This document shows positions 1 through 64,000 of a stretch of 64,000 nucleotides of DNA, piece by piece. This DNA comes from Maritimibacter alkaliphilus HTCC2654. Lineage in GTDB: Bacteria; Pseudomonadota; Alphaproteobacteria; Rhodobacterales; Rhodobacteraceae. A program made the position numbers and the translations under genes. The stretch is from NCBI RefSeq assembly GCF_000152805.1, contig NZ_CH902578.1, forward strand, positions 2,011,834 through 2,075,833, read 5' to 3'. Every line of letters begins with the position of its first letter. Within the stretch, counting starts at the first letter, position 1. The notes below the pieces were generated by a model that did no database searches, was not told the origin of the DNA, and worked only from the letters and a program-made list of their open reading frames with translations.

Positions 1-2547
1 ACAATTCAGGGCGATGCCGCATCCGACTGGGCGGGCTACAGCGTCTCGGGCGCGGGCGACGTGAATGGCGACGGCATCGACGACGTGATCGTCGGAGCTT
101 TCCGAAACGACAATGGCGGCGTCAGTGCGGGCGAGGCCTATGTGGTCTTCGGCAAATCCAGCGGGACCGCGAACATCGACCTGTCCAGCCTCGCGCTATC
201 CGACGGTTTCACCATCCGGGGCGACGCGGCGGGCGACGCCGCGGGCGTCAGCGTGTCCGCAGCGGGCGACGTCAACGGCGACGGCATCGACGATGTGATC
301 GTCGGGGCGAATGGCGGCGATGATGGCGGCAGTGCCGCTGGCGAGGCTTACGTCGTCTTCGGCAGGTCGAGCGGGATCGCGAATGTCGATCTGTCTAACC
401 TGACGTTGGCGGACGGCTTCATCATTCAGGGCGGCGCGACCGACGATCAGGCGGGTTACAGTGTCTCGGGCGCCGGAGATGTGAACGGCGACGGCATCGA
501 CGATGTTATCATCGGGGCGCGCGCGGGCACCGACGGCGGATTCAACGCCGGTGAAGCCTATGTGATCTTCGGAAAATCGAGTGGCATCGCGAACATCGAT
601 TTGTCCAGCCTCACCGTGGCGGACGGGTTCATCATTCAGGGTGACGAGGCGGGCGATTTCGCCGGTTACAGCGTCTCAGGCGCGGGCGACGTGAACGGAG
701 ACGGCTTCGCCGATGTCATCGTCGGAGCCACGAGCGCCGACGGGAGCGGAGGCGTAGCGGGCGAGGCCTATGTCATCTTCGGGAAATCGAGTGGCATCGC
801 CAATATCGATCTGTCCGGCCTTTCGGCTGCGGACGGGATCGTCATTCTGGGGGCCACCGATTTCGATAACGCCGGTTACAGCGTCTCAGGCGCGGGCGAC
901 GTGAACGGAGACGGTTTCGACGATTTCATTTTGGGTGCGCCTTACGGCGATGATACGGCGCCTAATGCCGGCGAGGCCTATTTGATCTTCGGCAAAGCGA
1001 CCGGGTGGGCCGATATCGACCTTTCCGACCTCTCGGCCTCGGAAGGTTTCATACTTCAAGGAGCCAATGGAGACGACCGCGCCGGCACCAGTGTCTCGGC
1101 TGCCGGCGATGTGAACGGCGACGGGATCGACGACCTGATCGTCGGCGCGCATCAAAATGACGACGGCGGAGCTCAAGCCGGCAAGGCCTACATCGTCCAC
1201 GGCCGGGCGCCCACGGCGTCTGCGGATCGCACCGGCACCGACATCGGCCAGCGGATCCTCGGGGGCCATCTGGACGACATCCTGAACGGTCTCGGCGGCG
1301 AGGACGATCTGCAAGGGGGCGATGGGGACGACACGCTCGATGGTGGGGATGACGACGATCGGGTTCTGGGTGGCGCGGGTTCGGACACCTTACGCGGCGG
1401 GGCCGGGCGCGACTGGGTTCGGGGTGGCGATGACGGCGACATGGTCGAAGGCGGGGATGACCGCGACTGGCTTTTCGGGGACGACGGCGACGACGATCTG
1501 GACGGGGGCGAGGGCGCGGACCGGCTCGAGGGCGGGGCTGGCGCGGATGACCTCGACGGCGGCCTCGGGGGCGCGGATCTGGCGGTCTACAAGAAGTCCG
1601 CGGCGGGGGTGACCGTCGATCTCGGCGCGGGCACCGGCACGGGCGGCGATGCGCAGGGCGACACGCTCACCGGCATCGAACGGGTGATGGGCTCTGACCA
1701 TGGCGACACGCTCATGGGCGACGCGAACGCCAACCTGCTCATCGGGCGCGGCGGCGACGACGTGCTGACGGGCCTCGGCGGGCGCGACAAGCTGCGCGGC
1801 GACGCGGGTGAAGACGAGCTTTACGGCGGCAACGAGCGCGACGTGTTGGAGGGCGGCGCCGACGACGACATCCTCGACGGCGGCGACGGCGACGACCGGC
1901 TCACCGGCGGCGCAGGGGGCGACGACATCGACGGCGGCGCGGGCGAGGACACGGCGCTCTACACCGGGTCGGGGTCGGGGGTGACGATCAGCCTCGCGGC
2001 GGGCTCGGCCTCGGGCGGCGACGCGACGGGCGACACGCTGACGGGCATCGAGCACCTGACGGGCTCGGACCACGCCGACACGCTGCGCGGCGACAACGGG
2101 GCCAACACCCTGAACGGGCGCGGCGGCGCGGACATCCTGTTCGGCTTCGAGGGCAACGACCGGCTGATCGGCGGCGACGGCGACGACACGCTCCTGAACG
2201 GGGCCGAGGGGCGCGACGTCCTGATCGGCGGCGGAGGGCGCGATTTCCTGATCGGCGGGGCGGACGCGGACCGGTTCGTGTTCCGCGAGGGCGACACCGG
2301 GACCGGCGCGGCCGCCGACCGGATCGACGATTTCGAGGCCGGGGTGGACCGCATCATCCTGCGCTCCATCGACGCCGACACGACCACGGGCGGCGATCAG
2401 GCCTTCACCTTCGGCGGCACGCTGACGCTGAGCCAGTCGGGCGGCGACACCATCATCGCGCTCGACACCGACGGCGATACGGTGGCGGATGCGGAGATCC
2501 ACCTCACCGGGCTGCTCACGCTCACGGCGGGGGATTTCGTGCTGTAG
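1..2547 (+). CDS. FG-GAP / RTX calcium-binding secreted protein (5' partial)
   Basis: The reading frame is open from base 1, so the N-terminus lies outside the window; 848 residues are visible. The first ~400 residues are FG-GAP (integrin-alpha beta-propeller) repeats with calcium-loop motifs of the type DVNGDGIDDVIVGA. From ~residue 420 the protein becomes glycine/aspartate nonapeptide RTX repeats (GGDGDDTLDGG type) in three blocks separated by two similar spacers (GVTVDLGAGTGTGGDA and GVTISLAAGSASGGDA). It ends in a serralysin-like C-terminal segment (DRIDDFEAGVDRIIL). This architecture is typical of type I secretion substrates exported through an ABC/MFP/TolC system and folded by extracellular calcium. 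No secretion genes are visible here. A role in adhesion or matrix is inferred from the neighbouring polysaccharide genes. Confidence 0.9.
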   Translation, partial: TIQGDAASDWAGYSVSGAGDVNGDGIDDVIVGAFRNDNGGVSAGEAYVVFGKSSGTANIDLSSLALSDGFTIRGDAAGDAAGVSVSAAGDVNGDGIDDVIVGANGGDDGGSAAGEAYVVFGRSSGIANVDLSNLTLADGFIIQGGATDDQAGYSVSGAGDVNGDGIDDVIIGARAGTDGGFNAGEAYVIFGKSSGIANIDLSSLTVADGFIIQGDEAGDFAGYSVSGAGDVNGDGFADVIVGATSADGSGGVAGEAYVIFGKSSGIANIDLSGLSAADGIVILGATDFDNAGYSVSGAGDVNGDGFDDFILGAPYGDDTAPNAGEAYLIFGKATGWADIDLSDLSASEGFILQGANGDDRAGTSVSAAGDVNGDGIDDLIVGAHQNDDGGAQAGKAYIVHGRAPTASADRTGTDIGQRILGGHLDDILNGLGGEDDLQGGDGDDTLDGGDDDDRVLGGAGSDTLRGGAGRDWVRGGDDGDMVEGGDDRDWLFGDDGDDDLDGGEGADRLEGGAGADDLDGGLGGADLAVYKKSAAGVTVDLGAGTGTGGDAQGDTLTGIERVMGSDHGDTLMGDANANLLIGRGGDDVLTGLGGRDKLRGDAGEDELYGGNERDVLEGGADDDILDGGDGDDRLTGGAGGDDIDGGAGEDTALYTGSGSGVTISLAAGSASGGDATGDTLTGIEHLTGSDHADTLRGDNGANTLNGRGGADILFGFEGNDRLIGGDGDDTLLNGAEGRDVLIGGGGRDFLIGGADADRFVFREGDTGTGAAADRIDDFEAGVDRIILRSIDADTTTGGDQAFTFGGTLTLSQSGGDTIIALDTDGDTVADAEIHLTGLLTLTAGDFVL
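61..1320 (+). repeat. Six tandem 210-bp coding repeats (FG-GAP blades)
   Basis: The codons for the V-N-G-D-G calcium loop begin at 61, 271, 481, 691, 901 and 1111, an exact 210-bp (70-residue) period with no indels. Within each unit the ends (GYSVSGAGD and GEAYVIFGKSSGIANIDLS) are the best preserved at DNA level. More copies probably lie upstream of base 1. Confidence 0.9.
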
Positions 2548-2663
2548 GGGGCGGGGCGGGGCCAATCGGCTTCCAGGTCATACGCGATGCCGACCGACGG
2601 TGTTCGCAGGAACGGCTCAACGCATCGCACTTCACCCGCACGCGTCCTTACGCCGCGCAGCCG

Positions 2664-3128
2664 TCAGACCTGTTTCCGGGCTGGGCCGTCCTTTAACACC
2701 TCGAGTTGACCCACAAGCCCGGGCGGCGTTTCGGGCATGAGGCCCGACACCCAGCTTTCCACTTCGTCGGGACGTTCCGACACGAGCGTCTTGGCCTCGG
2801 AGGTCACGTCCGAAAGGGCCGAATAGACCAAAGCCAGTCGGACCTTCGCCTGCGCTTCGACACTGTCCACCAGATAGGCGCAATTGACGTTGGTTATGCT
2901 CTTGTCGACCGTGCTTTTGAACATGGCGTGGCGCCGCATTTCCGCGTCCGTCAGGCCCGACAGATCGACCCCCCTGAGGTCGATGATGATCGTCTTCAAG
3001 GGGGGCATGTCGACGTCGTCGAATGGCGCTCCCCCGCTCAACAGGGCCCGGAATTCATCAAGGCTGAACGGGTCACGCACGCGAAGATGGTGAACGCCGA
3101 AGTCGCGCAGATACGTGTGGTCTATCAT
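2664..3128 (-). CDS. Hypothetical protein, possible SpoIIAA/STAS-like fold
   Basis: This is a 154-residue soluble protein starting MIDHTYLRDFG. The start at 3128 is chosen because the in-frame extension to 3191 is a low-complexity basic stretch without hydrophobic residues. A central beta-strand/loop/helix (LKTIIIDLRGVDLSGLTDAE) followed by an alternating helix/strand pattern and an acidic tail helix (SERPDEVESWVSGL) resembles small STAS/SpoIIAA-like domains. No catalytic motif is visible. It lies convergent to the RTX gene and just downstream of the export lipoprotein on the same strand, so it may be the last gene of that transcript. Function is unknown. Confidence 0.6.
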   Translation of the reverse strand: MIDHTYLRDFGVHHLRVRDPFSLDEFRALLSGGAPFDDVDMPPLKTIIIDLRGVDLSGLTDAEMRRHAMFKSTVDKSITNVNCAYLVDSVEAQAKVRLALVYSALSDVTSEAKTLVSERPDEVESWVSGLMPETPPGLVGQLEVLKDGPARKQV

Positions 3129-3269
3129 CCGTTTGCGTCCTGCATCCCGCGCCGATGCGCCCTGACCCGGAGGCCGTGCACCCATTTGCAAAGAGTATGC
3201 CGCGCGCGCCGACTTGTCGATCAGCGACGGGGCTAATCGTCCAGGATGAACCGCTCCACAAGCAAGGCG

Positions 3270-4496
3270 CTAGGGCAGGATCGAGAGCGGCAATGACCCG
3301 ATCGCGCTGCCCAGACCGGTGGCGTTCGTGACGGCGCTGTCATAGCAGGCAATCGCGTCCCCCGGCAGAAGAAAGGGATCGTAGTCGTCCCGGTCGGCCC
3401 GGCGCATCATGCCTTCGATGTCGCGTTCTACGACGGCGGAAACCCCGGTCATCGGGTTGCGGGTGTAGAGCGCGGCGGAGCGGTGGGCGTTGGTCGTGCG
3501 GGTGCCGCCCACGCAGTTGGTGTCGATCACGGCCTGCATGTAGCGCGTGCCATAGGGCACTTCGCGCACATCCTTGCCGATCGCGGACAGGGCATTGCCC
3601 GCCGCCGGTTGCGTGAGGTTCGACAGGAACAGCGTGATGCCCGGCGGGCTGATCGGACTTGGCACCATCAGGTGATCCTGAAAGCACATGCGGCTGGGCA
3701 CCGTGATTTCGTCCCCGGTCAGGAGCATGATGTCCGCCCGGTCGCGGCCCGTCAGCACTTCGCGCAGGTCGAGGATATAGAGCTGGCCGTTGCGCCGCAG
3801 TTCGACGGCAGACAGGTCTGCATCCGGGCGGATACCGCCTGCGGCCCGGATCGCGTTGGCAAGGTCGCGCGCCTCGGTGGTGGCGCCGAGCGTGTCCTGG
3901 CGGCCCCGGTCGACCTCCCCCCCGTTGACGCCGCCAATCTCGACCGGGCGCGGTTCGAACACCGCCCCAGTCACGCCGACGCTGGCCGCCGCGTAGTCCT
4001 GCAAGCGGACCGAGACCAGCGGGCGGGTGTCGAAATATCCACCGGACATGAGGGCCGAGGCGATGTCCGCCTCGACCTCTTCGATCCGGCGCCCCTGTGC
4101 CACGACCGGGGACAGGTATGGCAGACGGATCACGCCGTCGCGCGAGACCTCGTAACGGTCCGAGAACGTCTCATCCCCCGACACCAGCACCTCGACCAGA
4201 TCGCCGCGCGACAGGAACTCGCCCCGCAACGCGAACACGGCCCCCACCGTGCCCTTGCCGCCTTCGAAGCTGTCGCCGACCTCGCCCCCGCGGGGCGGCA
4301 GACATTTCGAGGCGTTCATGTCGCGGGCGCGCAGGATCGGTGCGTCTTCGCGCGGCGCCGGTTCGCGATACTGTGCCTGATAGGCGTCGCCCTGGGCGAC
4401 CGGTTCGATGTTGTCGTGATCCACGACGGCGGCGCAGGCGGTTAGGCCCAGCGCGGCGGCGCACAGGGCGAGAAGTGGTTTGGGGGCGGTGGTCAT
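3270..4496 (-). CDS. Polysaccharide export outer-membrane lipoprotein (Wza/OMA family)
   Basis: A 408-residue protein with a lipoprotein signal peptide: basic start MTTAPK, hydrophobic core LLALCAAALG and lipobox LTAC, with acylated Cys about residue 21. A Poly_export domain follows (GDLVEVLVSGDETFSDRYEVSRDGVIRLPYLSPV), then SLBB-like beta-grasp segments (VSVRLQDYAAASVGVTGAV). Wza-family proteins form the outer-membrane channel for capsule or exopolysaccharide. It is divergent from the flippase gene, and the shared 204-bp intergenic region holds one of the cluster's palindromic motifs. The likely inner-membrane partner is the PCP protein at 10213-11667. Confidence 0.88.
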   Translation of the reverse strand: MTTAPKPLLALCAAALGLTACAAVVDHDNIEPVAQGDAYQAQYREPAPREDAPILRARDMNASKCLPPRGGEVGDSFEGGKGTVGAVFALRGEFLSRGDLVEVLVSGDETFSDRYEVSRDGVIRLPYLSPVVAQGRRIEEVEADIASALMSGGYFDTRPLVSVRLQDYAAASVGVTGAVFEPRPVEIGGVNGGEVDRGRQDTLGATTEARDLANAIRAAGGIRPDADLSAVELRRNGQLYILDLREVLTGRDRADIMLLTGDEITVPSRMCFQDHLMVPSPISPPGITLFLSNLTQPAAGNALSAIGKDVREVPYGTRYMQAVIDTNCVGGTRTTNAHRSAALYTRNPMTGVSAVVERDIEGMMRRADRDDYDPFLLPGDAIACYDSAVTNATGLGSAIGSLPLSILP

Positions 4497-4582
4497 GGCA
4501 GCGTCATCGTCCGGTTGCTTCGGTCTCCCTGCCTTGTAGGCGCGCCCCTTGGACCGTGCATCGCGGCAGACGGGTGAACGGG

Positions 4583-4598
4583 CTACCCTGAAGGATAG
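4583..4598. promoter_or_regulatory. 16-bp palindrome, copy 1 (candidate response-regulator site)
   Basis: CTACCCTGAAGGATAG consists of 7-bp arms matching at 6 of 7 positions around a 2-bp spacer. Its centre lies 94 bp upstream of the export lipoprotein ATG (4496) and 110 bp upstream of the flippase ATG (4701), in the divergent promoter region. Related copies are at 11758, 12525 and 14962. Confidence 0.65.
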
Positions 4599-4700
4599 CG
4601 AGTGATCCGAACGTCCGATCCGGCTCGCCCGTGGCGCGGGAGACAGGCGTCCCGCCAGCGTTCAGAACCGGGACACAACGATCTGAACCCGGACCCCGCC

Positions 4701-5936
4701 ATGCGCCCTGCCCTGCTCAACGCCCCTTTCGCCCGCAATCTTGCGGCCTACGGGGCGTCCGAAGTCGCCGCCAAGGCGTCGCGGATATTCGTGGTCATGG
4801 CGGTGGCGCGCAGTCTGGGCGCCGAGGAAATCGGGATCGCGGCGGCGGCCATGGCGGCCTCGGACATCCTGAAATCGCTTACCGAGAACGGGATCGGTCA
4901 ACGCCTGATCGCCTGCCGCGAAAGCGACCTCGCCGGGTTGGCCCGCACCGCGCTGCGCCTGTTCTGGGTCTGGGCCGTCGCGCTGTTCGTAATCCAGCTC
5001 GCCCTTGGCACGGCTCTCGCTCTCGCCTCCGGCGACGTGATGCTGCTGATCCTCGTCGCCGTGCTCGCGGGCGAGTTCCTGTTCATGCCCGCGGGCCTCG
5101 TTCAGGCCGCGCTTGCGATGCGGGCCGGCAAGCTCAAGCAGACGGCGGCCATCGCCGGGGGACAGGTGGTCGGGGCGAACCTGCTGACGGCCGTTTTGGT
5201 GCTGGTCTGGCCTTCGCCGCTGGCACTCGTCTTGCCGAAACTCCTTTCGGCGCCGATCTGGCTCATCTCTATGCGGCGGCTGCACCCCTGGCGCGCGGAT
5301 CGCGGCGCGCGCTTCGCCCCCATCCGGCCTTTCATCGGCTTCGGCGCGCCCGTGCTGGGGGTCGAAATGGTCAAGGCGCTGCGCCTTCATGCCGACAAGC
5401 TGCTGGTCGGTGCGCTGCTGGGGCCCGAGGCGCTGGGGCTTTACTTCATGGCCTTCAACGCCGGTCTCGGGCTTGCCAATTCGTTTTCCTTCGCCTTCGC
5501 AAGCGTGCTCTTCCCGCATCTAGCGACGGCAGAGGATCGCGCGGGCGCATTGAAACAGGCGTTCCTTATGGGGGCCGGGGTCATCGCGCCGGTCGTGGTG
5601 CTGCAAGCCCTCGCCGCGCCCTACTACGTCCCGATCCTGTTCGGCGACGGATGGGACGGGGTAAGCCACATCGTTTCGATCCTGTGCCTTGCGGCGATCC
5701 CCGGCGTGATCTGGACATCGGCGGCGGGCTGGCTGCGGGCGACGGGACGCCCCGGCATCGAATTCAAGACGACCCTGGGGCTCACCGCCGCCTTGCTCGT
5801 CAACACCGTCCTCATGGCGCCCTTCGGGCTGACGGCCATCGCCGTCGGATACCTCGTGACCGCGACGGTCACCCAACTGATCGCGTCCCTTCCCGCGCTT
5901 GGCGCCGCGTTCTCACCCCATATGCAGGAAGTCTGA
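4701..5936 (+). CDS. Wzx/PST-type polysaccharide flippase
   Basis: A 411-residue multi-spanning membrane protein. It has the MATE/Wzx-like start (FARNLAAYGASEVAAKASRIFVVMAVARSLGAEEIGIAAAAMA) and about 12 hydrophobic helices. Proteins of this type translocate undecaprenyl-pyrophosphate-linked repeat units across the inner membrane. The ATG at 4701 is preferred over an upstream in-frame start at 4602, because the extra 33 residues are polar and overlap the candidate regulatory palindrome. It heads a + strand operon with three glycosyltransferases; the next gene starts 3 bp after its stop. Confidence 0.85.
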   Translation: MRPALLNAPFARNLAAYGASEVAAKASRIFVVMAVARSLGAEEIGIAAAAMAASDILKSLTENGIGQRLIACRESDLAGLARTALRLFWVWAVALFVIQLALGTALALASGDVMLLILVAVLAGEFLFMPAGLVQAALAMRAGKLKQTAAIAGGQVVGANLLTAVLVLVWPSPLALVLPKLLSAPIWLISMRRLHPWRADRGARFAPIRPFIGFGAPVLGVEMVKALRLHADKLLVGALLGPEALGLYFMAFNAGLGLANSFSFAFASVLFPHLATAEDRAGALKQAFLMGAGVIAPVVVLQALAAPYYVPILFGDGWDGVSHIVSILCLAAIPGVIWTSAAGWLRATGRPGIEFKTTLGLTAALLVNTVLMAPFGLTAIAVGYLVTATVTQLIASLPALGAAFSPHMQEV

Positions 5937-5939
5937 CCC

Positions 5940-6863
5940 ATGCCCCGCTTTTCCATCGTCATCCCGGTCTTCAATGCCGAAGCGACCATCGCCGAAACGC
6001 TGGACGCCATCGCCGCCCAGACCGTCGCGGATTGGGAGGTCATATTGGTCGACGACGGGTCGACCGATGGCACCGCCGCGATCCTGCGCGAACGTCTGCG
6101 TGAGGACAGCCGCCTGCGCGCCTTTCGCAATCCCGGCAAGGGGCCGAGTGCCGCGAGGAACTTCGGCGTGTCGAAACCTGCACGGGGCGACATCATCGCC
6201 TTCTGCGACGCGGACGATATGTGGGAGCCGGAAAAGCTTGCGCGCCTCGACCGCATGTTCGCCGATCCGGGCATCGACGCGGCCTATGGTCAGGTCGCGT
6301 TCTTTCCGGGTGACCGACGTGGCGCGATGCGGCGCTCGACGGTGCCGAGCGGCGCTTTGACCGCCGAGATGCTGATGGGCGAAAACCCCGTCTGCACGAT
6401 GTCGAACCTGTCGATCCGGCGCAGCGTCTTTCGGGCACAAGGCGGGCTGGACGAAACGATGGTCTACAACGAAGACCTAGATTTCCTGATCCGTCTGGTC
6501 ACGCGGGGCATCCGGATCGTCGGGGATCCGGCGCTTCACATTCGCTATCGTACGGACAACGGCGGATTGTCGTCGCGGCTGGTGGCCATGCGCGACGGGC
6601 GGCGGGCGGTCCTTGCGCGGGCGAAACGGTCTGGCCTGCGCCCCAGTCGGGCGCAGGAGGCCGTTTTCCTGCGCCACCTCGCCCGCCGCGCCCTGCGCAC
6701 CGAGGACGGCACGCGGGCCGCGCTCCGGTTCGCGCTCGAAGGTCTCGCCACACACCCCCGCGCTTTTCTGTCGCCCGTGCGCCGGGGGCTGGCGACCGCC
6801 GTCGCCGCCCTCGTCTCGCCCGCTCTTCCAAGACCCCTGCGCCGCGCCCTGTTCGCCGCTTGA
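5940..6863 (+). CDS. Glycosyltransferase family 2
   Basis: A 307-residue GT-A enzyme. The N-terminal FSIVIPVFNAEATIAETLDAIAAQT and VILVDDGSTDGT form the nucleotide-binding region, and the metal-binding acidic motif appears as FCDADDMWEPEKL (~residue 83). A later NEDLDFLIRLV motif is consistent with an inverting catalytic base. It adds a sugar from a nucleotide donor to the lipid-linked repeat unit at the cytoplasmic face. Donor and acceptor cannot be told from sequence. It follows the flippase stop by 3 bp, and its paralogue follows 11 bp after its stop. Confidence 0.87.
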   Translation: MPRFSIVIPVFNAEATIAETLDAIAAQTVADWEVILVDDGSTDGTAAILRERLREDSRLRAFRNPGKGPSAARNFGVSKPARGDIIAFCDADDMWEPEKLARLDRMFADPGIDAAYGQVAFFPGDRRGAMRRSTVPSGALTAEMLMGENPVCTMSNLSIRRSVFRAQGGLDETMVYNEDLDFLIRLVTRGIRIVGDPALHIRYRTDNGGLSSRLVAMRDGRRAVLARAKRSGLRPSRAQEAVFLRHLARRALRTEDGTRAALRFALEGLATHPRAFLSPVRRGLATAVAALVSPALPRPLRRALFAA

Positions 6864-6874
6864 AAGGATCGCAC

Positions 6875-7861
6875 ATGCCCTTTGCCTCCATCGTCGTCCC
6901 GGCTTTCAATGTCGAGACCACCCTGTCCGCCACCCTCGCCTCGCTCCTTGCGCAGAGTTTTCGCGACGTCGAGGTGATCGTCGTCGATGACGGCAGCTAC
7001 GACCGCACCTACGAGATCGCCGACTGGTACACGCGCGACAAACGCCTGAAGGTCGTGCGCCAGTCGAACCGAGGACTGGCCGGGGCCCGCAACACCGGGA
7101 TCGCACATGCGACCGGCGAGATCGTGGGCTTCTGCGACTCTGACGATTTGTGGCATCCCGAAAAGCTCGCGGCCCATGTCGATTTCCTGCGTGCCAACCC
7201 CTCTGTCGGGTTGAGCTATTCGGGGTCGCAACTGATCGACGATGCCGGGGAACCCACCGGGCTTTTCCAACGACCGAAAATGCGCGGCGTCACCCCGGCG
7301 CACCTGTTCCGCCGCAATCCGGTGGGCAACGGGTCCGCCCCGGTCATGCGCCGCGCGGCGCTGGAGGATCTGGCCTTCCGCCCGGCCATCGAAAAGGTGC
7401 GCGACTGGGTGTTCGATGAAACCTTCGCCCAGTCCGAAGATATCGAATGCTGGATGCGTCTCGCCCTGACGACCGAGTGGGAGGTGGCTGGCCTGCGCGC
7501 GCCCCTGACGCTCTACCGGGTGAATGGCGCGGGCCTGTCAGCCGGGACCGAACGGCAGCTTGCAAGCTGGGAGCGGATGGTGACCAAGTTGAGCACAATC
7601 GACCCGGCCTTCATCGCGCGCCATGCCCCTGCGGCTCGCGCCTATCAGTTGCGCTACCTTGCCCGCCGCGCGGTGAGCGCGCGCGACGGTGGTCGCGCCC
7701 GGGCGCTTTCGTCCCGGTCGCTGTCCACGTCGCTGCATCCGCTTTTCTTCGAGCCGCTCAAGACGATCACCACCCACGCGGCGGCACTGGCGCTGGACCT
7801 GTCCGGTCCGCGCGTGGTCACCGCTGCCGAGACCGCGCTTCGGCGCGCGCGCAACAACTGA
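6875..7861 (+). CDS. Glycosyltransferase family 2
   Basis: A 328-residue GT-A glycosyltransferase beginning MPFASIVVPAFNVETTLSATL. It has VIVVDDGSYDRT and the acidic metal site FCDSDDLWHPEKL, plus a downstream QSEDIECWMRL motif as catalytic-base candidate. It is clearly paralogous to the preceding gene and probably arose by duplication. The start at 6875 has a GAAAGGA ribosome site at 6862-6868; the TTG at 6860 upstream overlaps the previous stop and is less likely. The predicted role is extension of the exopolysaccharide repeat unit. Confidence 0.87.
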   Translation: MPFASIVVPAFNVETTLSATLASLLAQSFRDVEVIVVDDGSYDRTYEIADWYTRDKRLKVVRQSNRGLAGARNTGIAHATGEIVGFCDSDDLWHPEKLAAHVDFLRANPSVGLSYSGSQLIDDAGEPTGLFQRPKMRGVTPAHLFRRNPVGNGSAPVMRRAALEDLAFRPAIEKVRDWVFDETFAQSEDIECWMRLALTTEWEVAGLRAPLTLYRVNGAGLSAGTERQLASWERMVTKLSTIDPAFIARHAPAARAYQLRYLARRAVSARDGGRARALSSRSLSTSLHPLFFEPLKTITTHAAALALDLSGPRVVTAAETALRRARNN

Positions 7862-7876
7862 CAAAGGCACACCGGC

Positions 7877-8881
7877 ATGACGACCATCGCACATCTTGTC
7901 GACGACACGACCCCGGGCGGGGTCATGCGCGTCATCGAGCACATCCAGCGGGATGCGGACATGGCCCGCCTGGCCCGCCACCGCATCATCCCGCTGCCGC
8001 GCACGGGTTGGGCCGTTCCGCGTGTCGAGGCCGACCTGATCGTCTCACACCTGTCGCTGAACTGGCGGCGGTTGCCGTGGCTCATGCAGCTTCGGGCCAT
8101 CCATTCGGGCACGCCGATGGTGCATGTCGAACACAGCTACACCGCCGCCTTCGCGCGACACAACGTGGCGCGCATGGGCCGGTTCTCAACGATGCTACGG
8201 ATCTCGTTCTCGCTGTTCGAACGCATCGTCGCGGTGAGCGAGGCGCAGGCCACATGGATGGTGGAAAAAGGTCTGGCCGACGCCGAACAGATCGAGGTGA
8301 TCGCATCGGCCATCGACGTGGCACCGTTTCTTGCGCTGCACCCCATCCAGAAGGCGCCCCGCGTGATCGGTGCCTTTGGCCGTTTTGAACCGCAGAAGGG
8401 TTTCGACACGCTGATCGCCGCGATGCGGGCCAGTCCGCGACAGGATCTCGAGCTTCGCCTTTTTGGCGACGGCGGCGAACGCGAGGCGCTGGTCGCGCTG
8501 GCGGCTGGTGACCCCCGCATCCGGTTCATGGGCCACGTGTCCGACCCGGCCCGCGCGATGGGCGAGGTCGAAGCGGTCGCGATGCCGTCAAGGTGGGAGG
8601 CCTATGGCCTTGTCGCGCTCGAAGCCCGCGCCGCCGGGCGCGTGCTGCTCGTATCGAATGTTGACGGCCTGCGCGACCACGCCTCAGCCGGTGCGACACT
8701 CGTGCGCGATGGCTCGGTGCGTGGCTGGACGGCCGCGCTCGACGGGTTGGACACGCCCGACATGGTCGCGATCAAGCGGGCGCGCGTCGACGCGTCCGAG
8801 GCGACGCATTGGTTCGCCGAATGCTGGGAGCGGCTGGTGGAAACGCTTCTGAAAGACAAGGAAACTGCGCACGCGGCATAA
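7877..8881 (+). CDS. Glycosyltransferase family 4 (GT-B fold)
   Basis: A 334-residue glycosyltransferase. The C-terminal Rossmann half is well formed: VIGAFGRFEPQKGFDTLIAAM, LELRLFGDGGEREAL, then the donor-binding segment VEAVAMPSRWEAYGLVALEARAAGRVLLV, in which the E-x7-E motif (EAYGLVALE) identifies a retaining GT4 enzyme. The N-terminal half is short, with HVEHSYTAAF as acceptor-side candidate. It is the last gene of the flippase/glycosyltransferase operon, followed by a strong terminator. Confidence 0.85.
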   Translation: MTTIAHLVDDTTPGGVMRVIEHIQRDADMARLARHRIIPLPRTGWAVPRVEADLIVSHLSLNWRRLPWLMQLRAIHSGTPMVHVEHSYTAAFARHNVARMGRFSTMLRISFSLFERIVAVSEAQATWMVEKGLADAEQIEVIASAIDVAPFLALHPIQKAPRVIGAFGRFEPQKGFDTLIAAMRASPRQDLELRLFGDGGEREALVALAAGDPRIRFMGHVSDPARAMGEVEAVAMPSRWEAYGLVALEARAAGRVLLVSNVDGLRDHASAGATLVRDGSVRGWTAALDGLDTPDMVAIKRARVDASEATHWFAECWERLVETLLKDKETAHAA

Positions 8882-8905
8882 CGCACCCCCGCTCCGCATG
8901 TGCAG

Positions 8906-8940
8906 GGCCGCGCCTCGGGCAACCGGGCGCGGCCATTTTT
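8906..8940 (+). terminator. Rho-independent terminator of the glycosyltransferase operon
   Basis: A perfect 9-bp GC stem, GGCCGCGCC (8906-8914) with GGCGCGGCC (8926-8934), is followed by ATTTTT. It sits 25 bp after the GT4 stop and overlaps the end of the convergent membrane-protein gene. Confidence 0.85.
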
Positions 8941-10216
8941 ATGTGCGGTCGGGTCTGTCGTCCGCCATTTCGCGGGCATGAAGCCCGAGGATCATGAGGC
9001 CGGGCCAGAGCATGTAGGCTTCGATCTCGACGTTCTCGCCGAAGCTGAGAAGGATCAGGGTCATCATGATCCCCAGCGGCAGCCGACCCCGCGGCCCGCG
9101 TGCCGCGTCGACAAGCGCGAGGCCGGTTTGCCACAGCATCGGCACGAGGAGGGCCAGAAATCCGACGAGCCCTTTGACGAACAAAAGCCCCCACCAGGTG
9201 TGGTGACTGCCGATCGGCATGTATTCCACGATATGCGGTCCCGGCTCGGGCCTGCCGTGACCGAACCAGAACGCCTCGTTCCGCCAGCGTTCGCCCGCGA
9301 TGCGCTGAAGCGTCGCCCTGACTCGCGTGCTGTCGGCGCGCGCGTCCTTGAAGGTGCGCACGGCATCCGACGCGATGCGCGCCACGGCCGGGCCGATCAC
9401 GGCGAACGAGGCGGCAATGCCAGCACCCACCTTCCACGCCCAGCTTTTCGCAATGAGCGGCATGGCGCGGGGAACCACCGTGCAGGCGACCAGACCAACA
9501 AGGCCCATGCGCGATTTCGACGCGAAGATCATCACCATCGCTGCGGTCAGGCCGATGGTGCGCCAGCGTTTATCGCGTTCCTCGAGCGCGAACAGGGCGA
9601 GGACGACACCCAGCAAGGCCGCGAAGGGCGACCATGGCGCGTAGAACTGCCAACGCGGGGTCCAGCTTGCCGGATCCCAGGTGAAAAAGAAGACGCTGAA
9701 ATACTCCGGTCCGGGACCACCCACGGCCTTGAGCGGCGAGGTGAAGATGCGTTCCGGCAGGCCGACATAGGGGGCGGCGATCAGGATCGGCGTCAGGATC
9801 AGCGTCCAGAGCGCGATCTTCATCTGGCCCCGCACGTAGACCTCGCGCCGGATCGGCAGGACCGCGCCCGCCAGCGGAAACAGCGCCATGAGCGCCCAGC
9901 CCTTCGCCCAGCCGATTGTCGACTTGATGGTCGCGCCCATGCCGTAGGACCAGTTGACGTGGCCGACCCAGAGCGCGACGAGCATGACGACCATGCCCAG
10001 CATCCACGCCCAGACGACGGGCGGAATGCGGCCCGTCGCGCGCAGATCGGGCCGGATCGCGGGTCCGAGGTAAAGCGACAGGCCGGCAAGACCCGCCAGT
10101 ATCCACCCCAGCACCGGCCCGACGACATAGAGCGCCCCGATCCCGTAGAAAGCCCAGGTCAGCGCCTGAGTCCGGTAGACGATCCGCTCGGCCGGGTTGG
10201 CGGGCGTCACGTTCAC
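8939..10216 (-). CDS. O-antigen ligase / Wzy-type polymerase membrane protein
   Basis: A 425-residue integral membrane protein with about 10-12 predicted helices and a large extracytoplasmic loop between ~residues 150 and 200 (PERIFTSPLKAVGGPGPEYF). The Wzy_C/O-antigen-ligase hallmark region SKSRMGLVGLVAC is followed by later helices. Such proteins polymerise undecaprenyl-linked repeat units (Wzy, ExoQ) or ligate them to lipid A (WaaL); sequence alone does not separate these, but the PCP partner argues for polymerisation. The start is GTG at 10216, overlapping the stop of the upstream PCP gene (GTGA), which implies translational coupling. Confidence 0.8.
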   Translation of the reverse strand: MNVTPANPAERIVYRTQALTWAFYGIGALYVVGPVLGWILAGLAGLSLYLGPAIRPDLRATGRIPPVVWAWMLGMVVMLVALWVGHVNWSYGMGATIKSTIGWAKGWALMALFPLAGAVLPIRREVYVRGQMKIALWTLILTPILIAAPYVGLPERIFTSPLKAVGGPGPEYFSVFFFTWDPASWTPRWQFYAPWSPFAALLGVVLALFALEERDKRWRTIGLTAAMVMIFASKSRMGLVGLVACTVVPRAMPLIAKSWAWKVGAGIAASFAVIGPAVARIASDAVRTFKDARADSTRVRATLQRIAGERWRNEAFWFGHGRPEPGPHIVEYMPIGSHHTWWGLLFVKGLVGFLALLVPMLWQTGLALVDAARGPRGRLPLGIMMTLILLSFGENVEIEAYMLWPGLMILGLHAREMADDRPDRT

Positions 10217-11667
10217 GGTGCGGGCTTTGCGAGCAGGCGATTGATGAGCGGCCTGCGCATCCAGCCGAGTGCGAGGCCCATGAAGAGCATCAGCGTCGCC
10301 GCGATCCCCGCGGCGAGGGCGAGTTTCTTGCGCGGCGATGACGGCTGGTCGGGCAGGTTCGGGTCTTCGAGCACCTGAACCAGCGGGTAGGAGGCATAGA
10401 GGTCCGACTTGGTGGTCTGCGCCCGCGCCATCGCCGAGGCGAAAACCGCCTCGGCCACCTGAAAATTGCGTTGCAGGTCTTCAAGCCGCGCGGCGGGTTC
10501 CAGAAGCGCGGCGGTCTTCGCCTCGTCCGCCGCGAGTTGCGCGGCCAGCGTAGCATGTTCGGCAGCCAGCCCCTGCCGGGCGGCATCGTATTCCACGAGC
10601 CGGGCGAGCAGGTCCGCACGGCCCCCGACCGGGGCAAGGTCGAGGGCGTCGAGCTGATCCGCGCTCAGGCCTGTGATGCGCCCCGCGCGCCTGCGCGCTT
10701 CGGCCAGCGTCGCTTGGTACTTCGTGCGGATGCCCACTCGCTCGGGATGGTTCGCGCCGTATTGCTGGGCCGCCATCGCCAAGGCGGCGGACTGCTCGGC
10801 CATCTGATCGGCCAGCGCCGCAAACTCGCTGTCGGCGTGAAGCTTGATCGTGGCCGCAGCCAGCGTCGGAGAGATCGCGAGTGAGGCGACCAAGGCATCG
10901 ACCTGCCGTGTCTGTTCGTCCAAGTCGGTTTCGAGGTCGAGCACGCGGCGACGCAGCGCATCGGTTTCCGAGACGATCTGCTCATACTGTCCCGCCGAGA
11001 CGAGCCCGGTTTCGCGCTGAAGCGCCTCCATCTCGGCGCGGGTCGCGGCGACCGAGGCGCGGAATTCCTCGATCGCACCCTCGCCGCTGGTTTCGCGTGT
11101 GCCCAGTTCGTCCGCACGCAGCGCATCGAGTTCTTCGAAGAAGGCCGCGATCAGCGCATCCCCGCGTTCCTGCGCGGCGATGGGCGACCCGGCGGTGATC
11201 GAAAGCTGGATCATCCCGGTCTGGTCGATCAGTTGCACCTGTGGCGATCCGAAATCGGCCCGGCTCGTCCCCACCGTTTCGGCCGCGTGCGCGATGATCC
11301 GATCCGCACCGATCAGGCGTTTATAGGTGACGGTCGGGCTGACGGAATTGTTGGCGAAGGGCGAACTGGCATGGGACGAGGCCTGCCCGATGCTGTCCAG
11401 CGTGACCGACGCGGACGCGCCCGAGCCGGGCAGGATAAGGACGGCCTGAGACGTGTAGCGGGCCGGTGCGGTCGCGAGGTAGCCCAGGATCGGTGCCCAG
11501 ATCAGCGAGGTGGCCAGAAGCGTGATGCCGATGTAGCGGGGAAGGCGCCCGGCGTCGTCGATGCGACCGCCAACAAGCACCCGGCCGATGCTGGCTTTGC
11601 CGATCGGGGTCCGGATCGGGCGCAGATGACGCAGAACGGTCGAAAACTCTCGGGGTCGCGCGAACAT
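10213..11667 (-). CDS. Polysaccharide co-polymerase / chain-length determinant (Wzz/GumC type)
   Basis: A 484-residue protein with an N-terminal transmembrane helix (~46-66, YIGITLLATSLIWAPILGYL), a long periplasmic coiled-coil region (~100-440, rich in Ala/Glu/Arg/Leu heptads) and a C-terminal helix (~453-473) preceded by the proline-rich DQPSSPRKK typical of PCP proteins. No C-terminal tyrosine-kinase domain is present, so any BY-kinase would be elsewhere. It should link the polymerase to the Wza-type channel. The ATG at 11667 has a GAAGGAG site. A palindromic candidate operator lies ~98 bp upstream. Confidence 0.87.
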   Translation of the reverse strand: MFARPREFSTVLRHLRPIRTPIGKASIGRVLVGGRIDDAGRLPRYIGITLLATSLIWAPILGYLATAPARYTSQAVLILPGSGASASVTLDSIGQASSHASSPFANNSVSPTVTYKRLIGADRIIAHAAETVGTSRADFGSPQVQLIDQTGMIQLSITAGSPIAAQERGDALIAAFFEELDALRADELGTRETSGEGAIEEFRASVAATRAEMEALQRETGLVSAGQYEQIVSETDALRRRVLDLETDLDEQTRQVDALVASLAISPTLAAATIKLHADSEFAALADQMAEQSAALAMAAQQYGANHPERVGIRTKYQATLAEARRRAGRITGLSADQLDALDLAPVGGRADLLARLVEYDAARQGLAAEHATLAAQLAADEAKTAALLEPAARLEDLQRNFQVAEAVFASAMARAQTTKSDLYASYPLVQVLEDPNLPDQPSSPRKKLALAAGIAATLMLFMGLALGWMRRPLINRLLAKPAP

Positions 11668-11757
11668 GGGGGGCTCCTTCGCGCACAGACCTACGCCAAG
11701 TGCCGTGCGAAAGCCCCGGCGCGGGGGGAGGAGCCGACGCCCCCGTTGGGACGTGCC

Positions 11758-11773
11758 CTATCCGGTCGGATAG
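11758..11773. promoter_or_regulatory. 16-bp palindrome, copy 2 (candidate response-regulator site)
   Basis: CTATCCGGTCGGATAG has perfect 7-bp inverted arms with a 2-bp spacer. It lies between the response-regulator stop (11783) and the PCP gene start (11667, 98 bp from the centre). It would control the PCP/polymerase unit independently of the regulator gene. Confidence 0.75.
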
Positions 11774-11782
11774 TCGGCGCGG

Positions 11783-12394
11783 TCAGTAAAGCCCGGCTTC
11801 ACGCGCGACGAGCGCCGCCTGCGTCCGGTTGTTGACGTCGATCTTGCGATAGAGCGTCTTGAGATAAAGCTTGATGGTCGGTTCGGTCAGGTCGAGATCG
11901 CGGGCGATTTCCTTGTTCGACTTGCCTTCGGTCAGGCCCTTCAGAACCTGCATCTCGCGTTCGGCCAGCTTTTCGGCCAGCGGATGCTTCGCCTCTTCCT
12001 TGGCGGTCATGAAATCGACGGGCACGTATTGCTCGCCCATCGCCATGAAGCGCACGGCGTTGACCAGCGACTTGGCCGACAGCGTCTTCGGCAGGAAACC
12101 GGCGGCGCCGAGGTCGAGCGCCTGTTGCGCGATCTCGCGCGTGGCCGTGCCGGTGATGAGGGCGACGCGCTGGTCGCCGCCGATCTTCATCGCCCGCTCC
12201 AACCCGTCGATCCCGTTCATGCCCGGCATGTTCAGATCGAGCAGGACGAGGTCGAAGGGTTCGCTTTGCTCCATAAGCGCAATCGCACCGTCGTAATCCG
12301 CAGCCGTTTCCGTCTCGAAACCGCTGGCGGCTTCGAGAAAGGCGACGAGCGTGTCGCGCAACAGGTCATGGTCATCGGCAATCAGGATACGCAT
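11783..12394 (-). CDS. NarL/LuxR-family response regulator
   Basis: A 203-residue protein. The receiver domain (1-~120) has the acidic pocket D7/D8, phosphoacceptor D53 in LVLLDLNMPG, T84 in the ITGTAT segment and K in FLPK. The C-terminal GerE helix-turn-helix (~138-200) reads LAEREMQVLKGLTEGKSNKEIARDLDLTEPTIKLYLKTLYRKI. ATG at 12394 is chosen because the in-frame extension upstream is basic and precedes the canonical MRILIADDHD start. It is the only free-standing response regulator in the window. The palindrome at 12525 lies 138 bp upstream of it, suggesting autoregulation. Likely target: the EPS cluster. Confidence 0.9.
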   Translation of the reverse strand: MRILIADDHDLLRDTLVAFLEAASGFETETAADYDGAIALMEQSEPFDLVLLDLNMPGMNGIDGLERAMKIGGDQRVALITGTATREIAQQALDLGAAGFLPKTLSAKSLVNAVRFMAMGEQYVPVDFMTAKEEAKHPLAEKLAEREMQVLKGLTEGKSNKEIARDLDLTEPTIKLYLKTLYRKIDVNNRTQAALVAREAGLY

Positions 12395-12524
12395 GGTGCG
12401 ATAAGCTCTTTTTTGTCGGGGCCGTCCCTTTCGCAAAGGAAATCGGCCAAAATTTGGCAGCGGTGCCAGCTCGTCTCATTAAATCGCGAGTTAATTTAGC
12501 GCAAACGGTCATTCGCGGCGTCCG

Positions 12525-12540
12525 CTATCCGATCGGATAG
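12525..12540. promoter_or_regulatory. 16-bp palindrome, copy 3 (candidate response-regulator site)
   Basis: CTATCCGATCGGATAG is a perfect 16-bp palindrome. It lies in the divergent region between the response regulator (ATG 12394) and the WecG/priming-transferase gene (ATG 12680), 138 and 147 bp from the respective starts. Confidence 0.78.
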
Positions 12541-12679
12541 TCGCCGATACCCGCTGGCTTGGCAACGCGTCCCTTCGGACGGATGGTGCCTCCGTTCAGG
12601 CTTGGGGGCTGTCCGCCTGTTCGCTGGAAATGAGGAAGGCCGACAAGCAGAAACTCTGTAATTCAAGGAGTTATCTGCC

Positions 12680-14038
12680 ATGCACCACGATCACGCCGCT
12701 TTCGCCCTACCTGCCCCGGAACCGCTCACGACCGTTCGTCTGTTCGACTTCGACGTCGTTTCGGAATCGGGCGACCGGGTCGTCGACCACCTGCTCGCCC
12801 CGGGGCGGCGGCGGGTTCATTTCGTCAATGCGCATTGCATCAACCTCGCCGCGCGCGACCTGTCCTATGCCCGTGCCCTGCGCTCGGCGGACGTGGTTCT
12901 GCCCGATGGTGCGGGCATCGAACTGGCGTTCCGCGCGGTCGGGCACCGGATGGCCGAGAACCTGAACGGCACCGATTTCGGCCCTCGCCTGCTTGCCGAG
13001 GCGGCCGGACGCGGTAAATCGGTGTTCCTGTTCGGCGGGCGCCCCGGCACGGCGGACGCTGCGGCGGCGCGTCTCGCCCGCGACATCCCCGGTCTGGTCA
13101 TCGCGGGCACCCGCGACGGATACGAGGGCGCGCGCGATACCGAGGCCGCGATCCGGGCGATCAACGCGTCGGGCGCCGACATTCTGATGGTCGCCATGGG
13201 CGTGCCGCTTCAGGACCAGTGGATCGCGGATCATGGCGACGACCTTACCCCACCCCTGACGCTCGGCGTCGGCGCGCTGTTCGATTTCCTCGCGGGCAAC
13301 GTCTCGCGCGCGCCGCGCCTGTTGCGGAAAGTGCGCGGCGAATGGCTGTGGCGACTGGCCGTGGAACCGCGGCGGATGTTTCGGCGGTACGTGATCGGCA
13401 ATCCCGAATTCCTGTTCCGCACTCTGGGTCTGATCGCGCCGCACACCATCGCGAAGCGTGCGTTCGATCTGCTGGTCGCGGGCGCGGTGATCCTTGCCCT
13501 GTCTCCGCTGTTCGCGCTCACCGCGTTGGCGATCAAAGCCGATACGCGCGGGCCGGTGTTCTTTCGCCAGACCCGTGTGGGGCGCAACGGCCAGCCGTTC
13601 AGCATGCTCAAATTCCGCTCGATGGCGGTGGATGCCGAGGCGCGGCGCGATGCCCTGCTCGCAACTTCGGACCGCAGCGGCGTGTGCTTCAAGTCCCGGA
13701 CCGACCCCCGTGTCACGCGCGTCGGTCGCCTCCTGCGCCGTTATTCCATCGACGAGCTGCCGCAGGTCTTCAACGTGCTCACGGGCGATATGTCCATCGT
13801 CGGGCCCCGCCCGGCCCTGCCGAACGAAGTCGCCGCCTATCCGCCGCGCGCCCTTGGGCGGCTCGCAGTCAAACCCGGTCTGACTGGCGTCTGGCAGGTG
13901 TCGGGGCGTGCCGAGATCGGGTTCGACAAGATGGTCGACATGGACATCGCCTATGCCCGGACCCGGTCGGTGCTGCTCGACGCCGTTCTGCTCGCCCTCA
14001 CCTTTCGCGCCGTCCTGACCGGGCGCGGCGCTTACTGA
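12680..14038 (+). CDS. WecG/TagA glycosyltransferase fused to priming sugar-phosphate transferase
   Basis: A 452-residue two-domain fusion. Residues ~30-230 are WecG/TagA/CpsF family (HFVNAHCINLAARD, VVLPDGAGIELAF, NGTDFGPRLL, GVPLQDQWIADH, GVGALFDFLAGNVSRAPRLLRK). Residues ~255-452 are a polyisoprenyl-phosphate hexose-1-phosphate transferase (KRAFDLLVAGAVILALSPLFALTALAIK, then GPVFFRQTRVGRNGQPFSMLKFRSM, RRYSIDELPQVFNVLTGDMSIVGPRP). The C-terminal half would start the repeat unit on undecaprenyl phosphate and the N-terminal half could add the second sugar. AAGGAG at 12665-12670 is the ribosome site. GalU follows 23 bp downstream. Confidence 0.9.
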   Translation: MHHDHAAFALPAPEPLTTVRLFDFDVVSESGDRVVDHLLAPGRRRVHFVNAHCINLAARDLSYARALRSADVVLPDGAGIELAFRAVGHRMAENLNGTDFGPRLLAEAAGRGKSVFLFGGRPGTADAAAARLARDIPGLVIAGTRDGYEGARDTEAAIRAINASGADILMVAMGVPLQDQWIADHGDDLTPPLTLGVGALFDFLAGNVSRAPRLLRKVRGEWLWRLAVEPRRMFRRYVIGNPEFLFRTLGLIAPHTIAKRAFDLLVAGAVILALSPLFALTALAIKADTRGPVFFRQTRVGRNGQPFSMLKFRSMAVDAEARRDALLATSDRSGVCFKSRTDPRVTRVGRLLRRYSIDELPQVFNVLTGDMSIVGPRPALPNEVAAYPPRALGRLAVKPGLTGVWQVSGRAEIGFDKMVDMDIAYARTRSVLLDAVLLALTFRAVLTGRGAY

Positions 14039-14061
14039 CGCTTCAATCAAGGAGATTTTTC

Positions 14062-14949
14062 ATGTCCCACATTCGCAAAGCCGTCTTTCCCGTCGCCGGT
14101 CTCGGCACCCGTTTCCTGCCCGCGACCAAATCGGTCCCGAAGGAAATGCTGCCTCTCATTGACCGCCCCCTGATCCAATACGCCATCGACGAGGCGCGGG
14201 CCGCCGGGATCGAAGAGTTCATCTTCGTGACCGCTGCGGGGAAAGGAGCGCTCGAGGATTATTTCGATACCGCCGAAATGCTGGAAACGCGACTCGCCGC
14301 GTTGGACAAGCATGACCTGCTCGCCCGACTGGAGCAGACGCGGCTGGGCGAAGGCGCTCTGACCATCCTGCGGCAGGACAAGCCGCGTGGGTTGGGCCAT
14401 GCCGTGCGCGTCGCCCGCAAGGCGGTTGGGGACGAGCCGTTCGCGGTCCTCCTCCCCGATGACGTGATCCGCGCGGGGCGCCCGGCCTTGGCGCAGGTGA
14501 TCGCCGCCCATGCCGAAACCGGGGGGCATATGGTGGCGACGATGGAGGTCGCGAAACCTGACGTGTCCAAGTACGGCGTGCTGGCGGTTCAGTCCACGAC
14601 CGGGCGGTTGTCGCGCGCAAGCGGCATGGTCGAAAAGCCGCGGCCCGAGGTCGCGCCATCGCGTGAGGCCGTGGTGGGCCGCTATATCCTCGCCCCGTCG
14701 ATCTTCGACCGTCTCGCGATGATCGCGCCCGGCGCCGGAGGGGAGCTGCAACTGACCGACGCGATCAACGCGGATGCCGCGTCGGTCCCGGTGCACGGCT
14801 ATGCCTTCGAAGGGACGCGCTATGATTGCGGGTCGCAGGCCGGGTTCGTCGCGGCAACGATCGCCTATGCGATGGACCGGCCCGAACTTGCCGCTTCGGT
14901 CCATGACGAGCTTGCGCGGTGGAACCGGCCGGCCGCACTTGCGGGCTGA
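14062..14949 (+). CDS. galU: UTP-glucose-1-phosphate uridylyltransferase
   Basis: A 295-residue GalU making UDP-glucose from UTP and glucose-1-phosphate. The nucleotidyltransferase signature AVFPVAGLGTRFLPATKSVPKEML is at the N-terminus. IDRPLIQYAIDEA, GLGHAVRVARK, FAVLLPDDVI and the C-terminal YDCGSQAGFVAATIAYAM complete the family pattern. ATG at 14062 has CAAGGAG 7-13 bases upstream. UDP-glucose feeds the priming transferase encoded just before it, and Ugd encoded at 40682. Confidence 0.95.
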   Translation: MSHIRKAVFPVAGLGTRFLPATKSVPKEMLPLIDRPLIQYAIDEARAAGIEEFIFVTAAGKGALEDYFDTAEMLETRLAALDKHDLLARLEQTRLGEGALTILRQDKPRGLGHAVRVARKAVGDEPFAVLLPDDVIRAGRPALAQVIAAHAETGGHMVATMEVAKPDVSKYGVLAVQSTTGRLSRASGMVEKPRPEVAPSREAVVGRYILAPSIFDRLAMIAPGAGGELQLTDAINADAASVPVHGYAFEGTRYDCGSQAGFVAATIAYAMDRPELAASVHDELARWNRPAALAG

Positions 14950-14961
14950 TCTCAGGGCGCA

Positions 14962-14977
14962 CTATCCGAACGGGTAG
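14962..14977. promoter_or_regulatory. 16-bp palindrome, copy 4 (candidate response-regulator site)
   Basis: CTATCCGAACGGGTAG has 6 of 7 arm positions matching around a 2-bp spacer. A second partial copy (GCTATCCCGAA) follows immediately at 14981. The centre is 87 bp upstream of the ATG at 15057, so the sensor gene pair (15057-18167) would be under the same control as the EPS genes. Confidence 0.65.
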
Positions 14978-15056
14978 TGCGCTATCCCGAAGCCCGTTTC
15001 GGATGGGACGAAACGTGCGATACATGGACAGCGTCGGAAAAACGGAGGTTGTCTTC

Positions 15057-15581
15057 ATGTTCACCACTCACGGACCCATCGCCCGCGGGGTCGTCGTGGC
15101 AGCACTCACGGTCGCTGCCCCACTTTCGGGCATGGCGGATGACCTTCCGCAACCGACCGGCGATGTCGTCCTCCGCGTGACCGGCGACATCGCCGTCACC
15201 AATGCCGAAGGCGCGGCGGTCCTCGACACCCAAATGCTTGCCGACATCGGCGAGACCACCTTTTCGACGACGACGATCTGGACCGAGGGCGAACAGAGCT
15301 TCACCGGCGTCGAACTCGAAGACCTGCTCGACGCACTCGGCGTCGACGGCGGCATGCTCGAAGCCCGCGCGCTGAACGACTACATGGTCGAAATCCCGGT
15401 CTCCGATGCGGTCGAAGGCGGCCCGATCATCGCCTATCTGCGCAACGGCGAACCGATGTCCATCCGCGACAAGGGGCCGCTCTGGATCGTCTACCCGTAT
15501 GATCTAAACACCGACTATGCCAGCGAACTGATCTATTCGCGCAGCATCTGGCAACTGGACCGGATCGAAGTGGTCCGCTAA
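15057..15581 (+). CDS. Periplasmic sulfite-oxidase/Moco-fold protein lacking the cofactor cysteine
   Basis: A 174-residue protein with an N-terminal signal peptide (GVVVAALTVAAPLSGMA, cleavage about residue 26). The rest resembles the oxidoreductase molybdopterin-binding fold: QSFTGVELEDLLDALGV, YMVEIPVSDAVEGGPIIAYLRNGEPM, KGPLWIVYPYD, SRSIWQLDRIEV. No cysteine occurs anywhere, so the usual molybdenum thiolate ligand is missing and catalysis by the normal route is unlikely. It ends 42 bp before the hybrid kinase gene, which suggests a ligand-binding or accessory sensor role. The start at 15057 is chosen for the signal peptide; an upstream in-frame start exists. Confidence 0.75.
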   Translation: MFTTHGPIARGVVVAALTVAAPLSGMADDLPQPTGDVVLRVTGDIAVTNAEGAAVLDTQMLADIGETTFSTTTIWTEGEQSFTGVELEDLLDALGVDGGMLEARALNDYMVEIPVSDAVEGGPIIAYLRNGEPMSIRDKGPLWIVYPYDLNTDYASELIYSRSIWQLDRIEVVR

Positions 15582-15623
15582 CACCTCGGGCGGGCAAAGA
15601 CCCACCCGTTTCGACAGGTCGCC

Positions 15624-18167
15624 ATGCCGTTCACCCGTCGCCACCGTTACCTGCGCACGCTCGCAATCGCCGCATTGGCCATCGCGGGCGTCGTCGTGTC
15701 GGTGGCCCTTGGTGGCGAGGTTCTGCGCAAGCTTCGGCTGCTCGAAACGGCCGCATCCGACAACATCCAATGGACCCTGTCGCAGGTCGAGGTCGAATAC
15801 CTAGACCTCGCCATCGCAATCGAGCAATTCCAACTCGGCCGGACCGACGACCTCGACACCGTCCGGCGCGAGTTCGACATCTTCTACAGCCGTATCCGGA
15901 CCCTGTCGGAGGGCGATCTTTATGCCGGACTGCGCGAACAGCCTGCTTTCGCCCGCCAGCTTTCCGTCATCCGGGATTTCCTCGATACCTCCGTGCCGCT
16001 GATCGACGGTGCGGATGACGCTCTGGCCCGAGAACTCCCCGTTCTTTTCGAGGATATGCTCGACACCCGCACCACCGTGCGCGAACTGGCGGCGACGGGG
16101 CTGGGCTATTTCGCCCAACAGGCCGATCTGCGGCGCGAGGAGATCGCCGACACGCTGTTCTATCTGGCGATCCTGACCATCGTGGTCCTGACCGGCCTTT
16201 TCGCGGCCTCGGTCGTTCTGTTCCGTTTGAACCGCAGCAACGAGGCGCGCGCGCGCACCATCGAAGCGGCCTCGCGCCGGATGGAGACCATCGTCAACAC
16301 CTCGCTCGATGCCATCGTCGTCTCGAACCGGACGGGGCGCATCATCGCATTCAACGACGCGGCCGAAATCATCTTCGGCTACAAGCGTGAACAGGTGATC
16401 GGGCAACTGATGAGCGAGATCATCGTGCCGCCGCATCTGCGCAATGCCCATGAGGCCGGCATGGAGCGGTTTCGCACGACCGGAGAAAAGCGGGTGATCG
16501 GTCAGGGGCGGATCAAGCTGGAAGCGATGCGGTCGGACGGGTCGGTCTTTCCGGCGGAAATGGCCATCGAGTCCGCCGAGGGCAGCGACGGCGAGATTTT
16601 CGTCGGCTACCTGCGCGACATTTCGCACCGGGTCAAAGCCGAGACCGACCTCGTGGAAGCCCGCGACAAAGCCGTGGCGGGCGAAAAGGCGAAGTCGGAA
16701 TTCCTGGCCGTCATGAGCCATGAAATGCGCACCCCCCTGAACGGTCTGCTCGGCACGCTGGCCTTGCTCAAGGGCACCAAGCTGTCTGCGAAACAGGCGC
16801 AATATGTCGACAATCTCGAGGTGTCCGGGGGCCTGCTGCTGACCCATATCAACGACGTGCTCGACGTGACGAAATACGAAGCGGGCAAACTCGACGTCGA
16901 TTTCGTGCCGACCGACCTGTCGGCGCTCGTGCGAAGCGTCGTCGACAACCAGCGCGACCTCGCCTCGGCCTCTGAAAACACGATCGAATGGTCCTGGGTC
17001 GGCAAGCCGCTGCCGCCTGTCATGACCGACCCGCAGCGCCTGCGGCAGGTCCTTATCAACCTCGTCGGCAATGCGGTGAAATTCACGCGCGGTGGGCGCA
17101 TCCGGATCGAGATCGGCGCGGTGCCGCAAGGCGGTGGGGCCGATGTGACGATCACGGTCTCGGACACCGGGATCGGTATCGCACCCGAGGATATCGACAG
17201 GCTGTTCGAGGATTTCGAGACCGGCGACCGATCCTATGGACGGGCCCGCAACGGCACCGGTCTGGGCCTTGGCATCGCGCGGCGTCTGACGCGGGCGCTT
17301 GGCGGCACGATCGGCGCGGAAAGCGAGCTTGGCGAAGGCAGCACCTTCTGGATCGACCTGCCGCTCGATTACGCAAGCGATCCCGTCGAGACCGGGACCA
17401 AGACCAAGCTTCCGGCCCGGCCCGCACAGGCGCAATCGATCCTCGTCATCGAGGACAACGAGATCAACCGCACGGTTCTGCGTGAAATGCTCATCGCGGA
17501 CGGGCATCGGGTGGTCGAGGCCGAGGATGGTCTGCAAGGCGTTCATCTGGCGCAGTCGGCGGCCTTCGACCTGATCCTGATGGATATTTCCATGCCCGTG
17601 CTCGACGGCGTGGCGGCAACGGAACTGATCCGGTCGACGCCGGGGCCGTGCCAGACCGCGCGCATCGTCGCGGTGACCGCGCATGTCATGCCGGGGGAGG
17701 TGTCGCGGTTCACCGAGGCCGGGATGAACGGCGTCCTGTCCAAGCCCATCGACCGCGCGAGGCTGCGCCAGCTTCTTGTCGCGCAGGAGACCACGACCGA
17801 ACCGGCACTGTCCGAGACCGGCCTCGTCGATCCGGGGCGTTTGGCGGAATTCCGGTCGGAAATCGGCGACGACCTGTTCGCCAAGTTGCGCCAGACCTTC
17901 GTCGATGACGGCGACGCGCTGGTCGCCATGCTGTCGGCAGGGGGCGAAGGCCCGACCCAAGTCGCGGACCGCTGTCACAAGATGGCGGGCGCGGCGGCGA
18001 TCTTCGGAGCGGGCCCGCTTCGCGAGGCGCTCAAGACGACCGAAAGCGCGTGCCGCGAAGGCGTTTCCGAGGGTCGTCTTGCCGATCTGATCGCCACGCT
18101 CGTGCCCTTGTGGGCCGACACCCGCAAGGCGGTCCTGTCCGACACGGGCGCCCCTGTTGCACTCTGA
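15624..18167 (+). CDS. Hybrid sensor histidine kinase (PAS-HisKA-HATPase-REC-HPt)
   Basis: An 847-residue membrane kinase. TM1 spans ~10-30 and is followed by a periplasmic, mostly helical sensor region (~35-180). TM2 is ~182-205 (LFYLAILTIVVLTGLFAASVVLF). The PAS domain is ~225-345 (METIVNTSLDAIVVSNRTGRI). HisKA carries His366 in VMSHEMRTPLNG. HATPase_c has N, G1 (DTGIGI) and G2 (GTGLGLGIA) boxes. The receiver has Asp654 in LILMDISMP, and the C-terminal HPt has His785 in CHKMAGAAAIFG. This phosphorelay needs a separate output regulator; the LuxR-type regulator at 11783 is the nearest candidate. The downstream LacI gene is probably independent. Confidence 0.9.
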   Translation: MPFTRRHRYLRTLAIAALAIAGVVVSVALGGEVLRKLRLLETAASDNIQWTLSQVEVEYLDLAIAIEQFQLGRTDDLDTVRREFDIFYSRIRTLSEGDLYAGLREQPAFARQLSVIRDFLDTSVPLIDGADDALARELPVLFEDMLDTRTTVRELAATGLGYFAQQADLRREEIADTLFYLAILTIVVLTGLFAASVVLFRLNRSNEARARTIEAASRRMETIVNTSLDAIVVSNRTGRIIAFNDAAEIIFGYKREQVIGQLMSEIIVPPHLRNAHEAGMERFRTTGEKRVIGQGRIKLEAMRSDGSVFPAEMAIESAEGSDGEIFVGYLRDISHRVKAETDLVEARDKAVAGEKAKSEFLAVMSHEMRTPLNGLLGTLALLKGTKLSAKQAQYVDNLEVSGGLLLTHINDVLDVTKYEAGKLDVDFVPTDLSALVRSVVDNQRDLASASENTIEWSWVGKPLPPVMTDPQRLRQVLINLVGNAVKFTRGGRIRIEIGAVPQGGGADVTITVSDTGIGIAPEDIDRLFEDFETGDRSYGRARNGTGLGLGIARRLTRALGGTIGAESELGEGSTFWIDLPLDYASDPVETGTKTKLPARPAQAQSILVIEDNEINRTVLREMLIADGHRVVEAEDGLQGVHLAQSAAFDLILMDISMPVLDGVAATELIRSTPGPCQTARIVAVTAHVMPGEVSRFTEAGMNGVLSKPIDRARLRQLLVAQETTTEPALSETGLVDPGRLAEFRSEIGDDLFAKLRQTFVDDGDALVAMLSAGGEGPTQVADRCHKMAGAAAIFGAGPLREALKTTESACREGVSEGRLADLIATLVPLWADTRKAVLSDTGAPVAL

Positions 18168-18205
18168 AACCGCTCGTGGCCCCGGCCGACCCCTTGATCC
18201 ACGGA

Positions 18206-18220
18206 TTGAAATGTTTTCAA
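18206..18220. promoter_or_regulatory. LacI-type operator, autoregulatory site
   Basis: TTGAAATGTTTTCAA is a 15-bp near-palindrome (arms 6 of 7). It lies 30 bp upstream of the proposed GTG start of the LacI gene and resembles the operator at 19233. An ATG inside it (18211) is in frame with the LacI gene but is more probably part of the operator. Confidence 0.6.
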
Positions 18221-18249
18221 GTCACCTCCCAGCAGAGGGCGAGGATCAC

Positions 18250-19236
18250 GTGGCGCGGAAAATCACTGCTAAGGATGTCGCGGAACGGGCGGGCGTGTCC
18301 CGGTCCGCCGTGTCGCGCGCGTTCCGGTCGGATCGGTCCCTGTCCGACGACAAGCGCGTCCGTGTGATCGAAGCTGCCCGCGCGCTTGGCTATGTCTCGC
18401 CTGCCGCGCAAGCTGTGGCGTCGGTCACGACCGGGACGATCACCCTCGTCGCGGGTGATCTGGAGAACCCGTTCTATCCCGTGGCGGCTGCCGAGCTTTC
18501 ACAGGCGATCCACGCGGCAGGGCGACGCCTGATCCTGCATACGGTACCGCCCGACATGGATGTGGACGCGGTGTTGCAGCAGGTGCTCGACTATCGTTCG
18601 GACGCGGCCATCGTCACCTCGGCCCATATGTCGTCACGCATTGCGCGCACCTGTCGCGACGCCGGGATGCCGGTGATCCTGTTCAACCGGGTGCAACCTG
18701 ACGCCGCCATGACGGCAGTGACCTGCGACAACTACGCGGGCGGGCGACTGGCGGCCCAACATTTCGCGAGGCTTGATCGGCAGCGCATCGCCATGGTCGG
18801 GGGGAGCGCCGATACATCGACGCACATCGAACGCAGCCGGGGATTTCGCGATGCGCTGACCGCGTTGGGTCGACCGCTCACTGCCGCGCCCGACGGGGCC
18901 TATCGCTACGATACGGCCTTTGCGGCGGCGCGGGCTTTGTTCGACGGTCCGAACCCGCCCGACGCGGTTTTTGCCCTGAACGACGTCATGGCGCTGGCGG
19001 TGGTCGACGCGGCGCGCGAGGCGGGGCTGGGCGTGCCGGACGACGTGGCGATCATCGGGTTCGACGATATTCCAATGGCCGCGTGGCCCTCTTACCGGCT
19101 GACCACGATCCGCCAGCCGCTGCGCCGGATGGTGGCCGAAACGCTGGATCTGATCGACGCGCAGAAGGCCGATCCGACTGTCGGCGGCACGATCCGTATT
19201 CTGCCGGTCGAAATGATCCGGCGCGAAACGGCTTGA
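18250..19236 (+). CDS. LacI/GalR-family transcriptional repressor
   Basis: A 328-residue regulator. The helix-turn-helix at the extreme N-terminus reads KITAKDVAERAGVSRSAVSRAFRSDRSLSDDKRVRVIEAARALGY. A periplasmic-binding-like effector domain follows (GTITLVAGDLENPFYPVAAAELSQAI; VPDDVAIIGFDDIPMAAWPSYRLTTIRQP). GTG at 18250 with GAGGA at 18239-18243 is preferred over ATG 18211 or 18157, because LacI proteins normally start just before the HTH and 18211 falls inside an operator-like palindrome. The stop codon lies within the next operator (19233), so repressor gene, operator and target genes are tightly packed. Confidence 0.88.
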   Translation: MARKITAKDVAERAGVSRSAVSRAFRSDRSLSDDKRVRVIEAARALGYVSPAAQAVASVTTGTITLVAGDLENPFYPVAAAELSQAIHAAGRRLILHTVPPDMDVDAVLQQVLDYRSDAAIVTSAHMSSRIARTCRDAGMPVILFNRVQPDAAMTAVTCDNYAGGRLAAQHFARLDRQRIAMVGGSADTSTHIERSRGFRDALTALGRPLTAAPDGAYRYDTAFAAARALFDGPNPPDAVFALNDVMALAVVDAAREAGLGVPDDVAIIGFDDIPMAAWPSYRLTTIRQPLRRMVAETLDLIDAQKADPTVGGTIRILPVEMIRRETA

Positions 19237-19247
19237 AAATTTTTCAC
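19233..19247. promoter_or_regulatory. LacI-type operator upstream of the hisD-like/SDR operon
   Basis: TTGAAAATTTTTCAC contains the perfect 13-bp palindrome TGAAAATTTTTCA (centre 19240). It overlaps the LacI stop codon and lies 71 bp upstream of the ATG at 19318. It shares the TTGAAA..TTTTCA core with the site at 18206. Confidence 0.7.
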
Positions 19248-19317
19248 GCTCAGTGGTCACCCTTGCCCGATCCGCGATGCTGCCGCTAGGTGAAGGCGAC
19301 GAAGTGGAGGACATCGC

Positions 19318-20646
19318 ATGGCCATCGAACATCTCAAACGCAGCAAACCCGAAACCGAGCGGGCCGAGGACGACGCCAAAGTGCGCGCCACGGTCGAAGC
19401 GACGCTGAAAGATATCGAAACGCGGGGCGATGCCGCCGTGCGCGATCTGTCGGAAAAGTTCGACGGCTACACGCCCAAGGCGTTCCGCCTGACCCCGTCC
19501 GAGATCGAGGCCGCGATGCAGAAGGTCACGACGCGCGAGATGGAGGACATCAAGTTCGCCCAGACCCAGATCCGCCGCTTCGCCGAGGCCCAGCGCGCCA
19601 CGATGACCGATACCGAGGTCGAGACGATGCCGGGCGTGATCCTCGGCCACAAGAACATCCCGGTGCAATCCGTGGGCTGCTACGTGCCCGGCGGCAAGTT
19701 CCCCATGGTCGCCTCGGCGCATATGTCGGTGTTGACGGCGTCGGTCGCGGGCGTCCCGCGCATCGTCGCCTCGGCCCCGCCGGTCAAGGGTGCCCCCCAC
19801 CCCGCTATCGTCGCCGCGATGCAATTGGGCGGCGCGCATGAAATCCTCGTGCTCGGCGGTATTCAGGCCGTGGGCGCCATGGCCATCGGGACGGAAAGCA
19901 TCGACCCGGTGCATATGCTCGTCGGCCCCGGAAACGCCTTTGTCGCCGAAGCCAAGCGGCAGCTTTTCGGGCGCGTGGGCATAGACCTGTTCGCTGGTCC
20001 GACCGAGACGATGGTGATCGCGGACGACACGGTGGATGCCGAGATGTGCGCGACCGACCTTCTGGGTCAGGCCGAGCACGGCTACAACTCCCCCGCCTGT
20101 CTCATCACCAATTCGCGCAGGCTGGCCGAGGCGACGCTGGCCGAGATCGACCGCCTGCTCGAAATCCTGCCCACCGCCGAAACGGCGAGCGTCAGCTGGC
20201 GCGACTATGGCGACGTGATCCTCTGCGACACCTACGACGAGATGCTCTCGGTCGCGAACGACATGGCCTATGAACATGTGCAGGTGATGACGGATCGCGA
20301 CGACTGGTTCCTCGACAACATGCACTCTTATGGCGCGCTCTTTCTTGGCCCCCGCACCAACGTCGCGAACGGCGACAAGGTGATCGGCACGAACCACACG
20401 CTGCCGACGAAAAAGGCCGGGCGCTATACGGGTGGCCTCTGGGTCGGCAAGTTCCTGAAAACTCACAGCTATCAGAAAGTGACGAGCGACGAGGCGGCCA
20501 CGCTGGTCGGCGAATACGGCTCGCGCCTGTGTATGCTCGAAGGGTTCGTGGGCCACGCCGAACAGTGCAACGTCCGCGTGCGCCGCTACGGCGGGATCAA
20601 CGTGCCTTATGGCGAGGCCGCACCCTACCGCGGGGCCGCGGAATGA
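19318..20646 (+). CDS. Histidinol-dehydrogenase-family NAD-dependent dehydrogenase (HpsN-like)
   Basis: A 442-residue member of the HisD fold ([118 protein letters not shown]). The Q-AEH residues that bind zinc in HisD are present. Its setting beside an SDR under LacI control, away from his genes, argues against histidine biosynthesis. The closest described function I recall is HpsN, (R)-sulfopropanediol 3-dehydrogenase, common in roseobacters; this is inference, as no sulfolactate or transporter genes are next to it. GGAGG ribosome site at -12; ATGA overlap with the SDR. Confidence 0.8.
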
Positions 20647-21398
20647 GCGCGCCGGATTTCTCGCTTTCGGGCAAGCGCGCCTTGGTGACGGGCGCGGGCC
20701 GGGGGATCGGCCGCGCGATCGCCGAGGCCTACGCCGCCGCCGGGGCCGAGGTCACGCTCTGCGCCCGGACGGGCGCGGAGGTCGAGGCCGTGGCCAAGGC
20801 GCTCACCGATCAGGGGTTCAAGGCGGACGCGATGGTCGCGGACGTGACCGACATCGCGGGCTTCGCCGCCCTCATCGCCCAGCGCCCCGCCTTCGACGTC
20901 TTCGTGAACAACGCAGGCACCAACCGGCCCAAGCCCTTGTCCGATGTGAGCGAGGACGACTACGACGCGGTCATCGACCTGAACGTCAAAGCCGCGATCT
21001 TCGCGGCGCAGGCGGTGTCGGCCAAGATGGTCGAGAACGGCACCAAAGGGTCGATCATCAATATGTCCTCCCAGATGGGTCACGTCGGCGCGGCCAATCG
21101 CACGCTCTATTGCGCGTCGAAATGGGCCATCGAAGGTTTCACCAAGGCGCTGGCGGTGGAACTGGGACCGAAGGGCATCCGCGTGAACACGATCTGCCCG
21201 ACTTTCATCGAAACCCCGATGACCAAACCGTTCTTCGAGGATCCGGCGTTTCTGGACAGCGTGTTGGCCAAGATCAAGCTGGGGCGCATCGGGCAAGTGG
21301 GCGATATCACGGGCGCCGCCGTGTTCCTCGCCTCGGACGCCTCCGGACTGATGACCGGAAGTGCAATGATGCTGGACGGGGGGTGGACGGCCGACTAA
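20643..21398 (+). CDS. Short-chain dehydrogenase/reductase (classical SDR)
   Basis: A 251-residue enzyme. The nucleotide-binding motif TGAGRGIG is at residues 16-23, NNAG follows ([11 protein letters not shown]), and the catalytic Ser/Tyr/Lys appear as MSSQMG and YCASK. The C-terminus [15 protein letters not shown] is typical of the family. The start codon overlaps the stop of the HisD-like gene (ATGA), so the two are translationally coupled and probably act on the same polyol or sulfonated polyol substrate. An HpsO/HpsP-like racemising role is possible but unproven. Confidence 0.88.
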
Positions 21399-21407
21399 GC
21401 CGCCCGC

Positions 21408-22493
21408 TCAGGCATCGACTTCGACCGCGCCGATGGGGTGCGAACAGCAGGCGAGCACATAGCCCGCCTCGATGTCGTCGTCCGAAATTCCGCCGTTGTG
21501 AACCATGTGGACCTGACCCGAGGTCTTCTTGATCTTGCAGGTGCCGCAGACGCCGAAGGTGCAGCCCGACGGAATCACGATGCCCGAATTGCGCGCGACC
21601 TGTAGGATCGTGTCGGTCTCGGTGCAGTCCGCCGTCGTGTCCGACCGCGCGAAGGTGACGCGCGCTTCGGCCGCATCGTCGAGCACCAGATCGTCCGGGT
21701 CGGGTAGCTGCTCTTCCGTCTTGACCGGGGCGACGAAGGTTTCCTGCGCATATCGGTCCATGTCGTAGCCGAGACCGATGAGCATTTCGCGCACCGCATC
21801 CATGAACGGTTCGGGACCGCAGCAATAGACCTCGCGGTCCATGTAGTCGCCCGCGATCAGACCGATCATCAACTGGTTCAGACGGCCCCGGAACCCGGTC
21901 CAGACGTGGTAAGGATCGTCCTCTTCCACGAGGAAATAGAGCTTCAGTTCCGGCACGCGGGCCGCCATCATTTCCAGCCGCTGACGCGCGATGATCTCGC
22001 TCGGTCGTTTGGCGCAGTGCAGGAACACGATGTCGGTGCCAGCGCCACGGTCATAGAGATAGGTCGTCATCGACAGGGACGGCGTGATGCCTGAGCCGGC
22101 CGAGATGAACAGGTATTTCTTCCGCTCGCGCGTCGGCAGGGTGAAGATGCCCGCAGGCCCCGTGGCCTTGATCTTCATCCCCGGACGCAGATGGTCGAGC
22201 ATCCAGCGCGTGCCGATGGAATCCGCCTGCGCCTTGACCGTCACCGACAGGGTCAGCGGGCGCGAGGGCGACGAGCTTATCGTGTAGGTGCGCCAGACCG
22301 TGCCACCGGGCACCGGAAGCTCCAGCGTGACGAACTGCCCCGGCTCGTATTTGAACACGGCCCCCGACGGCGCGATGAAGCTGAAAGACGCGGTGTTCGG
22401 CGCCTCGGGCACCACCGCGCAGCATTCCAGCAGTTCCTCGTCACGCCAGATCGCGGCGTCGGCGGAAGCGGTCAGGTCGGTCTGCAAGCCCAT
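21408..22493 (-). CDS. gbcB: Ferredoxin-NAD(P)H reductase component of a Rieske N-demethylase (GbcB-like)
   Basis: A 361-residue reductase. The FAD-binding domain comes first (FVTLELPVPGGTVWRTYTISSSPS), then the NAD domain (YLFISAGSGITPSLSM; EVYCCGPEPFMDAV). A C-terminal plant-type 2Fe-2S domain has the ligands in CTFGVCGTC and CCSHP. Such hybrid reductases pass electrons from NAD(P)H to Rieske oxygenases of the glycine-betaine, stachydrine and carnitine class. It is transcribed just after the oxygenase gene, with a 3-bp gap. Assignment to glycine betaine specifically rests on GbcA similarity and the DgcA-like neighbour. Confidence 0.82.
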   Translation of the reverse strand: MGLQTDLTASADAAIWRDEELLECCAVVPEAPNTASFSFIAPSGAVFKYEPGQFVTLELPVPGGTVWRTYTISSSPSRPLTLSVTVKAQADSIGTRWMLDHLRPGMKIKATGPAGIFTLPTRERKKYLFISAGSGITPSLSMTTYLYDRGAGTDIVFLHCAKRPSEIIARQRLEMMAARVPELKLYFLVEEDDPYHVWTGFRGRLNQLMIGLIAGDYMDREVYCCGPEPFMDAVREMLIGLGYDMDRYAQETFVAPVKTEEQLPDPDDLVLDDAAEARVTFARSDTTADCTETDTILQVARNSGIVIPSGCTFGVCGTCKIKKTSGQVHMVHNGGISDDDIEAGYVLACCSHPIGAVEVDA

Positions 22494-22496
22494 CTC

Positions 22497-23813
<1,317 letters not shown>

Positions 23814-23873
23814 TCAGTCGACCCGGCGCGCGCCATTCCTGCGTTTCCAAAACACGATTTTGCGCCTCTGGAA

Positions 23874-23905
23874 CGGACGGAATCCGACACGCGCAAATCC
23901 GTCCG
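23874..23905. promoter_or_regulatory. Inverted repeat upstream of the Rieske oxygenase gene
   Basis: CGGACGGA (23874-23881) and TCCGTCCG (23898-23905) are perfect 8-bp inverted arms 16 bp apart. They lie in the 271-bp gap 139 bp or more upstream of the gbcA start. This could be a regulator site or a terminator-like hairpin of the upstream gene, but no T-run follows. Nothing else stands out in this gap. Confidence 0.3.
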
Positions 23906-24006
23906 CGACCTGCGCGAAAATTGGCGCCTTGCCGCTGTCCGTTCCGGCATCGAAGCGCCCCGATCCGCACCCAATCCGTGTGCGTCCTGCGAACATCGCA
24001 CGCCGC

Positions 24007-26043
24007 CTACAGGGCCCGGGCGAGGCGCAGCGCGTCGTAAATCGCCGCATGGGTGTTGCGCGCGGCCACGGCATCGCCGATGCGGAAAAGCCGATAGGTG
24101 CCATCGGAGTTCGTGGAGACGGTTTGCGGCGCATTGGCGATGAGGGCTTCGTAATCGACCTCGCCCAGATTGGAGGAACCGGGGCGCAGGTCGAAATAGA
24201 GATCGTCCAAGGGCCGGGTGCCGTGGTTCACCACCACCTGATCCACCCGACGCTCGCGTTGGACACCGCCGTAATCGCTGCCGATGTCCGCGACGAGTTC
24301 ATTGCCGTCCCGCCGCACCGCGTCCAGCCGCCATGTCACGGTAAAGGTCACGTCGCGCGCCTGAAGCTCGCGCAGCGAGGGGGTCAGCGACATCGCCATG
24401 ACCTCGGGCACGATGTTACGGTCGCGTGTCATCACTTCGACTTTCGCGCCCGTCGCCGCGATCTTTTCGGCGGCCTGCAACGCGGGGTAGTCGCCCGCGT
24501 CGTCATAGATCAGAACGTTCGCGCCGGGGCGCACGTCGCCCGATAGAATGTCCCATGTCGAGGTGACGAGGTCGTCGCCCTCACGCAGCACCTCGACATG
24601 CGGCAGGCCCCCGGTGGCGACGATCACCACGTCCGGCGCATGGGCGGCGACCGTCCCCGCATCCGCGAAACTGTTGTAACGGAAGGTGACGCCGAGCCGC
24701 TCACACTCCGCAACGCGCCACTGGATGAGCTGCATCATTTCGGCGCGCCGTGGCGTCTGCGCGGTCAGACGCACCTGCCCGCCGGGATCGTTCGCGGCCT
24801 CGTGCACGATCACCTCATGCCCTCTGAGCGCGGCGACCCGTGCCGCCTCCAGCCCCGCAGGCCCGGCGCCGACGATGACCACGCGGCGAGGTGTCTCGGC
24901 TGGTGCGATCTCATGCGGCTGCTCGATCTCCCGGCCCGTCGAGGGGTTGTGCAGACAAAGCGCCATGCCGCCTTGGTAAATCCTGTCGAGGCAGTAGTTC
25001 GCCCCGACGCAGGGCCGAATGCGATCCTCCTCCCCCCGCATGATCTTGGCGACGATATGCGGATCGGCCATGTGCGCGCGGGTCATCCCGACCATGTCGA
25101 GCTTGCCGGAGGCGATGGCATGGCGCGCGGTCGCCACGTCCTGAATCTTGGCGGCGTGAAAGGTGGGGAACTGCGTCGCGGCCCGGATGTCGCCCGCGAA
25201 ATCCAGATGCGGGGCCGAGCGCATCCCCTGCACCGGGATCACGTCGGTCAGGCCCGCGTCGGTGTCGATATGCCCTTTCACCACGTTCAGGAAATCGACC
25301 ATGCCGCTGTCTTTAAGTCGCCTGGAAATCTCCAGCCCGTCCTCGCGCGTCAGGCCGCCCGGCAGATCCTCGTCCCCGGTGTAGCGCACGCCGACGATGA
25401 ACTCGGACCCGACCCGGTCGCGGATCGCTTTCAGCGTGTCGAAGGTGAAGCGCAGGCGCCCGTCCAGATCGCCACCATAGGGGCCGTCGAGCGTGTTGGT
25501 CAGCGGCGACCAGAACTGATCCATCAGGTGCCCGTAGGCCTGCAATTCGATCCCGTCGAGCCCCGCCGCCTGCATTCGTTCGGCGGCATCGGCGTAATCC
25601 GCGATGATCCGGGCCACGTCCCAATCCTCGGCCTTTTTCGGAAACGCCTTGTGCGACGGCTCGCGCTCATGGCTGGGCGACACGACCGGGAGCCAGTCGG
25701 CCTTATCCCACCGCGTCCGACGGCCAAGGTGGGTCAGCTGGATCATCACCGCGCAGCCATGCCCGTGGCACTCGTCGGTGAGGGTCTTCATCCAGCCCAC
25801 GACCTCGTCCTTCCACGCGAGGATGTTGTTGAACACCGGCGGACTGTCGCGGGAGACGCTCGCCGACCCCGCCGTCATCGTCAGCGCCACGCCCGCCCGC
25901 GCGCGTTCCACGTGATAGGCGCGATACCGGTCCTTGGGCATCCCGTCCTCGGGATAGGCCGGCTCGTGACTCGTGATCATCAGCCGGTTCTTCAACGTCA
26001 GGTGTTTGAGTTGATAGGGCTGGAGAAGCGGGTCGTTGGACAT
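24007..26043 (-). CDS. dgcA: TMADH-family flavoprotein, DgcA-like (dimethylglycine demethylation)
   Basis: A 678-residue protein of the OYE-TIM-barrel plus FAD/NAD architecture, the same size as Pseudomonas DgcA. Residues 1-~340 form the FMN barrel (RLMITSHEPAYPEDGMPKDRYRAYH; DGIELQAYGHLMDQFWSPLTN). Next is a cysteine cluster with C345, C351 and C363; the position equivalent to TMADH Cys348 is Ala. From ~385 a dinucleotide-binding domain starts (RRVVIVGAGPAGLEAARVAALRGHEVIVHE). Dimethylglycine to sarcosine would follow the GbcAB step. The electron acceptor genes (DgcB/Etf) are not in the window. It is divergent from a TetR gene. Confidence 0.8.
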   Translation of the reverse strand: MSNDPLLQPYQLKHLTLKNRLMITSHEPAYPEDGMPKDRYRAYHVERARAGVALTMTAGSASVSRDSPPVFNNILAWKDEVVGWMKTLTDECHGHGCAVMIQLTHLGRRTRWDKADWLPVVSPSHEREPSHKAFPKKAEDWDVARIIADYADAAERMQAAGLDGIELQAYGHLMDQFWSPLTNTLDGPYGGDLDGRLRFTFDTLKAIRDRVGSEFIVGVRYTGDEDLPGGLTREDGLEISRRLKDSGMVDFLNVVKGHIDTDAGLTDVIPVQGMRSAPHLDFAGDIRAATQFPTFHAAKIQDVATARHAIASGKLDMVGMTRAHMADPHIVAKIMRGEEDRIRPCVGANYCLDRIYQGGMALCLHNPSTGREIEQPHEIAPAETPRRVVIVGAGPAGLEAARVAALRGHEVIVHEAANDPGGQVRLTAQTPRRAEMMQLIQWRVAECERLGVTFRYNSFADAGTVAAHAPDVVIVATGGLPHVEVLREGDDLVTSTWDILSGDVRPGANVLIYDDAGDYPALQAAEKIAATGAKVEVMTRDRNIVPEVMAMSLTPSLRELQARDVTFTVTWRLDAVRRDGNELVADIGSDYGGVQRERRVDQVVVNHGTRPLDDLYFDLRPGSSNLGEVDYEALIANAPQTVSTNSDGTYRLFRIGDAVAARNTHAAIYDALRLARAL

Positions 26044-26101
26044 GGAAACCTCCGTGGCTTGGCAAGCGATTCCACAAAATGTTCACTTATGTCAAGTTTA
26101 G

Positions 26102-26115
26102 AGACATAGGTGTCT
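26102..26115. promoter_or_regulatory. Candidate TetR operator in the dgcA/tetR divergent region
   Basis: AGACATAGGTGTCT has perfect 5-bp arms (AGACA/TGTCT) with a 4-bp spacer. The overlapping pair TATGTC...GACATA occurs just upstream (26088-26108). It lies in the 115-bp divergent region, 44 bp before the regulator ATG (26159) and 59 bp from the flavoprotein ATG (26043). Confidence 0.5.
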
Positions 26116-26158
26116 ATTCTCCTTGCTCGGCCTCGCCCACGCGCATAGGATCGTCGCC

Positions 26159-26782
26159 ATGACCGACGCACGGGACATCACCGAAACCGGCTGGCGCGGA
26201 TCGCGTGAGGGGTGGCTCGACGCGGCCAAGTCCGCGTTGATCGAAAGCGGCATCGGCGCGGTGAAGATCCAGCCCCTCGCCGAACGGATCGGCCTTTCGC
26301 GCACCAGCTTCTACTGGTTCTTCAAGGATCGCGCCGCCGTGCTGGACGCCCTTCTGGAAGACTGGGAAGCGACCAACACCGGCGCGCTCGTCTCGGCCTG
26401 TGACGCCTATGCCGAAACCGTGCAGGAGGCGGTTCTGAACCTGATCGCGGTGTTTCTGGACGACGGCGGCTTCGAGGCGCGGTTCGACTTCGCGATCCGC
26501 GGATGGGCGCACCAGTCCGACGCCGTCCGGGCCCGCGTCGCGCAGGCCGACGAAACCCGCCTCGCCGCGATCCGCGCCCTTTTCGCCCGCTACGGCTATG
26601 ACGGGGACGAAGCCGACGTGCGCGCGCGCACCATCTACCTTGTTCAGATCGGCTATATCTCGATGCAGGTGGAAGAAGACCTCGAAACCCGCCTCGCGCG
26701 CTTTCCGCACTATGTGCAGACCTACACCGGACAGCCACCGACCGCGAACGAAATGGCGCGCTTCGCGTCCCGGTTCAGGTGA
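26159..26782 (+). CDS. TetR/AcrR-family transcriptional regulator
   Basis: A 207-residue regulator with an N-terminal helix-turn-helix (ALIESGIGAVKIQPLAERIGLSRTSFYWFFKDRAAVLDALLEDW) and an all-helical ligand-binding C-terminal domain. The Met at 26159 is chosen because the preceding in-frame 12 residues overlap the candidate operator region. It is divergent from the DgcA-like gene, so the amine demethylation genes are its likely targets. In Pseudomonas the comparable genes use an AraC-type regulator, so a TetR here would be a different control design. The gene ends 24 bp before the left island boundary. Confidence 0.85.
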   Translation: MTDARDITETGWRGSREGWLDAAKSALIESGIGAVKIQPLAERIGLSRTSFYWFFKDRAAVLDALLEDWEATNTGALVSACDAYAETVQEAVLNLIAVFLDDGGFEARFDFAIRGWAHQSDAVRARVAQADETRLAAIRALFARYGYDGDEADVRARTIYLVQIGYISMQVEEDLETRLARFPHYVQTYTGQPPTANEMARFASRFR

Positions 26783-26806
26783 ACCTCGGATCGATCCGGC
26801 AGGGAA

Positions 26807-26830
26807 GGAAAGTGGCGCGCTGGGGAGGAT
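26807..26830. repeat. Left attachment-site repeat (24 bp)
   Basis: Identical over 24 bases to 35553-35576. The sequence diverges immediately after 26830 (GCCGG here, TCGAA at the tRNA copy), which marks the crossover-side boundary. It lies 24 bp after the TetR stop. Confidence 0.88.
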
Positions 26831-26910
26831 GCCGGTAGGAAATTCTAGTTTCATAACTGTCTGATTTTACTTATAAAGTCAAGCTACATCTCGGCCAATA
26901 CAGGCTCTTG

Positions 26911-26930
26911 TGTGACCTTTTGTGTAACCT
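26911..26930. promoter_or_regulatory. Candidate integrase arm-type sites, left
   Basis: This is a tandem pair TGTGTGACCT/TGTGTAACCT spaced 11 bp apart (26909-26930), sharing ACCTTTTGTGTAACCT exactly with 35485-35500 at the other end of the island. The rest of 26831-27148 shows no gene; an inverted GGTGGTGTGCACCACT segment at ~26940 is the only other structure noticed. Confidence 0.55.
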
Positions 26931-27148
26931 GATAGACGAGGTGGTGTGCACCACTGGTCCAGGGCAAATCCACTTCGACCGGTCCGAAACCGGGTGAGCT
27001 CCCAACGTAGTTTCTCAGCAACGAATTACTTCATGCCGAGTTGACCAACTTGTATGGGGTGCGAGAAAGTGGCATCTCGATGGTCTGGGACCACTAGATT
27101 TGGTGTCCGTCTGGTATATCGTCTCAAGGAAAAGCAGGGGAGAACGCA

Positions 27149-27835
27149 GTGGCGGATGGTAAAGAAGCGGCAGAACATCTGTCGCAATTCTTGAACGGGC
27201 AGACCTTTGGCACAGTGATGGCCGATCCGCCTTGGCGCTTCACAAACAGAACGGGCAAGATGGCCCCCGAACACAAACGCCTCGCAAGATATCCAACCTT
27301 GTCCGTTGAGGAAATTTGTGACTTGCCGGTGGCCGAGAACATGGCCGAGCGCTCGCATTGTTACCTGTGGGTTCCAAATGCTTTGTTGCCGGAGGGCCTG
27401 AGGGTTCTTCAAGCGTGGGGATTTGAGTACAAGTCGAACATCGTTTGGCAAAAGGTCCGTAAGGACGGTGGCCCGGATGGTCGAGGTGTGGGTTTCTACT
27501 TCCGTAACGTAACGGAACTACTGCTTTTCGGAGTGCGGGGCAAGAATGCGCGGACCCTCTCTCCGGGCAGACGGCAGGTCAACTACCTCTTGGGCGAAGA
27601 ACCTAATGGACCTGATGGAGATATCCTCAAGACACGCAAGCGAGAGCATAGCCGCAAGCCTGACGAGCAGTACCAGATTATCGAAGAGTGTTCCTGGGGC
27701 CCCTACCTTGAGTTGTTCGGTCGAGGCGTACGTGAGGGCTGGACCGTCTGGGGCAACCAAGCCGATGCAGATTACAAGCCTGATTGGAAGACCTACCCCT
27801 ACAACTCTGGATCAGTCGTCAACGCGGCTGAGTAG
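27149..27835 (+). CDS. MT-A70-family adenine-N6 methyltransferase
   Basis: A 228-residue protein with the catalytic motif D26-P-P-W29 (TVMADPPWRF), the SAM-binding context KSNIVWQKVR and a C-terminal PYLELFGRGVREGWTVWGNQ, which is the family's ELFAR-GW-WG block. MT-A70 enzymes in bacterial islands and phages methylate DNA adenine; an RNA target cannot be excluded from sequence. GTG at 27149 is preceded by AGGGGAG. It is followed closely or overlapped by an HNH nuclease gene, suggesting a modification/restriction pair. It is the first island gene inside the left boundary. Confidence 0.88.
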   Translation: MADGKEAAEHLSQFLNGQTFGTVMADPPWRFTNRTGKMAPEHKRLARYPTLSVEEICDLPVAENMAERSHCYLWVPNALLPEGLRVLQAWGFEYKSNIVWQKVRKDGGPDGRGVGFYFRNVTELLLFGVRGKNARTLSPGRRQVNYLLGEEPNGPDGDILKTRKREHSRKPDEQYQIIEECSWGPYLELFGRGVREGWTVWGNQADADYKPDWKTYPYNSGSVVNAAE

Positions 27836-27860
27836 TCTTAGGAACATTGATAGGATCGCT

Positions 27861-29156
27861 TTGGATTGGAAAACGCTTGAGAGCCGACCAGGCTCATTCT
27901 CAAAGAATTTTGGGTGGGGGGATAAACCCGGTCTCGGCCTACTTCACGAAGCCATCAATGCAATTTTCGCGAGTGGCTTGGAGCCGGTCCCAAGAGACGA
28001 AGCTCGAGAGATAATCGACGCCCTAGCTGACGGCGATCCTCTCGTCCCTCTCAATTTCTTTTTGTACCATCGCGTTATCGATGGGGTTAGCTGCGTTGTG
28101 CCAGATCAACTAGTTGTCGAGGCCCAAGCACGCGACCACGATAAGTCATTTGACCTCCTTGGCATGTGTGCGTTGAATTTTAGCCGGGTCGGTGTTTGGG
28201 AAAGAGCCAGACCATTTCAGAGCCATCCCGCCCCTTGGGCTAGGAGATTTGTCGTAGAAGAAGTGTGGAACGGTACACAGTGGGACACCACCAAGATCAA
28301 CTCCGACACAATCGAGGACTTTCTGAAGGGGAATATGATTTTTGGGGCCGACCGTCCCCGAAAGTTTGCGACAAATCTCAACTACCTCTATCACCACTCC
28401 GGTCTCATCGGAGTCAGAAGTTCTGAGAAAGAAGATTGGTGGGCGAGCGCTGTATTCTTGTTCCTTGATAGGTGCATCATGGACGGCGAACTGGACATCA
28501 ACACACCCGTTACTGATGTTATCGATTTCTTTGAAAAGGAAGACCTATGGGCATTGACTGCAGCTAACCCTCGTTTAGCGAGGTTTGCCGCTCGCCCGAT
28601 AGTGGAAGAATACAAGAACTTACTTGGACTTGAGCGCCTTGGTGAAAAGGCCAATCCACCAAAACCACGAACTCGTTCTGCGAGAACGCCCCTTTCCACG
28701 TCCGCTAGGAGGAAGAAGGCACAGGCCAGAAGGCCCCAGGACCTAGGCATGAACTCCGTTCAGCGAGCGTATGCCCAGGCTCAACGACAAATTCGTAATA
28801 AGCAGCACGCGATGTGGGTCAAAGGCCTATACGGTAACCGTTGCGCAATTTGCGGCAAAGCTCTCGTGATAGATAAGTCTGGCTCGACCTATTCAGAGGC
28901 AGGTCACGTCAAGCCTGTCGGTGATCCATTCAAAGGTCCAGATCACTTCAGCAATATACTGCCTTTCTGCCCCAATCACCACAAAGCCTTCGACCGAGGG
29001 GGAGTGTGGATCGATCCAAACGGTGCAAGTCCACGAGCGATGAGCACGACAAACGACCTGAGCTTTTCAAACCGGCCTATCGACCTAGAAGCTGAGCATG
29101 CCTTTGACCTGACTTTCGCTGAATGGCATGCAAAGTACTTCGGGCACATCAGATAG
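27861..29156 (+). CDS. HNH endonuclease, candidate restriction partner of the MT-A70 enzyme
   Basis: A 431-residue protein from a TTG start at 27861 with AGGA five bases upstream; ATG 27765 is in frame but would overlap the methyltransferase by 71 bp. The N-terminal ~290 residues match no family I recognise (LHEAINAIFASGLEPVPRDEAREIIDALADGDPLVPLNFFLYHR). A basic linker (~270-300) leads to a C-terminal HNH_2-like domain with C328-x2-C331, H349 (EAGHVKP), C370-x2-H373-H374 and D378 (FCPNHHKAFDRGG), a zinc-stabilised beta-beta-alpha-metal fold. Context suggests cleavage of DNA not modified by the upstream methyltransferase, but recognition site and activity are unknown. Confidence 0.78.
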   Translation: MDWKTLESRPGSFSKNFGWGDKPGLGLLHEAINAIFASGLEPVPRDEAREIIDALADGDPLVPLNFFLYHRVIDGVSCVVPDQLVVEAQARDHDKSFDLLGMCALNFSRVGVWERARPFQSHPAPWARRFVVEEVWNGTQWDTTKINSDTIEDFLKGNMIFGADRPRKFATNLNYLYHHSGLIGVRSSEKEDWWASAVFLFLDRCIMDGELDINTPVTDVIDFFEKEDLWALTAANPRLARFAARPIVEEYKNLLGLERLGEKANPPKPRTRSARTPLSTSARRKKAQARRPQDLGMNSVQRAYAQAQRQIRNKQHAMWVKGLYGNRCAICGKALVIDKSGSTYSEAGHVKPVGDPFKGPDHFSNILPFCPNHHKAFDRGGVWIDPNGASPRAMSTTNDLSFSNRPIDLEAEHAFDLTFAEWHAKYFGHIR

Positions 29157-29277
29157 CGTCTCGATCGCGCTGTGCGGGGAGACAGCGAAGGTATCCTTTG
29201 CACAAGATACGATCCAATAACTTTCTAGGAAGCTTGCCGTTTCGCTCTTTCCAATAAAAGCTGTTCGCCACCGCACG

Positions 29278-29829
29278 TCAGCCGCTGTCACCGGCGATGC
29301 GATACACCGACCTCTCAGAAATCCCCAGGCGCCCTGCAGCCTCCTTTTTTGAAACCCCGTCCGCCAATAACAGGCGCACCTCGTCCGCTTTCTCCATCGC
29401 CGTGGGACGCCGTCCCTTGTACTTTCCCTCCGCTTTTGCCTTTGCAATCCCCTCCCGCTGCCGCTCTAGCATCATTTCCCGTTCAAACTGCGCAACGGAG
29501 CCCAAGACGTTCATCATGAGCTTTCCAGTTGCATTGGACGTATCCAACGCAAGGTCTAGGACCCGAAGGCTCACACCTTTGCCCTCAAGTTCTTCAATCA
29601 ACTCCCCCAAGTGCTTCACCGAGCGAGCCAAGCGGTCCAGCTTAGTCACCACTAGCGTGTCACCTTCCCTAGCGAAGCTTAGAGCCTCTGAGAGCGCCTC
29701 TCGCGCCGCTATAGAGCTAACCTGCTCCTCCCATACCCGCTCGCACCCGAGAGCCCTCAGCGACTCTCTCTGAGCCTCTAGCGATGCCTTCTGTTCCAGG
29801 GTCGATGTCCGTGCATATCCGATCAGCAT
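29278..29829 (-). CDS. Serine recombinase, resolvase/invertase family
   Basis: A 183-residue small serine recombinase. Catalytic Ser9 lies in MLIGYARTSTLEQ. The family motifs LVVTKLDRLARS and GKLMMNVLGSVAQFEREMMLERQREGIAKAKAEGKYKGRRP follow, and a C-terminal Hin-like helix-turn-helix ends the protein (LLADGVSKKEAAGRLGISERSVYRI). Start 29829 has an excellent AGGAGGT site six bases upstream. It resembles transposon resolvases and DNA invertases. No obvious inverted gene segment is nearby, so it may resolve dimers of the element or be a remnant of a nested transposon. Confidence 0.9.
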   Translation of the reverse strand: MLIGYARTSTLEQKASLEAQRESLRALGCERVWEEQVSSIAAREALSEALSFAREGDTLVVTKLDRLARSVKHLGELIEELEGKGVSLRVLDLALDTSNATGKLMMNVLGSVAQFEREMMLERQREGIAKAKAEGKYKGRRPTAMEKADEVRLLLADGVSKKEAAGRLGISERSVYRIAGDSG

Positions 29830-30078
29830 GTCTGACCTCCTGTCTGCCAATGAAGTTTTAGAACTAGGGACAGGTCGTCTGCCAAAAGGCGAAACCCATC
29901 CATCTGGCAGTAATTGCGCCAAGCGCCAGCACCTGACGCATGAGCAAGGTCTATTGGCAGGTGCTCCCAATAATGTTCAAACGCAGCGCTGGGCAGGTTT
30001 GGCCTCGCAGCCGAAAAGTTCTGAGTTATTGATGTCGTCGTGTTAAAGTGAGTTGCTAGGTAAGAGGAGCGCCTCAAG

Positions 30079-30567
30079 ATGAAAAACCCGTATCTGGCTG
30101 AAGGACGATTACCAGACATTATTGCCGCGCTTACGGCTATGGGATCATACAAGTTTTACAAGCTCGACTTCGATGGTTGGGCAAATCGGATCGGCGGACC
30201 GAACAAGCCAGGTTCCCATTGGGAGGTTGTCTTATCAGAACACCCAGAGTTCTTCCGATTTAACCAAGAGCGCACCAAGGCCTCACTAGTCTGGAGGCGC
30301 ACTTTCCCACGCAATTACAATGTCGACGACGAGCCCGAGCGCCTTCCCGATCACCAAATCTCGGGTAGACCATACGACCGGATTAGTCGTCGGCCACTGT
30401 CTACTGATGAGGTGCAAGCTCTCATTTCCGTTGCCATCGAACTTCACGAGCGCGCCTTGGAGCAGAAAAAGGCATCCTTCATCAACTCACCTTTCGTTAC
30501 TGCGCTGGTGGCGTCGTTGAGTGCGGGGATCGGCGCAGCGGTCGGCGCGATTTTGGGAAGCCCTTAG
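30079..30567 (+). CDS. Small protein with winged-helix-like head and C-terminal membrane anchor
   Basis: A 162-residue protein of unknown function. Residues ~8-75 (LPDIIAALTAMGSYKFYKLDFDGWANRIGG, then HWEVVLSEHPEFFRF and ASLVWRR) look like a compact alpha/beta, possibly winged-helix, domain. Residues ~108-135 are a polar helix with conserved-looking acidic spacing. Residues ~138-160 are one hydrophobic helix ending at the C-terminus, a tail anchor. AGAGGAG at 30063 gives a strong ribosome site. It has no partner on its strand and overlaps the convergent next gene by 4 bp. Tail-anchored soluble-domain proteins in defence islands often act at the membrane, which is only a hint here. Confidence 0.65.
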   Translation: MKNPYLAEGRLPDIIAALTAMGSYKFYKLDFDGWANRIGGPNKPGSHWEVVLSEHPEFFRFNQERTKASLVWRRTFPRNYNVDDEPERLPDHQISGRPYDRISRRPLSTDEVQALISVAIELHERALEQKKASFINSPFVTALVASLSAGIGAAVGAILGSP

Positions 30568-31214
30568 GCCTTTCGGATCGCATTTGATATCAGCTTCAAT
30601 GCCTCAGGGACATCGGCTTCGCCTCTCACTTTGAACCGCGTGTTTCCCCGGTCGTCTTTTACTTCAAGGCTCGTCATACCTTGGAAACGAGTCACCGGCC
30701 CTCTTACAGTGATCTGTAGTTCGTCAACCCTTGGCTGTATGATGACATACCAAAAGTTGTCAGGCGTCTCACTGAAGTTGCGCATCTTGCCTCTTTTGAG
30801 ATTTCCGGAATAGCTTGTGCGCACACCTCTCAACAATTGCTCGGCTGCTAAAGCGCTCTGCGTGGATAGGTTTCTCTTCGCCATTTCTAGGAACTCACGG
30901 TCGCCAGGTCCCACCTCATAAGAAGATTCCGGCGCGTCCTCGGAATTTTGAGCCGTAGGCTCACTGCTACCTGACGCCAAGATTCCGATTGCTTGGGCTG
31001 TTGTCCCCACATTGATTGGCGACACATCTTCGAGGTTGAAGTGGAGTTGGCCAGTTTCGGCATCAAATGAGCATGCATTGAACAGAAGCACGCTCTTAGT
31101 CCCAATTGATTGGTTAGTATTTCCGAAGTGCCTCACTTGGTGCGGCGGTAACTTGAGCGCCCAGATACCAGGGGAAAGTTCGGAAACTTCAGTTGCAGTC
31201 ATTTGCAGGGTCAT
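30564..31214 (-). CDS. Island hypothetical protein
   Basis: A 216-residue soluble protein. Start ATG 31214 has GGAG eight bases upstream; an earlier in-frame start at 31271 lacks one. The N-terminal ~90 residues form a beta-rich domain (SPGIWALKLPPHQVRHFG, KSVLLFNACSFDAETGQLHFNLEDV). The C-terminal half has a second alpha/beta domain (DNFWYVIIQPRVDELQITVRG, TRFKVRGEADVPEALKLI). A disordered Ser/Glu/Pro linker separates them. No known motif was recognised. It is convergent with the membrane-anchored gene (4-bp overlap), so the two may share a terminator-less junction. Confidence 0.6.
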   Translation of the reverse strand: MTLQMTATEVSELSPGIWALKLPPHQVRHFGNTNQSIGTKSVLLFNACSFDAETGQLHFNLEDVSPINVGTTAQAIGILASGSSEPTAQNSEDAPESSYEVGPGDREFLEMAKRNLSTQSALAAEQLLRGVRTSYSGNLKRGKMRNFSETPDNFWYVIIQPRVDELQITVRGPVTRFQGMTSLEVKDDRGNTRFKVRGEADVPEALKLISNAIRKA

Positions 31215-31318
31215 TTCATTCTCCAGAGCAAAACGTTCTGCGCAGATAAATCTGCAGCGCAATTGTGTCAAGCTTCTTAGTCGATATGCCTGCTATGCTC
31301 GGCCATCACGCGGTTGTT

Positions 31319-31380
31319 CGCCCCCCCGGTTCCTGGCATTCTTGGAAGGCTTTCAGGAACCGAAACTTGAAGGGGGGGCG
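31319..31380 (+). other. Nested stem-loop in the leader of the nuclease-like gene
   Basis: CGCCCCCCC (31319-31327) pairs with GGGGGGGCG (31372-31380), and inside it GGTTCCTG (31328-31335) pairs with CAGGAACC (31354-31361). The AT-rich stretch between it and the downstream start (31381-31445) may hold the promoter. This could be a structured leader RNA, a bidirectional terminator between divergent genes, or a protein-binding site. The 231-bp gap holds no gene. Confidence 0.6.
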
Positions 31381-31445
31381 GGGGTCAGCAGAAATAAACT
31401 TCAAAAATGGGGCGTATATATTATTGATATTATTGTTTTTTTGAA

Positions 31446-32369
31446 ATGATGTGTGCCATGGACTTCAAGCCTGAAACAGTGCAGCACCTCCGCCTCGCCT
31501 TCGACAAGGCTCTACAGTCCGGCAAGCTCAACAGCTGGGAGACCCGCTTTGTCTCCGACATGAATGCCAAGTTCGCCCGCTACGGCACCAGGGCCCGACT
31601 GACGGACAAACAAGAGGCGAAGCTTCGCCAGGTCCTTAGGCCCTATATGCAGTCAGAGGCCGAGACAGAGCCGCTGACTGGGGGAGTCAGAACCACGTCT
31701 TCGGGACGGCGGGGCGGGAGGCCAACGCAGAGCCCTTCAGGGCGCCCTCAGAGGGCTAAGAGCGCTCCTTCTAGACCGACCTACCAGAGGTCCTCCAGGC
31801 CCTCTAGGAGGCCCTACAGACGCTACAGGAGCACCCCTTGGCTTCTAAGGATTTGGCGGAGGGATGTCCAAACAGTTTATGTGCTAATGCTCGCCGGTGT
31901 CGTCTGGCTTTTCTCTCAGTTCGACCCGTCTCCAAGCTACCGGCAGCAAGTAACTCCGTCTTCTCCTCAGCGCGTTGGGGCACAAACACTGAGCCTCTCG
32001 GACTTCAGTGTGACAGATGGGGACACGATCCAGCTGAGGGGAAGATCGACCGGAACGCGATTGGTGGGCTTCAACACCCCAGAGACCTTCAATCCGGTAT
32101 GTGACAGAGGCTATGCGCTGGGCCTTCAGGCAACAGCGAGGCTCAAAGACCTTGTCCAAGCCGCATCTGCTATCGAGCTTCAGATTGTTGCCTGCGCCTG
32201 CAAGCCTGGGACCCAAGGCACGAGCAGATGCAACTTTGGGCGTTCGTGTGGTATCCTTAAGGTGGATGGAAGGGATGTCGGACAGACTCTGATTTCTGAG
32301 GGACTGGCAGCGCCTTTCAACTGCGGTCGGACAACCTGCCCCCCAACGCCAAGGCCCTGGTGCCAGTAA
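31446..32369 (+). CDS. Membrane-anchored SNase-like (thermonuclease-fold) protein
   Basis: A 307-residue protein. Residues 5-65 form a small helical domain (FKPETVQHLRLAFDKALQSGKLNSWETRF). Residues 80-130 are Arg/Ser/Pro-rich and disordered, and a single transmembrane helix spans ~143-157 (TVYVLMLAGVVWLFSQF). A staphylococcal-nuclease-like domain follows (~180-295): DGDT at 191-194, R205, N210 where nucleases have the metal-binding Asp, E213, R266 and GRDVGQTLISEGLA. The Asp-to-Asn change and several cysteines set it apart. The nuclease domain would face the periplasm. The start could also be Met5 (31458); no clear ribosome site is visible for either. Confidence 0.72.
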   Translation: MMCAMDFKPETVQHLRLAFDKALQSGKLNSWETRFVSDMNAKFARYGTRARLTDKQEAKLRQVLRPYMQSEAETEPLTGGVRTTSSGRRGGRPTQSPSGRPQRAKSAPSRPTYQRSSRPSRRPYRRYRSTPWLLRIWRRDVQTVYVLMLAGVVWLFSQFDPSPSYRQQVTPSSPQRVGAQTLSLSDFSVTDGDTIQLRGRSTGTRLVGFNTPETFNPVCDRGYALGLQATARLKDLVQAASAIELQIVACACKPGTQGTSRCNFGRSCGILKVDGRDVGQTLISEGLAAPFNCGRTTCPPTPRPWCQ

Positions 32370-32586
32370 GGCGGCAAGTCGTTTGTGACTGGACACCTGA
32401 CAGGAGGTTCGGTTGCGGTTGCAAACACTGCGACGGGCCTAGGAGCTTTTTCACAGTTTCGCCGATGAAGGGCCATCTCACTAGGTGAGTCGTAGTGAAC
32501 TAGCATCTGTTTACTGCCACAGGGATGCGGCGACTAGGTCAGTCCTCCGAAATCCGTGATGTCTATTAATACATGGTGACGACGTT

Positions 32587-33108
32587 TTATGTGACCTCCC
32601 CAGTCTCTGGCTCTTGAACTCGCCCCATGACCACATCGGCTACAGATGCGTTCCAGAATCTACGACAGTAGATGTCGGCCGCTTGCGTGATCGTTTTGTA
32701 GGAACCGGGTTGACTACGGTAGAAGCGTCTTCGTTCATTGGGACCCGCTGCGAGGAGGTATTGATTGCTTAGAACTTCACGTAACCGCCCAGTCTCTGAC
32801 CTAGCTCGATCTACCAGGTTCTTAATGAATCCCAGTCGCTCTTTAGGCGGTATCGTGTAAAGCATCTCTCCCAACCTATCAGAAGTATCGAGCAGCTCGT
32901 AGTTCGCCCTCCATCTTCGCTTGCTGTTGTTCGAGTTGACTGGGTTCTGTGCCCTTTGCGCTTTCTGATACCTGTTTTTTCTACATGGCTCGCTGCAGTA
33001 GCGTTGGTTGGTTCGTTTTCTCGCGAAGTCACCCCCGCAATATTCGCAAGGAATGGATTGCATGGACGAAAGCGCCGAGTCTTCCGTTTCCAAGATTGTA
33101 TCTTTCAT
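32587..33108 (-). CDS. Zinc-ribbon island protein
   Basis: A 173-residue protein with an N-terminal treble-clef/zinc-ribbon (~20-45) with ligands C-x2-C and C-x3-C (CEYCGGDFARKRTNQRYCSEPCRKNRY), followed by a basic asparagine-rich linker and a helical region (~85-170). Proteins of this layout are common, uncharacterised cargo of alphaproteobacterial prophages and islands. The short ribbon with basic tail suggests nucleic-acid binding. A terminator-like hairpin lies only 12-43 bp before its start codon on the same strand, so expression may be attenuated. The neighbouring gap 32370-32586 shows nothing. Confidence 0.62.
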   Translation of the reverse strand: MKDTILETEDSALSSMQSIPCEYCGGDFARKRTNQRYCSEPCRKNRYQKAQRAQNPVNSNNSKRRWRANYELLDTSDRLGEMLYTIPPKERLGFIKNLVDRARSETGRLREVLSNQYLLAAGPNERRRFYRSQPGSYKTITQAADIYCRRFWNASVADVVMGRVQEPETGEVT

Positions 33109-33120
33109 AGGGATTCCAAA

Positions 33121-33151
33121 TGAAAAGACCCCGACGCTTTGAGCGTCAGGG
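33121..33151 (-). terminator. Terminator/attenuator hairpin just upstream of the zinc-ribbon gene
   Basis: On the minus strand, stem GACGCT/AGCGTC (33133-33138 with 42-47, loop of 3) is extended by CCC/GGG across one mismatch and followed by TCTTTTCATTT. It could end the integrase transcript (970 bp after the integrase stop) or act as an attenuator for the gene starting at 33108. Confidence 0.55.
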
Positions 33152-34102
33152 CCGTGCTTCCAGAGTTTGTTCAGTTGTGGGTTAGCGACAATAGACAGCT
33201 AATGGTGACCGCCAGATCGCCACCTCGTGTAGGATCATGTGGGACCTAGTCCTAATGCTAGTTCTAGGAGGAGCAGAACGGTTGCTTGCTCCTATTCAGT
33301 ACGTTTTCGGCCCTGCCTTGCTTTGGAACCGACCAAATCAACGACTTTGCTTGGGCTGCGGAGAAACTGCAGCGGCTTGCATGCCGGGCCGGAAAACAGG
33401 TCGCTCCGCTCCTATTGAGGTCGAATGCTGTCCGCCCTGCACTGGGTGAAACCGCTGCTGCGAGTTTTTTGCGCCTATGCGGTAGGTGAGTAGTTTGGTT
33501 TTGGCGGTCGGCGGCCCGGTTTATACCACGGACCTGTCTGGCATTCCAAAACCACAATTGGGAAGGACTGCCTGTGCTCAATCGTATGATCGTCAACCGG
33601 GTTCTGGTCACCAAGGCCCAAGAAAGCAGCTCGTTCGCGCAACTTCTCAATGGCTCTGAAATGTGTAGCACAACGCTGATGTCAACGAACCACCAAGTAG
33701 CAATCGTGCGCAGGCCTAGGGAGCCAAGCAGTGGCTCCAGTCCAAAGCTGACCCACTGGTTGCTTGCTTCTGTAATGTTCGAATTGGGTCCTCCCTAACT
33801 TAGAAGGCACCAAAGCGTGGACTTCCTGTTGGTCTAGTTGCGCACAAAACCGCTAACACTCCGGCCCTCTAGTCAGGTGCTCTGCTCCTTGTCAGGTCGA
33901 AAGCTGTCCGCCTACAATGGACTAATCCAAGACAAAAACGTCCCAACGACAATAGGAAGCACACGGAGACGGGTCTAGCCGGTCGGCAGACGGTTACCGG
34001 CTCCAAGTCAGTCCGGTAGCTGTCAGTCCTGCTTTGGGCCAATCTGAAGATGTGTCGCCTGTCGATCTTGAGAGCACGAACTTGCCTCGAAACTGCTCTG
34101 GT
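33152..34102. other. About 950 bp without a credible gene, with a degenerate internal repeat
   Basis: Open frames here are short and have no family resemblance or ribosome sites. An imperfect direct repeat (27 of 33 positions) lies at 33404-33436 and 33880-33912, sharing AGGTCGAA and GCTGTCCGCC; a weaker third echo (GCTGTCAGTCCTGC) is near 34019. This is either decayed DNA from an older insertion, or an untranslated RNA or regulatory region downstream of the integrase. Confidence 0.45.
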
Positions 34103-35479
34103 TCAGACGCCATCCCAAAAACTTTGATCGACGATCTTCTGCATCCAATCTCGTCTGACCTCTAGGCTATGTCCGTGGCCATATCGCTGACCAACGCTCT
34201 TCAACGACCACCCACCGATCCGATCGATGAGCTCCTCAGGAGCGTTCCTGTTACGCAAGCGATCTCGCATCGAATGGCGGAGTGATTGGTTGTTCTTCCC
34301 AACTAGTCCGATGCTCTGATAGTTTTGCCTCAGGGTGTTAGACGCGCTTTTCGCTCGAACAGTCTGGTCGTCCTTGCCAATGTATCGCTCAAAGACGTAC
34401 TCACCGAATTGAGAAGTCGAATGAATTCGCTTCGCTGCCCAAAGAGCACTCCCTACCAGAGGTACAGCTCGGACAGAAGCTGCGGTCTTTAGCCTGCGGC
34501 CCTCGTGCACCATGACGTCCACGAACGGCACTGGCGATGAAAGGTTGATATCTTCTGGCTTCAAGCCACACCCTTCGGCCAGCCTCATGCCTGTGTCGGC
34601 CAACAATGCAATCAGCCAACGAATGTCGTCATCTTTCTCAACACAAAATGCATAAAGGGTTCGCAACTCCCTTTGGTCCAGCACTTCGACCTTCTTGGCA
34701 TCCTGGCCTAGCCCCGGCACTCTAAGGCTTTCGAACACGTTTTTGATGTCCAGTTCATTCTCCCGGATACATGTGGCGAACACCGGGCTTATGTAGTTCA
34801 GATATCGCTTGGCAGTCGTGGTCTTGACGCCCCTCGAGAGCAGCAACTTCAAGAAGTCCCTGGCTTGCTCTCTTGTATAGCCGCTAATTGGTCGGTCACC
34901 GGCGAACTCGACAAATCGATTCACAGCCCTCCAGCGAGACACGCTGCCTTTCGACCCGGCAAGCTCGCCGCAGACTTCTTGGTGCAATTGAACAGCTTCA
35001 CTGAGGAATGGGACATTTTTCTTGTTTCCGAAGAACAGGTCTGCGGCAAACGCAGCTCCAGGTGGGAGGTCTTCGTAATCGATCTGACCCTCTTCACCGC
35101 CCGAAAGGAGGGAAAGCCGATTCAAAAAATCTTCAGGTTCGATACCGACGCGGCGATACTCGTCTGCTTGCCCCGGCTTTAGTCCGTAGGCTTCCAGCAT
35201 TGCACGTCCTGCAGCAACTGCTTCAGGGCCAACAGGAAGTCTGCCTTCTCGGTGAGCTCGCCACATCGCGTCTTGCTGTAAAGCGAAACTGTGAGCAAGG
35301 CGTGCCGCCTCAACGTCATTGGAAGTACCAAGCGAGAAGAAGAGCTCCGCTTTTCTCTTCGGGTATAGAGCGCGAACGTCAGATGGCACTCGACGGCGAA
35401 AATACCAGACATTGCCCTTCTTCTGGAGATGCTTTGCTTTCAAGGAGAGCGCTCCTGAGTCGTAGAGTATCAGCGTCAT
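34103..35479 (-). CDS. int: Tyrosine-recombinase integrase of the island
   Basis: A 458-residue site-specific recombinase. The N-terminal arm-binding region (~12-70) reads LQKKGNVWYFRRRVPSDVRALYPKRKAELFFSLGTSN. The SAM-like core-binding domain follows (~155-250). The catalytic domain shows R299 (DTGMRLAEGCGL), H402-x2-R405 (LRHSMRDRL), W424 in the HIS-box position (GGWSLKSVGQRYGHG) and nucleophile Y433. It is placed 80 bp from tRNA-Arg and should integrate the island by recombination at the tRNA 3' end. Tandem TGTGTNACCT repeats sit directly upstream of its start codon, so it may repress its own transcription. No excisionase is apparent. Confidence 0.93.
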   Translation of the reverse strand: MTLILYDSGALSLKAKHLQKKGNVWYFRRRVPSDVRALYPKRKAELFFSLGTSNDVEAARLAHSFALQQDAMWRAHREGRLPVGPEAVAAGRAMLEAYGLKPGQADEYRRVGIEPEDFLNRLSLLSGGEEGQIDYEDLPPGAAFAADLFFGNKKNVPFLSEAVQLHQEVCGELAGSKGSVSRWRAVNRFVEFAGDRPISGYTREQARDFLKLLLSRGVKTTTAKRYLNYISPVFATCIRENELDIKNVFESLRVPGLGQDAKKVEVLDQRELRTLYAFCVEKDDDIRWLIALLADTGMRLAEGCGLKPEDINLSSPVPFVDVMVHEGRRLKTAASVRAVPLVGSALWAAKRIHSTSQFGEYVFERYIGKDDQTVRAKSASNTLRQNYQSIGLVGKNNQSLRHSMRDRLRNRNAPEELIDRIGGWSLKSVGQRYGHGHSLEVRRDWMQKIVDQSFWDGV

Positions 35480-35480
35480 G

Positions 35481-35500
35481 TGTTACCTTTTGTGTAACCT
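35481..35500. promoter_or_regulatory. Candidate integrase arm-type sites, right
   Basis: TGTGTTACCT/TGTGTAACCT form an 11-bp-period direct repeat starting two bases upstream of the integrase ATG. It shares ACCTTTTGTGTAACCT exactly with 26915-26930. Distance from the core repeat is 53 bp here and 84 bp on the left. Confidence 0.55.
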
Positions 35501-35552
35501 CAAAACGCAACTTATCCCGCCCAAGTCTTTGAATTCATTGATATATGTGGGG

Positions 35553-35576
35553 GGAAAGTGGCGCGCTGGGGAGGAT
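35553..35576. repeat. Right attachment-site repeat (24 bp, inside tRNA-Arg 3' end)
   Basis: Identical to 26807-26830. Bases 35559-35576 are the tRNA 3' end including CCA; 35553-35558 lie beyond it. Because the tRNA is restored intact on this side, gene function survives integration. Confidence 0.88.
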
Positions 35577-35635
35577 TCGAACCCCCGACCCCTTGATTCG
35601 TAGTCAAGTACTCTATCCAACTGAGCTACCAGCGC
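35559..35635 (-). tRNA. tRNA-Arg (anticodon ACG)
   Basis: Read on the minus strand this is a 77-base cloverleaf. Acceptor GCGCTGG/CCAGCGC has discriminator G and an encoded CCA. The D arm is GCTC-AGTTGGATA-GAGT, the anticodon stem CTTGA/TCAAG has loop CTACGAA (anticodon ACG, normally edited to ICG), and the T arm is GGGGG-TTCGAAT-CCTCC with one G-U pair. It decodes CGU/CGC/CGA. Its 3' end is the island integration site. Confidence 0.97.
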
Positions 35636-35692
35636 GCGGGGTAGCGGCGATGTAACGGCACTGGCGGGGCATTGCAAGGGGCAATCCGCGAA

Positions 35693-37111
35693 TTACTGCG
35701 CCGCTTCCTCACGCGCCACCGGATCGGCCAGCGTTTCCAGCCCGCGCGGAAGGTGGATCGCAAAGACGGTGCCGTCCGGCCCGGTCCGCTCAAGCTCGAG
35801 CCGCCCGCCATGGCCACGCACCAGTTCGGCGGAAATCGCCAGCCCCAGCCCGGTGCCGCCCTTGCGCCCACCTGCCGCGAAGGGCTGGAACAGAAGTTCC
35901 TGCGCCTTGGGCGGCAGGCCCGGCCCGGTGTCTTCGACGCGGATCGTCCATTCGTCGGCGGTCTCGTAGCCCGACACCATGATCTCGCCGCCGCTCGCAC
36001 CCTGAAGCGCCTGACGGGCGTTGCGCACGAGGTTGCGCAGGATGCGGTAGAGTTGTTCGGGATCGGCCCGCACCGACAGGTTCGCGGGCACGTCTTCGGA
36101 ATAGGAGATGTCGTCTTCACCGGCGGCAAGTCGTTCGCTGTCGACCACGTCGCCGACCACTTCCGACAGGTTGAACCGGGTCAGGCGCGGCGCGGGTTCT
36201 TCGGCCTTGCCGAAGGCGAGCGTGGATTCGCACAGGTTCACCGCGCGGCTGATCGACCCCATCAGCTTGGGCACGGCGCGCTGCACGCCGGGGTCTTCGC
36301 TCATCTCGACACGGTCCGCGAAAAGCTGGGCCGTGGTCAGGATATTGCGCAGGTCATGGCTGATCCGGGCGACCGCACCGCCCAGCTGGGCCAGCCGTTC
36401 CTTTTGCTTGAGCGCACTCGAAAGCTGTTCCTGCAAATCGTGGAGGGCCTCTTCCGCCTCGCGCAATTCCCGCACCCGCGACGCGGGCGCGATGATCTGC
36501 CGGGCGTCCTCGGGGGCCTTCGCATAGCCCATCATGTTCTGCACGACCTTCTTGATCGGCCGCACCATCAGCGTGCGGACGGACAGGAACAGGAGCACGG
36601 CCGTGGCGATCGAAATGATTGCCGACAGGGCGAGGATACGGCGGCCATATTCCAGCATGGCATCGCGCAAGGGTGCGCTTTCCATCGTGACCTCGATCAC
36701 CAGCCCGCCTTCGCGCACCGGGTCGCCGATCACCCGGATCACCTCGTTCTCGCTGTCGAAAAGGCGCACGACGGCATCGCGCATCAGCATGGCGAAACTC
36801 TCTTCGCGCAGGTCGAAACTCGCGGCGACCGGACCCGGCACGGGCGACGACAGCATCAGTTCACGCGCCTCGTCGCGACGCAGCACGACGTTGAACACCT
36901 CGGCGTTCAGCAGAAGCTCCCGCTCCAGCTCCGCGTCGATCATGTCGTCGGCCAGCAGGACGAGCGACGCGATCTGCGCGCGTTCGAGCCGGGATTGCAG
37001 GTAATCTTCGCGAAAACTGGCGATGGAGGGGACAAAGATCAGCACTTCCGCCAGCATGACGAATGCGGCGGTCAGGATCAGGAACCTGCCGGAGAGCGAG
37101 TTCAAAAACAT
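35693..37111 (-). CDS. Sensor histidine kinase (HAMP-HisKA-HATPase)
   Basis: A 472-residue membrane kinase. TM1 is ~8-28, a periplasmic domain spans ~30-150, and TM2 (~153-173, ILALSAIISIATAVLLFLSV) leads to HAMP. The H-box is VARISHDLRNILTTAQLFAD, and the HATPase has RNLVRNARQAL, DTGPGL and GGTGLGLAIS. The start at 37111 has AGGGACGAG upstream; an in-frame start at 37165 would overlap the preceding gene. No response regulator is adjacent. It is the last gene of a three-gene strand run with a flavoprotein disulfide reductase and a TVP38 protein, 19 bp after the reductase stop, so a redox or membrane-stress input is possible. Confidence 0.87.
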   Translation of the reverse strand: MFLNSLSGRFLILTAAFVMLAEVLIFVPSIASFREDYLQSRLERAQIASLVLLADDMIDAELERELLLNAEVFNVVLRRDEARELMLSSPVPGPVAASFDLREESFAMLMRDAVVRLFDSENEVIRVIGDPVREGGLVIEVTMESAPLRDAMLEYGRRILALSAIISIATAVLLFLSVRTLMVRPIKKVVQNMMGYAKAPEDARQIIAPASRVRELREAEEALHDLQEQLSSALKQKERLAQLGGAVARISHDLRNILTTAQLFADRVEMSEDPGVQRAVPKLMGSISRAVNLCESTLAFGKAEEPAPRLTRFNLSEVVGDVVDSERLAAGEDDISYSEDVPANLSVRADPEQLYRILRNLVRNARQALQGASGGEIMVSGYETADEWTIRVEDTGPGLPPKAQELLFQPFAAGGRKGGTGLGLAISAELVRGHGGRLELERTGPDGTVFAIHLPRGLETLADPVAREEAAQ

Positions 37112-37130
37112 CTCGTCCCTACCTGCGTGT

Positions 37131-38498
37131 CTACGGCACGAGCCTTTGAAGGACCCGAACCACACGTTTTAGTGTTTCATTCTCAAATAGTTTTGGCGAG
37201 TAGAAGTTCCCAGAGGCGCGCTTGGAAATTTCTGACAGCGTGGGATAGGGCAGGACCATGCCGGATATGGCCGAGAGCGACAGGCCCTGAGAAATGGCGA
37301 GCGACCAGGGCGCGATCAGTTCGCCTGCGTTCTTGCCGACGAGCGTCACCCCCACGGGCTTTGATTTCACGACCATGACCTTGATGAAGCCCTTGGTCTC
37401 CCCCGTCGCGATGGCACGGTCGTTGCCTGCGAAGTCGGCGCGCACGACGGTCAGCTGGTCGCCATGCGCCTTGCGCGCGGCCTCTTCGGTCAGCCCGACC
37501 TGCGCCAGTTCCGGGTCGGTATAGGTGCACCACGGGATATGGTCGGTGCGCGCCTTGGCCGGGAGCCGCAGAACGGTGGGCCGGATCACCACCCCGCCGT
37601 GATAGCCCGCGACATGGGTGAATTGCAGACCGCCGGTGATGTCGCCCACGGCGAAAATGCGGCGGTTCGTGGTGCGCAGGCGGTCGTCCACCTTGATCCC
37701 GCGGTCCGCGGTTTCGACCCCGGCCTTGTCCAGCCCCATGTCGTCCGTATTCGCCTTGCGCCCGACGGCGACGAGGATGTGAGAGCCTGTGAAGACCCGC
37801 CCGAATTCGGTCACCACTTCGATCCTGCCATCGGTGTCGCGCACGCGCACGGCCTGCGCCCCCTCGACGATCTCGATGCCCTTGTCGCGCAGCGTGTCCA
37901 GCACCAGCGCGGCGGCTTCGGGGTCGTCCTTGCCAAGTGCCTTCTGCGCCTCGAGCACTGTCACCTCACAGCCCAGCAGCCGATGCGCCAGCGCCATTTC
38001 GCAGCCGATGGGGCCGCCGCCGATCACCAAGAGGTGTTTCGGCTTTTCGGCCAGATCGAAGACCGTTTCGTTCGTGTAGTGCGGCACCTCGTCCAACCCC
38101 GGAACCTCGGGCACGAAGGGGCGCGATCCGGTGGCGATGACGAAGCGCCTCGCACGGATCGTCGTGTCGCCCGCCCGCACCTCGCGCGGGCCGGTGAACC
38201 GCGCATGGTCCCGGATCACGGTGCAGCCCAGACCTTCGAACCGCTCCTGACTGTCGTGCGGCGCAATGGTCGCGATGGCGGATTTGACATGCGCGTGGGC
38301 CGCGTCCCAATCCAGTCCCTTGGCGCCGGCGGACAGAAGCGCCTTCGACGGCACGCAGCCGGTATTGAGGCAATCGCCCCCCATTTCGCCCTTTTCGATC
38401 AGCACCACCTTCGCCCCCATCTGGGCGGCGCCCGAGGCGACCGACAGCCCGCCGGACCCGGCCCCGATGACGCAGATGTCGGTCTTGATGACGGTCAT
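37131..38498 (-). CDS. FAD-dependent pyridine nucleotide-disulfide oxidoreductase (mercuric-reductase/LPD-like)
   Basis: A 455-residue class-I flavoprotein. The FAD motif ICVIGAGSGGLSVASGAAQMG comes first, then the redox-active pair GGDCLNTGCVPSKALL. The NAD motif LLVIGGGPIGCEMALAHRLLG and the second FAD motif IFAVGDITGGLQFTHVAGYHG follow. The C-terminal His-Glu pair of true lipoamide dehydrogenases (HAHPT) is replaced here by VLPYPTLSEI, as in the quinone/other oxidoreductase subgroup. It is not next to 2-oxoacid dehydrogenase genes. Its ATG overlaps the TVP38 gene's stop (ATGA), a pairing seen in many bacteria. The substrate is unknown. Confidence 0.85.
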   Translation of the reverse strand: MTVIKTDICVIGAGSGGLSVASGAAQMGAKVVLIEKGEMGGDCLNTGCVPSKALLSAGAKGLDWDAAHAHVKSAIATIAPHDSQERFEGLGCTVIRDHARFTGPREVRAGDTTIRARRFVIATGSRPFVPEVPGLDEVPHYTNETVFDLAEKPKHLLVIGGGPIGCEMALAHRLLGCEVTVLEAQKALGKDDPEAAALVLDTLRDKGIEIVEGAQAVRVRDTDGRIEVVTEFGRVFTGSHILVAVGRKANTDDMGLDKAGVETADRGIKVDDRLRTTNRRIFAVGDITGGLQFTHVAGYHGGVVIRPTVLRLPAKARTDHIPWCTYTDPELAQVGLTEEAARKAHGDQLTVVRADFAGNDRAIATGETKGFIKVMVVKSKPVGVTLVGKNAGELIAPWSLAISQGLSLSAISGMVLPYPTLSEISKRASGNFYSPKLFENETLKRVVRVLQRLVP

Positions 38499-39208
38499 GC
38501 GATGGGCTCCTTCCGAAAGACGCGCAGGATGAGGGGGAGCAGGGCCAGAGCGCACAAGCCGATGATCGGCCCGAGGATATAGGGTTTGAAGATGATGCCG
38601 AGGTCGGGCGTGCCGCCTGCCTCGAACACCTCGCCCAGACCGGAGCCGACCGAGGTGTAGATCAACGCGCCCGGAATGATCCCGACCACGGTCGTCACCG
38701 CAAAGACCCATGTGCGCACGTTCACGAGGGCGGGCAGCACGTTGGCCACGAAGAACGGCACCACCGGGATCAGGCGCATGAGGAACAGGACCGACCATTG
38801 GCTTTTGTCGATGGCGGCCTTGAGCCTTGCGATCCGGCCCGGCGACGCCTCCATCCGGGCTGCCAATCGCTCGCCTAGCCCAAGTTTCGCGGCAGAGAAG
38901 ATGATGAGTGCGCCCATGGACGCGGCGGCGACGTTGTAGAAAACGCCGGGGAAAAGACCAAAGAGGAAGCCGCCCGTGAGCGTGGCGATGGTGGCGCCGG
39001 GCAGAGAAAAGCCCACGATGGCGGTGTAGGCCGCGATGAACACCAGAACGGCAAGCAGGTAGTTGTCGTCGCGAAACGCGATCAGATCGGCGCGGTTTTC
39101 GGCCAGCGCGTCATAGGTCAGGCGGTCGCGGAACAGGACGAAACCGACCAGCGCCACGATGGCGATGATCGTGATCGGGATCAGGCGTTTGATCCGTTCG
39201 GCGTTCAA
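38495..39208 (-). CDS. TVP38/TMEM64 (VTT/DedA-like) membrane protein
   Basis: A 237-residue inner-membrane protein with an N-terminal helix, then the VTT domain (YTAIVGFSLPGATIATLTGGFLFG; LFLMRLIPVVPFFVANVLPALVNV) containing the family's F/Y-hx-h-P-G and R-hh-P motifs in re-entrant loops, and two C-terminal helices. Family members handle lipid scrambling or ion-coupled transport; the substrate here is unknown. The start is TTG at 39208, supported by an AAGGAGGA site six bases away; no ATG fits. It overlaps the flavoprotein gene by 4 bp. Confidence 0.85.
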   Translation of the reverse strand: MNAERIKRLIPITIIAIVALVGFVLFRDRLTYDALAENRADLIAFRDDNYLLAVLVFIAAYTAIVGFSLPGATIATLTGGFLFGLFPGVFYNVAAASMGALIIFSAAKLGLGERLAARMEASPGRIARLKAAIDKSQWSVLFLMRLIPVVPFFVANVLPALVNVRTWVFAVTTVVGIIPGALIYTSVGSGLGEVFEAGGTPDLGIIFKPYILGPIIGLCALALLPLILRVFRKEPIA

Positions 39209-39323
39209 GGTGTCCTCCTTGCTCAAGTGATCGCACCATGACGATGAAGCGTTGGTCCCGCCACCCCCCTCACGCCGCATTGATCCGCGTCGCGAAAATG
39301 TTTCAAAAGGACCGACGCGGGGT

Positions 39324-39352
39324 TTGACTTGGCCCCGAACCGCCCCTATAGA
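39324..39352 (+). promoter_or_regulatory. Sigma-70-type promoter of rpmH-rnpA
   Basis: TTGACT (39324-39329) and TATAGA (39347-39352) are separated by exactly 17 bp, a near-consensus housekeeping promoter 97 bp upstream of the rpmH start. Confidence 0.75.
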
Positions 39353-39448
39353 CCGGGCTTCAACGAATTCCGCCCCGATTCCATCGGGATCAGTGGGCAT
39401 GAGACGAAGATGGACCTTTCGGGGTCCAGAACCTGACGGAGACGGGCG

Positions 39449-39583
39449 ATGAAACGCACCTACCAACCTTCGAACCTGGTTCGCAAGCGCCGCCACGGTT
39501 TCCGTGCGCGCATGGCGACCAAGGCCGGCCGCAAGATCCTGAACGCGCGTCGCGCCAAGGGCCGCAAGTCGCTGTCCGCGTAA
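39449..39583 (+). CDS. rpmH: Ribosomal protein bL34
   Basis: A 44-residue protein of the exact family pattern ([22 protein letters not shown], ending KGRKSLSA). It is a structural component of the 50S subunit. The gene is the first of the conserved rpmH-rnpA pair, with a strong promoter ~97 bp upstream and rnpA 26 bp downstream. Confidence 0.97.
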
Positions 39584-39609
39584 GCGGGTCCGACATCTCG
39601 GCTGAAGAC

Positions 39610-40014
39610 ATGACACCGCCGGAGGCACCCGTGGACGGCCATGAGGCCGGGCACGAAGCGCCCCCGGCGGTTTCCGTTTGTCTGGAGACGCTGAAAAAGC
39701 GCCCGGACTTTCTGGCTTGTGCCCGCGCCCGCAAGGCGCCTGCGCCTGCGTTCCTTTTGCAGGGCCGCGACCGGCGCGACGACGATACGGTCGTGCGCGT
39801 CGGCTACACGGCATCCAAGAAGGTCGGCAACGCGGTCGCCCGCAACCGGGCCAAACGCCGCTTGCGTGAGATCGCCCGCGCCGTCATCGCCGACGAAGGG
39901 CGCGCAGGCTGGGATTACGTGCTCGTCGCGCGCCCCGGAAGCACGGTCGACCGGGATTTCGATGCGATGACAACCGATCTCCGTGCGGCGCTCGCCCGCG
40001 TCCACGGTCAGTAA
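39610..40014 (+). CDS. rnpA: Ribonuclease P protein component
   Basis: A 134-residue basic protein. The signature R-x4-RNR motif appears as KVGNAVARNRAKRRLREIARAV, preceded by VRVGYTASKK. It binds RNase P RNA and aids 5' processing of tRNA precursors. The N-terminal ~15 residues are extended and polar. It overlaps the convergent membrane-protein gene by 7 bp; yidD, usually next, is displaced 3.1 kb downstream by ugd and an epimerase. Confidence 0.93.
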   Translation: MTPPEAPVDGHEAGHEAPPAVSVCLETLKKRPDFLACARARKAPAPAFLLQGRDRRDDDTVVRVGYTASKKVGNAVARNRAKRRLREIARAVIADEGRAGWDYVLVARPGSTVDRDFDAMTTDLRAALARVHGQ

Positions 40015-40472
40015 AGACCAAGCCCCAACAGCGCCATGATGAGGATCAGCAGGGTCATGCCGCCTGCGGTCACCCATGCCGTGCGCCGCGCGATGCCGCC
40101 TGCGACCGTGGGATAGGTGGACGGGTCGTCGAAAGACCGGCGCAGACGCGCCCGCCCGGCCCCGTCGAACCCCGATACCGCCACCACGATCACGAAGGCC
40201 GCGATGACCCACAGGCCATAGGGCGATCCAAGCGCCCCGAGGCTGGGAATGCCGCCGCCCGCCCACGCGCGAAGCGGCCCTGTGACGAGGACGAGCACAC
40301 CGCTGACCCCCATCACGAGGCCGGAGGCCGGGCCGATCCGGTCGAACAGGGCCGAGGCCTCGGCCGCCGGGCTGCGCGCCATTGCGGGCAACAGGATCAG
40401 TGCGAAAAACAGGTTGCCGCCGGCCCATGTGGTCGCCGCCAGCAGATGCAGGATGTGGATGATCTCGTTCAT
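40008..40472 (-). CDS. Four-helix membrane protein (CopD/DUF-type)
   Basis: A 154-residue integral membrane protein with four helices, beginning MNEIIHILHLLAATTWAGGNLFFALILLPAMA. The H-x2-HLLAATTWAGG pattern resembles CopD or heme-copper-associated membrane families, in which histidines in the first helix bind metal or heme. It is inserted, in opposite orientation, between rnpA and ugd. Function is unknown; copper tolerance is one possibility. Confidence 0.7.
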   Translation of the reverse strand: MNEIIHILHLLAATTWAGGNLFFALILLPAMARSPAAEASALFDRIGPASGLVMGVSGVLVLVTGPLRAWAGGGIPSLGALGSPYGLWVIAAFVIVVAVSGFDGAGRARLRRSFDDPSTYPTVAGGIARRTAWVTAGGMTLLILIMALLGLGLY

Positions 40473-40681
40473 GGTGCGTCCCCCTGCCCCCGGATCATGC
40501 TGAACCGGACAGTGCGGCGCAAGTTTTTCCGACCGCGATGCTGCAATGCGGCAACACTGGCGGACCAGTCGTTCGCACCCCGTTGGCGTCTTGTGGATTT
40601 CAAGGAAATCTGGAAAGTGCGACCTGCGACCCCCTTTGGGTCACTCGATGACGAAACCAGTTTTCTTGTGAAGGACATTCC

Positions 40682-42004
40682 ATGAAAATCGCCATGATCG
40701 GCACCGGATACGTCGGCCTCGTGTCCGGCGTGTGCTTCTCGGACTTCGGGCACGAAGTCATCTGCGTCGACAAGGACCCGCGCAAGATCGAGATGCTGGA
40801 GCGTGGCGAGGTTCCGATCTACGAACCGGGGCTGGATCGTCTGATGAACAAGAACGTCGAAGCCGGGCGGCTGTCCTTCACGCTCGACCTCGAACGCGCC
40901 ATCGACGGGGCCGAAGCGGTGTTCATCGCGGTCGGCACACCCACGCGGCGCGGCGACGGTCACGCCGATCTCACCTATGTCATGGCCGCCGCCGAAGAGA
41001 TCGCGAAGGCCGCCAAGGATTACATCGTCATCGTCACCAAATCGACCGTCCCGGTCGGCACGAACGCCAAGGTCCGCGACGTGGTCGCTGCGGCGAACCC
41101 CGACCTCGATTTCGATGTGGCGTCGAACCCCGAGTTTCTGCGCGAAGGCGCGGCGATCGACGATTTCATGAAGCCCGACCGTGTGGTCGTGGGGGTCGAA
41201 ACCGACCGCGCCGCCAAGGTGATGGAGGAGATCTATCGCCCGCTCTACCTGCGCGACTTCCCCATCGTGACCACGGACCTCGAGTCGGCCGAAATGATCA
41301 AATACGCCGCCAATGCCTTTCTCGCGACCAAGATCACCTTCATCAACGAGATCGCGGCGCTGTGCGAAAAGGTGGGCGCGGACGTGAAAGCCGTGTCCAA
41401 GGGCATGGGTATGGACGGGCGCATCGGCAACAAGTTCCTGCACGCAGGCCCCGGCTACGGCGGCTCGTGCTTTCCGAAAGACACCAAGGCGCTGGCCCGG
41501 ATCGGGCAGGAACATGCCGCGCCCATCTCCATCGTGGAAACCGTCATCAAGGTGAACGAGGACGTGAAGCGGCGGATGATCGACAAGCTGGTCGACCTCT
41601 GCGGCGGCTCGTTCAACGGCAAGACCGTCGCGGTGCTGGGCGTGACCTTCAAACCCAACACCGACGACATGCGCGACGCCCCGTCGCTGACAATCGTGCC
41701 ATCGCTCGTCGGGGGAGGCGCGCGGGTGCGCGTGTGTGATCCGCAGGGCAAACGCGAGGGCGAGCATCTGCTGCCCAGCGTCGAATGGCAGGATGACCCC
41801 TATGCCGCGGCCAAGGACGCCGACCTCATCGTTATCCTGACCGAATGGAACGAATTCCGCGCCCTCGACCTCGACAAGATCGCGTCCGGCATGAAATCGG
41901 CGAAAATGGCGGACCTGCGCAATATCTACAGCGCCGACGCCGCTGCCGAAGCGGGGTTCGTGGCTTATGACAGCATCGGGCGCGTGGGTCTGATCCGCGC
42001 CTGA
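40682..42004 (+). CDS. ugd: UDP-glucose 6-dehydrogenase
   Basis: A 440-residue enzyme oxidising UDP-glucose to UDP-glucuronate with 2 NAD+. The N-terminal NAD motif is MIGTGYVGLVSGVCFSDFGH. FIAVGTPTRRGDGHADL, VTKSTVPVGT and NPEFLREGAAIDDFMKPDRVVVG follow. Catalytic Cys lies in GPGYGGSCFPKDTKAL, and the C-terminal UDP-binding domain has LGVTFKPNTDDMRDAPS. Substrate can come from GalU (14062). It is convergent with the UDP-glucuronate 4-epimerase gene (3-bp gap). The 209-bp upstream gap shows no copy of the EPS palindrome. Confidence 0.95.
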   Translation: MKIAMIGTGYVGLVSGVCFSDFGHEVICVDKDPRKIEMLERGEVPIYEPGLDRLMNKNVEAGRLSFTLDLERAIDGAEAVFIAVGTPTRRGDGHADLTYVMAAAEEIAKAAKDYIVIVTKSTVPVGTNAKVRDVVAAANPDLDFDVASNPEFLREGAAIDDFMKPDRVVVGVETDRAAKVMEEIYRPLYLRDFPIVTTDLESAEMIKYAANAFLATKITFINEIAALCEKVGADVKAVSKGMGMDGRIGNKFLHAGPGYGGSCFPKDTKALARIGQEHAAPISIVETVIKVNEDVKRRMIDKLVDLCGGSFNGKTVAVLGVTFKPNTDDMRDAPSLTIVPSLVGGGARVRVCDPQGKREGEHLLPSVEWQDDPYAAAKDADLIVILTEWNEFRALDLDKIASGMKSAKMADLRNIYSADAAAEAGFVAYDSIGRVGLIRA

Positions 42005-42007
42005 GCG

Positions 42008-43021
42008 TCAGACCTCGTAATAGTCGCGATACCAGTCGACGAAGGCGCGCACACCGTCGCGCACGTCGGTCTGCGGGCGATAGCCGGTAAGGCGCTCCAG
42101 CAAACCCGCATCCGCCCATGTCGCAGGCACGTCGCCGGGCTGGATGTCCATGTAGTTGCGCCGGGTCTTCATGCCCAGCGCGTCCTCGATGGCATCCACG
42201 AAATCCAAAAGCCGCACGCTCTGAGAATTCCCGATGTTCACCACGCGGTAGGGCGCGACGGGTGACAGGCTGTCGCCCTCCGGCACCTCGCCCCCCTCGG
42301 GGCGCGCGGGCACCGCGTCGAACATCAGAAGCCGGATCGCGCGCACGAGGTCTTCGACATAGGTGAAGTCGCGGAACATCTCGCCGTGGTTGTAGACGTC
42401 GATCGCCTCACCGCCGAGGGTCGCGCGCACGAACTTGAACAGCGCCATGTCGGGGCGGCCCCACGGGCCGTAGACGGTGAAGAACCGGAACATGGTGGTC
42501 GGCAGATCGTAGAGGTGCGCATAGGAATGCCCCATCGCCTCGGTCGCCTTCTTGGTCGCGGCATAGATCGTCATGGGCGTGTCGGCCTTGTCGGTTTCCT
42601 TGAACGGCATCTCGGTGTTCGCGCCGTAGACCGACGAGGTGGAGGCCATCATCAGGTGCCGCACCTCGTGACGCCGCGCGGCTTCCATGATGTTGAAGGT
42701 GCCGACGACGTTCGCATCGACATAGGCGCGCGGGTTCTCGAGGCTGTAACGCACCCCCGCCTGCCCCGCGAGATGGACGATGATCTCCGGCACGAAACCG
42801 TCGATGGCGGTATCGACAGCGGCCAAATCCTCCAGCATCGCTTCGGTCGCGGCGAACCGCTCGCTCTGCGACAGCATCGCGTGGCGGCGTTGCTTCAGCG
42901 TGACGTCGTAGTAGTCGGTCATGCCGTCGAAACCGTGGACGGTATGGCCCTCGTCCAGCAGCAGGCGGGCGAGGTGGTAACCGATGAACCCAGCCGTGCC
43001 GGTGATGAAAATTCGTGCCAT
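42008..43021 (-). CDS. UDP-glucuronate 4-epimerase (extended SDR)
   Basis: A 337-residue enzyme. The NAD motif is ITGTAGFIGYHLARLLLDEGH, and the subgroup-specific FDGMTDYYDVTLKQRRHAML matches UDP-glucuronate epimerases (CapI/LspL) rather than GalE. The catalytic STSSVYG and Y-x3-K (YAATKKATE) are present. It would turn UDP-glucuronate from Ugd into UDP-galacturonate for acidic polysaccharides. Start 43021 is chosen as the Met before ARIFITGTAGF; upstream in-frame sequence has no homology. Confidence 0.88.
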   Translation of the reverse strand: MARIFITGTAGFIGYHLARLLLDEGHTVHGFDGMTDYYDVTLKQRRHAMLSQSERFAATEAMLEDLAAVDTAIDGFVPEIIVHLAGQAGVRYSLENPRAYVDANVVGTFNIMEAARRHEVRHLMMASTSSVYGANTEMPFKETDKADTPMTIYAATKKATEAMGHSYAHLYDLPTTMFRFFTVYGPWGRPDMALFKFVRATLGGEAIDVYNHGEMFRDFTYVEDLVRAIRLLMFDAVPARPEGGEVPEGDSLSPVAPYRVVNIGNSQSVRLLDFVDAIEDALGMKTRRNYMDIQPGDVPATWADAGLLERLTGYRPQTDVRDGVRAFVDWYRDYYEV

Positions 43022-43132
43022 GAACCGCCTCTTGCGCTGTCCTTCCGTCCTACCTGCATTCCTCCGAAGTGCAAGCGTCCCGCGGCGCTTTGACGACTCG
43101 CGGATGGCACCCGGCCACCCTATATCCCTCGT

Positions 43133-43378
43133 ATGACGCCGCTCGCCCATATCGTCGCGCTTCCCGTGCGCTTCTACCGTCTCGTGTTCTCGCCATGGGT
43201 CGGCCATTCGTGCCGCTATCAGCCGACCTGCTCGGCCTATGCGCTCGAGGCGCTCGAAAAACACGGCGCGTTCAAGGGCGGCTGGTTGACCATCCGGCGC
43301 ATCGGGCGCTGCCATCCGCTTGGCGGCATGGGATTTGACCCGGTGCCGGACCCCGGCGATAAGAGGAAAAAGCCGTAG
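43133..43378 (+). CDS. yidD: Membrane protein insertion efficiency factor YidD
   Basis: An 81-residue protein with the conserved core [30 protein letters not shown] and [17 protein letters not shown], including three conserved cysteines. It is an amphipathic inner-membrane-associated factor that assists YidC. It is separated from rnpA by about 3 kb of other genes, and from yidC by 4.8 kb. The next gene starts 11 bp after its stop. Confidence 0.93.
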
Positions 43379-43389
43379 CCGGAGGGCCG

Positions 43390-44214
43390 ATGCCCCGCCA
43401 ATTCCTCTTCCCCCTGACGACGGGCCGCTCGGGAACCGTATTCCTGACCGAGCTTCTGCGCCTGAACTGGACCGGGGCCGAGGTGCATCACGAACGGCTG
43501 GCGTATGAGACGCTGGGGGTCGACAGCCCGGACGCGTCGCACCTCACGAATTTTAACTCCATCGGCAATGTGGAGCATGTGCGCGCCTTCTGGCTTCAGA
43601 AACTTGCGCGGGTCATGGACAGCCCGGCAGACCGATATGCCGAGGTGTCGCATTTCCTGTTCAAGGCCGGACTGGTCGAAAACATCGCCCCGCTGACCGA
43701 GGTCGGGGAGGTGCATCTGGTCATCCTCACCCGCGATGCGTTCAAGATCCAATGGAGCTACGTGAACCGCTTCGAGTTCGCCAATTTCGGCTTCACATGG
43801 CTTTTCGCGCTCGATCCCCGTTATCCCAACACCATCGTCAAGGCCGAGCCGTTCATGCAACACGGGCCAGCGGGCACGTCGCTGTGGTATGTGCACGAGG
43901 TGTTCGCCCGCGCCGAGTATTACGCGCGGTTGACCGCCACGAACCCCCACATCCACATCCACCGCGCCGACCTGTCCGAGATCACCAGACCCGAAGGCGC
44001 GGCACGCCTGCTTTCCGAGCTCGGTCAGCCGATGACACCGGACGCGGTGCGGATGCCGCCACGCCAGAACGCGACCAAGGCCGTCATGTTCGACGAGAAG
44101 ATGGAGAATTTCTGTCGCCGCCTCGCCAAGGGCACGCCGCTCAGGTCGGCCGAAATCGCCGAAGCCTACTGGAACACGGGCAAGCGGCTGGGCGACGGTA
44201 TGCGGGCCGGGTGA
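43390..44214 (+). CDS. Sulfotransferase-like P-loop protein
   Basis: A 274-residue protein starting RQFLFPLTTGRSGTVFLTELL. The TGRSGT loop corresponds to the 5'-phosphosulfate-binding loop of sulfotransferases. A second segment (HLVILTRDAFKIQWSYVNR) resembles the 3'-phosphate-binding R...S element. Overall similarity is remote. It could sulfate a polysaccharide or lipid, but no PAPS synthesis gene lies nearby. It probably shares the yidD transcript. Confidence 0.6.
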   Translation: MPRQFLFPLTTGRSGTVFLTELLRLNWTGAEVHHERLAYETLGVDSPDASHLTNFNSIGNVEHVRAFWLQKLARVMDSPADRYAEVSHFLFKAGLVENIAPLTEVGEVHLVILTRDAFKIQWSYVNRFEFANFGFTWLFALDPRYPNTIVKAEPFMQHGPAGTSLWYVHEVFARAEYYARLTATNPHIHIHRADLSEITRPEGAARLLSELGQPMTPDAVRMPPRQNATKAVMFDEKMENFCRRLAKGTPLRSAEIAEAYWNTGKRLGDGMRAG

Positions 44215-44326
44215 CAGGGGCCGCCCCGCCCCTCCCAATTAATAATGGACAGGATAACCTGACCTTCGTTACGAATGCGTCAGGCACCGGTCGGGAGCGA
44301 TGGTGCCGCAGGGGGCACATCGCAGC

Positions 44327-45148
44327 ATGACATCCAAAGCGGGAAACACCGCTACGCGCGGTCGGGATATCGAAACGATTCTTCAGGGCTATATTCTGTC
44401 GCCCTACTGCTTCGGAACCGCGCTGGTCCTCGCCCTGTTCATTACGATCTTCGCGCCCGGCGGGCTGTTCGCGCATCAGCCGTTGTGGCTGCGCGCCGGA
44501 ATTCATCTGTTCGACACCGTCGTGTTTCTGGCCCACAGCTATTTCGTCCTCCCCCGCGTGTTTCGCGAGGCGTTCGACCGGGGCTGGCCGATCCTTCCGG
44601 TCCACATCGCGATCTACATTCCACTCGCCCTCGTCCTCGCGGTTGTCTTCGCGCTTGTCGAAGGTCACGGGCTGACGGGGGCCGAGATCGTCTGGCACGT
44701 CGCCATCGTCGTCGCCTGGGTCGTCCTTTCCGCCGTCATCGGCCTGTTCATCTTCTGGGTCTATTTCCTGCCGCATGCGGGGATCGAGGTGAAGCCGGAG
44801 CAGATCTGGTCCTATCGCCCGCCCACGTCCTGCCGGCTTCAGGATCACCTGTCGCCCGCCGTGAGGGGCCGGGTACTGAGGATGCTTGCCGAAAACCAAT
44901 ACGTGCGCGTTTTCACCGAGCGGGGCGAAGAACTGATCCGCCTGCCCTTGTCCGAGGCCGTCGGACTGGTCCCCGACGAGGCCGGGATCAGGGTGCATCG
45001 GTCGCACTGGATCGCGACCGACCGCATGGCAGGCGTGAAATTCGAAAGCGGCAACCCGAAGTTGTTGACGGTGGACGGATCACAACTCCCGGTAAGTCGC
45101 TCTCGTGTGGGCGACGTGCGCTCGGCGCTTTCGCATCGTGAAATGTGA
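44327..45148 (+). CDS. Membrane-bound LytTR-domain transcriptional regulator
   Basis: A 273-residue protein. The N-terminal half holds four hydrophobic helices (~27-50, 60-80, 90-112, 122-150), then a LytTR DNA-binding domain (~170-260) with the family pattern RVLRMLAENQYVRVFTERGEELIRLPLSEAVGLV and GIRVHRSHWIA. Such proteins sense a membrane signal and bind DNA directly, with no kinase partner. Start 44327 follows a purine-rich AGGGGG; an upstream start at 44300 is possible. Targets are unknown. Confidence 0.83.
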   Translation: MTSKAGNTATRGRDIETILQGYILSPYCFGTALVLALFITIFAPGGLFAHQPLWLRAGIHLFDTVVFLAHSYFVLPRVFREAFDRGWPILPVHIAIYIPLALVLAVVFALVEGHGLTGAEIVWHVAIVVAWVVLSAVIGLFIFWVYFLPHAGIEVKPEQIWSYRPPTSCRLQDHLSPAVRGRVLRMLAENQYVRVFTERGEELIRLPLSEAVGLVPDEAGIRVHRSHWIATDRMAGVKFESGNPKLLTVDGSQLPVSRSRVGDVRSALSHREM

Positions 45149-45481
45149 AACCCGGCCGGTTCGCGAACCCCTGGGCGTCAACCGCTCCAAATCCAGCGTC
45201 ATCCGCACCATCGCGCACACAGGCACCTGATTTATCAGTACAAATCACGCCGTGGCGCAGGTGGTTCGTATTTCGAACCGTTCATGCAGGCAGCACCGAT
45301 TGAGCACGCGTCATAGACCGGCGACCCGCTTGGGCCGTCGGGTGTATTGAAGGCCGGGCCGTGCAGAGTATTTCGCGCGGAGGGGCACTTTTCCATCGGC
45401 GCGGCGGGCGGGCATATTCTCGCTCGCAACCGTCGCGCCACTTCCCTTGCCAGACGCCCCGCCCCACGGTAATCCGCGCTC
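45149..45481. other. 333-bp gap without a credible gene
   Basis: This gap holds one clear hairpin or operator, GGTTCG (45263-45268) with CGAACC (45274-45279) and a 5-base spacer. It lies about 120 bp after the LytTR gene and about 200 bp before ttcA. A short cysteine-containing minus-strand frame (45235-45396) has no support. The promoter of ttcA should be here. Confidence 0.45.
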
Positions 45482-46345
45482 ATGCTCGACGAGTCCGATG
45501 ACATCCACCCGCTGTTTCGCGGCGCCCCTTCGACCACGGAGTTCAAGAAGCTCCGCAAACGCATCCTGCGCAATGTGCGGGAGGCGGTGGAGCACTATGG
45601 CATGGTCGAGCGGGACGAGACCGGGCAGGCCAAGCCGGGTCAGAAATGGCTCGTCTGCCTGTCGGGCGGCAAAGACAGCTACACGATGCTGGCCGCGCTT
45701 TATGAGATGAAGTGGCGCGGGCTTCTCCCCGTCGAAATCCTCGCCTGCAATCTCGATCAGGGCCAGCCGGGGTTTCCGGCCACCGTGCTGCCGGAATTTC
45801 TGGAAGACCGTCAGGTGCCGCACCGGATCGAGTACGAAGACACCTATTCCATCGTGATGGGCAAGGTGCCCGAGGGCCGGACGTTCTGCGCGCTCTGTTC
45901 CCGTCTGCGCCGGGGCAACCTCTATCGCATCGCGCGTGAGGAAGGGTGCAACGCGGTCGTGCTTGGCCATCACCGCGACGACATCCTCGAAACCTTCTTC
46001 ATGAACCTGTTTCACGGCGGACGCCTTGCGACCATGCCGCCGAAACTGGTCAACGAAGAAGGCGACCTGTTCGTGTTCCGCCCCCTTGCCCATGTGGCCG
46101 AGGCGGATTGCGAAAAATTTTCCCGCGATATGGGTTACCCGATCATCCCCTGCGATCTGTGCGGGTCGCAGGACGGATTGCAGCGCCAGCAGGTGAAACA
46201 GATTCTCGACGGCTGGGAAAAGAACTCGCCCGGTCGGCGGCAGGTCATGTTCCGTGCCCTTATGAATGCCCGCCCCTCACATCTGCTCGACCCGAAACTC
46301 TTCGATTTCGCGGGGCTGACGCGCGGCCAAACGGAAGACACCTGA
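45482..46345 (+). CDS. ttcA: tRNA 2-thiocytidine(32) synthetase TtcA
   Basis: A 287-residue PP-loop ATPase. The PP-loop is [10 protein letters not shown]. Two C-x2-C pairs (FCALCSR, PCDLCGS) bind the Fe-S cluster that delivers sulfur, and [14 protein letters not shown] is family-specific. It thiolates C32 in a subset of tRNAs, including Arg isoacceptors in bacteria that have it. Its last residues end 93 bp before the EAL-protein gene. Confidence 0.93.
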
Positions 46346-46438
46346 AGGCCCAAGCTGTTAACCGCAGGTTGACTCGTTCCCCATATGGTCCAGCGGACCG
46401 AAGAGGCGGCTCATGCGCCTCGGATAGGGGAGCAGACG

Positions 46439-48007
46439 ATGAGCATCACGACTTCGGCACAGCGCGACGCGCTTCGCAAGAAACTCCGCATGATCCTGCT
46501 CGGGCCGCAGATGCTCGCGTTTCTCCCCGCGATCATGCTCGGCGCGTTCTGGTTCGGGGGCGAAGGTCTGGCGCTCGTGATCGCGGTGACGCTTCCGGGC
46601 ATCCTCGTTCTGACCGGGCATGTTCCGGCGCCTTGGCGGGTCCGGGCGCGGCGCGACATGCTGACGGGGCTGCCCGGTCGGCAGGACTTGATCGCGACCC
46701 TGTCACAGGGGTTTTCGAGCGGGTCGAACGATGCCGGCGATCCGCCCGTGTGCCTCGTCCTCGAGATCGACAATGCCAGCGCGCTCGAATCCCAGTTCGG
46801 CGAGGCGGGCGCAGGCACCGTCTTGCGCACCTGCGCCGAACGGCTGAAAGCGGTCTTGCGTGAAAGCGACGTGGTGACCGCGCTGAAACCCGGGTGTTTC
46901 GGCATCGCGATCGCGCGCACGCCGCGCACCGATCTTGAGGTCATGATCCAACTCTCCGGTCGCCTGCAAGACGCCGTCGGCCAGCCCATATCGCTCGACG
47001 GCACACGGGTGTTGCTGTCGTCCTGCCTCGGGTTCTCGATGCCCTCCCGCGTGCCCGATCAGGTCGGGGAAAGCCTGCTCGACGCCGCCGAAAGCGCGCT
47101 GGAAGAGGCGCAAAAAGCCGGGCCGGGGTCGATCCGTGCCTTCTCCAACGGGATGCGTCCGCGCGTATCGGTGCCCGACAACCTCACGCGCGAGGTTCTG
47201 CGCGCTCTGGAAGACGGCGAAATCCGCCCGTGGTTCCAGCCGCAGGTGTCGACCGACACCGGCCAGTTGACGGGGTTCGAGGCGCTCGCGCGCTGGGAAC
47301 ACCCCGAGAAAGGGCAGATCGCCCCCGCCGCGTTCCTGCCCGCCATCGCCGAGGCCGGGCTGTTCGAACGGCTGGGCGAGGTCATCCTCTATCACGCGCT
47401 CACGGCGCTCAAGGCGTGGGACAAGGCGGGGCTGAAAGTGCCCAATGTCGCGGTCAACGTCTCACCGGAAGAGCTGCGGAACCCGCGCATGTTCGAAAAG
47501 ATCAGGTGGGAGCTTGACCGTTTCGACCTCGGCCCCGACCGCCTCGTGATCGAAGTGCTGGAAAACGTGGTCGCGCAATCGGAAGACGACACCACGACCC
47601 GCAACATCGCCGCCCTGTCTCGACTGGGCTGCGGCATCGACCTTGACGATTTCGGCACCGGCCATGCCTCGATCTCGAACATCCGGCGTTTCGACGTCAC
47701 CCGCATCAAGATCGATCGCAGCTTCATCAGCCAGGTGGATACCGACCGCGACCAGCAGAACATGGTCTCGGCGATCCTCACCATGGCCGAACGGCTTGGG
47801 CTGGATACGCTGGGCGAAGGGGTCGAAACCCACGGCGAACACGCGATGCTCGCCCAGCTCGGGTGCGGTCATGTGCAGGGCTATTCCATCGCCCGCCCGA
47901 TGCCGTTCGAAGACACCGCGACCTGGATCGACACACATCAGGCCAAGCTGTCGACGATGCCCACGATCGACCACGCCGAGAATCCGCGTGGCAAGAAAGC
48001 GAGTTGA
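46439..48007 (+). CDS. c-di-GMP phosphodiesterase with degenerate GGDEF domain
   Basis: A 522-residue protein. Two N-terminal membrane helices (~20-60) are followed by a GGDEF-fold domain (~70-235). Its signature is replaced by LKPGCFGIAI, so it should not make c-di-GMP. The C-terminal EAL domain (~250-510) keeps the catalytic set: FEALARW, NVSPEE, EVLEN, DLDDFGTGHAS, KIDRSFI, EGVET and HVQGYSIARPM. It probably hydrolyses c-di-GMP, perhaps with the GGDEF fold sensing GTP. Lower c-di-GMP would favour motility over matrix, which ties it functionally to the polysaccharide genes here. Confidence 0.88.
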   Translation: MSITTSAQRDALRKKLRMILLGPQMLAFLPAIMLGAFWFGGEGLALVIAVTLPGILVLTGHVPAPWRVRARRDMLTGLPGRQDLIATLSQGFSSGSNDAGDPPVCLVLEIDNASALESQFGEAGAGTVLRTCAERLKAVLRESDVVTALKPGCFGIAIARTPRTDLEVMIQLSGRLQDAVGQPISLDGTRVLLSSCLGFSMPSRVPDQVGESLLDAAESALEEAQKAGPGSIRAFSNGMRPRVSVPDNLTREVLRALEDGEIRPWFQPQVSTDTGQLTGFEALARWEHPEKGQIAPAAFLPAIAEAGLFERLGEVILYHALTALKAWDKAGLKVPNVAVNVSPEELRNPRMFEKIRWELDRFDLGPDRLVIEVLENVVAQSEDDTTTRNIAALSRLGCGIDLDDFGTGHASISNIRRFDVTRIKIDRSFISQVDTDRDQQNMVSAILTMAERLGLDTLGEGVETHGEHAMLAQLGCGHVQGYSIARPMPFEDTATWIDTHQAKLSTMPTIDHAENPRGKKAS

Positions 48008-48112
48008 CGTTTAAGGGGTTACAAACGGCATGAAAACCGCGTCCGGATCGCGCGGCAAGACGCCTCGCACCGCCGTGAATTCCGGTAAAACCGCTTGACG
48101 TTTGGCCTTGCG

Positions 48113-48150
48113 GGGGTTTGAACCCCACCATCCGAAATTCACGTGGTGGG
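48113..48150 (+). promoter_or_regulatory. Two mutually exclusive hairpins in the yidC leader
   Basis: Hairpin A pairs GGGGTT (48113-48118) with AACCCC (48121-48126). Hairpin B pairs CCCACCA (48124-48130) with TGGTGGG (48144-48150), a perfect 7-bp stem. They share bases 48124-48126 and so compete. Hairpin B covers the GGTGGG that would serve as ribosome site for the yidC ATG at 48156. Confidence 0.45.
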
Positions 48151-48155
48151 CCTTT

Positions 48156-49997
48156 ATGGAAAACCAGAATCGAAACCTCCTGATCGCGACGGTCCTGAGC
48201 TTTGTGGTCATCACGGCATGGATGCTCCTGTTCCCACCAGCGGAACCGGAAGCCGTCCAGCCCGAGGAGGTTGCCGAAACCCTCGCCCCCGGTGCAACCG
48301 ACGGGGCCGCCACACCCCCGAATGCGGCCGAGCAGACCGGCACTGACGCCGCGCCGGAGGCCACGCCCGACACGACGACCACGGCGCAGACGCTGGAAAA
48401 CAGCCCGCGCATTCCGGTCGAGACGCCGAAACTGTCCGGTTCGATCTCGCTCATCGGCGGCCGTATCGACGACCTGCATCTGTCCGATTACCGCGTCTCG
48501 CTCGACAAGGGGTCCGATACCGTCACGCTGTTGCGGCCGTCGGGTTCGGACGAGGCCTATTACACGCTCTACGGCTGGGCTCCGGGCGGCAACCTCGGCA
48601 ATGCCGACGTCCCCGGCGCGATGACCCAATGGGAACTCGAAGAGGGCGACACGCTCACCCCCGAAACGCCGATCACGCTGGCCTGGACGAACGACGCAGG
48701 CATGATCTTTCGCCGCACCATCTCGGTCGACGAGGATTACCTCTTCACCGTGCGCCAGTCGGTCGAGAACGGGTCCGACATCGCCCAACGCCTCGCCCCC
48801 TACGGCCTGATCGCGCGTCACGGCGAACCCTCGAACCTCAAGGGGTTCTTCATTCTGCATGAGGGCGTGATCCGACAGGACGACACCGAACTGTCGGAAA
48901 TAGATTACAAGGACGCCCGCGAACTCGACCGCGACCCGCGTGAGGGCGCCCCCGCCGAAGCCACCGCGATCACCGAGAACGGTTGGGTCGGCTTCACCGA
49001 TCACTACTGGGAAACCATCCTCGTGCCGGAAAGCGGCCAGCCCTATACGGCGGTCGTGAAATACGTCGAAGGCGCCGACATCTATCAGACCGAAGTGCGC
49101 CTGCCGACCATCGAGGTCGCGCCGGGTGCCACCGCCGAAGTCTCCACGCGGCTCTTCGCGGGCGCCAAGGAATGGGACACGATCCGCGACTACCAGAACG
49201 ACGAGGGCATCTACCGCTTCCTCGACTCCATCGACTGGGGCATGTTCTTTTTCCTGACCAAACCGATCTTCGCCGTGCTGCACTGGCTGCACTCGTTCAT
49301 CGGCAACATGGGTTGGTCGATCATCGCCCTGACCTTCGTCATCAAGATGGTGCTGTTCCCGCTCGCCTACCGCTCCTACGTGTCGATGGCGAAGATGAAA
49401 GAGCTTCAGCCGGAGATGGAGAAGCTGCGCGAACAGGCGGGTGATGACCGCATGAAAATGCAGCAGGGCATGATGGAGCTTTACAAGAAGAACAAGGTGA
49501 ACCCGGCTTCGGGCTGCCTGCCGATCCTCTTGCAGATCCCGATCTGGTTCTCGCTCTACAAGGTGATTTTCGTCACGCTCGAACTTCGCCATGAACCCTG
49601 GTTCGGCTGGATTCGCGACCTGTCGGCCCCCGATCCGTCGTCGATCCTGAACCTGTTCGGGCTGCTGCCGAACGCGGCGCCCGATCCGACCAGCTGGTTC
49701 TATTTCTTCTCGCTCGGCGTCCTGCCGATCCTTCTCGGCATCTCGATGTGGCTTCAGCAGAAGCTGAACCCGGCGCCCGCCGACGCCACGCAGGCGACGA
49801 TCATGAACTGGATGCCCTGGGTGTTCATGTTCATGCTGGGCCGGTTCGCGAGCGGGCTTGTGATCTACTGGATCGCGAACAACACGCTGACCTTCATCCA
49901 GCAGTACACGATCATGCGCTCGCACGGCGCCAAGCCGGACATCTTCGGCAACATCAAGTCGAGCTTCAAGAAGAAGCCGGCGACAGAAAAGAAGTAG
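48156..49997 (+). CDS. yidC: Membrane protein insertase YidC
   Basis: A 613-residue Oxa1/YidC-family insertase of the Gram-negative type. N-terminal TM (NLLIATVLSFVVITAWMLLF), a low-complexity Ala/Glu/Thr linker, and a large periplasmic beta-domain (~95-345) come first. The conserved C-terminal five-helix core follows (~360-590; SIIALTFVIKMVLFPLAYRSYVSM, SGCLPILLQIPIWFSLYKV, GLVIYWIANNTLTFIQQ). The charged tail FKKKPATEKK probably binds the ribosome. It is followed 4 bp later by the engB gene. Confidence 0.96.
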   Translation: MENQNRNLLIATVLSFVVITAWMLLFPPAEPEAVQPEEVAETLAPGATDGAATPPNAAEQTGTDAAPEATPDTTTTAQTLENSPRIPVETPKLSGSISLIGGRIDDLHLSDYRVSLDKGSDTVTLLRPSGSDEAYYTLYGWAPGGNLGNADVPGAMTQWELEEGDTLTPETPITLAWTNDAGMIFRRTISVDEDYLFTVRQSVENGSDIAQRLAPYGLIARHGEPSNLKGFFILHEGVIRQDDTELSEIDYKDARELDRDPREGAPAEATAITENGWVGFTDHYWETILVPESGQPYTAVVKYVEGADIYQTEVRLPTIEVAPGATAEVSTRLFAGAKEWDTIRDYQNDEGIYRFLDSIDWGMFFFLTKPIFAVLHWLHSFIGNMGWSIIALTFVIKMVLFPLAYRSYVSMAKMKELQPEMEKLREQAGDDRMKMQQGMMELYKKNKVNPASGCLPILLQIPIWFSLYKVIFVTLELRHEPWFGWIRDLSAPDPSSILNLFGLLPNAAPDPTSWFYFFSLGVLPILLGISMWLQQKLNPAPADATQATIMNWMPWVFMFMLGRFASGLVIYWIANNTLTFIQQYTIMRSHGAKPDIFGNIKSSFKKKPATEKK

Positions 49998-50001
49998 GGG
50001 C

Positions 50002-50658
50002 GTGAGCGCGCCCCTGCCCTTCCCTCTGGCCGAAGAGCCCGACGATGCGTCCCGCGAAGCGGGGCGCAAACTTTTTGCGGCCCAGACCGATTTTCTGAAA
50101 GGCGTGGTCGCGATGAACGGCCTGCCGCCCGACGACCGGATCGAGGTCTGCTTCGCGGGCCGGTCCAACGTCGGGAAATCATCGCTCATCAATGCGCTGA
50201 CCGGGCGCAAGGGCCTTGCACGGGCGTCCAACACGCCGGGCCGCACGCAGGAAATCAACTTCTTCACCACCACCGACGGCCCCTACCTCGTCGACCTGCC
50301 CGGCTACGGCTTCGCCAATGCGCCCGTGGCGGTCGTCGAGAAGTGGCAGAAACTGCTCAAGTCGTATCTGTCGGGCCGCGCCTCGCTGCGGCGGGCCTTC
50401 GTGCTGATCGACACGCGGCACGGGATCAAGGCCGTGGACGAAGAGATCATGACGCTTCTCGACAAGTCCGCCGTCACGTTCCAAGCCGTTCTGACCAAGG
50501 CCGACAAGGTGAAGGCCGCCGACCGCGACAAGATCCTGAAACAGGTGCGCGAGAAGCTGTCGAAACATCCGGCGGCTTACCCGGAACTGGTCATGACCTC
50601 GTCCGAAAAGGGCGACGGGATCGCCACGCTTCGGGCGATCATCGCGGGCCTCGATTGA
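50002..50658 (+). CDS. engB: Ribosome biogenesis GTP-binding protein EngB/YsxC
   Basis: A 218-residue GTPase. G1 is [15 protein letters not shown]2 is in RTQEINFF, G3 is DLPGYG, G4 is TKADK and G5 is the SSEKG segment. It is required for 50S assembly. The start is GTG at 50002, only 4 bp after the yidC stop with AGGGG upstream; no better ATG lies near. argB follows. Confidence 0.94.
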
Positions 50659-50747
50659 CGCGGGCCAAGGGCGATGAAAGGCCAACGGCCTTGAAGAGCG
50701 CACGCGGCGACCGTATCACCGACAAAGCCGCCCCCGAGGATCAGCCC

Positions 50748-51611
50748 ATGAGAAAGCTCAGCATGAACCGCGACTGGATCGCCACCGCCAAGACCCTGAA
50801 CGAAGCCCTGCCCTATCTCCAACGCTACGAGGGTGCGACGGTCGTCGTGAAATTCGGCGGGAACGCGATGGGCGATGACGAAGCGATGGAAAGCTTCGCC
50901 CGCGACATCGTTCTGATGCGCCATGTCGGCGTGAACCCCGTGGTCGTCCACGGCGGCGGGCCGATGATTAACGACATGCTCGCGAAACTGGGTGTCGAAA
51001 GCGAATGGGTGAACGGCAAGCGCGTCACCGATGCCGCGACGGTCGAAGTGGTCGAGATGGTTCTGTCCGGCCCGGTGAACGCCCGGATCGTGGCGGCGAT
51101 CAATGCCGAGGGCGGCCGCGCCGTGGGCCTGTCCGGCAAGGATGCGAACCTCATGGTCTGCGAACCCACCGATCCCAAGCTCGGCTTCGTCGGCACACCT
51201 ATCGAGGTCGATCCTTTCGTCCTGAAACGCCTGTCGGAATCCGAAACGATCCCGGTCATCGCCCCCATCGGTGTGGGGCGGGACGGTGAGACCTTCAACG
51301 TGAATGGCGACACGGCGGCGGGGGCCATCGCGGCGGCGCTCAAGGCCGACCGGCTGCTCCTGCTCACAGACGTCGCCGGCGTGAAGAACGCCGAGGGCCA
51401 GTTCGTGACCGAACTGTCCGCGATGCAGGTGCGCGAGATGACGAGCGAGGGAATCATTTCAGGTGGAATGATTCCCAAAACCGAGACGGCGCTTTCAGCC
51501 CTCGAGGGCGGGGTGCGCGCCGTCGTCATCCTTGACGGCCGGGTGCCAAACGCTTGCCTGCTTGAACTTTATACCGAACAGGGCCCCGGTTCGATCATCC
51601 GTCTGGGTTAG
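50748..51611 (+). CDS. argB: Acetylglutamate kinase
   Basis: A 287-residue amino-acid kinase that phosphorylates N-acetylglutamate in arginine biosynthesis. Motifs are [88 protein letters not shown] and SGGMIPK. ATG 50748 has GAGGA at a suitable distance; Met at 50763 is a less supported alternative. An N-terminal helix typical of arginine-regulated forms ([12 protein letters not shown]) is present. Confidence 0.95.
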
Positions 51612-51703
51612 ACGAAAGTCGTATGCTGCACTGCGGCTTGCTCGCCATGCGTGTGTTCGGGTAGAAAGGCCGGGCACCCTGAAAACGCGAGTATTTTCCC
51701 CGT

Positions 51704-52252
51704 ATGACCCTGCGCCTCATTCTGACCCGTCACGCCAAGTCGAGCTGGGACGATCCCCTCATGACGGATCACGATCGGCCCCTGAACAAGCGTGGTCGCG
51801 CGTCGGCAGAGGCCATCGGTCGTTGGCTGATGGTCAAGGGGATTTGCCCGGACGAGGTGCTGGTTTCGTCGGCCGAACGCACGCGCGAAACCTGGGATCT
51901 GATCTCGAAGGCCGGATGCCCCCATGGCACCCCCGAGATCGCCCCGTCGCTCTATCTGGCCGAGCCGGATACGATGCTGAATGTTCTTAAGAGTGCGACT
52001 GGTAAGACGGTGATGATGATCGCCCATAACCCGGGATCTTCGTTCATGGCCCACGGCCTGCTCGAAACCCCGCCGGCGACGCATATCTTCGACCGTTTCC
52101 CGACCGGAGCTACTGCCGTCATCGACTTTGAAATCGACAGCTGGGAGGACCTCATCTGGCGGATGGGGAAGCTTGTCGATTTCGTTGTCCCGCGCGATCT
52201 GATCGCTGCGGAGGTGGCCATGGCGAACGAACCGCCTGCGCTTTCTGCCTAG
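51704..52252 (+). CDS. SixA-like histidine phosphatase
   Basis: A 182-residue member of the phosphoglycerate-mutase-like histidine phosphatases. The catalytic motif is LTRHAKSSWDD (His about residue 10), and AERTRETW and MIAHNPGSS (second His) complete the pocket. SixA enzymes dephosphorylate HPt domains of hybrid kinases; other members act on small molecules. The hybrid kinase with an HPt domain at 15624 is a conceivable but unproven target. Confidence 0.85.
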   Translation: MTLRLILTRHAKSSWDDPLMTDHDRPLNKRGRASAEAIGRWLMVKGICPDEVLVSSAERTRETWDLISKAGCPHGTPEIAPSLYLAEPDTMLNVLKSATGKTVMMIAHNPGSSFMAHGLLETPPATHIFDRFPTGATAVIDFEIDSWEDLIWRMGKLVDFVVPRDLIAAEVAMANEPPALSA

Positions 52253-52276
52253 ACACGGTCCCTGACGGCAGGCGAA

Positions 52277-52300
52277 GGGCCCTCGCAATCGCGGGGGCCC
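52277..52300. terminator. Hairpin terminator between convergent genes
   Basis: A 10-bp stem, GGGCCCTCGC (52277-52286) with GCGGGGGCCC (52291-52300; one T-G pair) and a 4-base loop, lies between the phosphatase stop and the stop of the transporter ATPase gene. No long T-run is present; it may serve both directions. Confidence 0.6.
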
Positions 52301-52331
52301 TCGTCATTTCAGCGGTCCGAATGTGCGGGGA

Positions 52332-53123
52332 TCAGTGCCCGATGATCTGGCTCAGGAACTGCTGGGTGCGTTCCGACTTCGGGTTGTTGAAGAACTCTTT
52401 CGGTTCGTTCTGCTCGACGATCTGACCGTCGGCCATGAAAATCACGCGGTTCGCGACGGCCTGTGCAAAGCCCATTTCGTGTGTCACGCAGAGCATCGTC
52501 ATCCCCTCTTCGGCAAGCTCGATCATGGTATCGAGCACCTCCTTGATCATCTCGGGGTCGAGCGCCGAGGTCGGCTCGTCGAACAGCATGATCCGCGGCA
52601 TCATGCACAGCGACCGGGCGATGGCCACACGCTGCTGCTGTCCGCCCGACAACTGGCCGGGATACTTGTTCGCCTGATCCGGGATCTTCACCTTCTCAAG
52701 AAAATGCATGGCCCGGTCGACCGCTTCCTTGCGCGGCACCTTGCGCACCCAGATGGGCGCGAGCGTGCAGTTTTCGAGGATCGTGAGATGCGGGAACAGG
52801 TTGAAGTGCTGAAACACCATCCCGACCTCGGAGCGCACCTTGTCGACGTTCTTCAGGTCCGAATTCAGCTCGTTACCGTCGACGACGATGGACCCCTGCT
52901 GGTGCTCCTCCAGCCGATTGATGCAGCGAATGAGCGTCGATTTCCCCGACCCGGACGGGCCGCAGATCACGATCCTCTCGCCGCGATAGACGGTCAGGTC
53001 GATGTCACGTAGCACATGAAACGTCCCGTACCACTTGTTCATATCGGTGATCTGGATCGCCACCTCGTCGGAGACTTCCATCTTCGAGGTGTCGATATGG
53101 GTATCGAGTTCCAGGGTGGACAT
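52332..53123 (-). CDS. bztD: Amino-acid ABC transporter ATP-binding protein (BztD/AapP)
   Basis: A 263-residue ATPase. Walker A is GPSGSGKST, the Q-loop is in VGMVFQHFNLFPH, the ABC signature is LSGGQQQRVAIARSL, Walker B is RIMLFDEPTSALDPE, and the H-loop is THEMGF. It powers uptake of polar amino acids (glutamate, glutamine, aspartate, asparagine in the Rhodobacter bzt system; broader L-amino acids in Aap). It is the last gene of the operon on this strand. Start 53123 (MSTLELD) was chosen over an upstream arginine/leucine-rich extension. Confidence 0.93.
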   Translation of the reverse strand: MSTLELDTHIDTSKMEVSDEVAIQITDMNKWYGTFHVLRDIDLTVYRGERIVICGPSGSGKSTLIRCINRLEEHQQGSIVVDGNELNSDLKNVDKVRSEVGMVFQHFNLFPHLTILENCTLAPIWVRKVPRKEAVDRAMHFLEKVKIPDQANKYPGQLSGGQQQRVAIARSLCMMPRIMLFDEPTSALDPEMIKEVLDTMIELAEEGMTMLCVTHEMGFAQAVANRVIFMADGQIVEQNEPKEFFNNPKSERTQQFLSQIIGH

Positions 53124-53134
53124 GGGTGGTCTCC

Positions 53135-54436
53135 TTAACGGTGGTCGGTGCGAAGCTTCTTTTCGAGCCACATGGAGTAGCGCGACATGGAGAAGCAGGA
53201 GATGAAGAAGAGAAGCGCGATGAAGCCGTAAAGCTCCCACACGATGCCGTTCCAATTGGCGTCGGCGCGGATCGAGCCGGTCAGGCCGATGGGATCGAGC
53301 AGGCCGATGATCGACACGAGCGTCGTATCCTTGAACAGGCCGATGAAGGTCGAGACGATGCCGGGGATCGAGATTTTCAGCGCCTGCGGCAGGATGATAA
53401 GCCGCTGCGCCTTCCAGTAATCCAGGCCCAGCGCATCCGCCGCCTCATACTGCCCGCGTGGCAGGGCGGCGAGACCGCCCCGGATCACCTCGGCGATATA
53501 GGCCGAGGCGAAGAGCGTCGCCATGATCATTACGCGCAGGATGATGTCGAAGTTCGTGCCCGGCGGCATGAAGATGTTCAGAAGCGTCGAGGCCACGAAC
53601 AGAAGCGTGATGAGAGGCACGCCCCGGATGAACTCGATGAACCCGACCGACAGGTATTTGACGATCAGCAGGTCTGACTGACGCCCCAGCGCGAGGATCA
53701 CGCCGAGGACGAGCGAAATGGCGATGGCCACGACCCCGATCCAGACCGACAGCATGAAGCCCCCGAACAGGCGGCTTTCGACGACTTCGATGCCCAGCGG
53801 AACGACCCCGTCGATCGCCTGCGACAGCGGACCGACGAGGAACAGCCAGAACAGCACCGGAATGAGCACGGCGACGATCACGGAAGCGAGGTTGCCGATG
53901 ACCGACACCAGATAGCGATAGGCGACGAAGCCCAGCGCGGGACCGGCTGCGACAAGAAGCGGGGTCCAGATCGGCCCGCCCCACATCAGCCAGGGCGCGA
54001 GGAACAGGAAGGCCCCCGTGAACCACAGCATCTTGCCGGGGAAGGTTTCGTTGAACAGAACCGGGGCCAGCGCTACGAACAGGCCGATGAATGTCAGGAT
54101 CGGGCGCCAGCGAAGCTCTTCCGGGTAGAAGCCGAACAGAAGCTGCTGCCAGCGTTCGGTGATGACGCCATAGCAGGCGCCCCCGTGCTCTTTCCCCAGT
54201 TCCGCGATGATTTCGCGGCAGGCGGACAGCGATCCCGCCCCCCATGTGGGCGACCAGAGCCACGGGATGATCGCAGCCAGCACGAGGTAGATGAACGCCA
54301 GCGCGATCACGGTCAGGATCGAATTGAACCAGCCCGAGAACAGGTTCATCCGCAGCCAGCCGATCACCCCCACCTCGCTTGCGGGCGGGTCTCGTTCGGG
54401 AAGCATATCGGTGCGGACGTAGGACAGGTCTTCCAT
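53135..54436 (-). CDS. bztC: Amino-acid ABC transporter permease (BztC/AapM)
   Basis: A 433-residue permease. The N-terminal TM segment is FNSILTVIALAFIYLVLAAIIPWLW, with further helices (~90-220), followed by a HisM-type permease core (~215-420) whose EAA loop is ALPRGQYEAADALGLDYWKAQRLIILPQALKI. It pairs with BztB to form the heterodimeric channel. It overlaps nothing; 1 bp and 11 bp separate it from its neighbours. Confidence 0.92.
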   Translation of the reverse strand: MEDLSYVRTDMLPERDPPASEVGVIGWLRMNLFSGWFNSILTVIALAFIYLVLAAIIPWLWSPTWGAGSLSACREIIAELGKEHGGACYGVITERWQQLLFGFYPEELRWRPILTFIGLFVALAPVLFNETFPGKMLWFTGAFLFLAPWLMWGGPIWTPLLVAAGPALGFVAYRYLVSVIGNLASVIVAVLIPVLFWLFLVGPLSQAIDGVVPLGIEVVESRLFGGFMLSVWIGVVAIAISLVLGVILALGRQSDLLIVKYLSVGFIEFIRGVPLITLLFVASTLLNIFMPPGTNFDIILRVMIMATLFASAYIAEVIRGGLAALPRGQYEAADALGLDYWKAQRLIILPQALKISIPGIVSTFIGLFKDTTLVSIIGLLDPIGLTGSIRADANWNGIVWELYGFIALLFFISCFSMSRYSMWLEKKLRTDHR

Positions 54437-54437
54437 C

Positions 54438-55742
54438 TCAGCGCTCCTTCAGCTTCACGCGGTTGTTGTAGACGTTCATCGCCCCGGAAATGGCGAGCGA
54501 TATGGCGAGGTAGATCAGCATCGTCATCATCACGGCTTCCAGCTCGCGGCCCGTCTGGTTGAGCGTGATGCCCATCAACGTCCCGGTCAGGTCCATGTAG
54601 CCCACGGCAATCGCCAGCGACGAGTTCTTGGTGAGGTTCAGGTATTGCGAGATCAGCGGCGGGATGATGACCCGCATCGCCTGCGGCAGGATCACCAGCG
54701 ACATGATCCGACGGGGCCGGATGCCCAGCGCCGCGGCCGCCTCGGTCTGCCCCTTGGAAATGGCGAGGATACCGCCGCGCACGATCTCAGCGATGAAGGC
54801 CGCCGTATAGAGCGAGAGCGCCAGCCACAGCGCGATGAACGAGTTTCTCAGATGCGTCCCACCATCGAAGTTGAAGCCGCGCAGCGCGGGCTTGCCCAGA
54901 TAGAACCCCATGAGCCAGAGCACGATGACGGACGGCACGACGATGACGGCGGCGCGCAGCCAGAACGTCTTTGGCCGCACCCCCGTGGAATTCTGTATTC
55001 GGTCGGCCCGTTGCCCGATCAGGCGGGACACGAGGATGCCCGCGATCAGGGTCGACAGGAAGACGACGAGTTCGAGGCTCACGTCGAACCGGAACCACGC
55101 CTCGCCGAACAGGTGGATGTCGCCCAGACCCTGCCGCCATGTCAGCGGATGGCCCTCTTCGTCCATCCGCCCGAACAGCGGCTCGGGCACATAGACGCCC
55201 CGGTTGGTCAGCGCGACGCTGTCGCCCAGCAACATGCTGGCCGAAGGCTCGTCCCCCCGGAAAGCGGACGGCGCGGGAAGCGTTTCGATCAGGATCGCCA
55301 TCGAAAAGACGATCCAGAGCAGAACCGGCACGTTGCGGAACATCTCGACATAGACGGTCATGATGCGGGCGACGAGCCAGTTGTTCGACAGGCGCAGAAC
55401 ACCAACGATGACGCCCACGATGGTCGCCATGATGCAGCCGAGCACCGCGACCAGCAGCGTGTTCAAAAGCCCCATGAGGCTGGCGCGCGCATGGCTGTCG
55501 CGCGAATCGTAGTCGAGCAGGCGCTGGTTGATGTCGTAACCCGCGGGCTCGGTCAGAAACCCGAAGCCGACCGACTTGCCGAGATCCGCAAGGTTCTGGA
55601 CCGTGTTCGACACGAGCCAGCCGATGAGCAGCAGGAAGCCGATCAGGGCGACGATCTGGATCGTCGCGGACCGGTACCGGCTGTCGTAAATGAGCATGGA
55701 TGGGCGGAAGGTCCCGCCTTCAGGATCGGTAGCCGTCGTCAT
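54438..55742 (-). CDS. bztB: Amino-acid ABC transporter permease (BztB/AapQ)
   Basis: A 434-residue permease with an N-terminal helix (IQIVALIGFLLLIGWLV), an inserted periplasmic region (~140-225) and a conserved core. The EAA motif is ISKGQTEAAAALGIRPRRIMSLVILPQAMRVIIPPL. Helix-rich segments (LLNTLLVAVLGCIMATIVGVIVG) are typical of polar amino-acid systems. It is the first permease after a hairpin that follows the binding-protein gene, so it is probably expressed below the level of the binding protein. Confidence 0.92.
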   Translation of the reverse strand: MTTATDPEGGTFRPSMLIYDSRYRSATIQIVALIGFLLLIGWLVSNTVQNLADLGKSVGFGFLTEPAGYDINQRLLDYDSRDSHARASLMGLLNTLLVAVLGCIMATIVGVIVGVLRLSNNWLVARIMTVYVEMFRNVPVLLWIVFSMAILIETLPAPSAFRGDEPSASMLLGDSVALTNRGVYVPEPLFGRMDEEGHPLTWRQGLGDIHLFGEAWFRFDVSLELVVFLSTLIAGILVSRLIGQRADRIQNSTGVRPKTFWLRAAVIVVPSVIVLWLMGFYLGKPALRGFNFDGGTHLRNSFIALWLALSLYTAAFIAEIVRGGILAISKGQTEAAAALGIRPRRIMSLVILPQAMRVIIPPLISQYLNLTKNSSLAIAVGYMDLTGTLMGITLNQTGRELEAVMMTMLIYLAISLAISGAMNVYNNRVKLKER

Positions 55743-55824
55743 TCATGTTCCCCGTCGTCCCCGGATCGTTCCCTGGGCGGGTTCTCCCGCCTCCTGCGTC
55801 CGGATGAACTGATTGATGCCCCTG

Positions 55825-55860
55825 AAAAGGAAGCGGGCGCGAGGTTTCCCCCGCGCCCGC
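55825..55860 (-). terminator. Partial terminator between bztA and bztB
   Basis: On the minus strand a 9-bp GC stem (GCGGGCGCG at 55833-55841 with CGCGCCCGC at 55852-55860) is followed by TTCCTTTTCA. It lies 9 bp after the binding-protein stop, the usual position for a hairpin that raises binding-protein output over permeases. Confidence 0.75.
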
Positions 55861-55868
55861 CCTGTCAC

Positions 55869-56885
55869 TTACCGGAACGGCGGTGCGTACTGAAGGCCGC
55901 CGTCTTTCCACTGCGCGTTCAGGCCGCGCGCAAGGCCGATCGGCGTCGACTCACCGATGTTCTTTTCGAAGATCTCACCGTAGTTGCCGCCGGCTGCGAT
56001 GGCTTTCATCGCCCAGTCGGCTTCAAGGCCGAGCATTTCGCCCATGGTGCCTTCGGTGCCGAGGATACGGTTGATCTCGGGGTTGTCGGTGCCGCTGGCC
56101 AGCTCTTCGATGTTGGTCGAGGTGATGCCGAACTCTTCGGCCGCGACCAGCGCGTTCAGGGTCCAGCGCACGATGTCGGCCCATTCGTCGTCGCCATGGC
56201 GCACGAGCGGACCGAGCGGCTCTTTCGAAATGATTTCCGGCAGGATCGCGTGATCGGCCGGGTTCTCGAACGACGCGCGGGTGGCGGCGAGGCCGGAGGC
56301 ATCCGTCGTGTAGGTGTCGCAGGCACCGGCAAGGTACTGCTGCTGCGCCTCCGCGTTGGTTTCGATCGGAACCGGCTCGTAGCTGATGTTGTTCGTGCGG
56401 AAGAAGTCGGCGAGGTTCAGTTCGGTCGTGGTGCCGGTCTGGATGCAGACGGTCGCGCCGTCCAGTTCCTTGGCCGAGGACACGCCCAGCGCCTTGGGCA
56501 CGATGAAGCCCTGACCGTCGTAGTAGTTCACGCCGGTGAAGGTGAACTTGAGGTCCACGTCACGGGTGAGGGTCCAAGTGGTGTTGCGCACGAGGATGTC
56601 GACTTCGCCCGAAGCCAGCGCGGTGAAGCGGGTTTTCGGCGTGGTCGGCACGAATTCGACGGCTTCCGGGTCGCCCAGAACGGCGGCGGCGACGGCACGG
56701 CAGACGGCGACGTCGAAGCCTTCCCAATGGCCGTTCGCGTCGGGCGCGGCGAAGCCGGTCAGACCGGAGTTCGAACCGCACTTGAGCGATCCACGGGCTT
56801 GCACGTCGTCAAGCGTCGCGGCGCTCGCCGAACCGGCGACAAAGCCAGCTACAGTCAGCGCCCCGAGAAATACGGATTTTTTCAT
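55869..56885 (-). CDS. bztA: Periplasmic polar amino-acid-binding protein (BztA/AapJ)
   Basis: A 338-residue protein with a signal peptide (KKSVFLGALTVAGFVAGSASAATL; cleavage after ASA, about residue 22). The SBP_bac_3 fold follows: VQARGSLKCGSNSGLTGFAAPDANGHWEGFDVAVCRAVAAAV, then LDGATVCIQTGTTTELNLADFF. It captures amino acids and docks to the BztBC permease. The AGAGGT ribosome site precedes the ATG. The 200-bp region before it (56886-57087) should hold the operon promoter; I saw no clear operator there. Confidence 0.94.
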   Translation of the reverse strand: MKKSVFLGALTVAGFVAGSASAATLDDVQARGSLKCGSNSGLTGFAAPDANGHWEGFDVAVCRAVAAAVLGDPEAVEFVPTTPKTRFTALASGEVDILVRNTTWTLTRDVDLKFTFTGVNYYDGQGFIVPKALGVSSAKELDGATVCIQTGTTTELNLADFFRTNNISYEPVPIETNAEAQQQYLAGACDTYTTDASGLAATRASFENPADHAILPEIISKEPLGPLVRHGDDEWADIVRWTLNALVAAEEFGITSTNIEELASGTDNPEINRILGTEGTMGEMLGLEADWAMKAIAAGGNYGEIFEKNIGESTPIGLARGLNAQWKDGGLQYAPPFR

Positions 56886-57087
56886 GTTTACCTCTTCCTG
56901 ATGTTCGCCCGTTCCGGGCGTTATGATCCGGTTCGTTGACCGGTGACGATACGAGGAATGGGGCAGGCCCCCTCCATGCCAAGAGTTTGGGCAATTATTC
57001 GCATGGGCGTCAAGGGCAAGGGGAATCCGGGCCCGCGCCTAACCCTAGGGAAAGTCTGTATTTTCGGTAGCGCCCGGAAATTCTTGG

Positions 57088-57804
57088 TCACGAATTTTGA
57101 TCGGCCAGTCGAAAAAACAGCGCCGCATCCAGAAATGCCTGCCTTTTCAGCGCCGCATGTTCCGTCGCTTCTTCGTCTTCGCCCCAAAGCTCGGCCTGCC
57201 AGTTTTCGTCGATCCGCGAGATTGCCCAGCCCGTCTCGGGGTCGATCCGCCCATGCATCACGGCCAGCGCGATTATGAGCGAACCGGACAGGGAAACGAG
57301 GTCGTGGAACGCCGCCAGACGGAAGGGGTCGAGGTCATGGACCAGCGCCCCGAGACGCGTCAGCGCGCCGGGATCCTGCGGCGCGTGCATGATACCGATG
57401 CGCGGTTCAAGACGCGCGCCGAACGTCTTGTCGGCCCAGTCGAGCAGCGGATCCCAAGCCTCGGCCTGCCGCGCGACCAGCTCGGCCGGTGTATCCGCGC
57501 GGTAGCATGTCAGGTCGCTGTCGCCATAGGCCGCCAGCAGGTCGGCCACTTCGGCGTGCTGAAGGCGCACCTTGTCGATGGCCGAATTCGCCGTGCGGGT
57601 CATCGGCATGGTGGACGGGTCGATCTTGTCCGTCTGCGCGTCCCATTCCACGGCAATGGCCTCGGCCAGCGCGCGGGACGGCACCACGAAGGCGGCCTTG
57701 GCCGGTGTGCGCACGGTGCGGGTGTCGAGATAGACGGTATAGCCCCCGTCGCAGGCGTCGGCCCGCGTCCCTTTCCAGAACCGTTTCGGTGCCCAATCGC
57801 TCAT
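57088..57804 (-). CDS. ATP12-family F1-ATPase assembly chaperone
   Basis: A 238-residue protein matching the ATP12 family of alphaproteobacteria and mitochondria: WAPKRFWKGTRADACDGGYTVYLDTRTVRTPAKAAFVVPSRALAEAIAVEWDAQ, then PMTRTANSAIDKV and RLAAFHDLVSLSGSLIIALAVMHGRI with the late SRIDENWQAELWGEDEEA. The mitochondrial protein chaperones the F1 alpha subunit; a similar job is assumed here. Its start overlaps the HAD gene's stop by 4 bp. Confidence 0.9.
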   Translation of the reverse strand: MSDWAPKRFWKGTRADACDGGYTVYLDTRTVRTPAKAAFVVPSRALAEAIAVEWDAQTDKIDPSTMPMTRTANSAIDKVRLQHAEVADLLAAYGDSDLTCYRADTPAELVARQAEAWDPLLDWADKTFGARLEPRIGIMHAPQDPGALTRLGALVHDLDPFRLAAFHDLVSLSGSLIIALAVMHGRIDPETGWAISRIDENWQAELWGEDEEATEHAALKRQAFLDAALFFRLADQNS

Positions 57805-58475
57805 CTTTCGCTCCACAGTCGGTCAATGGCCGGTATCAGGTCAGCGAAGCGTTCCACAACCGCATCCGCCCCGGCCCGTTGCAGATCGTTCGGCGCGTGA
57901 TAGCCCCATCCGACCCCGATGGTGAAGACCCCGGCGGCGCGACCGGCCTGAATGTCATAGACCGTATCCCCGACGAAAACGGCGTCTTCGGGCGCGACCC
58001 CGGTTTCGGACAAGGCCGCGTTCACCATGGCCGGGTCCGGCTTCGATGGCTGGTCATCGGCGGTCTGCGTCGTCGCGAACAGCCCGTCCAACCCATAGGT
58101 TTCGATGATGCGACGCATCCCGCGCCGCGACATGCCCGTAGCGGTGCCGAGCAGCACCTCGTCCCGCGCGTGCAGCGTTTCCATCGCGGCGAGCGCCCCC
58201 GCGAAGAACGGCGGTGTCCCGTCGTTCTGCCGCGCGGTCATGTAGGCGTTCTTGTAGGCCTGCACCATCCGCGCTTGGTCATAGTCGTCGAAGTCACCGA
58301 AGAGGCGTTTCACCGCTTCGACCAGCGACAGGCCCACCACGTTCAGCGTATCGGCCCGCGTGGGCGTCGGCAGATCGGCCTCGTCCGCCGCAGCCTCCAT
58401 CGCCGCCACGATCGCATGTTGGCTGTCGATCAGGGTGCCGTCGACATCGAAGAGAACGAGCTTCAGGGGGCCCAT
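57801..58475 (-). CDS. HAD-superfamily phosphatase (phosphoglycolate-phosphatase-like)
   Basis: A 224-residue hydrolase. Motif I is VLFDVDGTLIDS, motif II is LGTATGMS, motif III is the Lys in SKPDPAMVNAAL and motif IV is FVGDTVYDIQAG. A helical cap lies at ~20-85. The pattern fits subfamily IA (Gph-like), acting on small phosphoesters; the exact substrate is open. The GAGGAGGAAGA ribosome site precedes the ATG at 58475, which lies inside the preceding rluC-like gene (13-bp overlap). Confidence 0.87.
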   Translation of the reverse strand: MGPLKLVLFDVDGTLIDSQHAIVAAMEAAADEADLPTPTRADTLNVVGLSLVEAVKRLFGDFDDYDQARMVQAYKNAYMTARQNDGTPPFFAGALAAMETLHARDEVLLGTATGMSRRGMRRIIETYGLDGLFATTQTADDQPSKPDPAMVNAALSETGVAPEDAVFVGDTVYDIQAGRAAGVFTIGVGWGYHAPNDLQRAGADAVVERFADLIPAIDRLWSER

Positions 58476-59515
58476 TCTTCCTCCTCGAACGGATCGTCGG
58501 GCGCGTCGTCGACGCGAAAGCCAAGCTGCTCCCACGTCCGCGCCATATGCTCCGGCAGCGCCGCCTCGATGAAGATCGGCTTCTTCGTCACGGGGTGCTC
58601 GATTTCGATGGACCGCGCATGGAGGTGCAGTTTCTTGGAAATCTCGCCGCCCAGCATCGCGCCCCAGCCGTCGCCGAGGTTCTCCTGCCCGGAGCCGCCG
58701 TATTTGCCGTCACCCACGATCGGATGGCCCATCTCGGCCATATGCGCACGCAACTGGTGGGTGCGCCCGGTGATCGGCGTCAGCCCGACCCAGGCCGCGC
58801 GTTGGGCGAGGTTTTCGATCACCACGTAATCCGTCTCGGCCCGCTTGGCACCTTCGACCTTGGCGACCTCGGACGGGTGGATGCAGAGCATCTTTTCCCC
58901 TTCACCCTGACCGCCGTGACCCGGCGCCTTGACCAGCCCCCATTTCACCGTGCCCTTGCGCGGCAGCGGCACGCCCGCGACCACGGCCCAGTAGATCTTG
59001 CGCGTGTTGCGGTGCCGGAACGCATCCGTCAGATCCTTGGCGACCTGCCGGGTGCGCGCGAGAAGCAGGACACCCGAAGTGTCCTTGTCCAGCCGATGCA
59101 CCAGCCGGGGTTTGTCGTCATAGCCGAAGGTCAGCACCTCGGCCAACCCGTCGACATGCCGGGTCTGTTTCGACCCGCCCTGCGTCGGCAGGCCCGGCGG
59201 CTTGTTCAGCGCGATGATGTGGTCGTCGCGATAGATCACGCAGTCGCGGATCATCTGCGCGTCCTTGTCCGTCACGCTCGGGCGCGGCGCTGCGGGCCGT
59301 TCACCGGGGTCGGGGAGCGGCGGAATGCGAACCTCCTGCCCGACCTCGACGCGGGTCGAGGCCTTGACCCGGCCACCATCCACGCGGATTTCGCCCTTTC
59401 GGCACATCTTTTCGACCCGGCCCTGCGGCACATGCGGAAACTGGCGCTTGAACCAGCGATCCAGCCGCTGATCCCCATCGCCCTCGGCGACCGTAATGGT
59501 CTGAACCCGGCTCAT
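58463..59515 (-). CDS. Ribosomal large-subunit pseudouridine synthase, RluC/RluD type
   Basis: A 350-residue enzyme. The N-terminal S4 RNA-binding domain (~12-75: QRLDRWFKRQFPHVPQGRVEKMCRKGEIRVDGGRVK) is followed by the catalytic domain with the RluA-family motif LVHRLDKDTSGVLLLART, in which the Asp is the nucleophile. GRTHQLRAHMAEMGHPIVGDGKYGG completes it. It converts specific uridines of 23S rRNA. Its start overlaps the crcB stop by 4 bp. Confidence 0.92.
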   Translation of the reverse strand: MSRVQTITVAEGDGDQRLDRWFKRQFPHVPQGRVEKMCRKGEIRVDGGRVKASTRVEVGQEVRIPPLPDPGERPAAPRPSVTDKDAQMIRDCVIYRDDHIIALNKPPGLPTQGGSKQTRHVDGLAEVLTFGYDDKPRLVHRLDKDTSGVLLLARTRQVAKDLTDAFRHRNTRKIYWAVVAGVPLPRKGTVKWGLVKAPGHGGQGEGEKMLCIHPSEVAKVEGAKRAETDYVVIENLAQRAAWVGLTPITGRTHQLRAHMAEMGHPIVGDGKYGGSGQENLGDGWGAMLGGEISKKLHLHARSIEIEHPVTKKPIFIEAALPEHMARTWEQLGFRVDDAPDDPFEEEEWAP

Positions 59516-59889
59516 GCGAACACCCCCCGCGCCGCGTAGACGCCCAGAACAAGTGCGGCGAGCGACAGGCCCACCGACAGCGCCACATATCCCGCCGCCG
59601 ATGCCACCTGCCCGCGCTCGAACAGCGCCAGTGTGTCCAGCGAGAAGGCCGAGAAGGTGGTGAAACCGCCCAAAACGCCCGTCATCAGGAACGGGGCCCA
59701 GACATTGCCGCCCTTCTTGGCGAGAACGACAAACAAGACGCCCATAAGGAAACTCCCCAACACGTTCACGATCAGAGTTCCGGCAGGATAGCCGTGCCCG
59801 ATCACCCGCGTCGCGGTGACGTTCACGAGGTATCGGCCCGAGGCCCCGATGGCCCCGCCCAAAGCGACGGTGAGTAGCGTGTTCAACAT
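59512..59889 (-). CDS. crcB: Fluoride channel CrcB/Fluc
   Basis: A 125-residue four-helix protein with the family motifs GGAIGASGRYLVN, GTLIVNVLGSFLMG and GVLGGFTTFSAFSLDT (TFS). It acts as a dual-topology dimer exporting fluoride. Start 59889 is chosen because the upstream in-frame residues are polar and atypical. A fluoride riboswitch was looked for in the 31-bp upstream gap and none fits. Confidence 0.92.
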   Translation of the reverse strand: MLNTLLTVALGGAIGASGRYLVNVTATRVIGHGYPAGTLIVNVLGSFLMGVLFVVLAKKGGNVWAPFLMTGVLGGFTTFSAFSLDTLALFERGQVASAAGYVALSVGLSLAALVLGVYAARGVFA

Positions 59890-59920
59890 GCTCACCCTCT
59901 CCCGCGCCGGTGCGCCAGAG

Positions 59921-61231
59921 TCAACCTTGCCGCTTGGCCCGAAGCCCCGCGAAAAAGTCGACACGTTTCTTCAACTCACGTTCGAAGCCGCGTTCGACCG
60001 GCTGGTAGTAGACCGGGCGCTTCACGTCGTCGGGGAAATAGTTCTGACCGGAAAAGCCGTCTTCGGCATCGTGCTCATACTGGTAACCCGACCCATAGCC
60101 TTCGTCCTTCATCAGACGCGTCGGCGCGTTCAGGATGTGTTTCGGCGGCGGCGCCGATCCGGTCTGCTTGGCCTGCGCGCGCGCCGCCTTGTAGGCGACA
60201 TAGCCCGCGTTCGATTTCGGCGCGAGGGCGAGGTAGACGACCGCCTGCGCCAGCGCCAACTCGCCCTCGGGCGACCCGAGCCGCTCATACGTTTCCCACG
60301 CGTCGATGCAGATGCCGTTGGCCTGCGGATCGGCCAGCCCAATGTCCTCGACCGCCATGCGCGTCAGACGGCGGGCAAGGAAGCGCGGATCCTCGCCCCC
60401 TTCCAGCATTCGGGTGAACCAGTAGAGCGCGGCATCGGGGTCGGACCCGCGCACCGATTTGTGCAGCGCCGAGATCAGGTTGTAGTGCCCGTCCCCCGAC
60501 TTGTCGTATTGCGCCGCGCGGCGCATCAGCCGCGTGGCGAGCGCATCGCGGTCGAGCTTGCCATCGACCCGCCACGCCATCACCTGCTCGATCAGATTGA
60601 GCAGCGCGCGCCCGTCGCCGTCGGCCATCTCGATCAGCGCCTCGCGCCCCTCACCGGTCAAGGGCAGGGCGCGGTCCAGTTCGCGTTCGGCACGCTGCGC
60701 CATGCGTTCGAGGTCGGCAGGCTCCAACCGCTTCAGCGTAATGACCTGTGCGCGGCTCAGAACAGCGGCGTTCAACTCGAACGACGGGTTCTCGGTCGTG
60801 GCCCCCACCAGCAGGATCGTCCCGTCTTCCATATGCGGCAGAAAACCGTCCTGCTGCGCCTTGTTGAAGCGGTGGATCTCGTCGACGAACAGAAGCGTGC
60901 CCTTGCCGTTCTGCCGCCGCATCTTGGCCGCCTCGAACACCTTGCGCAGGTCCGTGACGCCCGTGAAGATCGCGCTGATCTGAATGAAATGAAGGTCGGT
61001 GACATCCGCCAGCAGCCGCGCGATGGTCGTCTTGCCGACCCCAGGTGGCCCCCAGAGGATCAGCGAGCCAAGCGATCCCGACGCCAGCATCACGCCCAAG
61101 GGGCCTTCGGGGCCCAGCACCGCCTCTTGTCCGATCACCTGATCCAGCGCGGCGGGGCGCAACCGGTCGGCCAAGGGCCTCGGCCCGCCGCCCTTCGCTT
61201 CGCCGCCAACACTATCGAACAAATCCGCCAT
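59921..61231 (-). CDS. rarA: Replication-associated recombination protein A (RarA/MgsA)
   Basis: A 436-residue AAA+ ATPase. It has RPAALDQVIGQEAVLGPEGPL, Walker A GPPGVGKTT, Walker B LLFVDEIHRFNKAQQD, sensor 1 GATTENPSFELNAAVLSRA and the C-terminal MgsA domain (KSVRGSDPDAALYWFTRMLEGGEDPRFLARRL). It acts at stalled replication forks. It begins the strand run rarA, crcB, rluC-like, HAD, ATP12. Confidence 0.93.
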   Translation of the reverse strand: MADLFDSVGGEAKGGGPRPLADRLRPAALDQVIGQEAVLGPEGPLGVMLASGSLGSLILWGPPGVGKTTIARLLADVTDLHFIQISAIFTGVTDLRKVFEAAKMRRQNGKGTLLFVDEIHRFNKAQQDGFLPHMEDGTILLVGATTENPSFELNAAVLSRAQVITLKRLEPADLERMAQRAERELDRALPLTGEGREALIEMADGDGRALLNLIEQVMAWRVDGKLDRDALATRLMRRAAQYDKSGDGHYNLISALHKSVRGSDPDAALYWFTRMLEGGEDPRFLARRLTRMAVEDIGLADPQANGICIDAWETYERLGSPEGELALAQAVVYLALAPKSNAGYVAYKAARAQAKQTGSAPPPKHILNAPTRLMKDEGYGSGYQYEHDAEDGFSGQNYFPDDVKRPVYYQPVERGFERELKKRVDFFAGLRAKRQG

Positions 61232-61346
61232 GCCCCCAATCTAGGCCCGGAGCGCACCGGCTTCCAGCGCCCCCGTCACTGTTGTTCAAATACTTTCGGG
61301 CGAGGTCTGGACGGGTCCGAGGGCTGGCACCCGGCGTCGCAACCCG

Positions 61347-61961
61347 TCAGAGCAGGTTGTATTCGTGGGCGCGTTGCACCGCTTCCGCCGTCGTGCGCAC
61401 GAACAGCGCCTCGCGTGCTGCGCGTAGCCGCGCTTTGAACGCACTTTCGGAAATGCCCAGCACCGCCGAAGCCTCGGCATGGCGGTTGCCCTTGGCGACC
61501 AGCCGAAGAGCCATACGTTGCGCCGGGGTCAGCCGGTCCGGCGGTGTCGCACGTTCGTGCAGGGTTTCGACGACCGACCGGATACGGGCGATTTCGGTAT
61601 CCGTGAACTCCCGGTCATCACGGGCGAACCCGCCGATGGTGCGCGACGAGGTCAGTCCGGTCGAAACCGCCACGCCGAACGTCAGGCCAAAGCGGCGCGC
61701 CTGCCCCATGATGTTCAGCGGGTCGGGAAGGTCGATGTCGCTCCACCGGATCGCGCCATCATTGCCGAAGCCCCAGAACACCATCGGGTCGGCGAGCATG
61801 TAGCCCTTCTCGGTATAGATTTCCGTCCAGCGCGGATCGTAGGTCTGGATCATCAGATGCGCGGCTGCGAACCGGATGTGCAGGCCGAGCGCGTAGCCCC
61901 GTGGCGCGAGATCGGAAAGTTGCGAGAGCCCGTGGTCCAATCCCAATACATCAGACATCAC
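61347..61961 (-). CDS. Orphan LuxR-type (autoinducer-domain) transcriptional regulator
   Basis: A 204-residue protein. Residues ~15-125 match the autoinducer-binding domain (FAAAHLMIQTYDPRWTEIYTEKGYMLADPMVFWGF), with the conserved Trp, Tyr and Asp residues around YDPRWTEIY and LADP. The C-terminal GerE helix-turn-helix (~140-203; LTPAQRMALRLVAKGNRHAEASAVLGISESAFKARL) is shifted from the usual T-E-x-K-T pattern. No luxI is present in the window, so it is an orphan that may read foreign or distant signals. The MM start leaves one residue of doubt. Confidence 0.85.
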   Translation of the reverse strand: MMSDVLGLDHGLSQLSDLAPRGYALGLHIRFAAAHLMIQTYDPRWTEIYTEKGYMLADPMVFWGFGNDGAIRWSDIDLPDPLNIMGQARRFGLTFGVAVSTGLTSSRTIGGFARDDREFTDTEIARIRSVVETLHERATPPDRLTPAQRMALRLVAKGNRHAEASAVLGISESAFKARLRAAREALFVRTTAEAVQRAHEYNLL

Positions 61962-62078
61962 CCAGCCCCCTGTCTCAAATACGCATCAACTCTTTAGAGC
62001 GATTACAGCTTTCTTTGACAACCTTAAATTGTGCGGTCAGAATTGGGCAAGAGGATTCACCGCAAGGCACCGGGTTTC

Positions 62079-62264
62079 ATGGATGACGACGATCTCGTAG
62101 CGTGGCTGAACGCGCTGGACGACGAACAACGCGAGTTGCTGGCGCGCCATCTGGATATGTGGCCGGACGAACCCGTGGATGGAAGCACGCGGGCCGACCT
62201 GTTCGAAGCCGCGCTGGAGCTTTTGAAAACGCAACGCACCGGCAAGCCCAGCCGCATGAACTGA
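62079..62264 (+). CDS. Small acidic helical protein
   Basis: A 61-residue protein starting MDDDDLVAWLNALDDEQRELLARHLDMW, predicted to be mostly helical, with an Asp/Glu-rich N-terminus and a basic tail. No family is recognised and the ribosome site is weak. It is followed by a strong bidirectional terminator. It could be a small regulatory protein or a chance frame; composition favours a real gene. Confidence 0.5.
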   Translation: MDDDDLVAWLNALDDEQRELLARHLDMWPDEPVDGSTRADLFEAALELLKTQRTGKPSRMN

Positions 62265-62301
62265 GCGCGGCCTGTTCAAGGGACTATTTGACGCAAAGAA
62301 A

Positions 62302-62332
62302 AACCCCGCCGCGGATGTCCGGGCGGGGTTTT
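62302..62332. terminator. Bidirectional terminator between rplQ and the small acidic-protein gene
   Basis: AACCCCGCC (62302-62310) pairs with GGCGGGGTT (62322-62330). An A-run precedes the stem and TTTTCG follows, so the minus-strand rplQ transcript sees a GC stem followed by a T-run. Strong in both directions. Confidence 0.88.
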
Positions 62333-62361
62333 CGTTCGGGTCGGTCTGACCGATCCGAAGC

Positions 62362-62790
62362 TTATTCTTCGGCGAACGCCGCTTCTTCTTCCTCGGCAAC
62401 GCGGGCCTTGTCGGCTGCGCCCTTGGCGTCGACGTCGCGGTCGACGAATTCGATGATCGCCATCGGCGCCATGTCACCGGTGCGGAAGCCGGCTTTCAGA
62501 ACGCGGACGTAGCCACCCTTGCGTTCGGCGTAGCGCGGGCCGAGCACGTCGAACAGTTTCGCCACATAGGCGTCCTGCTTGAGCTGGCTCGCGGCCTGAC
62601 GGCGGGCGTGAAGGTCGCCGCGCTTGCCCAGCGTGATGAGCTTTTCGATGATCGGGCGCAGTTCTTTGGCTTTCGGCAGGGTCGTCTTGATCTGCTCGTG
62701 CTCGATCAGCGAGCCGGCCATGTTGGCGAACATCGCCTTGCGGTGTTCGTGGGTGCGGTTCAGGCGGCGATAGCCCCGTGCGTGACGCAT
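62362..62790 (-). CDS. rplQ: Ribosomal protein bL17
   Basis: A 142-residue protein. The N-terminal [56 protein letters not shown] is the exact family signature. Part of the large subunit. A Glu/Ala-rich acidic tail ([12 protein letters not shown]) extends the usual length. It follows rpoA by 165 bp, an unusually wide gap filled by a long palindrome. Confidence 0.97.
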
Positions 62791-62897
62791 TTGAAGTCTC
62801 CTATCTCAGGTTTTGCTTTGTCTGGCGACCATGCGTTTCGGCCGCTCTCCTTGGGGCGTCATTGCCCATGTGGTCCCCGGCATTCCGGGCATTGGTG

Positions 62898-62950
62898 TGG
62901 TGGGTTGGCACCCACCCTACGGGTCGCCGTAGGGTGGGTGAAACCCACCA
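62898..62950. repeat. Long palindromic (REP-like) element between rpoA and rplQ
   Basis: The inner arms, 62909-62922 and 62927-62940, are perfect 14-bp complements with a 4-base loop. The outer arms, 62898-62906 and 62942-62950, are perfect 9-bp complements separated from the inner stem by a 2-base/1-base bulge. It starts 6 bp downstream of the rpoA stop on the transcribed strand. Confidence 0.85.
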
Positions 62951-62955
62951 AGATC

Positions 62956-63972
62956 TCAGAACTGGTCTTCGAACTTCTTGGCCAGATCTTCGATGTTCTC
63001 CGGCGGCCACTCTTCGACATCCATGCCGAGGTGCAGGCCCATGCCCGAGAGCACTTCCTTGATTTCGTTCAGCGACTTGCGGCCGAAGTTCGGGGTGCGG
63101 AGCATCTCGGCTTCGGTTTTCTGGATCAGGTCGCCGATGTAGACGATGTTGTCGTTCTTCAGGCAGTTCGCAGACCGCACCGAAAGCTCCAGCTCGTCCA
63201 CTTTCTTGAGAAGAAGCGGGTTGAACTCGAGACCATCGTCGTCGTCCTGACGGCTGGCCGATTCCGGCTCGTCGAAGTTCACGAAGATCGACAGCTGGTC
63301 CTGGATGATCCGCGCGGCGAAGGCCACGGCATCGTCCGGGGTGATCGAACCGTCGGTTTCGACCTTGAGCGTCAGCTTGTCATAGTCGAGCACCTGACCT
63401 TCACGGGTCGGCTGCACGTCATAGGACACTTTCTTGACCGGCGAATAGATCGCATCGACCGGGATCAGGCCGATCGGCGCATCTTCCGGCTTGTTCTTGT
63501 CGGCCGAGACATAGCCTTTGCCGGTGTTGACGGTCAGTTCCATGAACAGGTCGGCGCCGTCATCGAGGTGGCAGATCACGTGATCCTTGTTCAGGATCTC
63601 GATGCCTGCGCTTTCCGAGATGTCGCCGGCGGTGACGACCATCGGGCCCTTGGCCGAGATCGACAGGCGCTTGGGCCCTTCGACTTCCATACGGATCGAC
63701 ACGCCCTTGAGGTTCAGGACGATGTCGGTGACGTCTTCACGCACACCAGCCACCGACGAGAACTCGTGCAGCACGTTGTCGATCTGCACGCTGGTGATGG
63801 CGGCGCCCTGAAGCGACGACATGAGAACACGGCGCAGCGCGTTGCCAAGGGTCAGACCGAAGCCGCGCTCGAGCGGTTCGGCAATGACGGTGGCCTGACG
63901 CGACGGGTCGTTGCCCGGCTTGACGTCGAGCTGCGTCGGTTTGATCAATTCAGCCCAGTTTTTGTGGATCAT
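62956..63972 (-). CDS. rpoA: RNA polymerase alpha subunit
   Basis: A 338-residue protein. The N-terminal domain has [42 protein letters not shown], with [14 protein letters not shown] in the middle. The C-terminal domain (~260-330) includes [48 protein letters not shown], the DNA- and activator-binding part. Start 63972 (MIHKNW) is chosen; an upstream in-frame Met at 63984 adds four residues. Confidence 0.97.
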
Positions 63973-64000
63973 GCGTCCCTCCATTCCTGTTCTGCCCCAT

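Follow-up and report, generated by a model that had tools for sequence, protein, structure and literature searches.

A candidate PruR-DTB phosphorelay and its proposed NarL-type output regulator in an EPS cluster of Maritimibacter alkaliphilus HTCC2654

Genes of the locus

The window analysed here, a stretch of 64,000 nt from the Maritimibacter alkaliphilus HTCC2654 genome, contains a wzx/wzy-type EPS cluster surrounding the gene of a NarL/FixJ-type response regulator (RR). A unit formed by pruR and a hybrid sensor kinase gene comes after the wecG-sugar transferase and galU genes (Table 1). A LacI-type gene is located at 18211, immediately 3' of the hybrid kinase gene. A Pfam scan placed the regulator, a protein of molybdenum-cofactor (Moco) fold and the kinase where a preliminary description of this DNA had put them.

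Table 1. Genes and predicted operator sites at the locus (positions within the window)
Position	Strand	Feature	Basis
3270..4496	-	Wza-like lipoprotein for polysaccharide export; gene divergent to wzx	Synteny, function read from sequence
4583..4598		Degenerate operator CTACCCTGAAGGATAG between the genes of wza and wzx type, with stronger forms in relatives; predicted	Pattern search
4602..8881	+	wzx-like flippase and three glycosyltransferase genes, 3' of the 4583 site	Conserved synteny, function read from sequence
8939..10216	-	Wzy/O-antigen-ligase-like membrane protein	Position and conservation; no Pfam match
10213..11667	-	Wzz/GNVR chain-length determinant-like, putative target	Weak family scores and synteny
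11758..11773		Operator CTATCCGGTCGGATAG, 5' of the wzz-like gene; perfect, predicted	Pattern search
11783..12394	-	NarL/FixJ-type response regulator, 203 aa, REC and GerE HTH, D53 phosphoacceptor; proposed output regulator	Pfam, alignment
12525..12540		Operator CTATCCGATCGGATAG, divergent RR/wecG-transferase promoter region; perfect, predicted	Pattern search
12680..14038	+	Fusion of a WecG/TagA glycosyltransferase with a polyprenyl-P sugar transferase, for EPS initiation; putative target	Family scans
14062..14949	+	GalU UTP-glucose-1-P uridylyltransferase-like, putative target	Family scans
14962..14977		Operator CTATCCGAACGGGTAG, 5' of pruR-kinase; one mismatch, predicted; weaker copy ctatcccgaagccc starting 20 bp downstream	Pattern search
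15057..15581	+	PruR-type pterin-binding protein, predicted periplasmic; 174 aa, cysteine-free, Y109 and W165 conserved	Pfam, sequence, fold
15624..18167	+	DTB-type hybrid sensor kinase, 847 aa: TM - helical periplasmic domain - TM - PAS - HisKA - HATPase - REC - HPt (H785)	Pfam, motif, model, conservation

The protein encoded upstream of the kinase had been described as a cysteine-free protein of Moco fold, and both attributes hold: the translation contains no cysteine, and the Oxidored_molyb profile (PF00174) matches with 29.5 bits against a cut-off of 24. Its sequence matches PruR of A. tumefaciens (PDB 7kos; E 1.2e-32, 41% identity) and the K. pneumoniae homologue 7rkb (E 9.3e-33). The predicted fold (pLDDT 88) compares with 7kos at a TM-score of 0.93 and an rmsd of 1.2, sulfite oxidases being much poorer structural matches. 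Y109 and W165, in the regions of the pocket Tyr and Trp, are invariant in an alignment of 17 homologues; going by the alignment with 7kos, they are probably the counterparts of Tyr104 and Trp160. A hydrophobic N-terminal stretch is visible by eye in the translation. A molybdenum-cofactor enzyme or sulfite oxidase was ruled out, the protein having no cysteine and being nearer to the pterin-binding PruR than to catalytic SUOX proteins. Judged by sequence and model, it is a PruR-type protein with a SUOX-type fold that is predicted to bind pterin.

The kinase gene lies directly 3' of pruR. Its product combines two TM helices and a kinase core with a periplasmic domain of approximately 190 aa, which is predicted to be helical (pLDDT 93) and carries a WX7E motif (W50–E58). 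Comparison of this domain with solved sensor structures gave nothing significant, the best match (E 0.04) being among weak similarities to NarQ-like and other helical sensor bundles. A Pfam scan of the kinase found HisKA-HATPase-REC-HPt instead of GGDEF or EAL domains. The C-terminal HPt domain with His785, on which the preliminary description had relied, scores 22.9 bits with Pfam Hpt, below the cut-off of 24.6; nevertheless, the HPt-type signature H-x-x-[ASV]-G follows REC in 37 of the 37 readable regulator-linked kinases (36 by pattern and the last, L112 with Val, by eye), while the chance control yielded one shuffled tail in the whole set. It is this conservation, not the Pfam score, that leads us to read the C-terminus as an HPt with H785. 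The TorS model was the top NCBIfam match of the kinase, and all TorS/GacS/BarA-type models scored far below their cut-offs. Together, PruR and the kinase are a PruR-DTB system, a published pair (PMC13259868).

In the response regulator, D53 is invariant in the alignment, and the closest paralogue in the same genome is only 36% identical, so that orthologues can be followed safely. It had been singled out as the sole free-standing response regulator in the window, and a search by similarity to it found no other there.

The operator and its placement

As had been proposed, the same palindrome, CTATCCGNNCGGATAG (CTATCC-N4-GGATAG), is present 5' of the kinase operon and of the EPS operons. The copies at 11758 and 12525 are the sole perfect ones in the 4.54-Mb genome, and the copy at 14962 has one mismatch. 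The remaining one-mismatch site (C4:168945) was ruled out as a regulon member, being inside an ORF. Genome-wide, matches with up to two mismatches were not more numerous than those of a control pattern (20 versus 23); only the better sites are therefore informative within a single genome, and regulon prediction at two mismatches was dropped.

Across regulator loci, the 32 kb of target intergenic DNA contained 40 matches with up to two mismatches, compared with 14 in the other 954 kb, which makes the operator approximately 85-fold enriched at the regulator, pruR and EPS promoters. Five control palindromes of the same composition had zero matches in the 32 kb of target intergenic DNA. When all 6-N(0-10)-6 dyads were searched with no prior motif, CTATCC-N4-GGATAG was the top dyad, present in 16 of 26 loci (shuffled maximum, 8). 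It was again at the top, tied with CTATAC-N4-GTATAG, in 9 loci of a disjoint set of 27 picked for the absence of consensus matches (shuffled maximum, 5). A chance palindrome is ruled out by the control patterns, this de novo search and phylogenetic recurrence.

The operator is located 5' of pruR, at a stereotyped distance, in 24 of 35 regulator-linked loci, and it precedes wzz in 9/10, wecG in 9/10 and wzx in 8/10 loci. At other regulator loci, it flanks the EPS genes Poly_export, nucleotide-sugar dehydrogenase and GMP_PMI (GDP-mannose synthesis). The regulator gene itself has no recognisable operator 5' of it in 31 of 53 RR loci. The second, weaker copy 20 bp downstream of the pruR site has a z of about 4–5, and EPS promoters show weaker repeat signals at +20/21 and +41/42, spacings that might, tentatively, reflect tandem binding on one DNA face. 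Perfect sites numbered 15 in 11 regulator-bearing genomes, with 11 of them at RR, PruR or EPS loci, and two in 13 genomes picked for the absence of PruR. No EPS genes are evident near the four perfect sites away from such loci (G005:C1, G008:C7, G013:C58 and G032:C2).

Linkage across the family

We surveyed a set of 248 family genomes in which each genus is represented essentially once, searching for the regulator and PruR separately and computing their distances. The three genes grouped together in the preliminary description do co-occur: among the matches listed, a regulator orthologue lies within 5 kb of 71 of the 86 PruR genes with at least 50% identity, the linkage expected by chance being approximately 0.0025 per gene pair. 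Linked pairs are divergently oriented in 87 of 90 cases, with a median gap of 369 bp, and occur in 79 genomes (again among the matches listed). Nearly all genomes with one of the 15 unlinked genes among these 86 encode the regulator elsewhere, and at 48% identity or more this holds for 15 of 17 unlinked PruR genes (both among the matches listed). Within this close subfamily, the sensor-kinase pair is thus not routinely found without the regulator or, given the pruR operator counts above, without the palindrome.

PruR proteins below 45% identity are regulator-linked in 5 of 40 cases and lack the linkage in 35 of 40 (among the matches listed), and those without the regulator mostly have other kinase architectures. 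At regulator-less PruR loci, most kinases have no HPt, so kinase architecture and partner tend to change together; several have a different receiver protein in tandem. An HPt-like tail is kept at three such loci (L065, L073 and L150), the last two of which adjoin a distant NarL-type regulator. The operator was not found at PruR loci without the regulator.

Regulator, sensor and EPS genes can also be separated from one another. Nine PruR-DTB loci have the EPS cluster, 26 do not, and most regulator loci contain no EPS genes. Genome G013 has the regulator and PruR-DTB on the same contig, whereas its EPS cluster (L193) is found on a different one, where it retains operators with neither the regulator nor PruR next to it. 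At L113, the EPS cluster, regulator and operators are present, with PruR-DTB replaced by a multi-PAS hybrid kinase and a FIST protein. The operator accompanies the regulator at loci with or without EPS genes, and where PruR is replaced, as at L113. The regulator also occurs at loci that have neither PruR nor DTB and where its neighbour is a FIST-linked or another hybrid kinase; it is therefore not exclusive to pterin input. Four DTB kinases adjoin it with no PruR found. In the regulator tree, members linked to FIST kinases fall in several separate places among those linked to PruR-DTB, which suggests that the input kinase has been swapped repeatedly. Conservation at the compared loci does not extend to the LacI homologue.

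Proposed circuit and alternative readings

The computed protein identities, conserved linkage, HPt, and operator enrichment and placement support the circuit of the preliminary description. We consider it probable, with good confidence, that this is a PruR-DTB pterin-sensing HK-REC-HPt phosphorelay with the neighbouring NarL-type EPS regulator as its output. Reduced pterin bound by periplasmic PruR would alter the kinase's helical periplasmic domain, and phosphate would pass from the His of HisKA to the Asp of REC, then to His785 of the HPt and to Asp53 of the regulator. The regulator would act at the CTATCC-N4-GGATAG operators before the EPS operons, its own gene and pruR-kinase; because the last two are among its proposed binding sites, the circuit would include feedback. 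We infer this feedback, as well as the ligand, the phosphotransfer and its direction, the binding of regulator to operator and the sense in which EPS would be switched on or off. That reduced pterin lowers matrix production, as in A. tumefaciens, is a guess by analogy. A FolM/PruA-like reductase with TGX3RXG, encoded elsewhere in the genome (C4:1921707), is consistent with synthesis of a tetrahydropterin ligand.

Among the alternatives, the one that survives best accepts the kinase and regulator as partners controlling EPS and has the PruR-like protein bind a non-pterin molecule or serve as a purely structural partner. Even for A. tumefaciens PruR, it is not settled which ligand is bound in vivo (PMC13259868), and some regulator-linked DTB kinases lack PruR; still, we hold this reading to be unlikely in view of the sequence identity and TM-score to 7kos, described as the structure of a pterin-binding protein, the invariant pocket Tyr and Trp regions and the PruA-like reductase. 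It is improbable that the palindrome is bound by another regulator, the LacI protein encoded at 18211, for instance, or an unlinked factor, with the linked regulator having other targets: the operator tracks the regulator with or without EPS genes and with PruR replaced, it is missing at regulator-less PruR loci, and the LacI homologue is not conserved, although the motif is a generic dyad and the LacI-type gene adjoins the kinase gene. Just as little weight goes to the reading that the kinase acts mainly via a different receiver, perhaps one in a diguanylate cyclase pathway like that of A. tumefaciens DcpA, the regulator being a minor branch. HPt domains can feed several receivers, which speaks for it. 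The kinase, however, has no GGDEF or EAL domain, and one regulator type is linked in 79 genomes (among the matches listed), even if the best-studied PruR system works via c-di-GMP (PMC13259868). Inheritance of an EPS island en bloc, with kinase and regulator functionally unlinked, would fit the cluster common to nine PruR-linked loci, but is very improbable, as the divergent RR-pruR-kinase trio without the cluster is far commoner (26 loci) and the cluster is separable from the trio (L193).

The phosphorelay that we favour is only partly new. The preliminary description knew of no account of the combination; half of that novelty is gone because the PruR-DTB pair is already published, and what we did not find described is the output through the regulator, operator and EPS targets. 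A 2026 review, which takes a Ruegeria kinase as illustration, gives PruR-DTB systems the features that we see here (PMC13259868); a response regulator for PruR-DTB kinases is not mentioned in it, a review rather than an original research paper. The Ruegeria pomeroyi system (WP_011045932; PDB 7KOS for PruR) shares with ours the cysteine-free SUOX-fold PruR, the two-gene arrangement, the helical periplasmic domain with WX7E and the PAS-HisKA-HATPase-REC kinase. It differs in that REC is the last domain in the review, whereas an HPt follows REC here, and in that our locus provides candidates for the cognate regulator, the operator and the EPS targets. With PruA-PruR-DcpA of A. tumefaciens, the likeness lies in the PruR homologue, the WX7E-type periplasmic partner domain, the polysaccharide/biofilm output and the PruA-like reductase in the genome; its output is a diguanylate cyclase/phosphodiesterase, in contrast to the phosphorelay to a transcription factor proposed here. 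The TorT-TorS-TorR and GacS/BarA unorthodox phosphorelays have a similar tripartite His-Asp-His (HK-REC-HPt) kinase, and in the Tor system a gene for a periplasmic protein, although a different ligand protein, is likewise 5' of the kinase. The partner of TorS is of the OmpR type, not the NarL type seen here. Finally, NosP (FIST)-linked kinase/regulator systems such as NosP-NosK-NosR (PMC12570481) have a parallel in related genomes, where a FIST protein with a multi-PAS hybrid kinase adjoins the same regulator orthologue. The FIST protein of NosP systems is cytoplasmic, unlike PruR, which is predicted to be periplasmic, and the published NosR output is HD-GYP, not HTH (PMC12570481).

According to reports, PruR-DTB kinases occur widely across Proteobacteria. 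For them, the locus offers a specific candidate partner, a phosphate route via an HPt missing from the published domain figure, an operator and target genes, so that the question of what pterin-linked kinases control is now testable in an ordinary marine isolate. We find evenly balanced the broader reading of a widespread Rhodobacteraceae-type EPS master regulator with its own operator code and interchangeable redox-type inputs, mostly pterin through PruR-DTB and, in other genomes, FIST/NosP-like hybrid kinases. The comparisons suggest that one EPS regulator can be wired to different sensors in different lineages. On the broader reading, matrix synthesis would be under pterin control directly at transcription, without c-di-GMP.

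Operator copies at pruR promoters and in a detached EPS cluster

At the pruR promoters of the window and its relatives, the main copy of the operator (CTATCC-N4-GGATAG) is followed by a weaker second copy about 20 bp (two helical turns) downstream, and the pairing hints at cooperative binding. In genome G013, two operators are kept in an EPS cluster (locus L193, contig C43) that is separated from the regulator and the kinase, a natural case of trans-regulation.

Flanking genes and a candidate PruA

The gene set that begins with the LacI regulator resembles sulfonate and betaine degradation genes, and it is apparently an unrelated catabolic island. Besides the large protein with RTX-like repeats at the EPS cluster edge, RTX-like proteins adjoin the regulator at loci L111 and L142 and are encoded near a perfect operator at L194. 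For the SDR carrying TGX3RXG, the second-ranked match, after NF006597, was pteridine reductase; this protein is a candidate PruA of Maritimibacter alkaliphilus HTCC2654.

Coordinates of the flanking genes, the paired operators and the candidate PruA
Feature	Position	Remark
Large secreted-type protein, FG-GAP-like and RTX-like calcium-binding repeats	window 61-2547	EPS cluster edge
Paired operator copies, pruR promoter	window 14962-15000	
LacI regulator, histidinol-dehydrogenase-like enzyme, SDR, ferredoxin reductase, Rieske oxygenase, FMN oxidoreductase	window 18211-26043	
SDR with TGX3RXG, candidate PruA (L201)	G000:C4:1921707-1922438	NCBIfam NF006597 above cut-off

Kinases and their sensor partners in relatives

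At four loci (L120, L128, L130 and L140), the regulator adjoins a DTB kinase, and no pruR was detected in the intervening DNA; PruR may have been lost at these loci, or the kinases may depend on a distant copy. Multi-PAS hybrid kinases with a REC end, some also containing GAF, replace PruR-DTB beside the EPS regulator ortholog at L106, L110, L111, L113, L119 and L133. A FIST (NosP-like) protein was confirmed at two of these (L111 and L113), and at L113 the regulator, multi-PAS kinase and FIST protein lie within a full EPS cluster. The sequence records that hold L113 (WNWL01000003.1, 'Oceanobacillus') and L122 (CP059262.1, 'Exiguobacterium') carry Bacillota labels, and both loci are Rhodobacteraceae-like; contamination or mislabelled assemblies are the probable cause. 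Distant PruR genes are paired with plain kinases lacking HPt at L066, L068, L069, L071 and L074, several of which encode a different receiver protein in tandem after the kinase; these loci make up a second, putative class of pterin two-component systems.

Follow-up and report, generated by a model that had tools for sequence, protein, structure and literature searches.

Type II restriction-modification systems with MT-A70-related methyltransferases are already known. An example is M.MunI (see the reference to Bujnicki 2002). According to PMC2630997, M.MunI is a beta-class N-methyltransferase related to MT-A70, and it works in a type II setting. The methyltransferase studied here is its homologue within the same broad family, and the comparison is made at that level. 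In BglII/BstYI restriction-modification systems, including the locus of Mesorhizobium phage Lo5R7ANS, close MT-A70 relatives (64-69%) are located directly beside the endonucleases in phage and plasmid records. A BglII/BstYI-type system (RMC) of A. baumannii A118 makes m6A in RGATCY, as described in PMC10287943. The term MT-A70 is not applied to its methyltransferase there (0 occurrences), and we liken the systems by description, not by sequence. They resemble each other in the GATC core of the target, which is a prediction for our locus. However, the system in the window (the whole 64,000-nucleotide stretch of DNA analyzed) has no BglII-type endonuclease and uses an N-terminal domain (N-domain) joined to an HNH domain.

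The TagI and ScoMcrA-type enzymes share this C-terminal HNH domain, with matching catalytic and zinc residues in the comparison with TagI. These enzymes recognize DNA through SRA or sulphur-binding domains and cleave it when it is modified, whereas the window protein has an unrelated putative reader and an adjacent methyltransferase. The 6mA-dependent fusion endonucleases with a winged helix (wH), as presented in PMC11037411, also join a reader and an HNH domain in one chain, and the first ~90 residues of our models are winged-helix-like. Unlike them, the N-domain has no sequence match to winged-helix families, and nearly all of our loci include a gene for a methyltransferase.

We found that the window carries an MT-A70 methyltransferase gene followed by a gene for a 431-residue protein, which begins 25 bp past the methyltransferase stop codon (Table 1). 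The original prediction had described this arrangement, a DPPW-bearing MT-A70 enzyme and then, within 26 bp, a 431-residue protein with a C-terminal HNH_2-like nuclease, and the ORFs, profile matches and 25-bp gap confirm it. The methyltransferase matched Pfam MT-A70 (PF05063) above the curated cut-off (E 2.7e-27; 96.2 bits against 23.9) and over the complete profile (positions 1-172 of 172), making it a member of this family. It also matched the PADLOC type II methyltransferase model MTase_II (E 4.4e-86). The alignment showed an intact DPPW motif and a KREHSRKPDE stretch. The earlier claim that classical type II systems use other methyltransferase classes is contradicted by the homologue M.MunI, the MTase_II match and the relatives beside BglII/BstYI endonucleases.

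Table 1. Coordinates of the features in the window and of related loci (L numbers are our locus labels)
Feature	Position or locus	Strand	Evidence or remark
MT-A70 adenine DNA methyltransferase (putative DNA substrate), 228 aa, GTG start	27149-27835	+	Pfam MT-A70, PADLOC MTase_II
Putative restriction endonuclease, 431 aa, TTG start	27861-29156	+	ORF; full-length homologues in L002, L021
N-terminal domain, residues 1-260, undescribed family, putative DNA reader	27861-28640	+	33-39% identical to stand-alone proteins (354-365 residues)
C-terminal TagI-like HNH nuclease region, approx. residues 299-431	28755-29153	+	HNH_2 2.4e-8; TagI 6ghs
att repeat, left island end, 24 bp	26807-26830	.	exact direct repeat of 35553-35576
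att repeat, right island end, 24 bp	35553-35576	.	overlaps 3' end of tRNA-Arg
tRNA-Arg (acg), integration site	35559-35635	-	ARAGORN
Tyrosine integrase of island	34103-35479	-	Phage_integrase E 1.5e-14; phrog_1 integrase E 5.6e-36
Serine recombinase (resolvase) near cassette, window	29278-29853	-	
Serine recombinases (resolvases) near cassettes	L003:3552-4091; L004:4312-4869; L016:4121-4657; L024:4479-5165; L027:1443-2021		
HNH-fused N-domain loci (3)	window, L002, L021		
Unfused N-domain loci (9)	L003, L004/L022, L005, L015, L016, L017, L018, L019, L020		
MT-A70 directly upstream of N-domain gene	window, L002, L021, L015, L016, L018, L019		
MT-A70 third gene downstream, other strand	L003, L022, L005, L017		

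HNH_2, at residues 328-381, was the only above-cut-off match of the 431-residue protein. By sequence, the closest solved relative of the HNH region is the HNH domain of TagI (E 4.4e-13), and the HNH and zinc residues are kept (C328, C331, H349, N365, C370, H374, D378). PMC6212794 reports that Asn245 and His254 of the TagI HNH motif are essential and that Asp258 appears to bind metal. The partners of these residues in the window protein are N365, H374 and D378. As judged from the sequence, the second protein has a nuclease domain with intact active-site residues. In the Pfam search it did not match PF09195 (Endonuc-BglII), which the endonuclease of L005 does match, indicating that the protein stands outside the BglII/BstYI systems, although its methyltransferase is akin to theirs.

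The start of the nuclease gene had been given as either the TTG codon or a 71-bp overlap with the methyltransferase gene. We found that the nuclease begins with LDW at a TTG codon in 3/3 copies (window, L002, L021). Two in-frame stop codons lie directly before this TTG in L021, and one lies within 15 codons upstream of it in L002. The conserved TTG and the in-frame upstream stops settle the start, so that the TTG stands and the overlapping ATG is ruled out. With the overlap removed, the suggestion that nuclease synthesis is coupled to methyltransferase translation through an overlapping start is not supported either. Retention of the TTG at 63-69% protein identity may hold nuclease synthesis low.

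The GC content drops from ~0.65 to 0.52-0.56 across 27-35 kb of the window, and the tyrosine integrase gene is located just inside the right att repeat. The 24-bp att repeats, the overlap with tRNA-Arg and the integrase define an 8.8-kb integrative island in which the gene pair forms the outermost part of the cargo. No near-identical copy of the island was found among the plasmid records. One ORF of the island (31446-32369, + strand) is weakly similar to thermonucleases/SNases (E 0.028 in NCBIfam and E 0.002 for PADLOC SNc+LTD).

The pair is present in two other genomes, L002 (G333, which carries the same proteins and was counted once) and L021 (G236). Their nucleases are 62-64% identical to that of the window, and the methyltransferases are 78-79% identical in L002 (79%) and L014/L021. 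A protein search of genome contigs gave L002 as the one full-length nuclease relative (62% over residues 1-430); its MT-A70 gene lies immediately upstream. Gene order, the TTG and a spacing of 22-32 bp are the same in the three diverged genomes, while the flanks differ: the window pair lies in the island, the L002 pair next to genes for a DndB/DpdB-like protein and a D12 adenine methylase, and the L021 pair among unrelated genes. These are adjacent methyltransferase and endonuclease genes inherited together, as in a type II restriction-modification system. We also considered a typical phage gene pair and rejected this idea, as none of 50,697 phage records held a nuclease relative, although five viral contigs carry the N-domain. 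Repeating the viral scan with a broader alignment gave these five N-domain loci again and no others.

To define the N-domain family, we used 12 distinct complete loci, with identical proteins counted once. The L003 protein is also found in a Yoonia plasmid, and the L005 protein is identical in three more records; two Sphingomonas plasmids were left out as they hold fragments only (23-33% of the query). The N-domain is fused to HNH in three loci and separate in nine. A PIN-domain gene follows the separate N-domain gene in 9/9 cases, overlapping or nearly so, and the PIN protein, aligned across all nine, matches PF01850. A BglII/BstYI-family endonuclease is present in 5/12 loci (L003, L022, L005, L017, L018), all of them PIN-bearing, and no BglII gene was found in the locus DNA of the other four PIN loci (L015, L016, L019, L020). 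The N-domain is thus an exchangeable module, joined to HNH in cis or accompanied by PIN.

In 11/12 loci (10/12 with an intact DPPW), the N-domain gene has an MT-A70 gene no more than three genes away; the count is 10/11 without the window, whose pair drew attention first. The background frequency is 18 MT-A70 genes in 100 family genomes. The conserved co-occurrence of the two families, proposed earlier as a check, is therefore borne out both by the pair in two more genomes and by this count. In L020, no MT-A70 gene was found in the 14 kb around the N-domain and PIN genes, and a C5 methylase gene lies ~2.6 kb away. The MT-A70 protein beside the N-domain and PIN genes in L019 (L019:5382-5915) has lost DPPW (ARPPW) and is a possible pseudo-methyltransferase.

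The family is rare. A profile search of 394 family genomes matched four (the window's own, G333, G236 and G158), and the window's own was alone among the 385 class and 398 phylum genomes sampled beyond the family. In L015 (L015:1181-8602), the MT-A70, N-domain and PIN genes are flanked by tail protein genes on one side and by the repressor gene on the other, in a phage or prophage, where defence cargo could plausibly sit. The N-terminal region of the nuclease had been called unrecognised, and this description holds for residues 1-260: none of the 12 members gave a usable family match in Pfam, NCBIfam or PHROGs, nor did the members tested in PADLOC. The best stray PHROG match had an E-value of 0.0077 over 26 residues of one member. 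The N-domain profile gave nothing convincing against PDB chains, and no antitoxin family was matched in the Pfam, NCBIfam and PADLOC comparisons. The PADLOC version used models the methyltransferase, and none of its models matched the nuclease or N-domain proteins tested.

Furthermore, we examined predicted structures. AlphaFold2 gave a pLDDT of 86.6 and a pTM of 0.88 for the L017 protein with seven alignment rows, and a pLDDT of 56.0 for the window protein, whose model is fair only in the N-domain; its HNH half is poor (about 30-45) because only two rows cover it. Foldseek found no significant match for either model in the PDB (best E 0.47 and 2.2) or among viral models. In the VIA comparison, the top five entries for the L017 model were all Nt.BspD6I (Z 4.9-5.3; 159-172 residues, model 3-245 against chain 1-303). 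The window model looks like winged helices over residues 18-99 (highest Z 6.6), and its neighbors include the BpuJI recognition domain (Z 4.6-4.8). All structural Z scores are below 8, within the range that unrelated proteins give, and the resemblance to the Nt.BspD6I and BpuJI recognition domains, which are nearest to the L017 model and also occur among the neighbors of the window model (Z 4.6-5.3), is non-significant at 9-10% identity. The nuclease folds of Nt.BspD6I and BpuJI are PD-(D/E)XK or PLD-like, versus HNH or PIN in the N-domain systems. No winged-helix Pfam family was matched by the 12 members at E<=10. The models weakly suggest that the N-domain is a winged-helix DNA reader, nearest to the recognition domains of restriction enzymes. 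The original prediction that the N-terminal region could read DNA is thus weakly supported by these structural resemblances (Z < 8).

Methyltransferase relatives with an identity of 60% or more stand apart as a group, which comprises 17 of 53 plasmid records and 5 of 29 phage records. Among 12 of these 17 plasmid records, a BglII/BstYI endonuclease lies beside the methyltransferase in seven and an AAA ATPase gene in four; one, a Deinococcus plasmid, has neither in the part seen. Two of the five phage records were examined, one with a BglII-type gene and the other with a second methyltransferase. The records with the AAA ATPase gene adjoining the same MT-A70 clade include actinobacterial plasmids (L028-L031). 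In the one tested, from Kocuria (L029), the neighbors match AAA_5 and McrBC (PF10117), and a pairing of MT-A70 with McrBC-like genes seems to exist. The Alloyangia relative (49.8%) has lost DPPW and looks dead, and an MT-A70 homologue in L034 (L034:2995-3540) has DPF instead of DPPW, a possible pseudo-methyltransferase. In the methyltransferase tree, 10/19 inner branches are open, and we make no claim from its branching.

The methyltransferases of the window and of L018, an N-domain, PIN and BglII/BstYI locus, are 77% identical with an insertion at the same place in both, and their N-domains are only 34% identical. The window enzyme is about equally close to the enzymes of the other HNH loci (78-79%). 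This observation indicates that one methyltransferase lineage serves both nuclease kinds. If a methyltransferase protects in both settings, a single target is to be expected. The m6A product of the A118 system in RGATCY was noted above; PMC6256690 and PMC3459991 describe some other RGATCY enzymes as m4C, so that the target of the window methyltransferase has to be predicted. The likeliest candidate is RGATCY, or else a different hexamer built on GATC.

To look for traces of such a target, we compared observed and expected RGATCY counts by a maximal-order Markov model in sampled 20-kb stretches of 17 family genomes, with kinship ignored. The pair-bearing genomes had the three lowest ratios (G236, 0.47; G000, 0.49; G333, 0.53), and the 14 control genomes ranged from 0.56 to 1.04 (0.56-0.79 in 12/14), a margin over the next genomes of about one standard error. 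Among 32 palindrome classes, only RGATCY and YGATCR place the three pair-bearing genomes lowest, and YGATCR was not predicted. The RGATCY share among GATC sites does not set the pair-bearing genomes apart (0.065-0.079, against 0.074 in G379, 0.078 in G077 and 0.079 in G062 and G020). The avoidance is family-wide, and the extra depletion in pair-bearing genomes is small. RGATCY avoidance in most control genomes (loci L075-L152) suggests long exposure to such restriction enzymes. The island has zero RGATCY sites where 5.1 are expected from its composition, an observation dropped as not significant given the genome-wide avoidance. Module exchange and RGATCY avoidance bear only indirectly on whether the methyltransferase and the nuclease would act on one sequence, with methylation blocking the cut.

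We thus observed a conserved pair with intact catalytic motifs, a mobile setting and module exchange. In our judgment, the two genes probably make up a compact restriction-modification system of a type II-like kind, with exchangeable nucleases, that travels as island cargo. The L020 locus with no MT-A70 gene found in its 14 kb, the lost DPPW of L019 and the AAA ATPase neighbors of the same methyltransferase clade weigh against this reading. The MT-A70 enzyme would methylate adenine in a short palindrome, RGATCY or another GATC-core hexamer. The second protein would bind the same site through its N-terminal domain, and the HNH domain would cut unmethylated DNA, probably as a dimer, in or near the site. 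Where the reader is a separate protein, as in related systems, its partner would be a PIN-domain protein, in some cases along with a BglII/BstYI endonuclease. The conserved TTG probably limits nuclease synthesis. PIN proteins are best known for RNA cutting. More tentatively, and with the balance of our judgment against it, the N-domain could be a new sequence-reading module joined to interchangeable cutters, HNH in cis or a PIN nuclease in trans. The PIN protein would then supply the DNA cutting or the abortive function in restriction systems organized around one mobile RGATCY methyltransferase.

We know of no type II endonuclease built as an N-domain joined to HNH. The open-access literature searched held no description of a system of MT-A70 with HNH or with BglII, nor of the N-domain itself or its architecture with HNH, and the swapping of nucleases on a reader domain appears to be undescribed. 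Should the reading as a type II-like system hold, restriction enzymes would gain a DNA-reading family that appears to be undescribed. One methyltransferase lineage common to systems with different nucleases would then help to explain how restriction enzymes acquire new cutting domains, and the target would have been predicted ahead of any experiment.

We weighed this reading against others. The HNH domain is closest to that of TagI, an SRA-HNH modification-dependent enzyme, and to the NCBIfam phosphorothioate-dependent enzyme model, though far below the cut-off of that model. Winged helices serve as 6mA sensors in fusion nucleases, including wH-HNH forms (PMC11037411). The window protein could accordingly be a type IV-like nuclease whose N-domain senses a foreign base modification and whose HNH domain cuts, next to a methyltransferase that marks a non-conflicting site. 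However, no SRA, EVE/PUA or sulphur-binding domain was found in the window or L021 protein or in the N-domains of the window, L002 and L021. A DpnI-like 6mA sensor would also destroy its own host if the methyltransferase marks a GATC core. In addition, PMC11037411 reports no methyltransferase within three genes for 87% of >1,000 wH fusion genes, the opposite of the 11/12 loci here that have one, which makes this modification-dependent reading less likely; we consider it improbable.

The PIN-bearing relatives raise a different question. The N-domain could be a DNA-binding antitoxin or a sensor that restrains a PIN (VapC-like) or fused HNH nuclease until the restriction system is disturbed, in a toxin-antitoxin or abortive-infection guard. 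VapBC operons have the same gene order as the PIN/VapC-like gene behind the N-domain gene in 9/12 loci. As a BglII/BstYI endonuclease is already present in five loci, the role of the N-domain/PIN pair may be a different one in these. But the HNH copies join the nuclease and the N-domain in one chain, which gives no separable antitoxin, and have no other endonuclease gene directly beside the methyltransferase; the absence of a BglII gene from the locus DNA of the four PIN loci named above also weighs against a guard. Such a role is possible for the PIN-bearing relatives and less so for the fused HNH form, and as an account of the whole we rate it as improbable, too. The least credible account is that a stand-alone MT-A70 enzyme, orphan or RNA-modifying, and an unrelated HNH protein were inserted together in the island. 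In its favor, islands collect genes of unrelated function, phages have MT-A70 enzymes as well, and some members of this enzyme family methylate RNA. The same order, spacing and TTG in three diverged genomes with different flanks speak against it. By our own estimate, with about 4,000 genes and ~0.18 MT-A70 genes per genome, adjacency to one of them has a chance of ~1e-4. The conserved pairing largely refutes chance neighborhood, which we regard as very improbable.

Other genes are found near these cassettes. A DGQHR-domain gene with a small partner gene stands beside both the HNH-type L002 (L002:6387-8076; DndB/DpdB-like) and the PIN-type L005 (L005:3048-4753) loci. Small serine recombinase (resolvase) genes also recur near the MT-A70/nuclease cassettes (Table 1) and are perhaps linked to their mobility.
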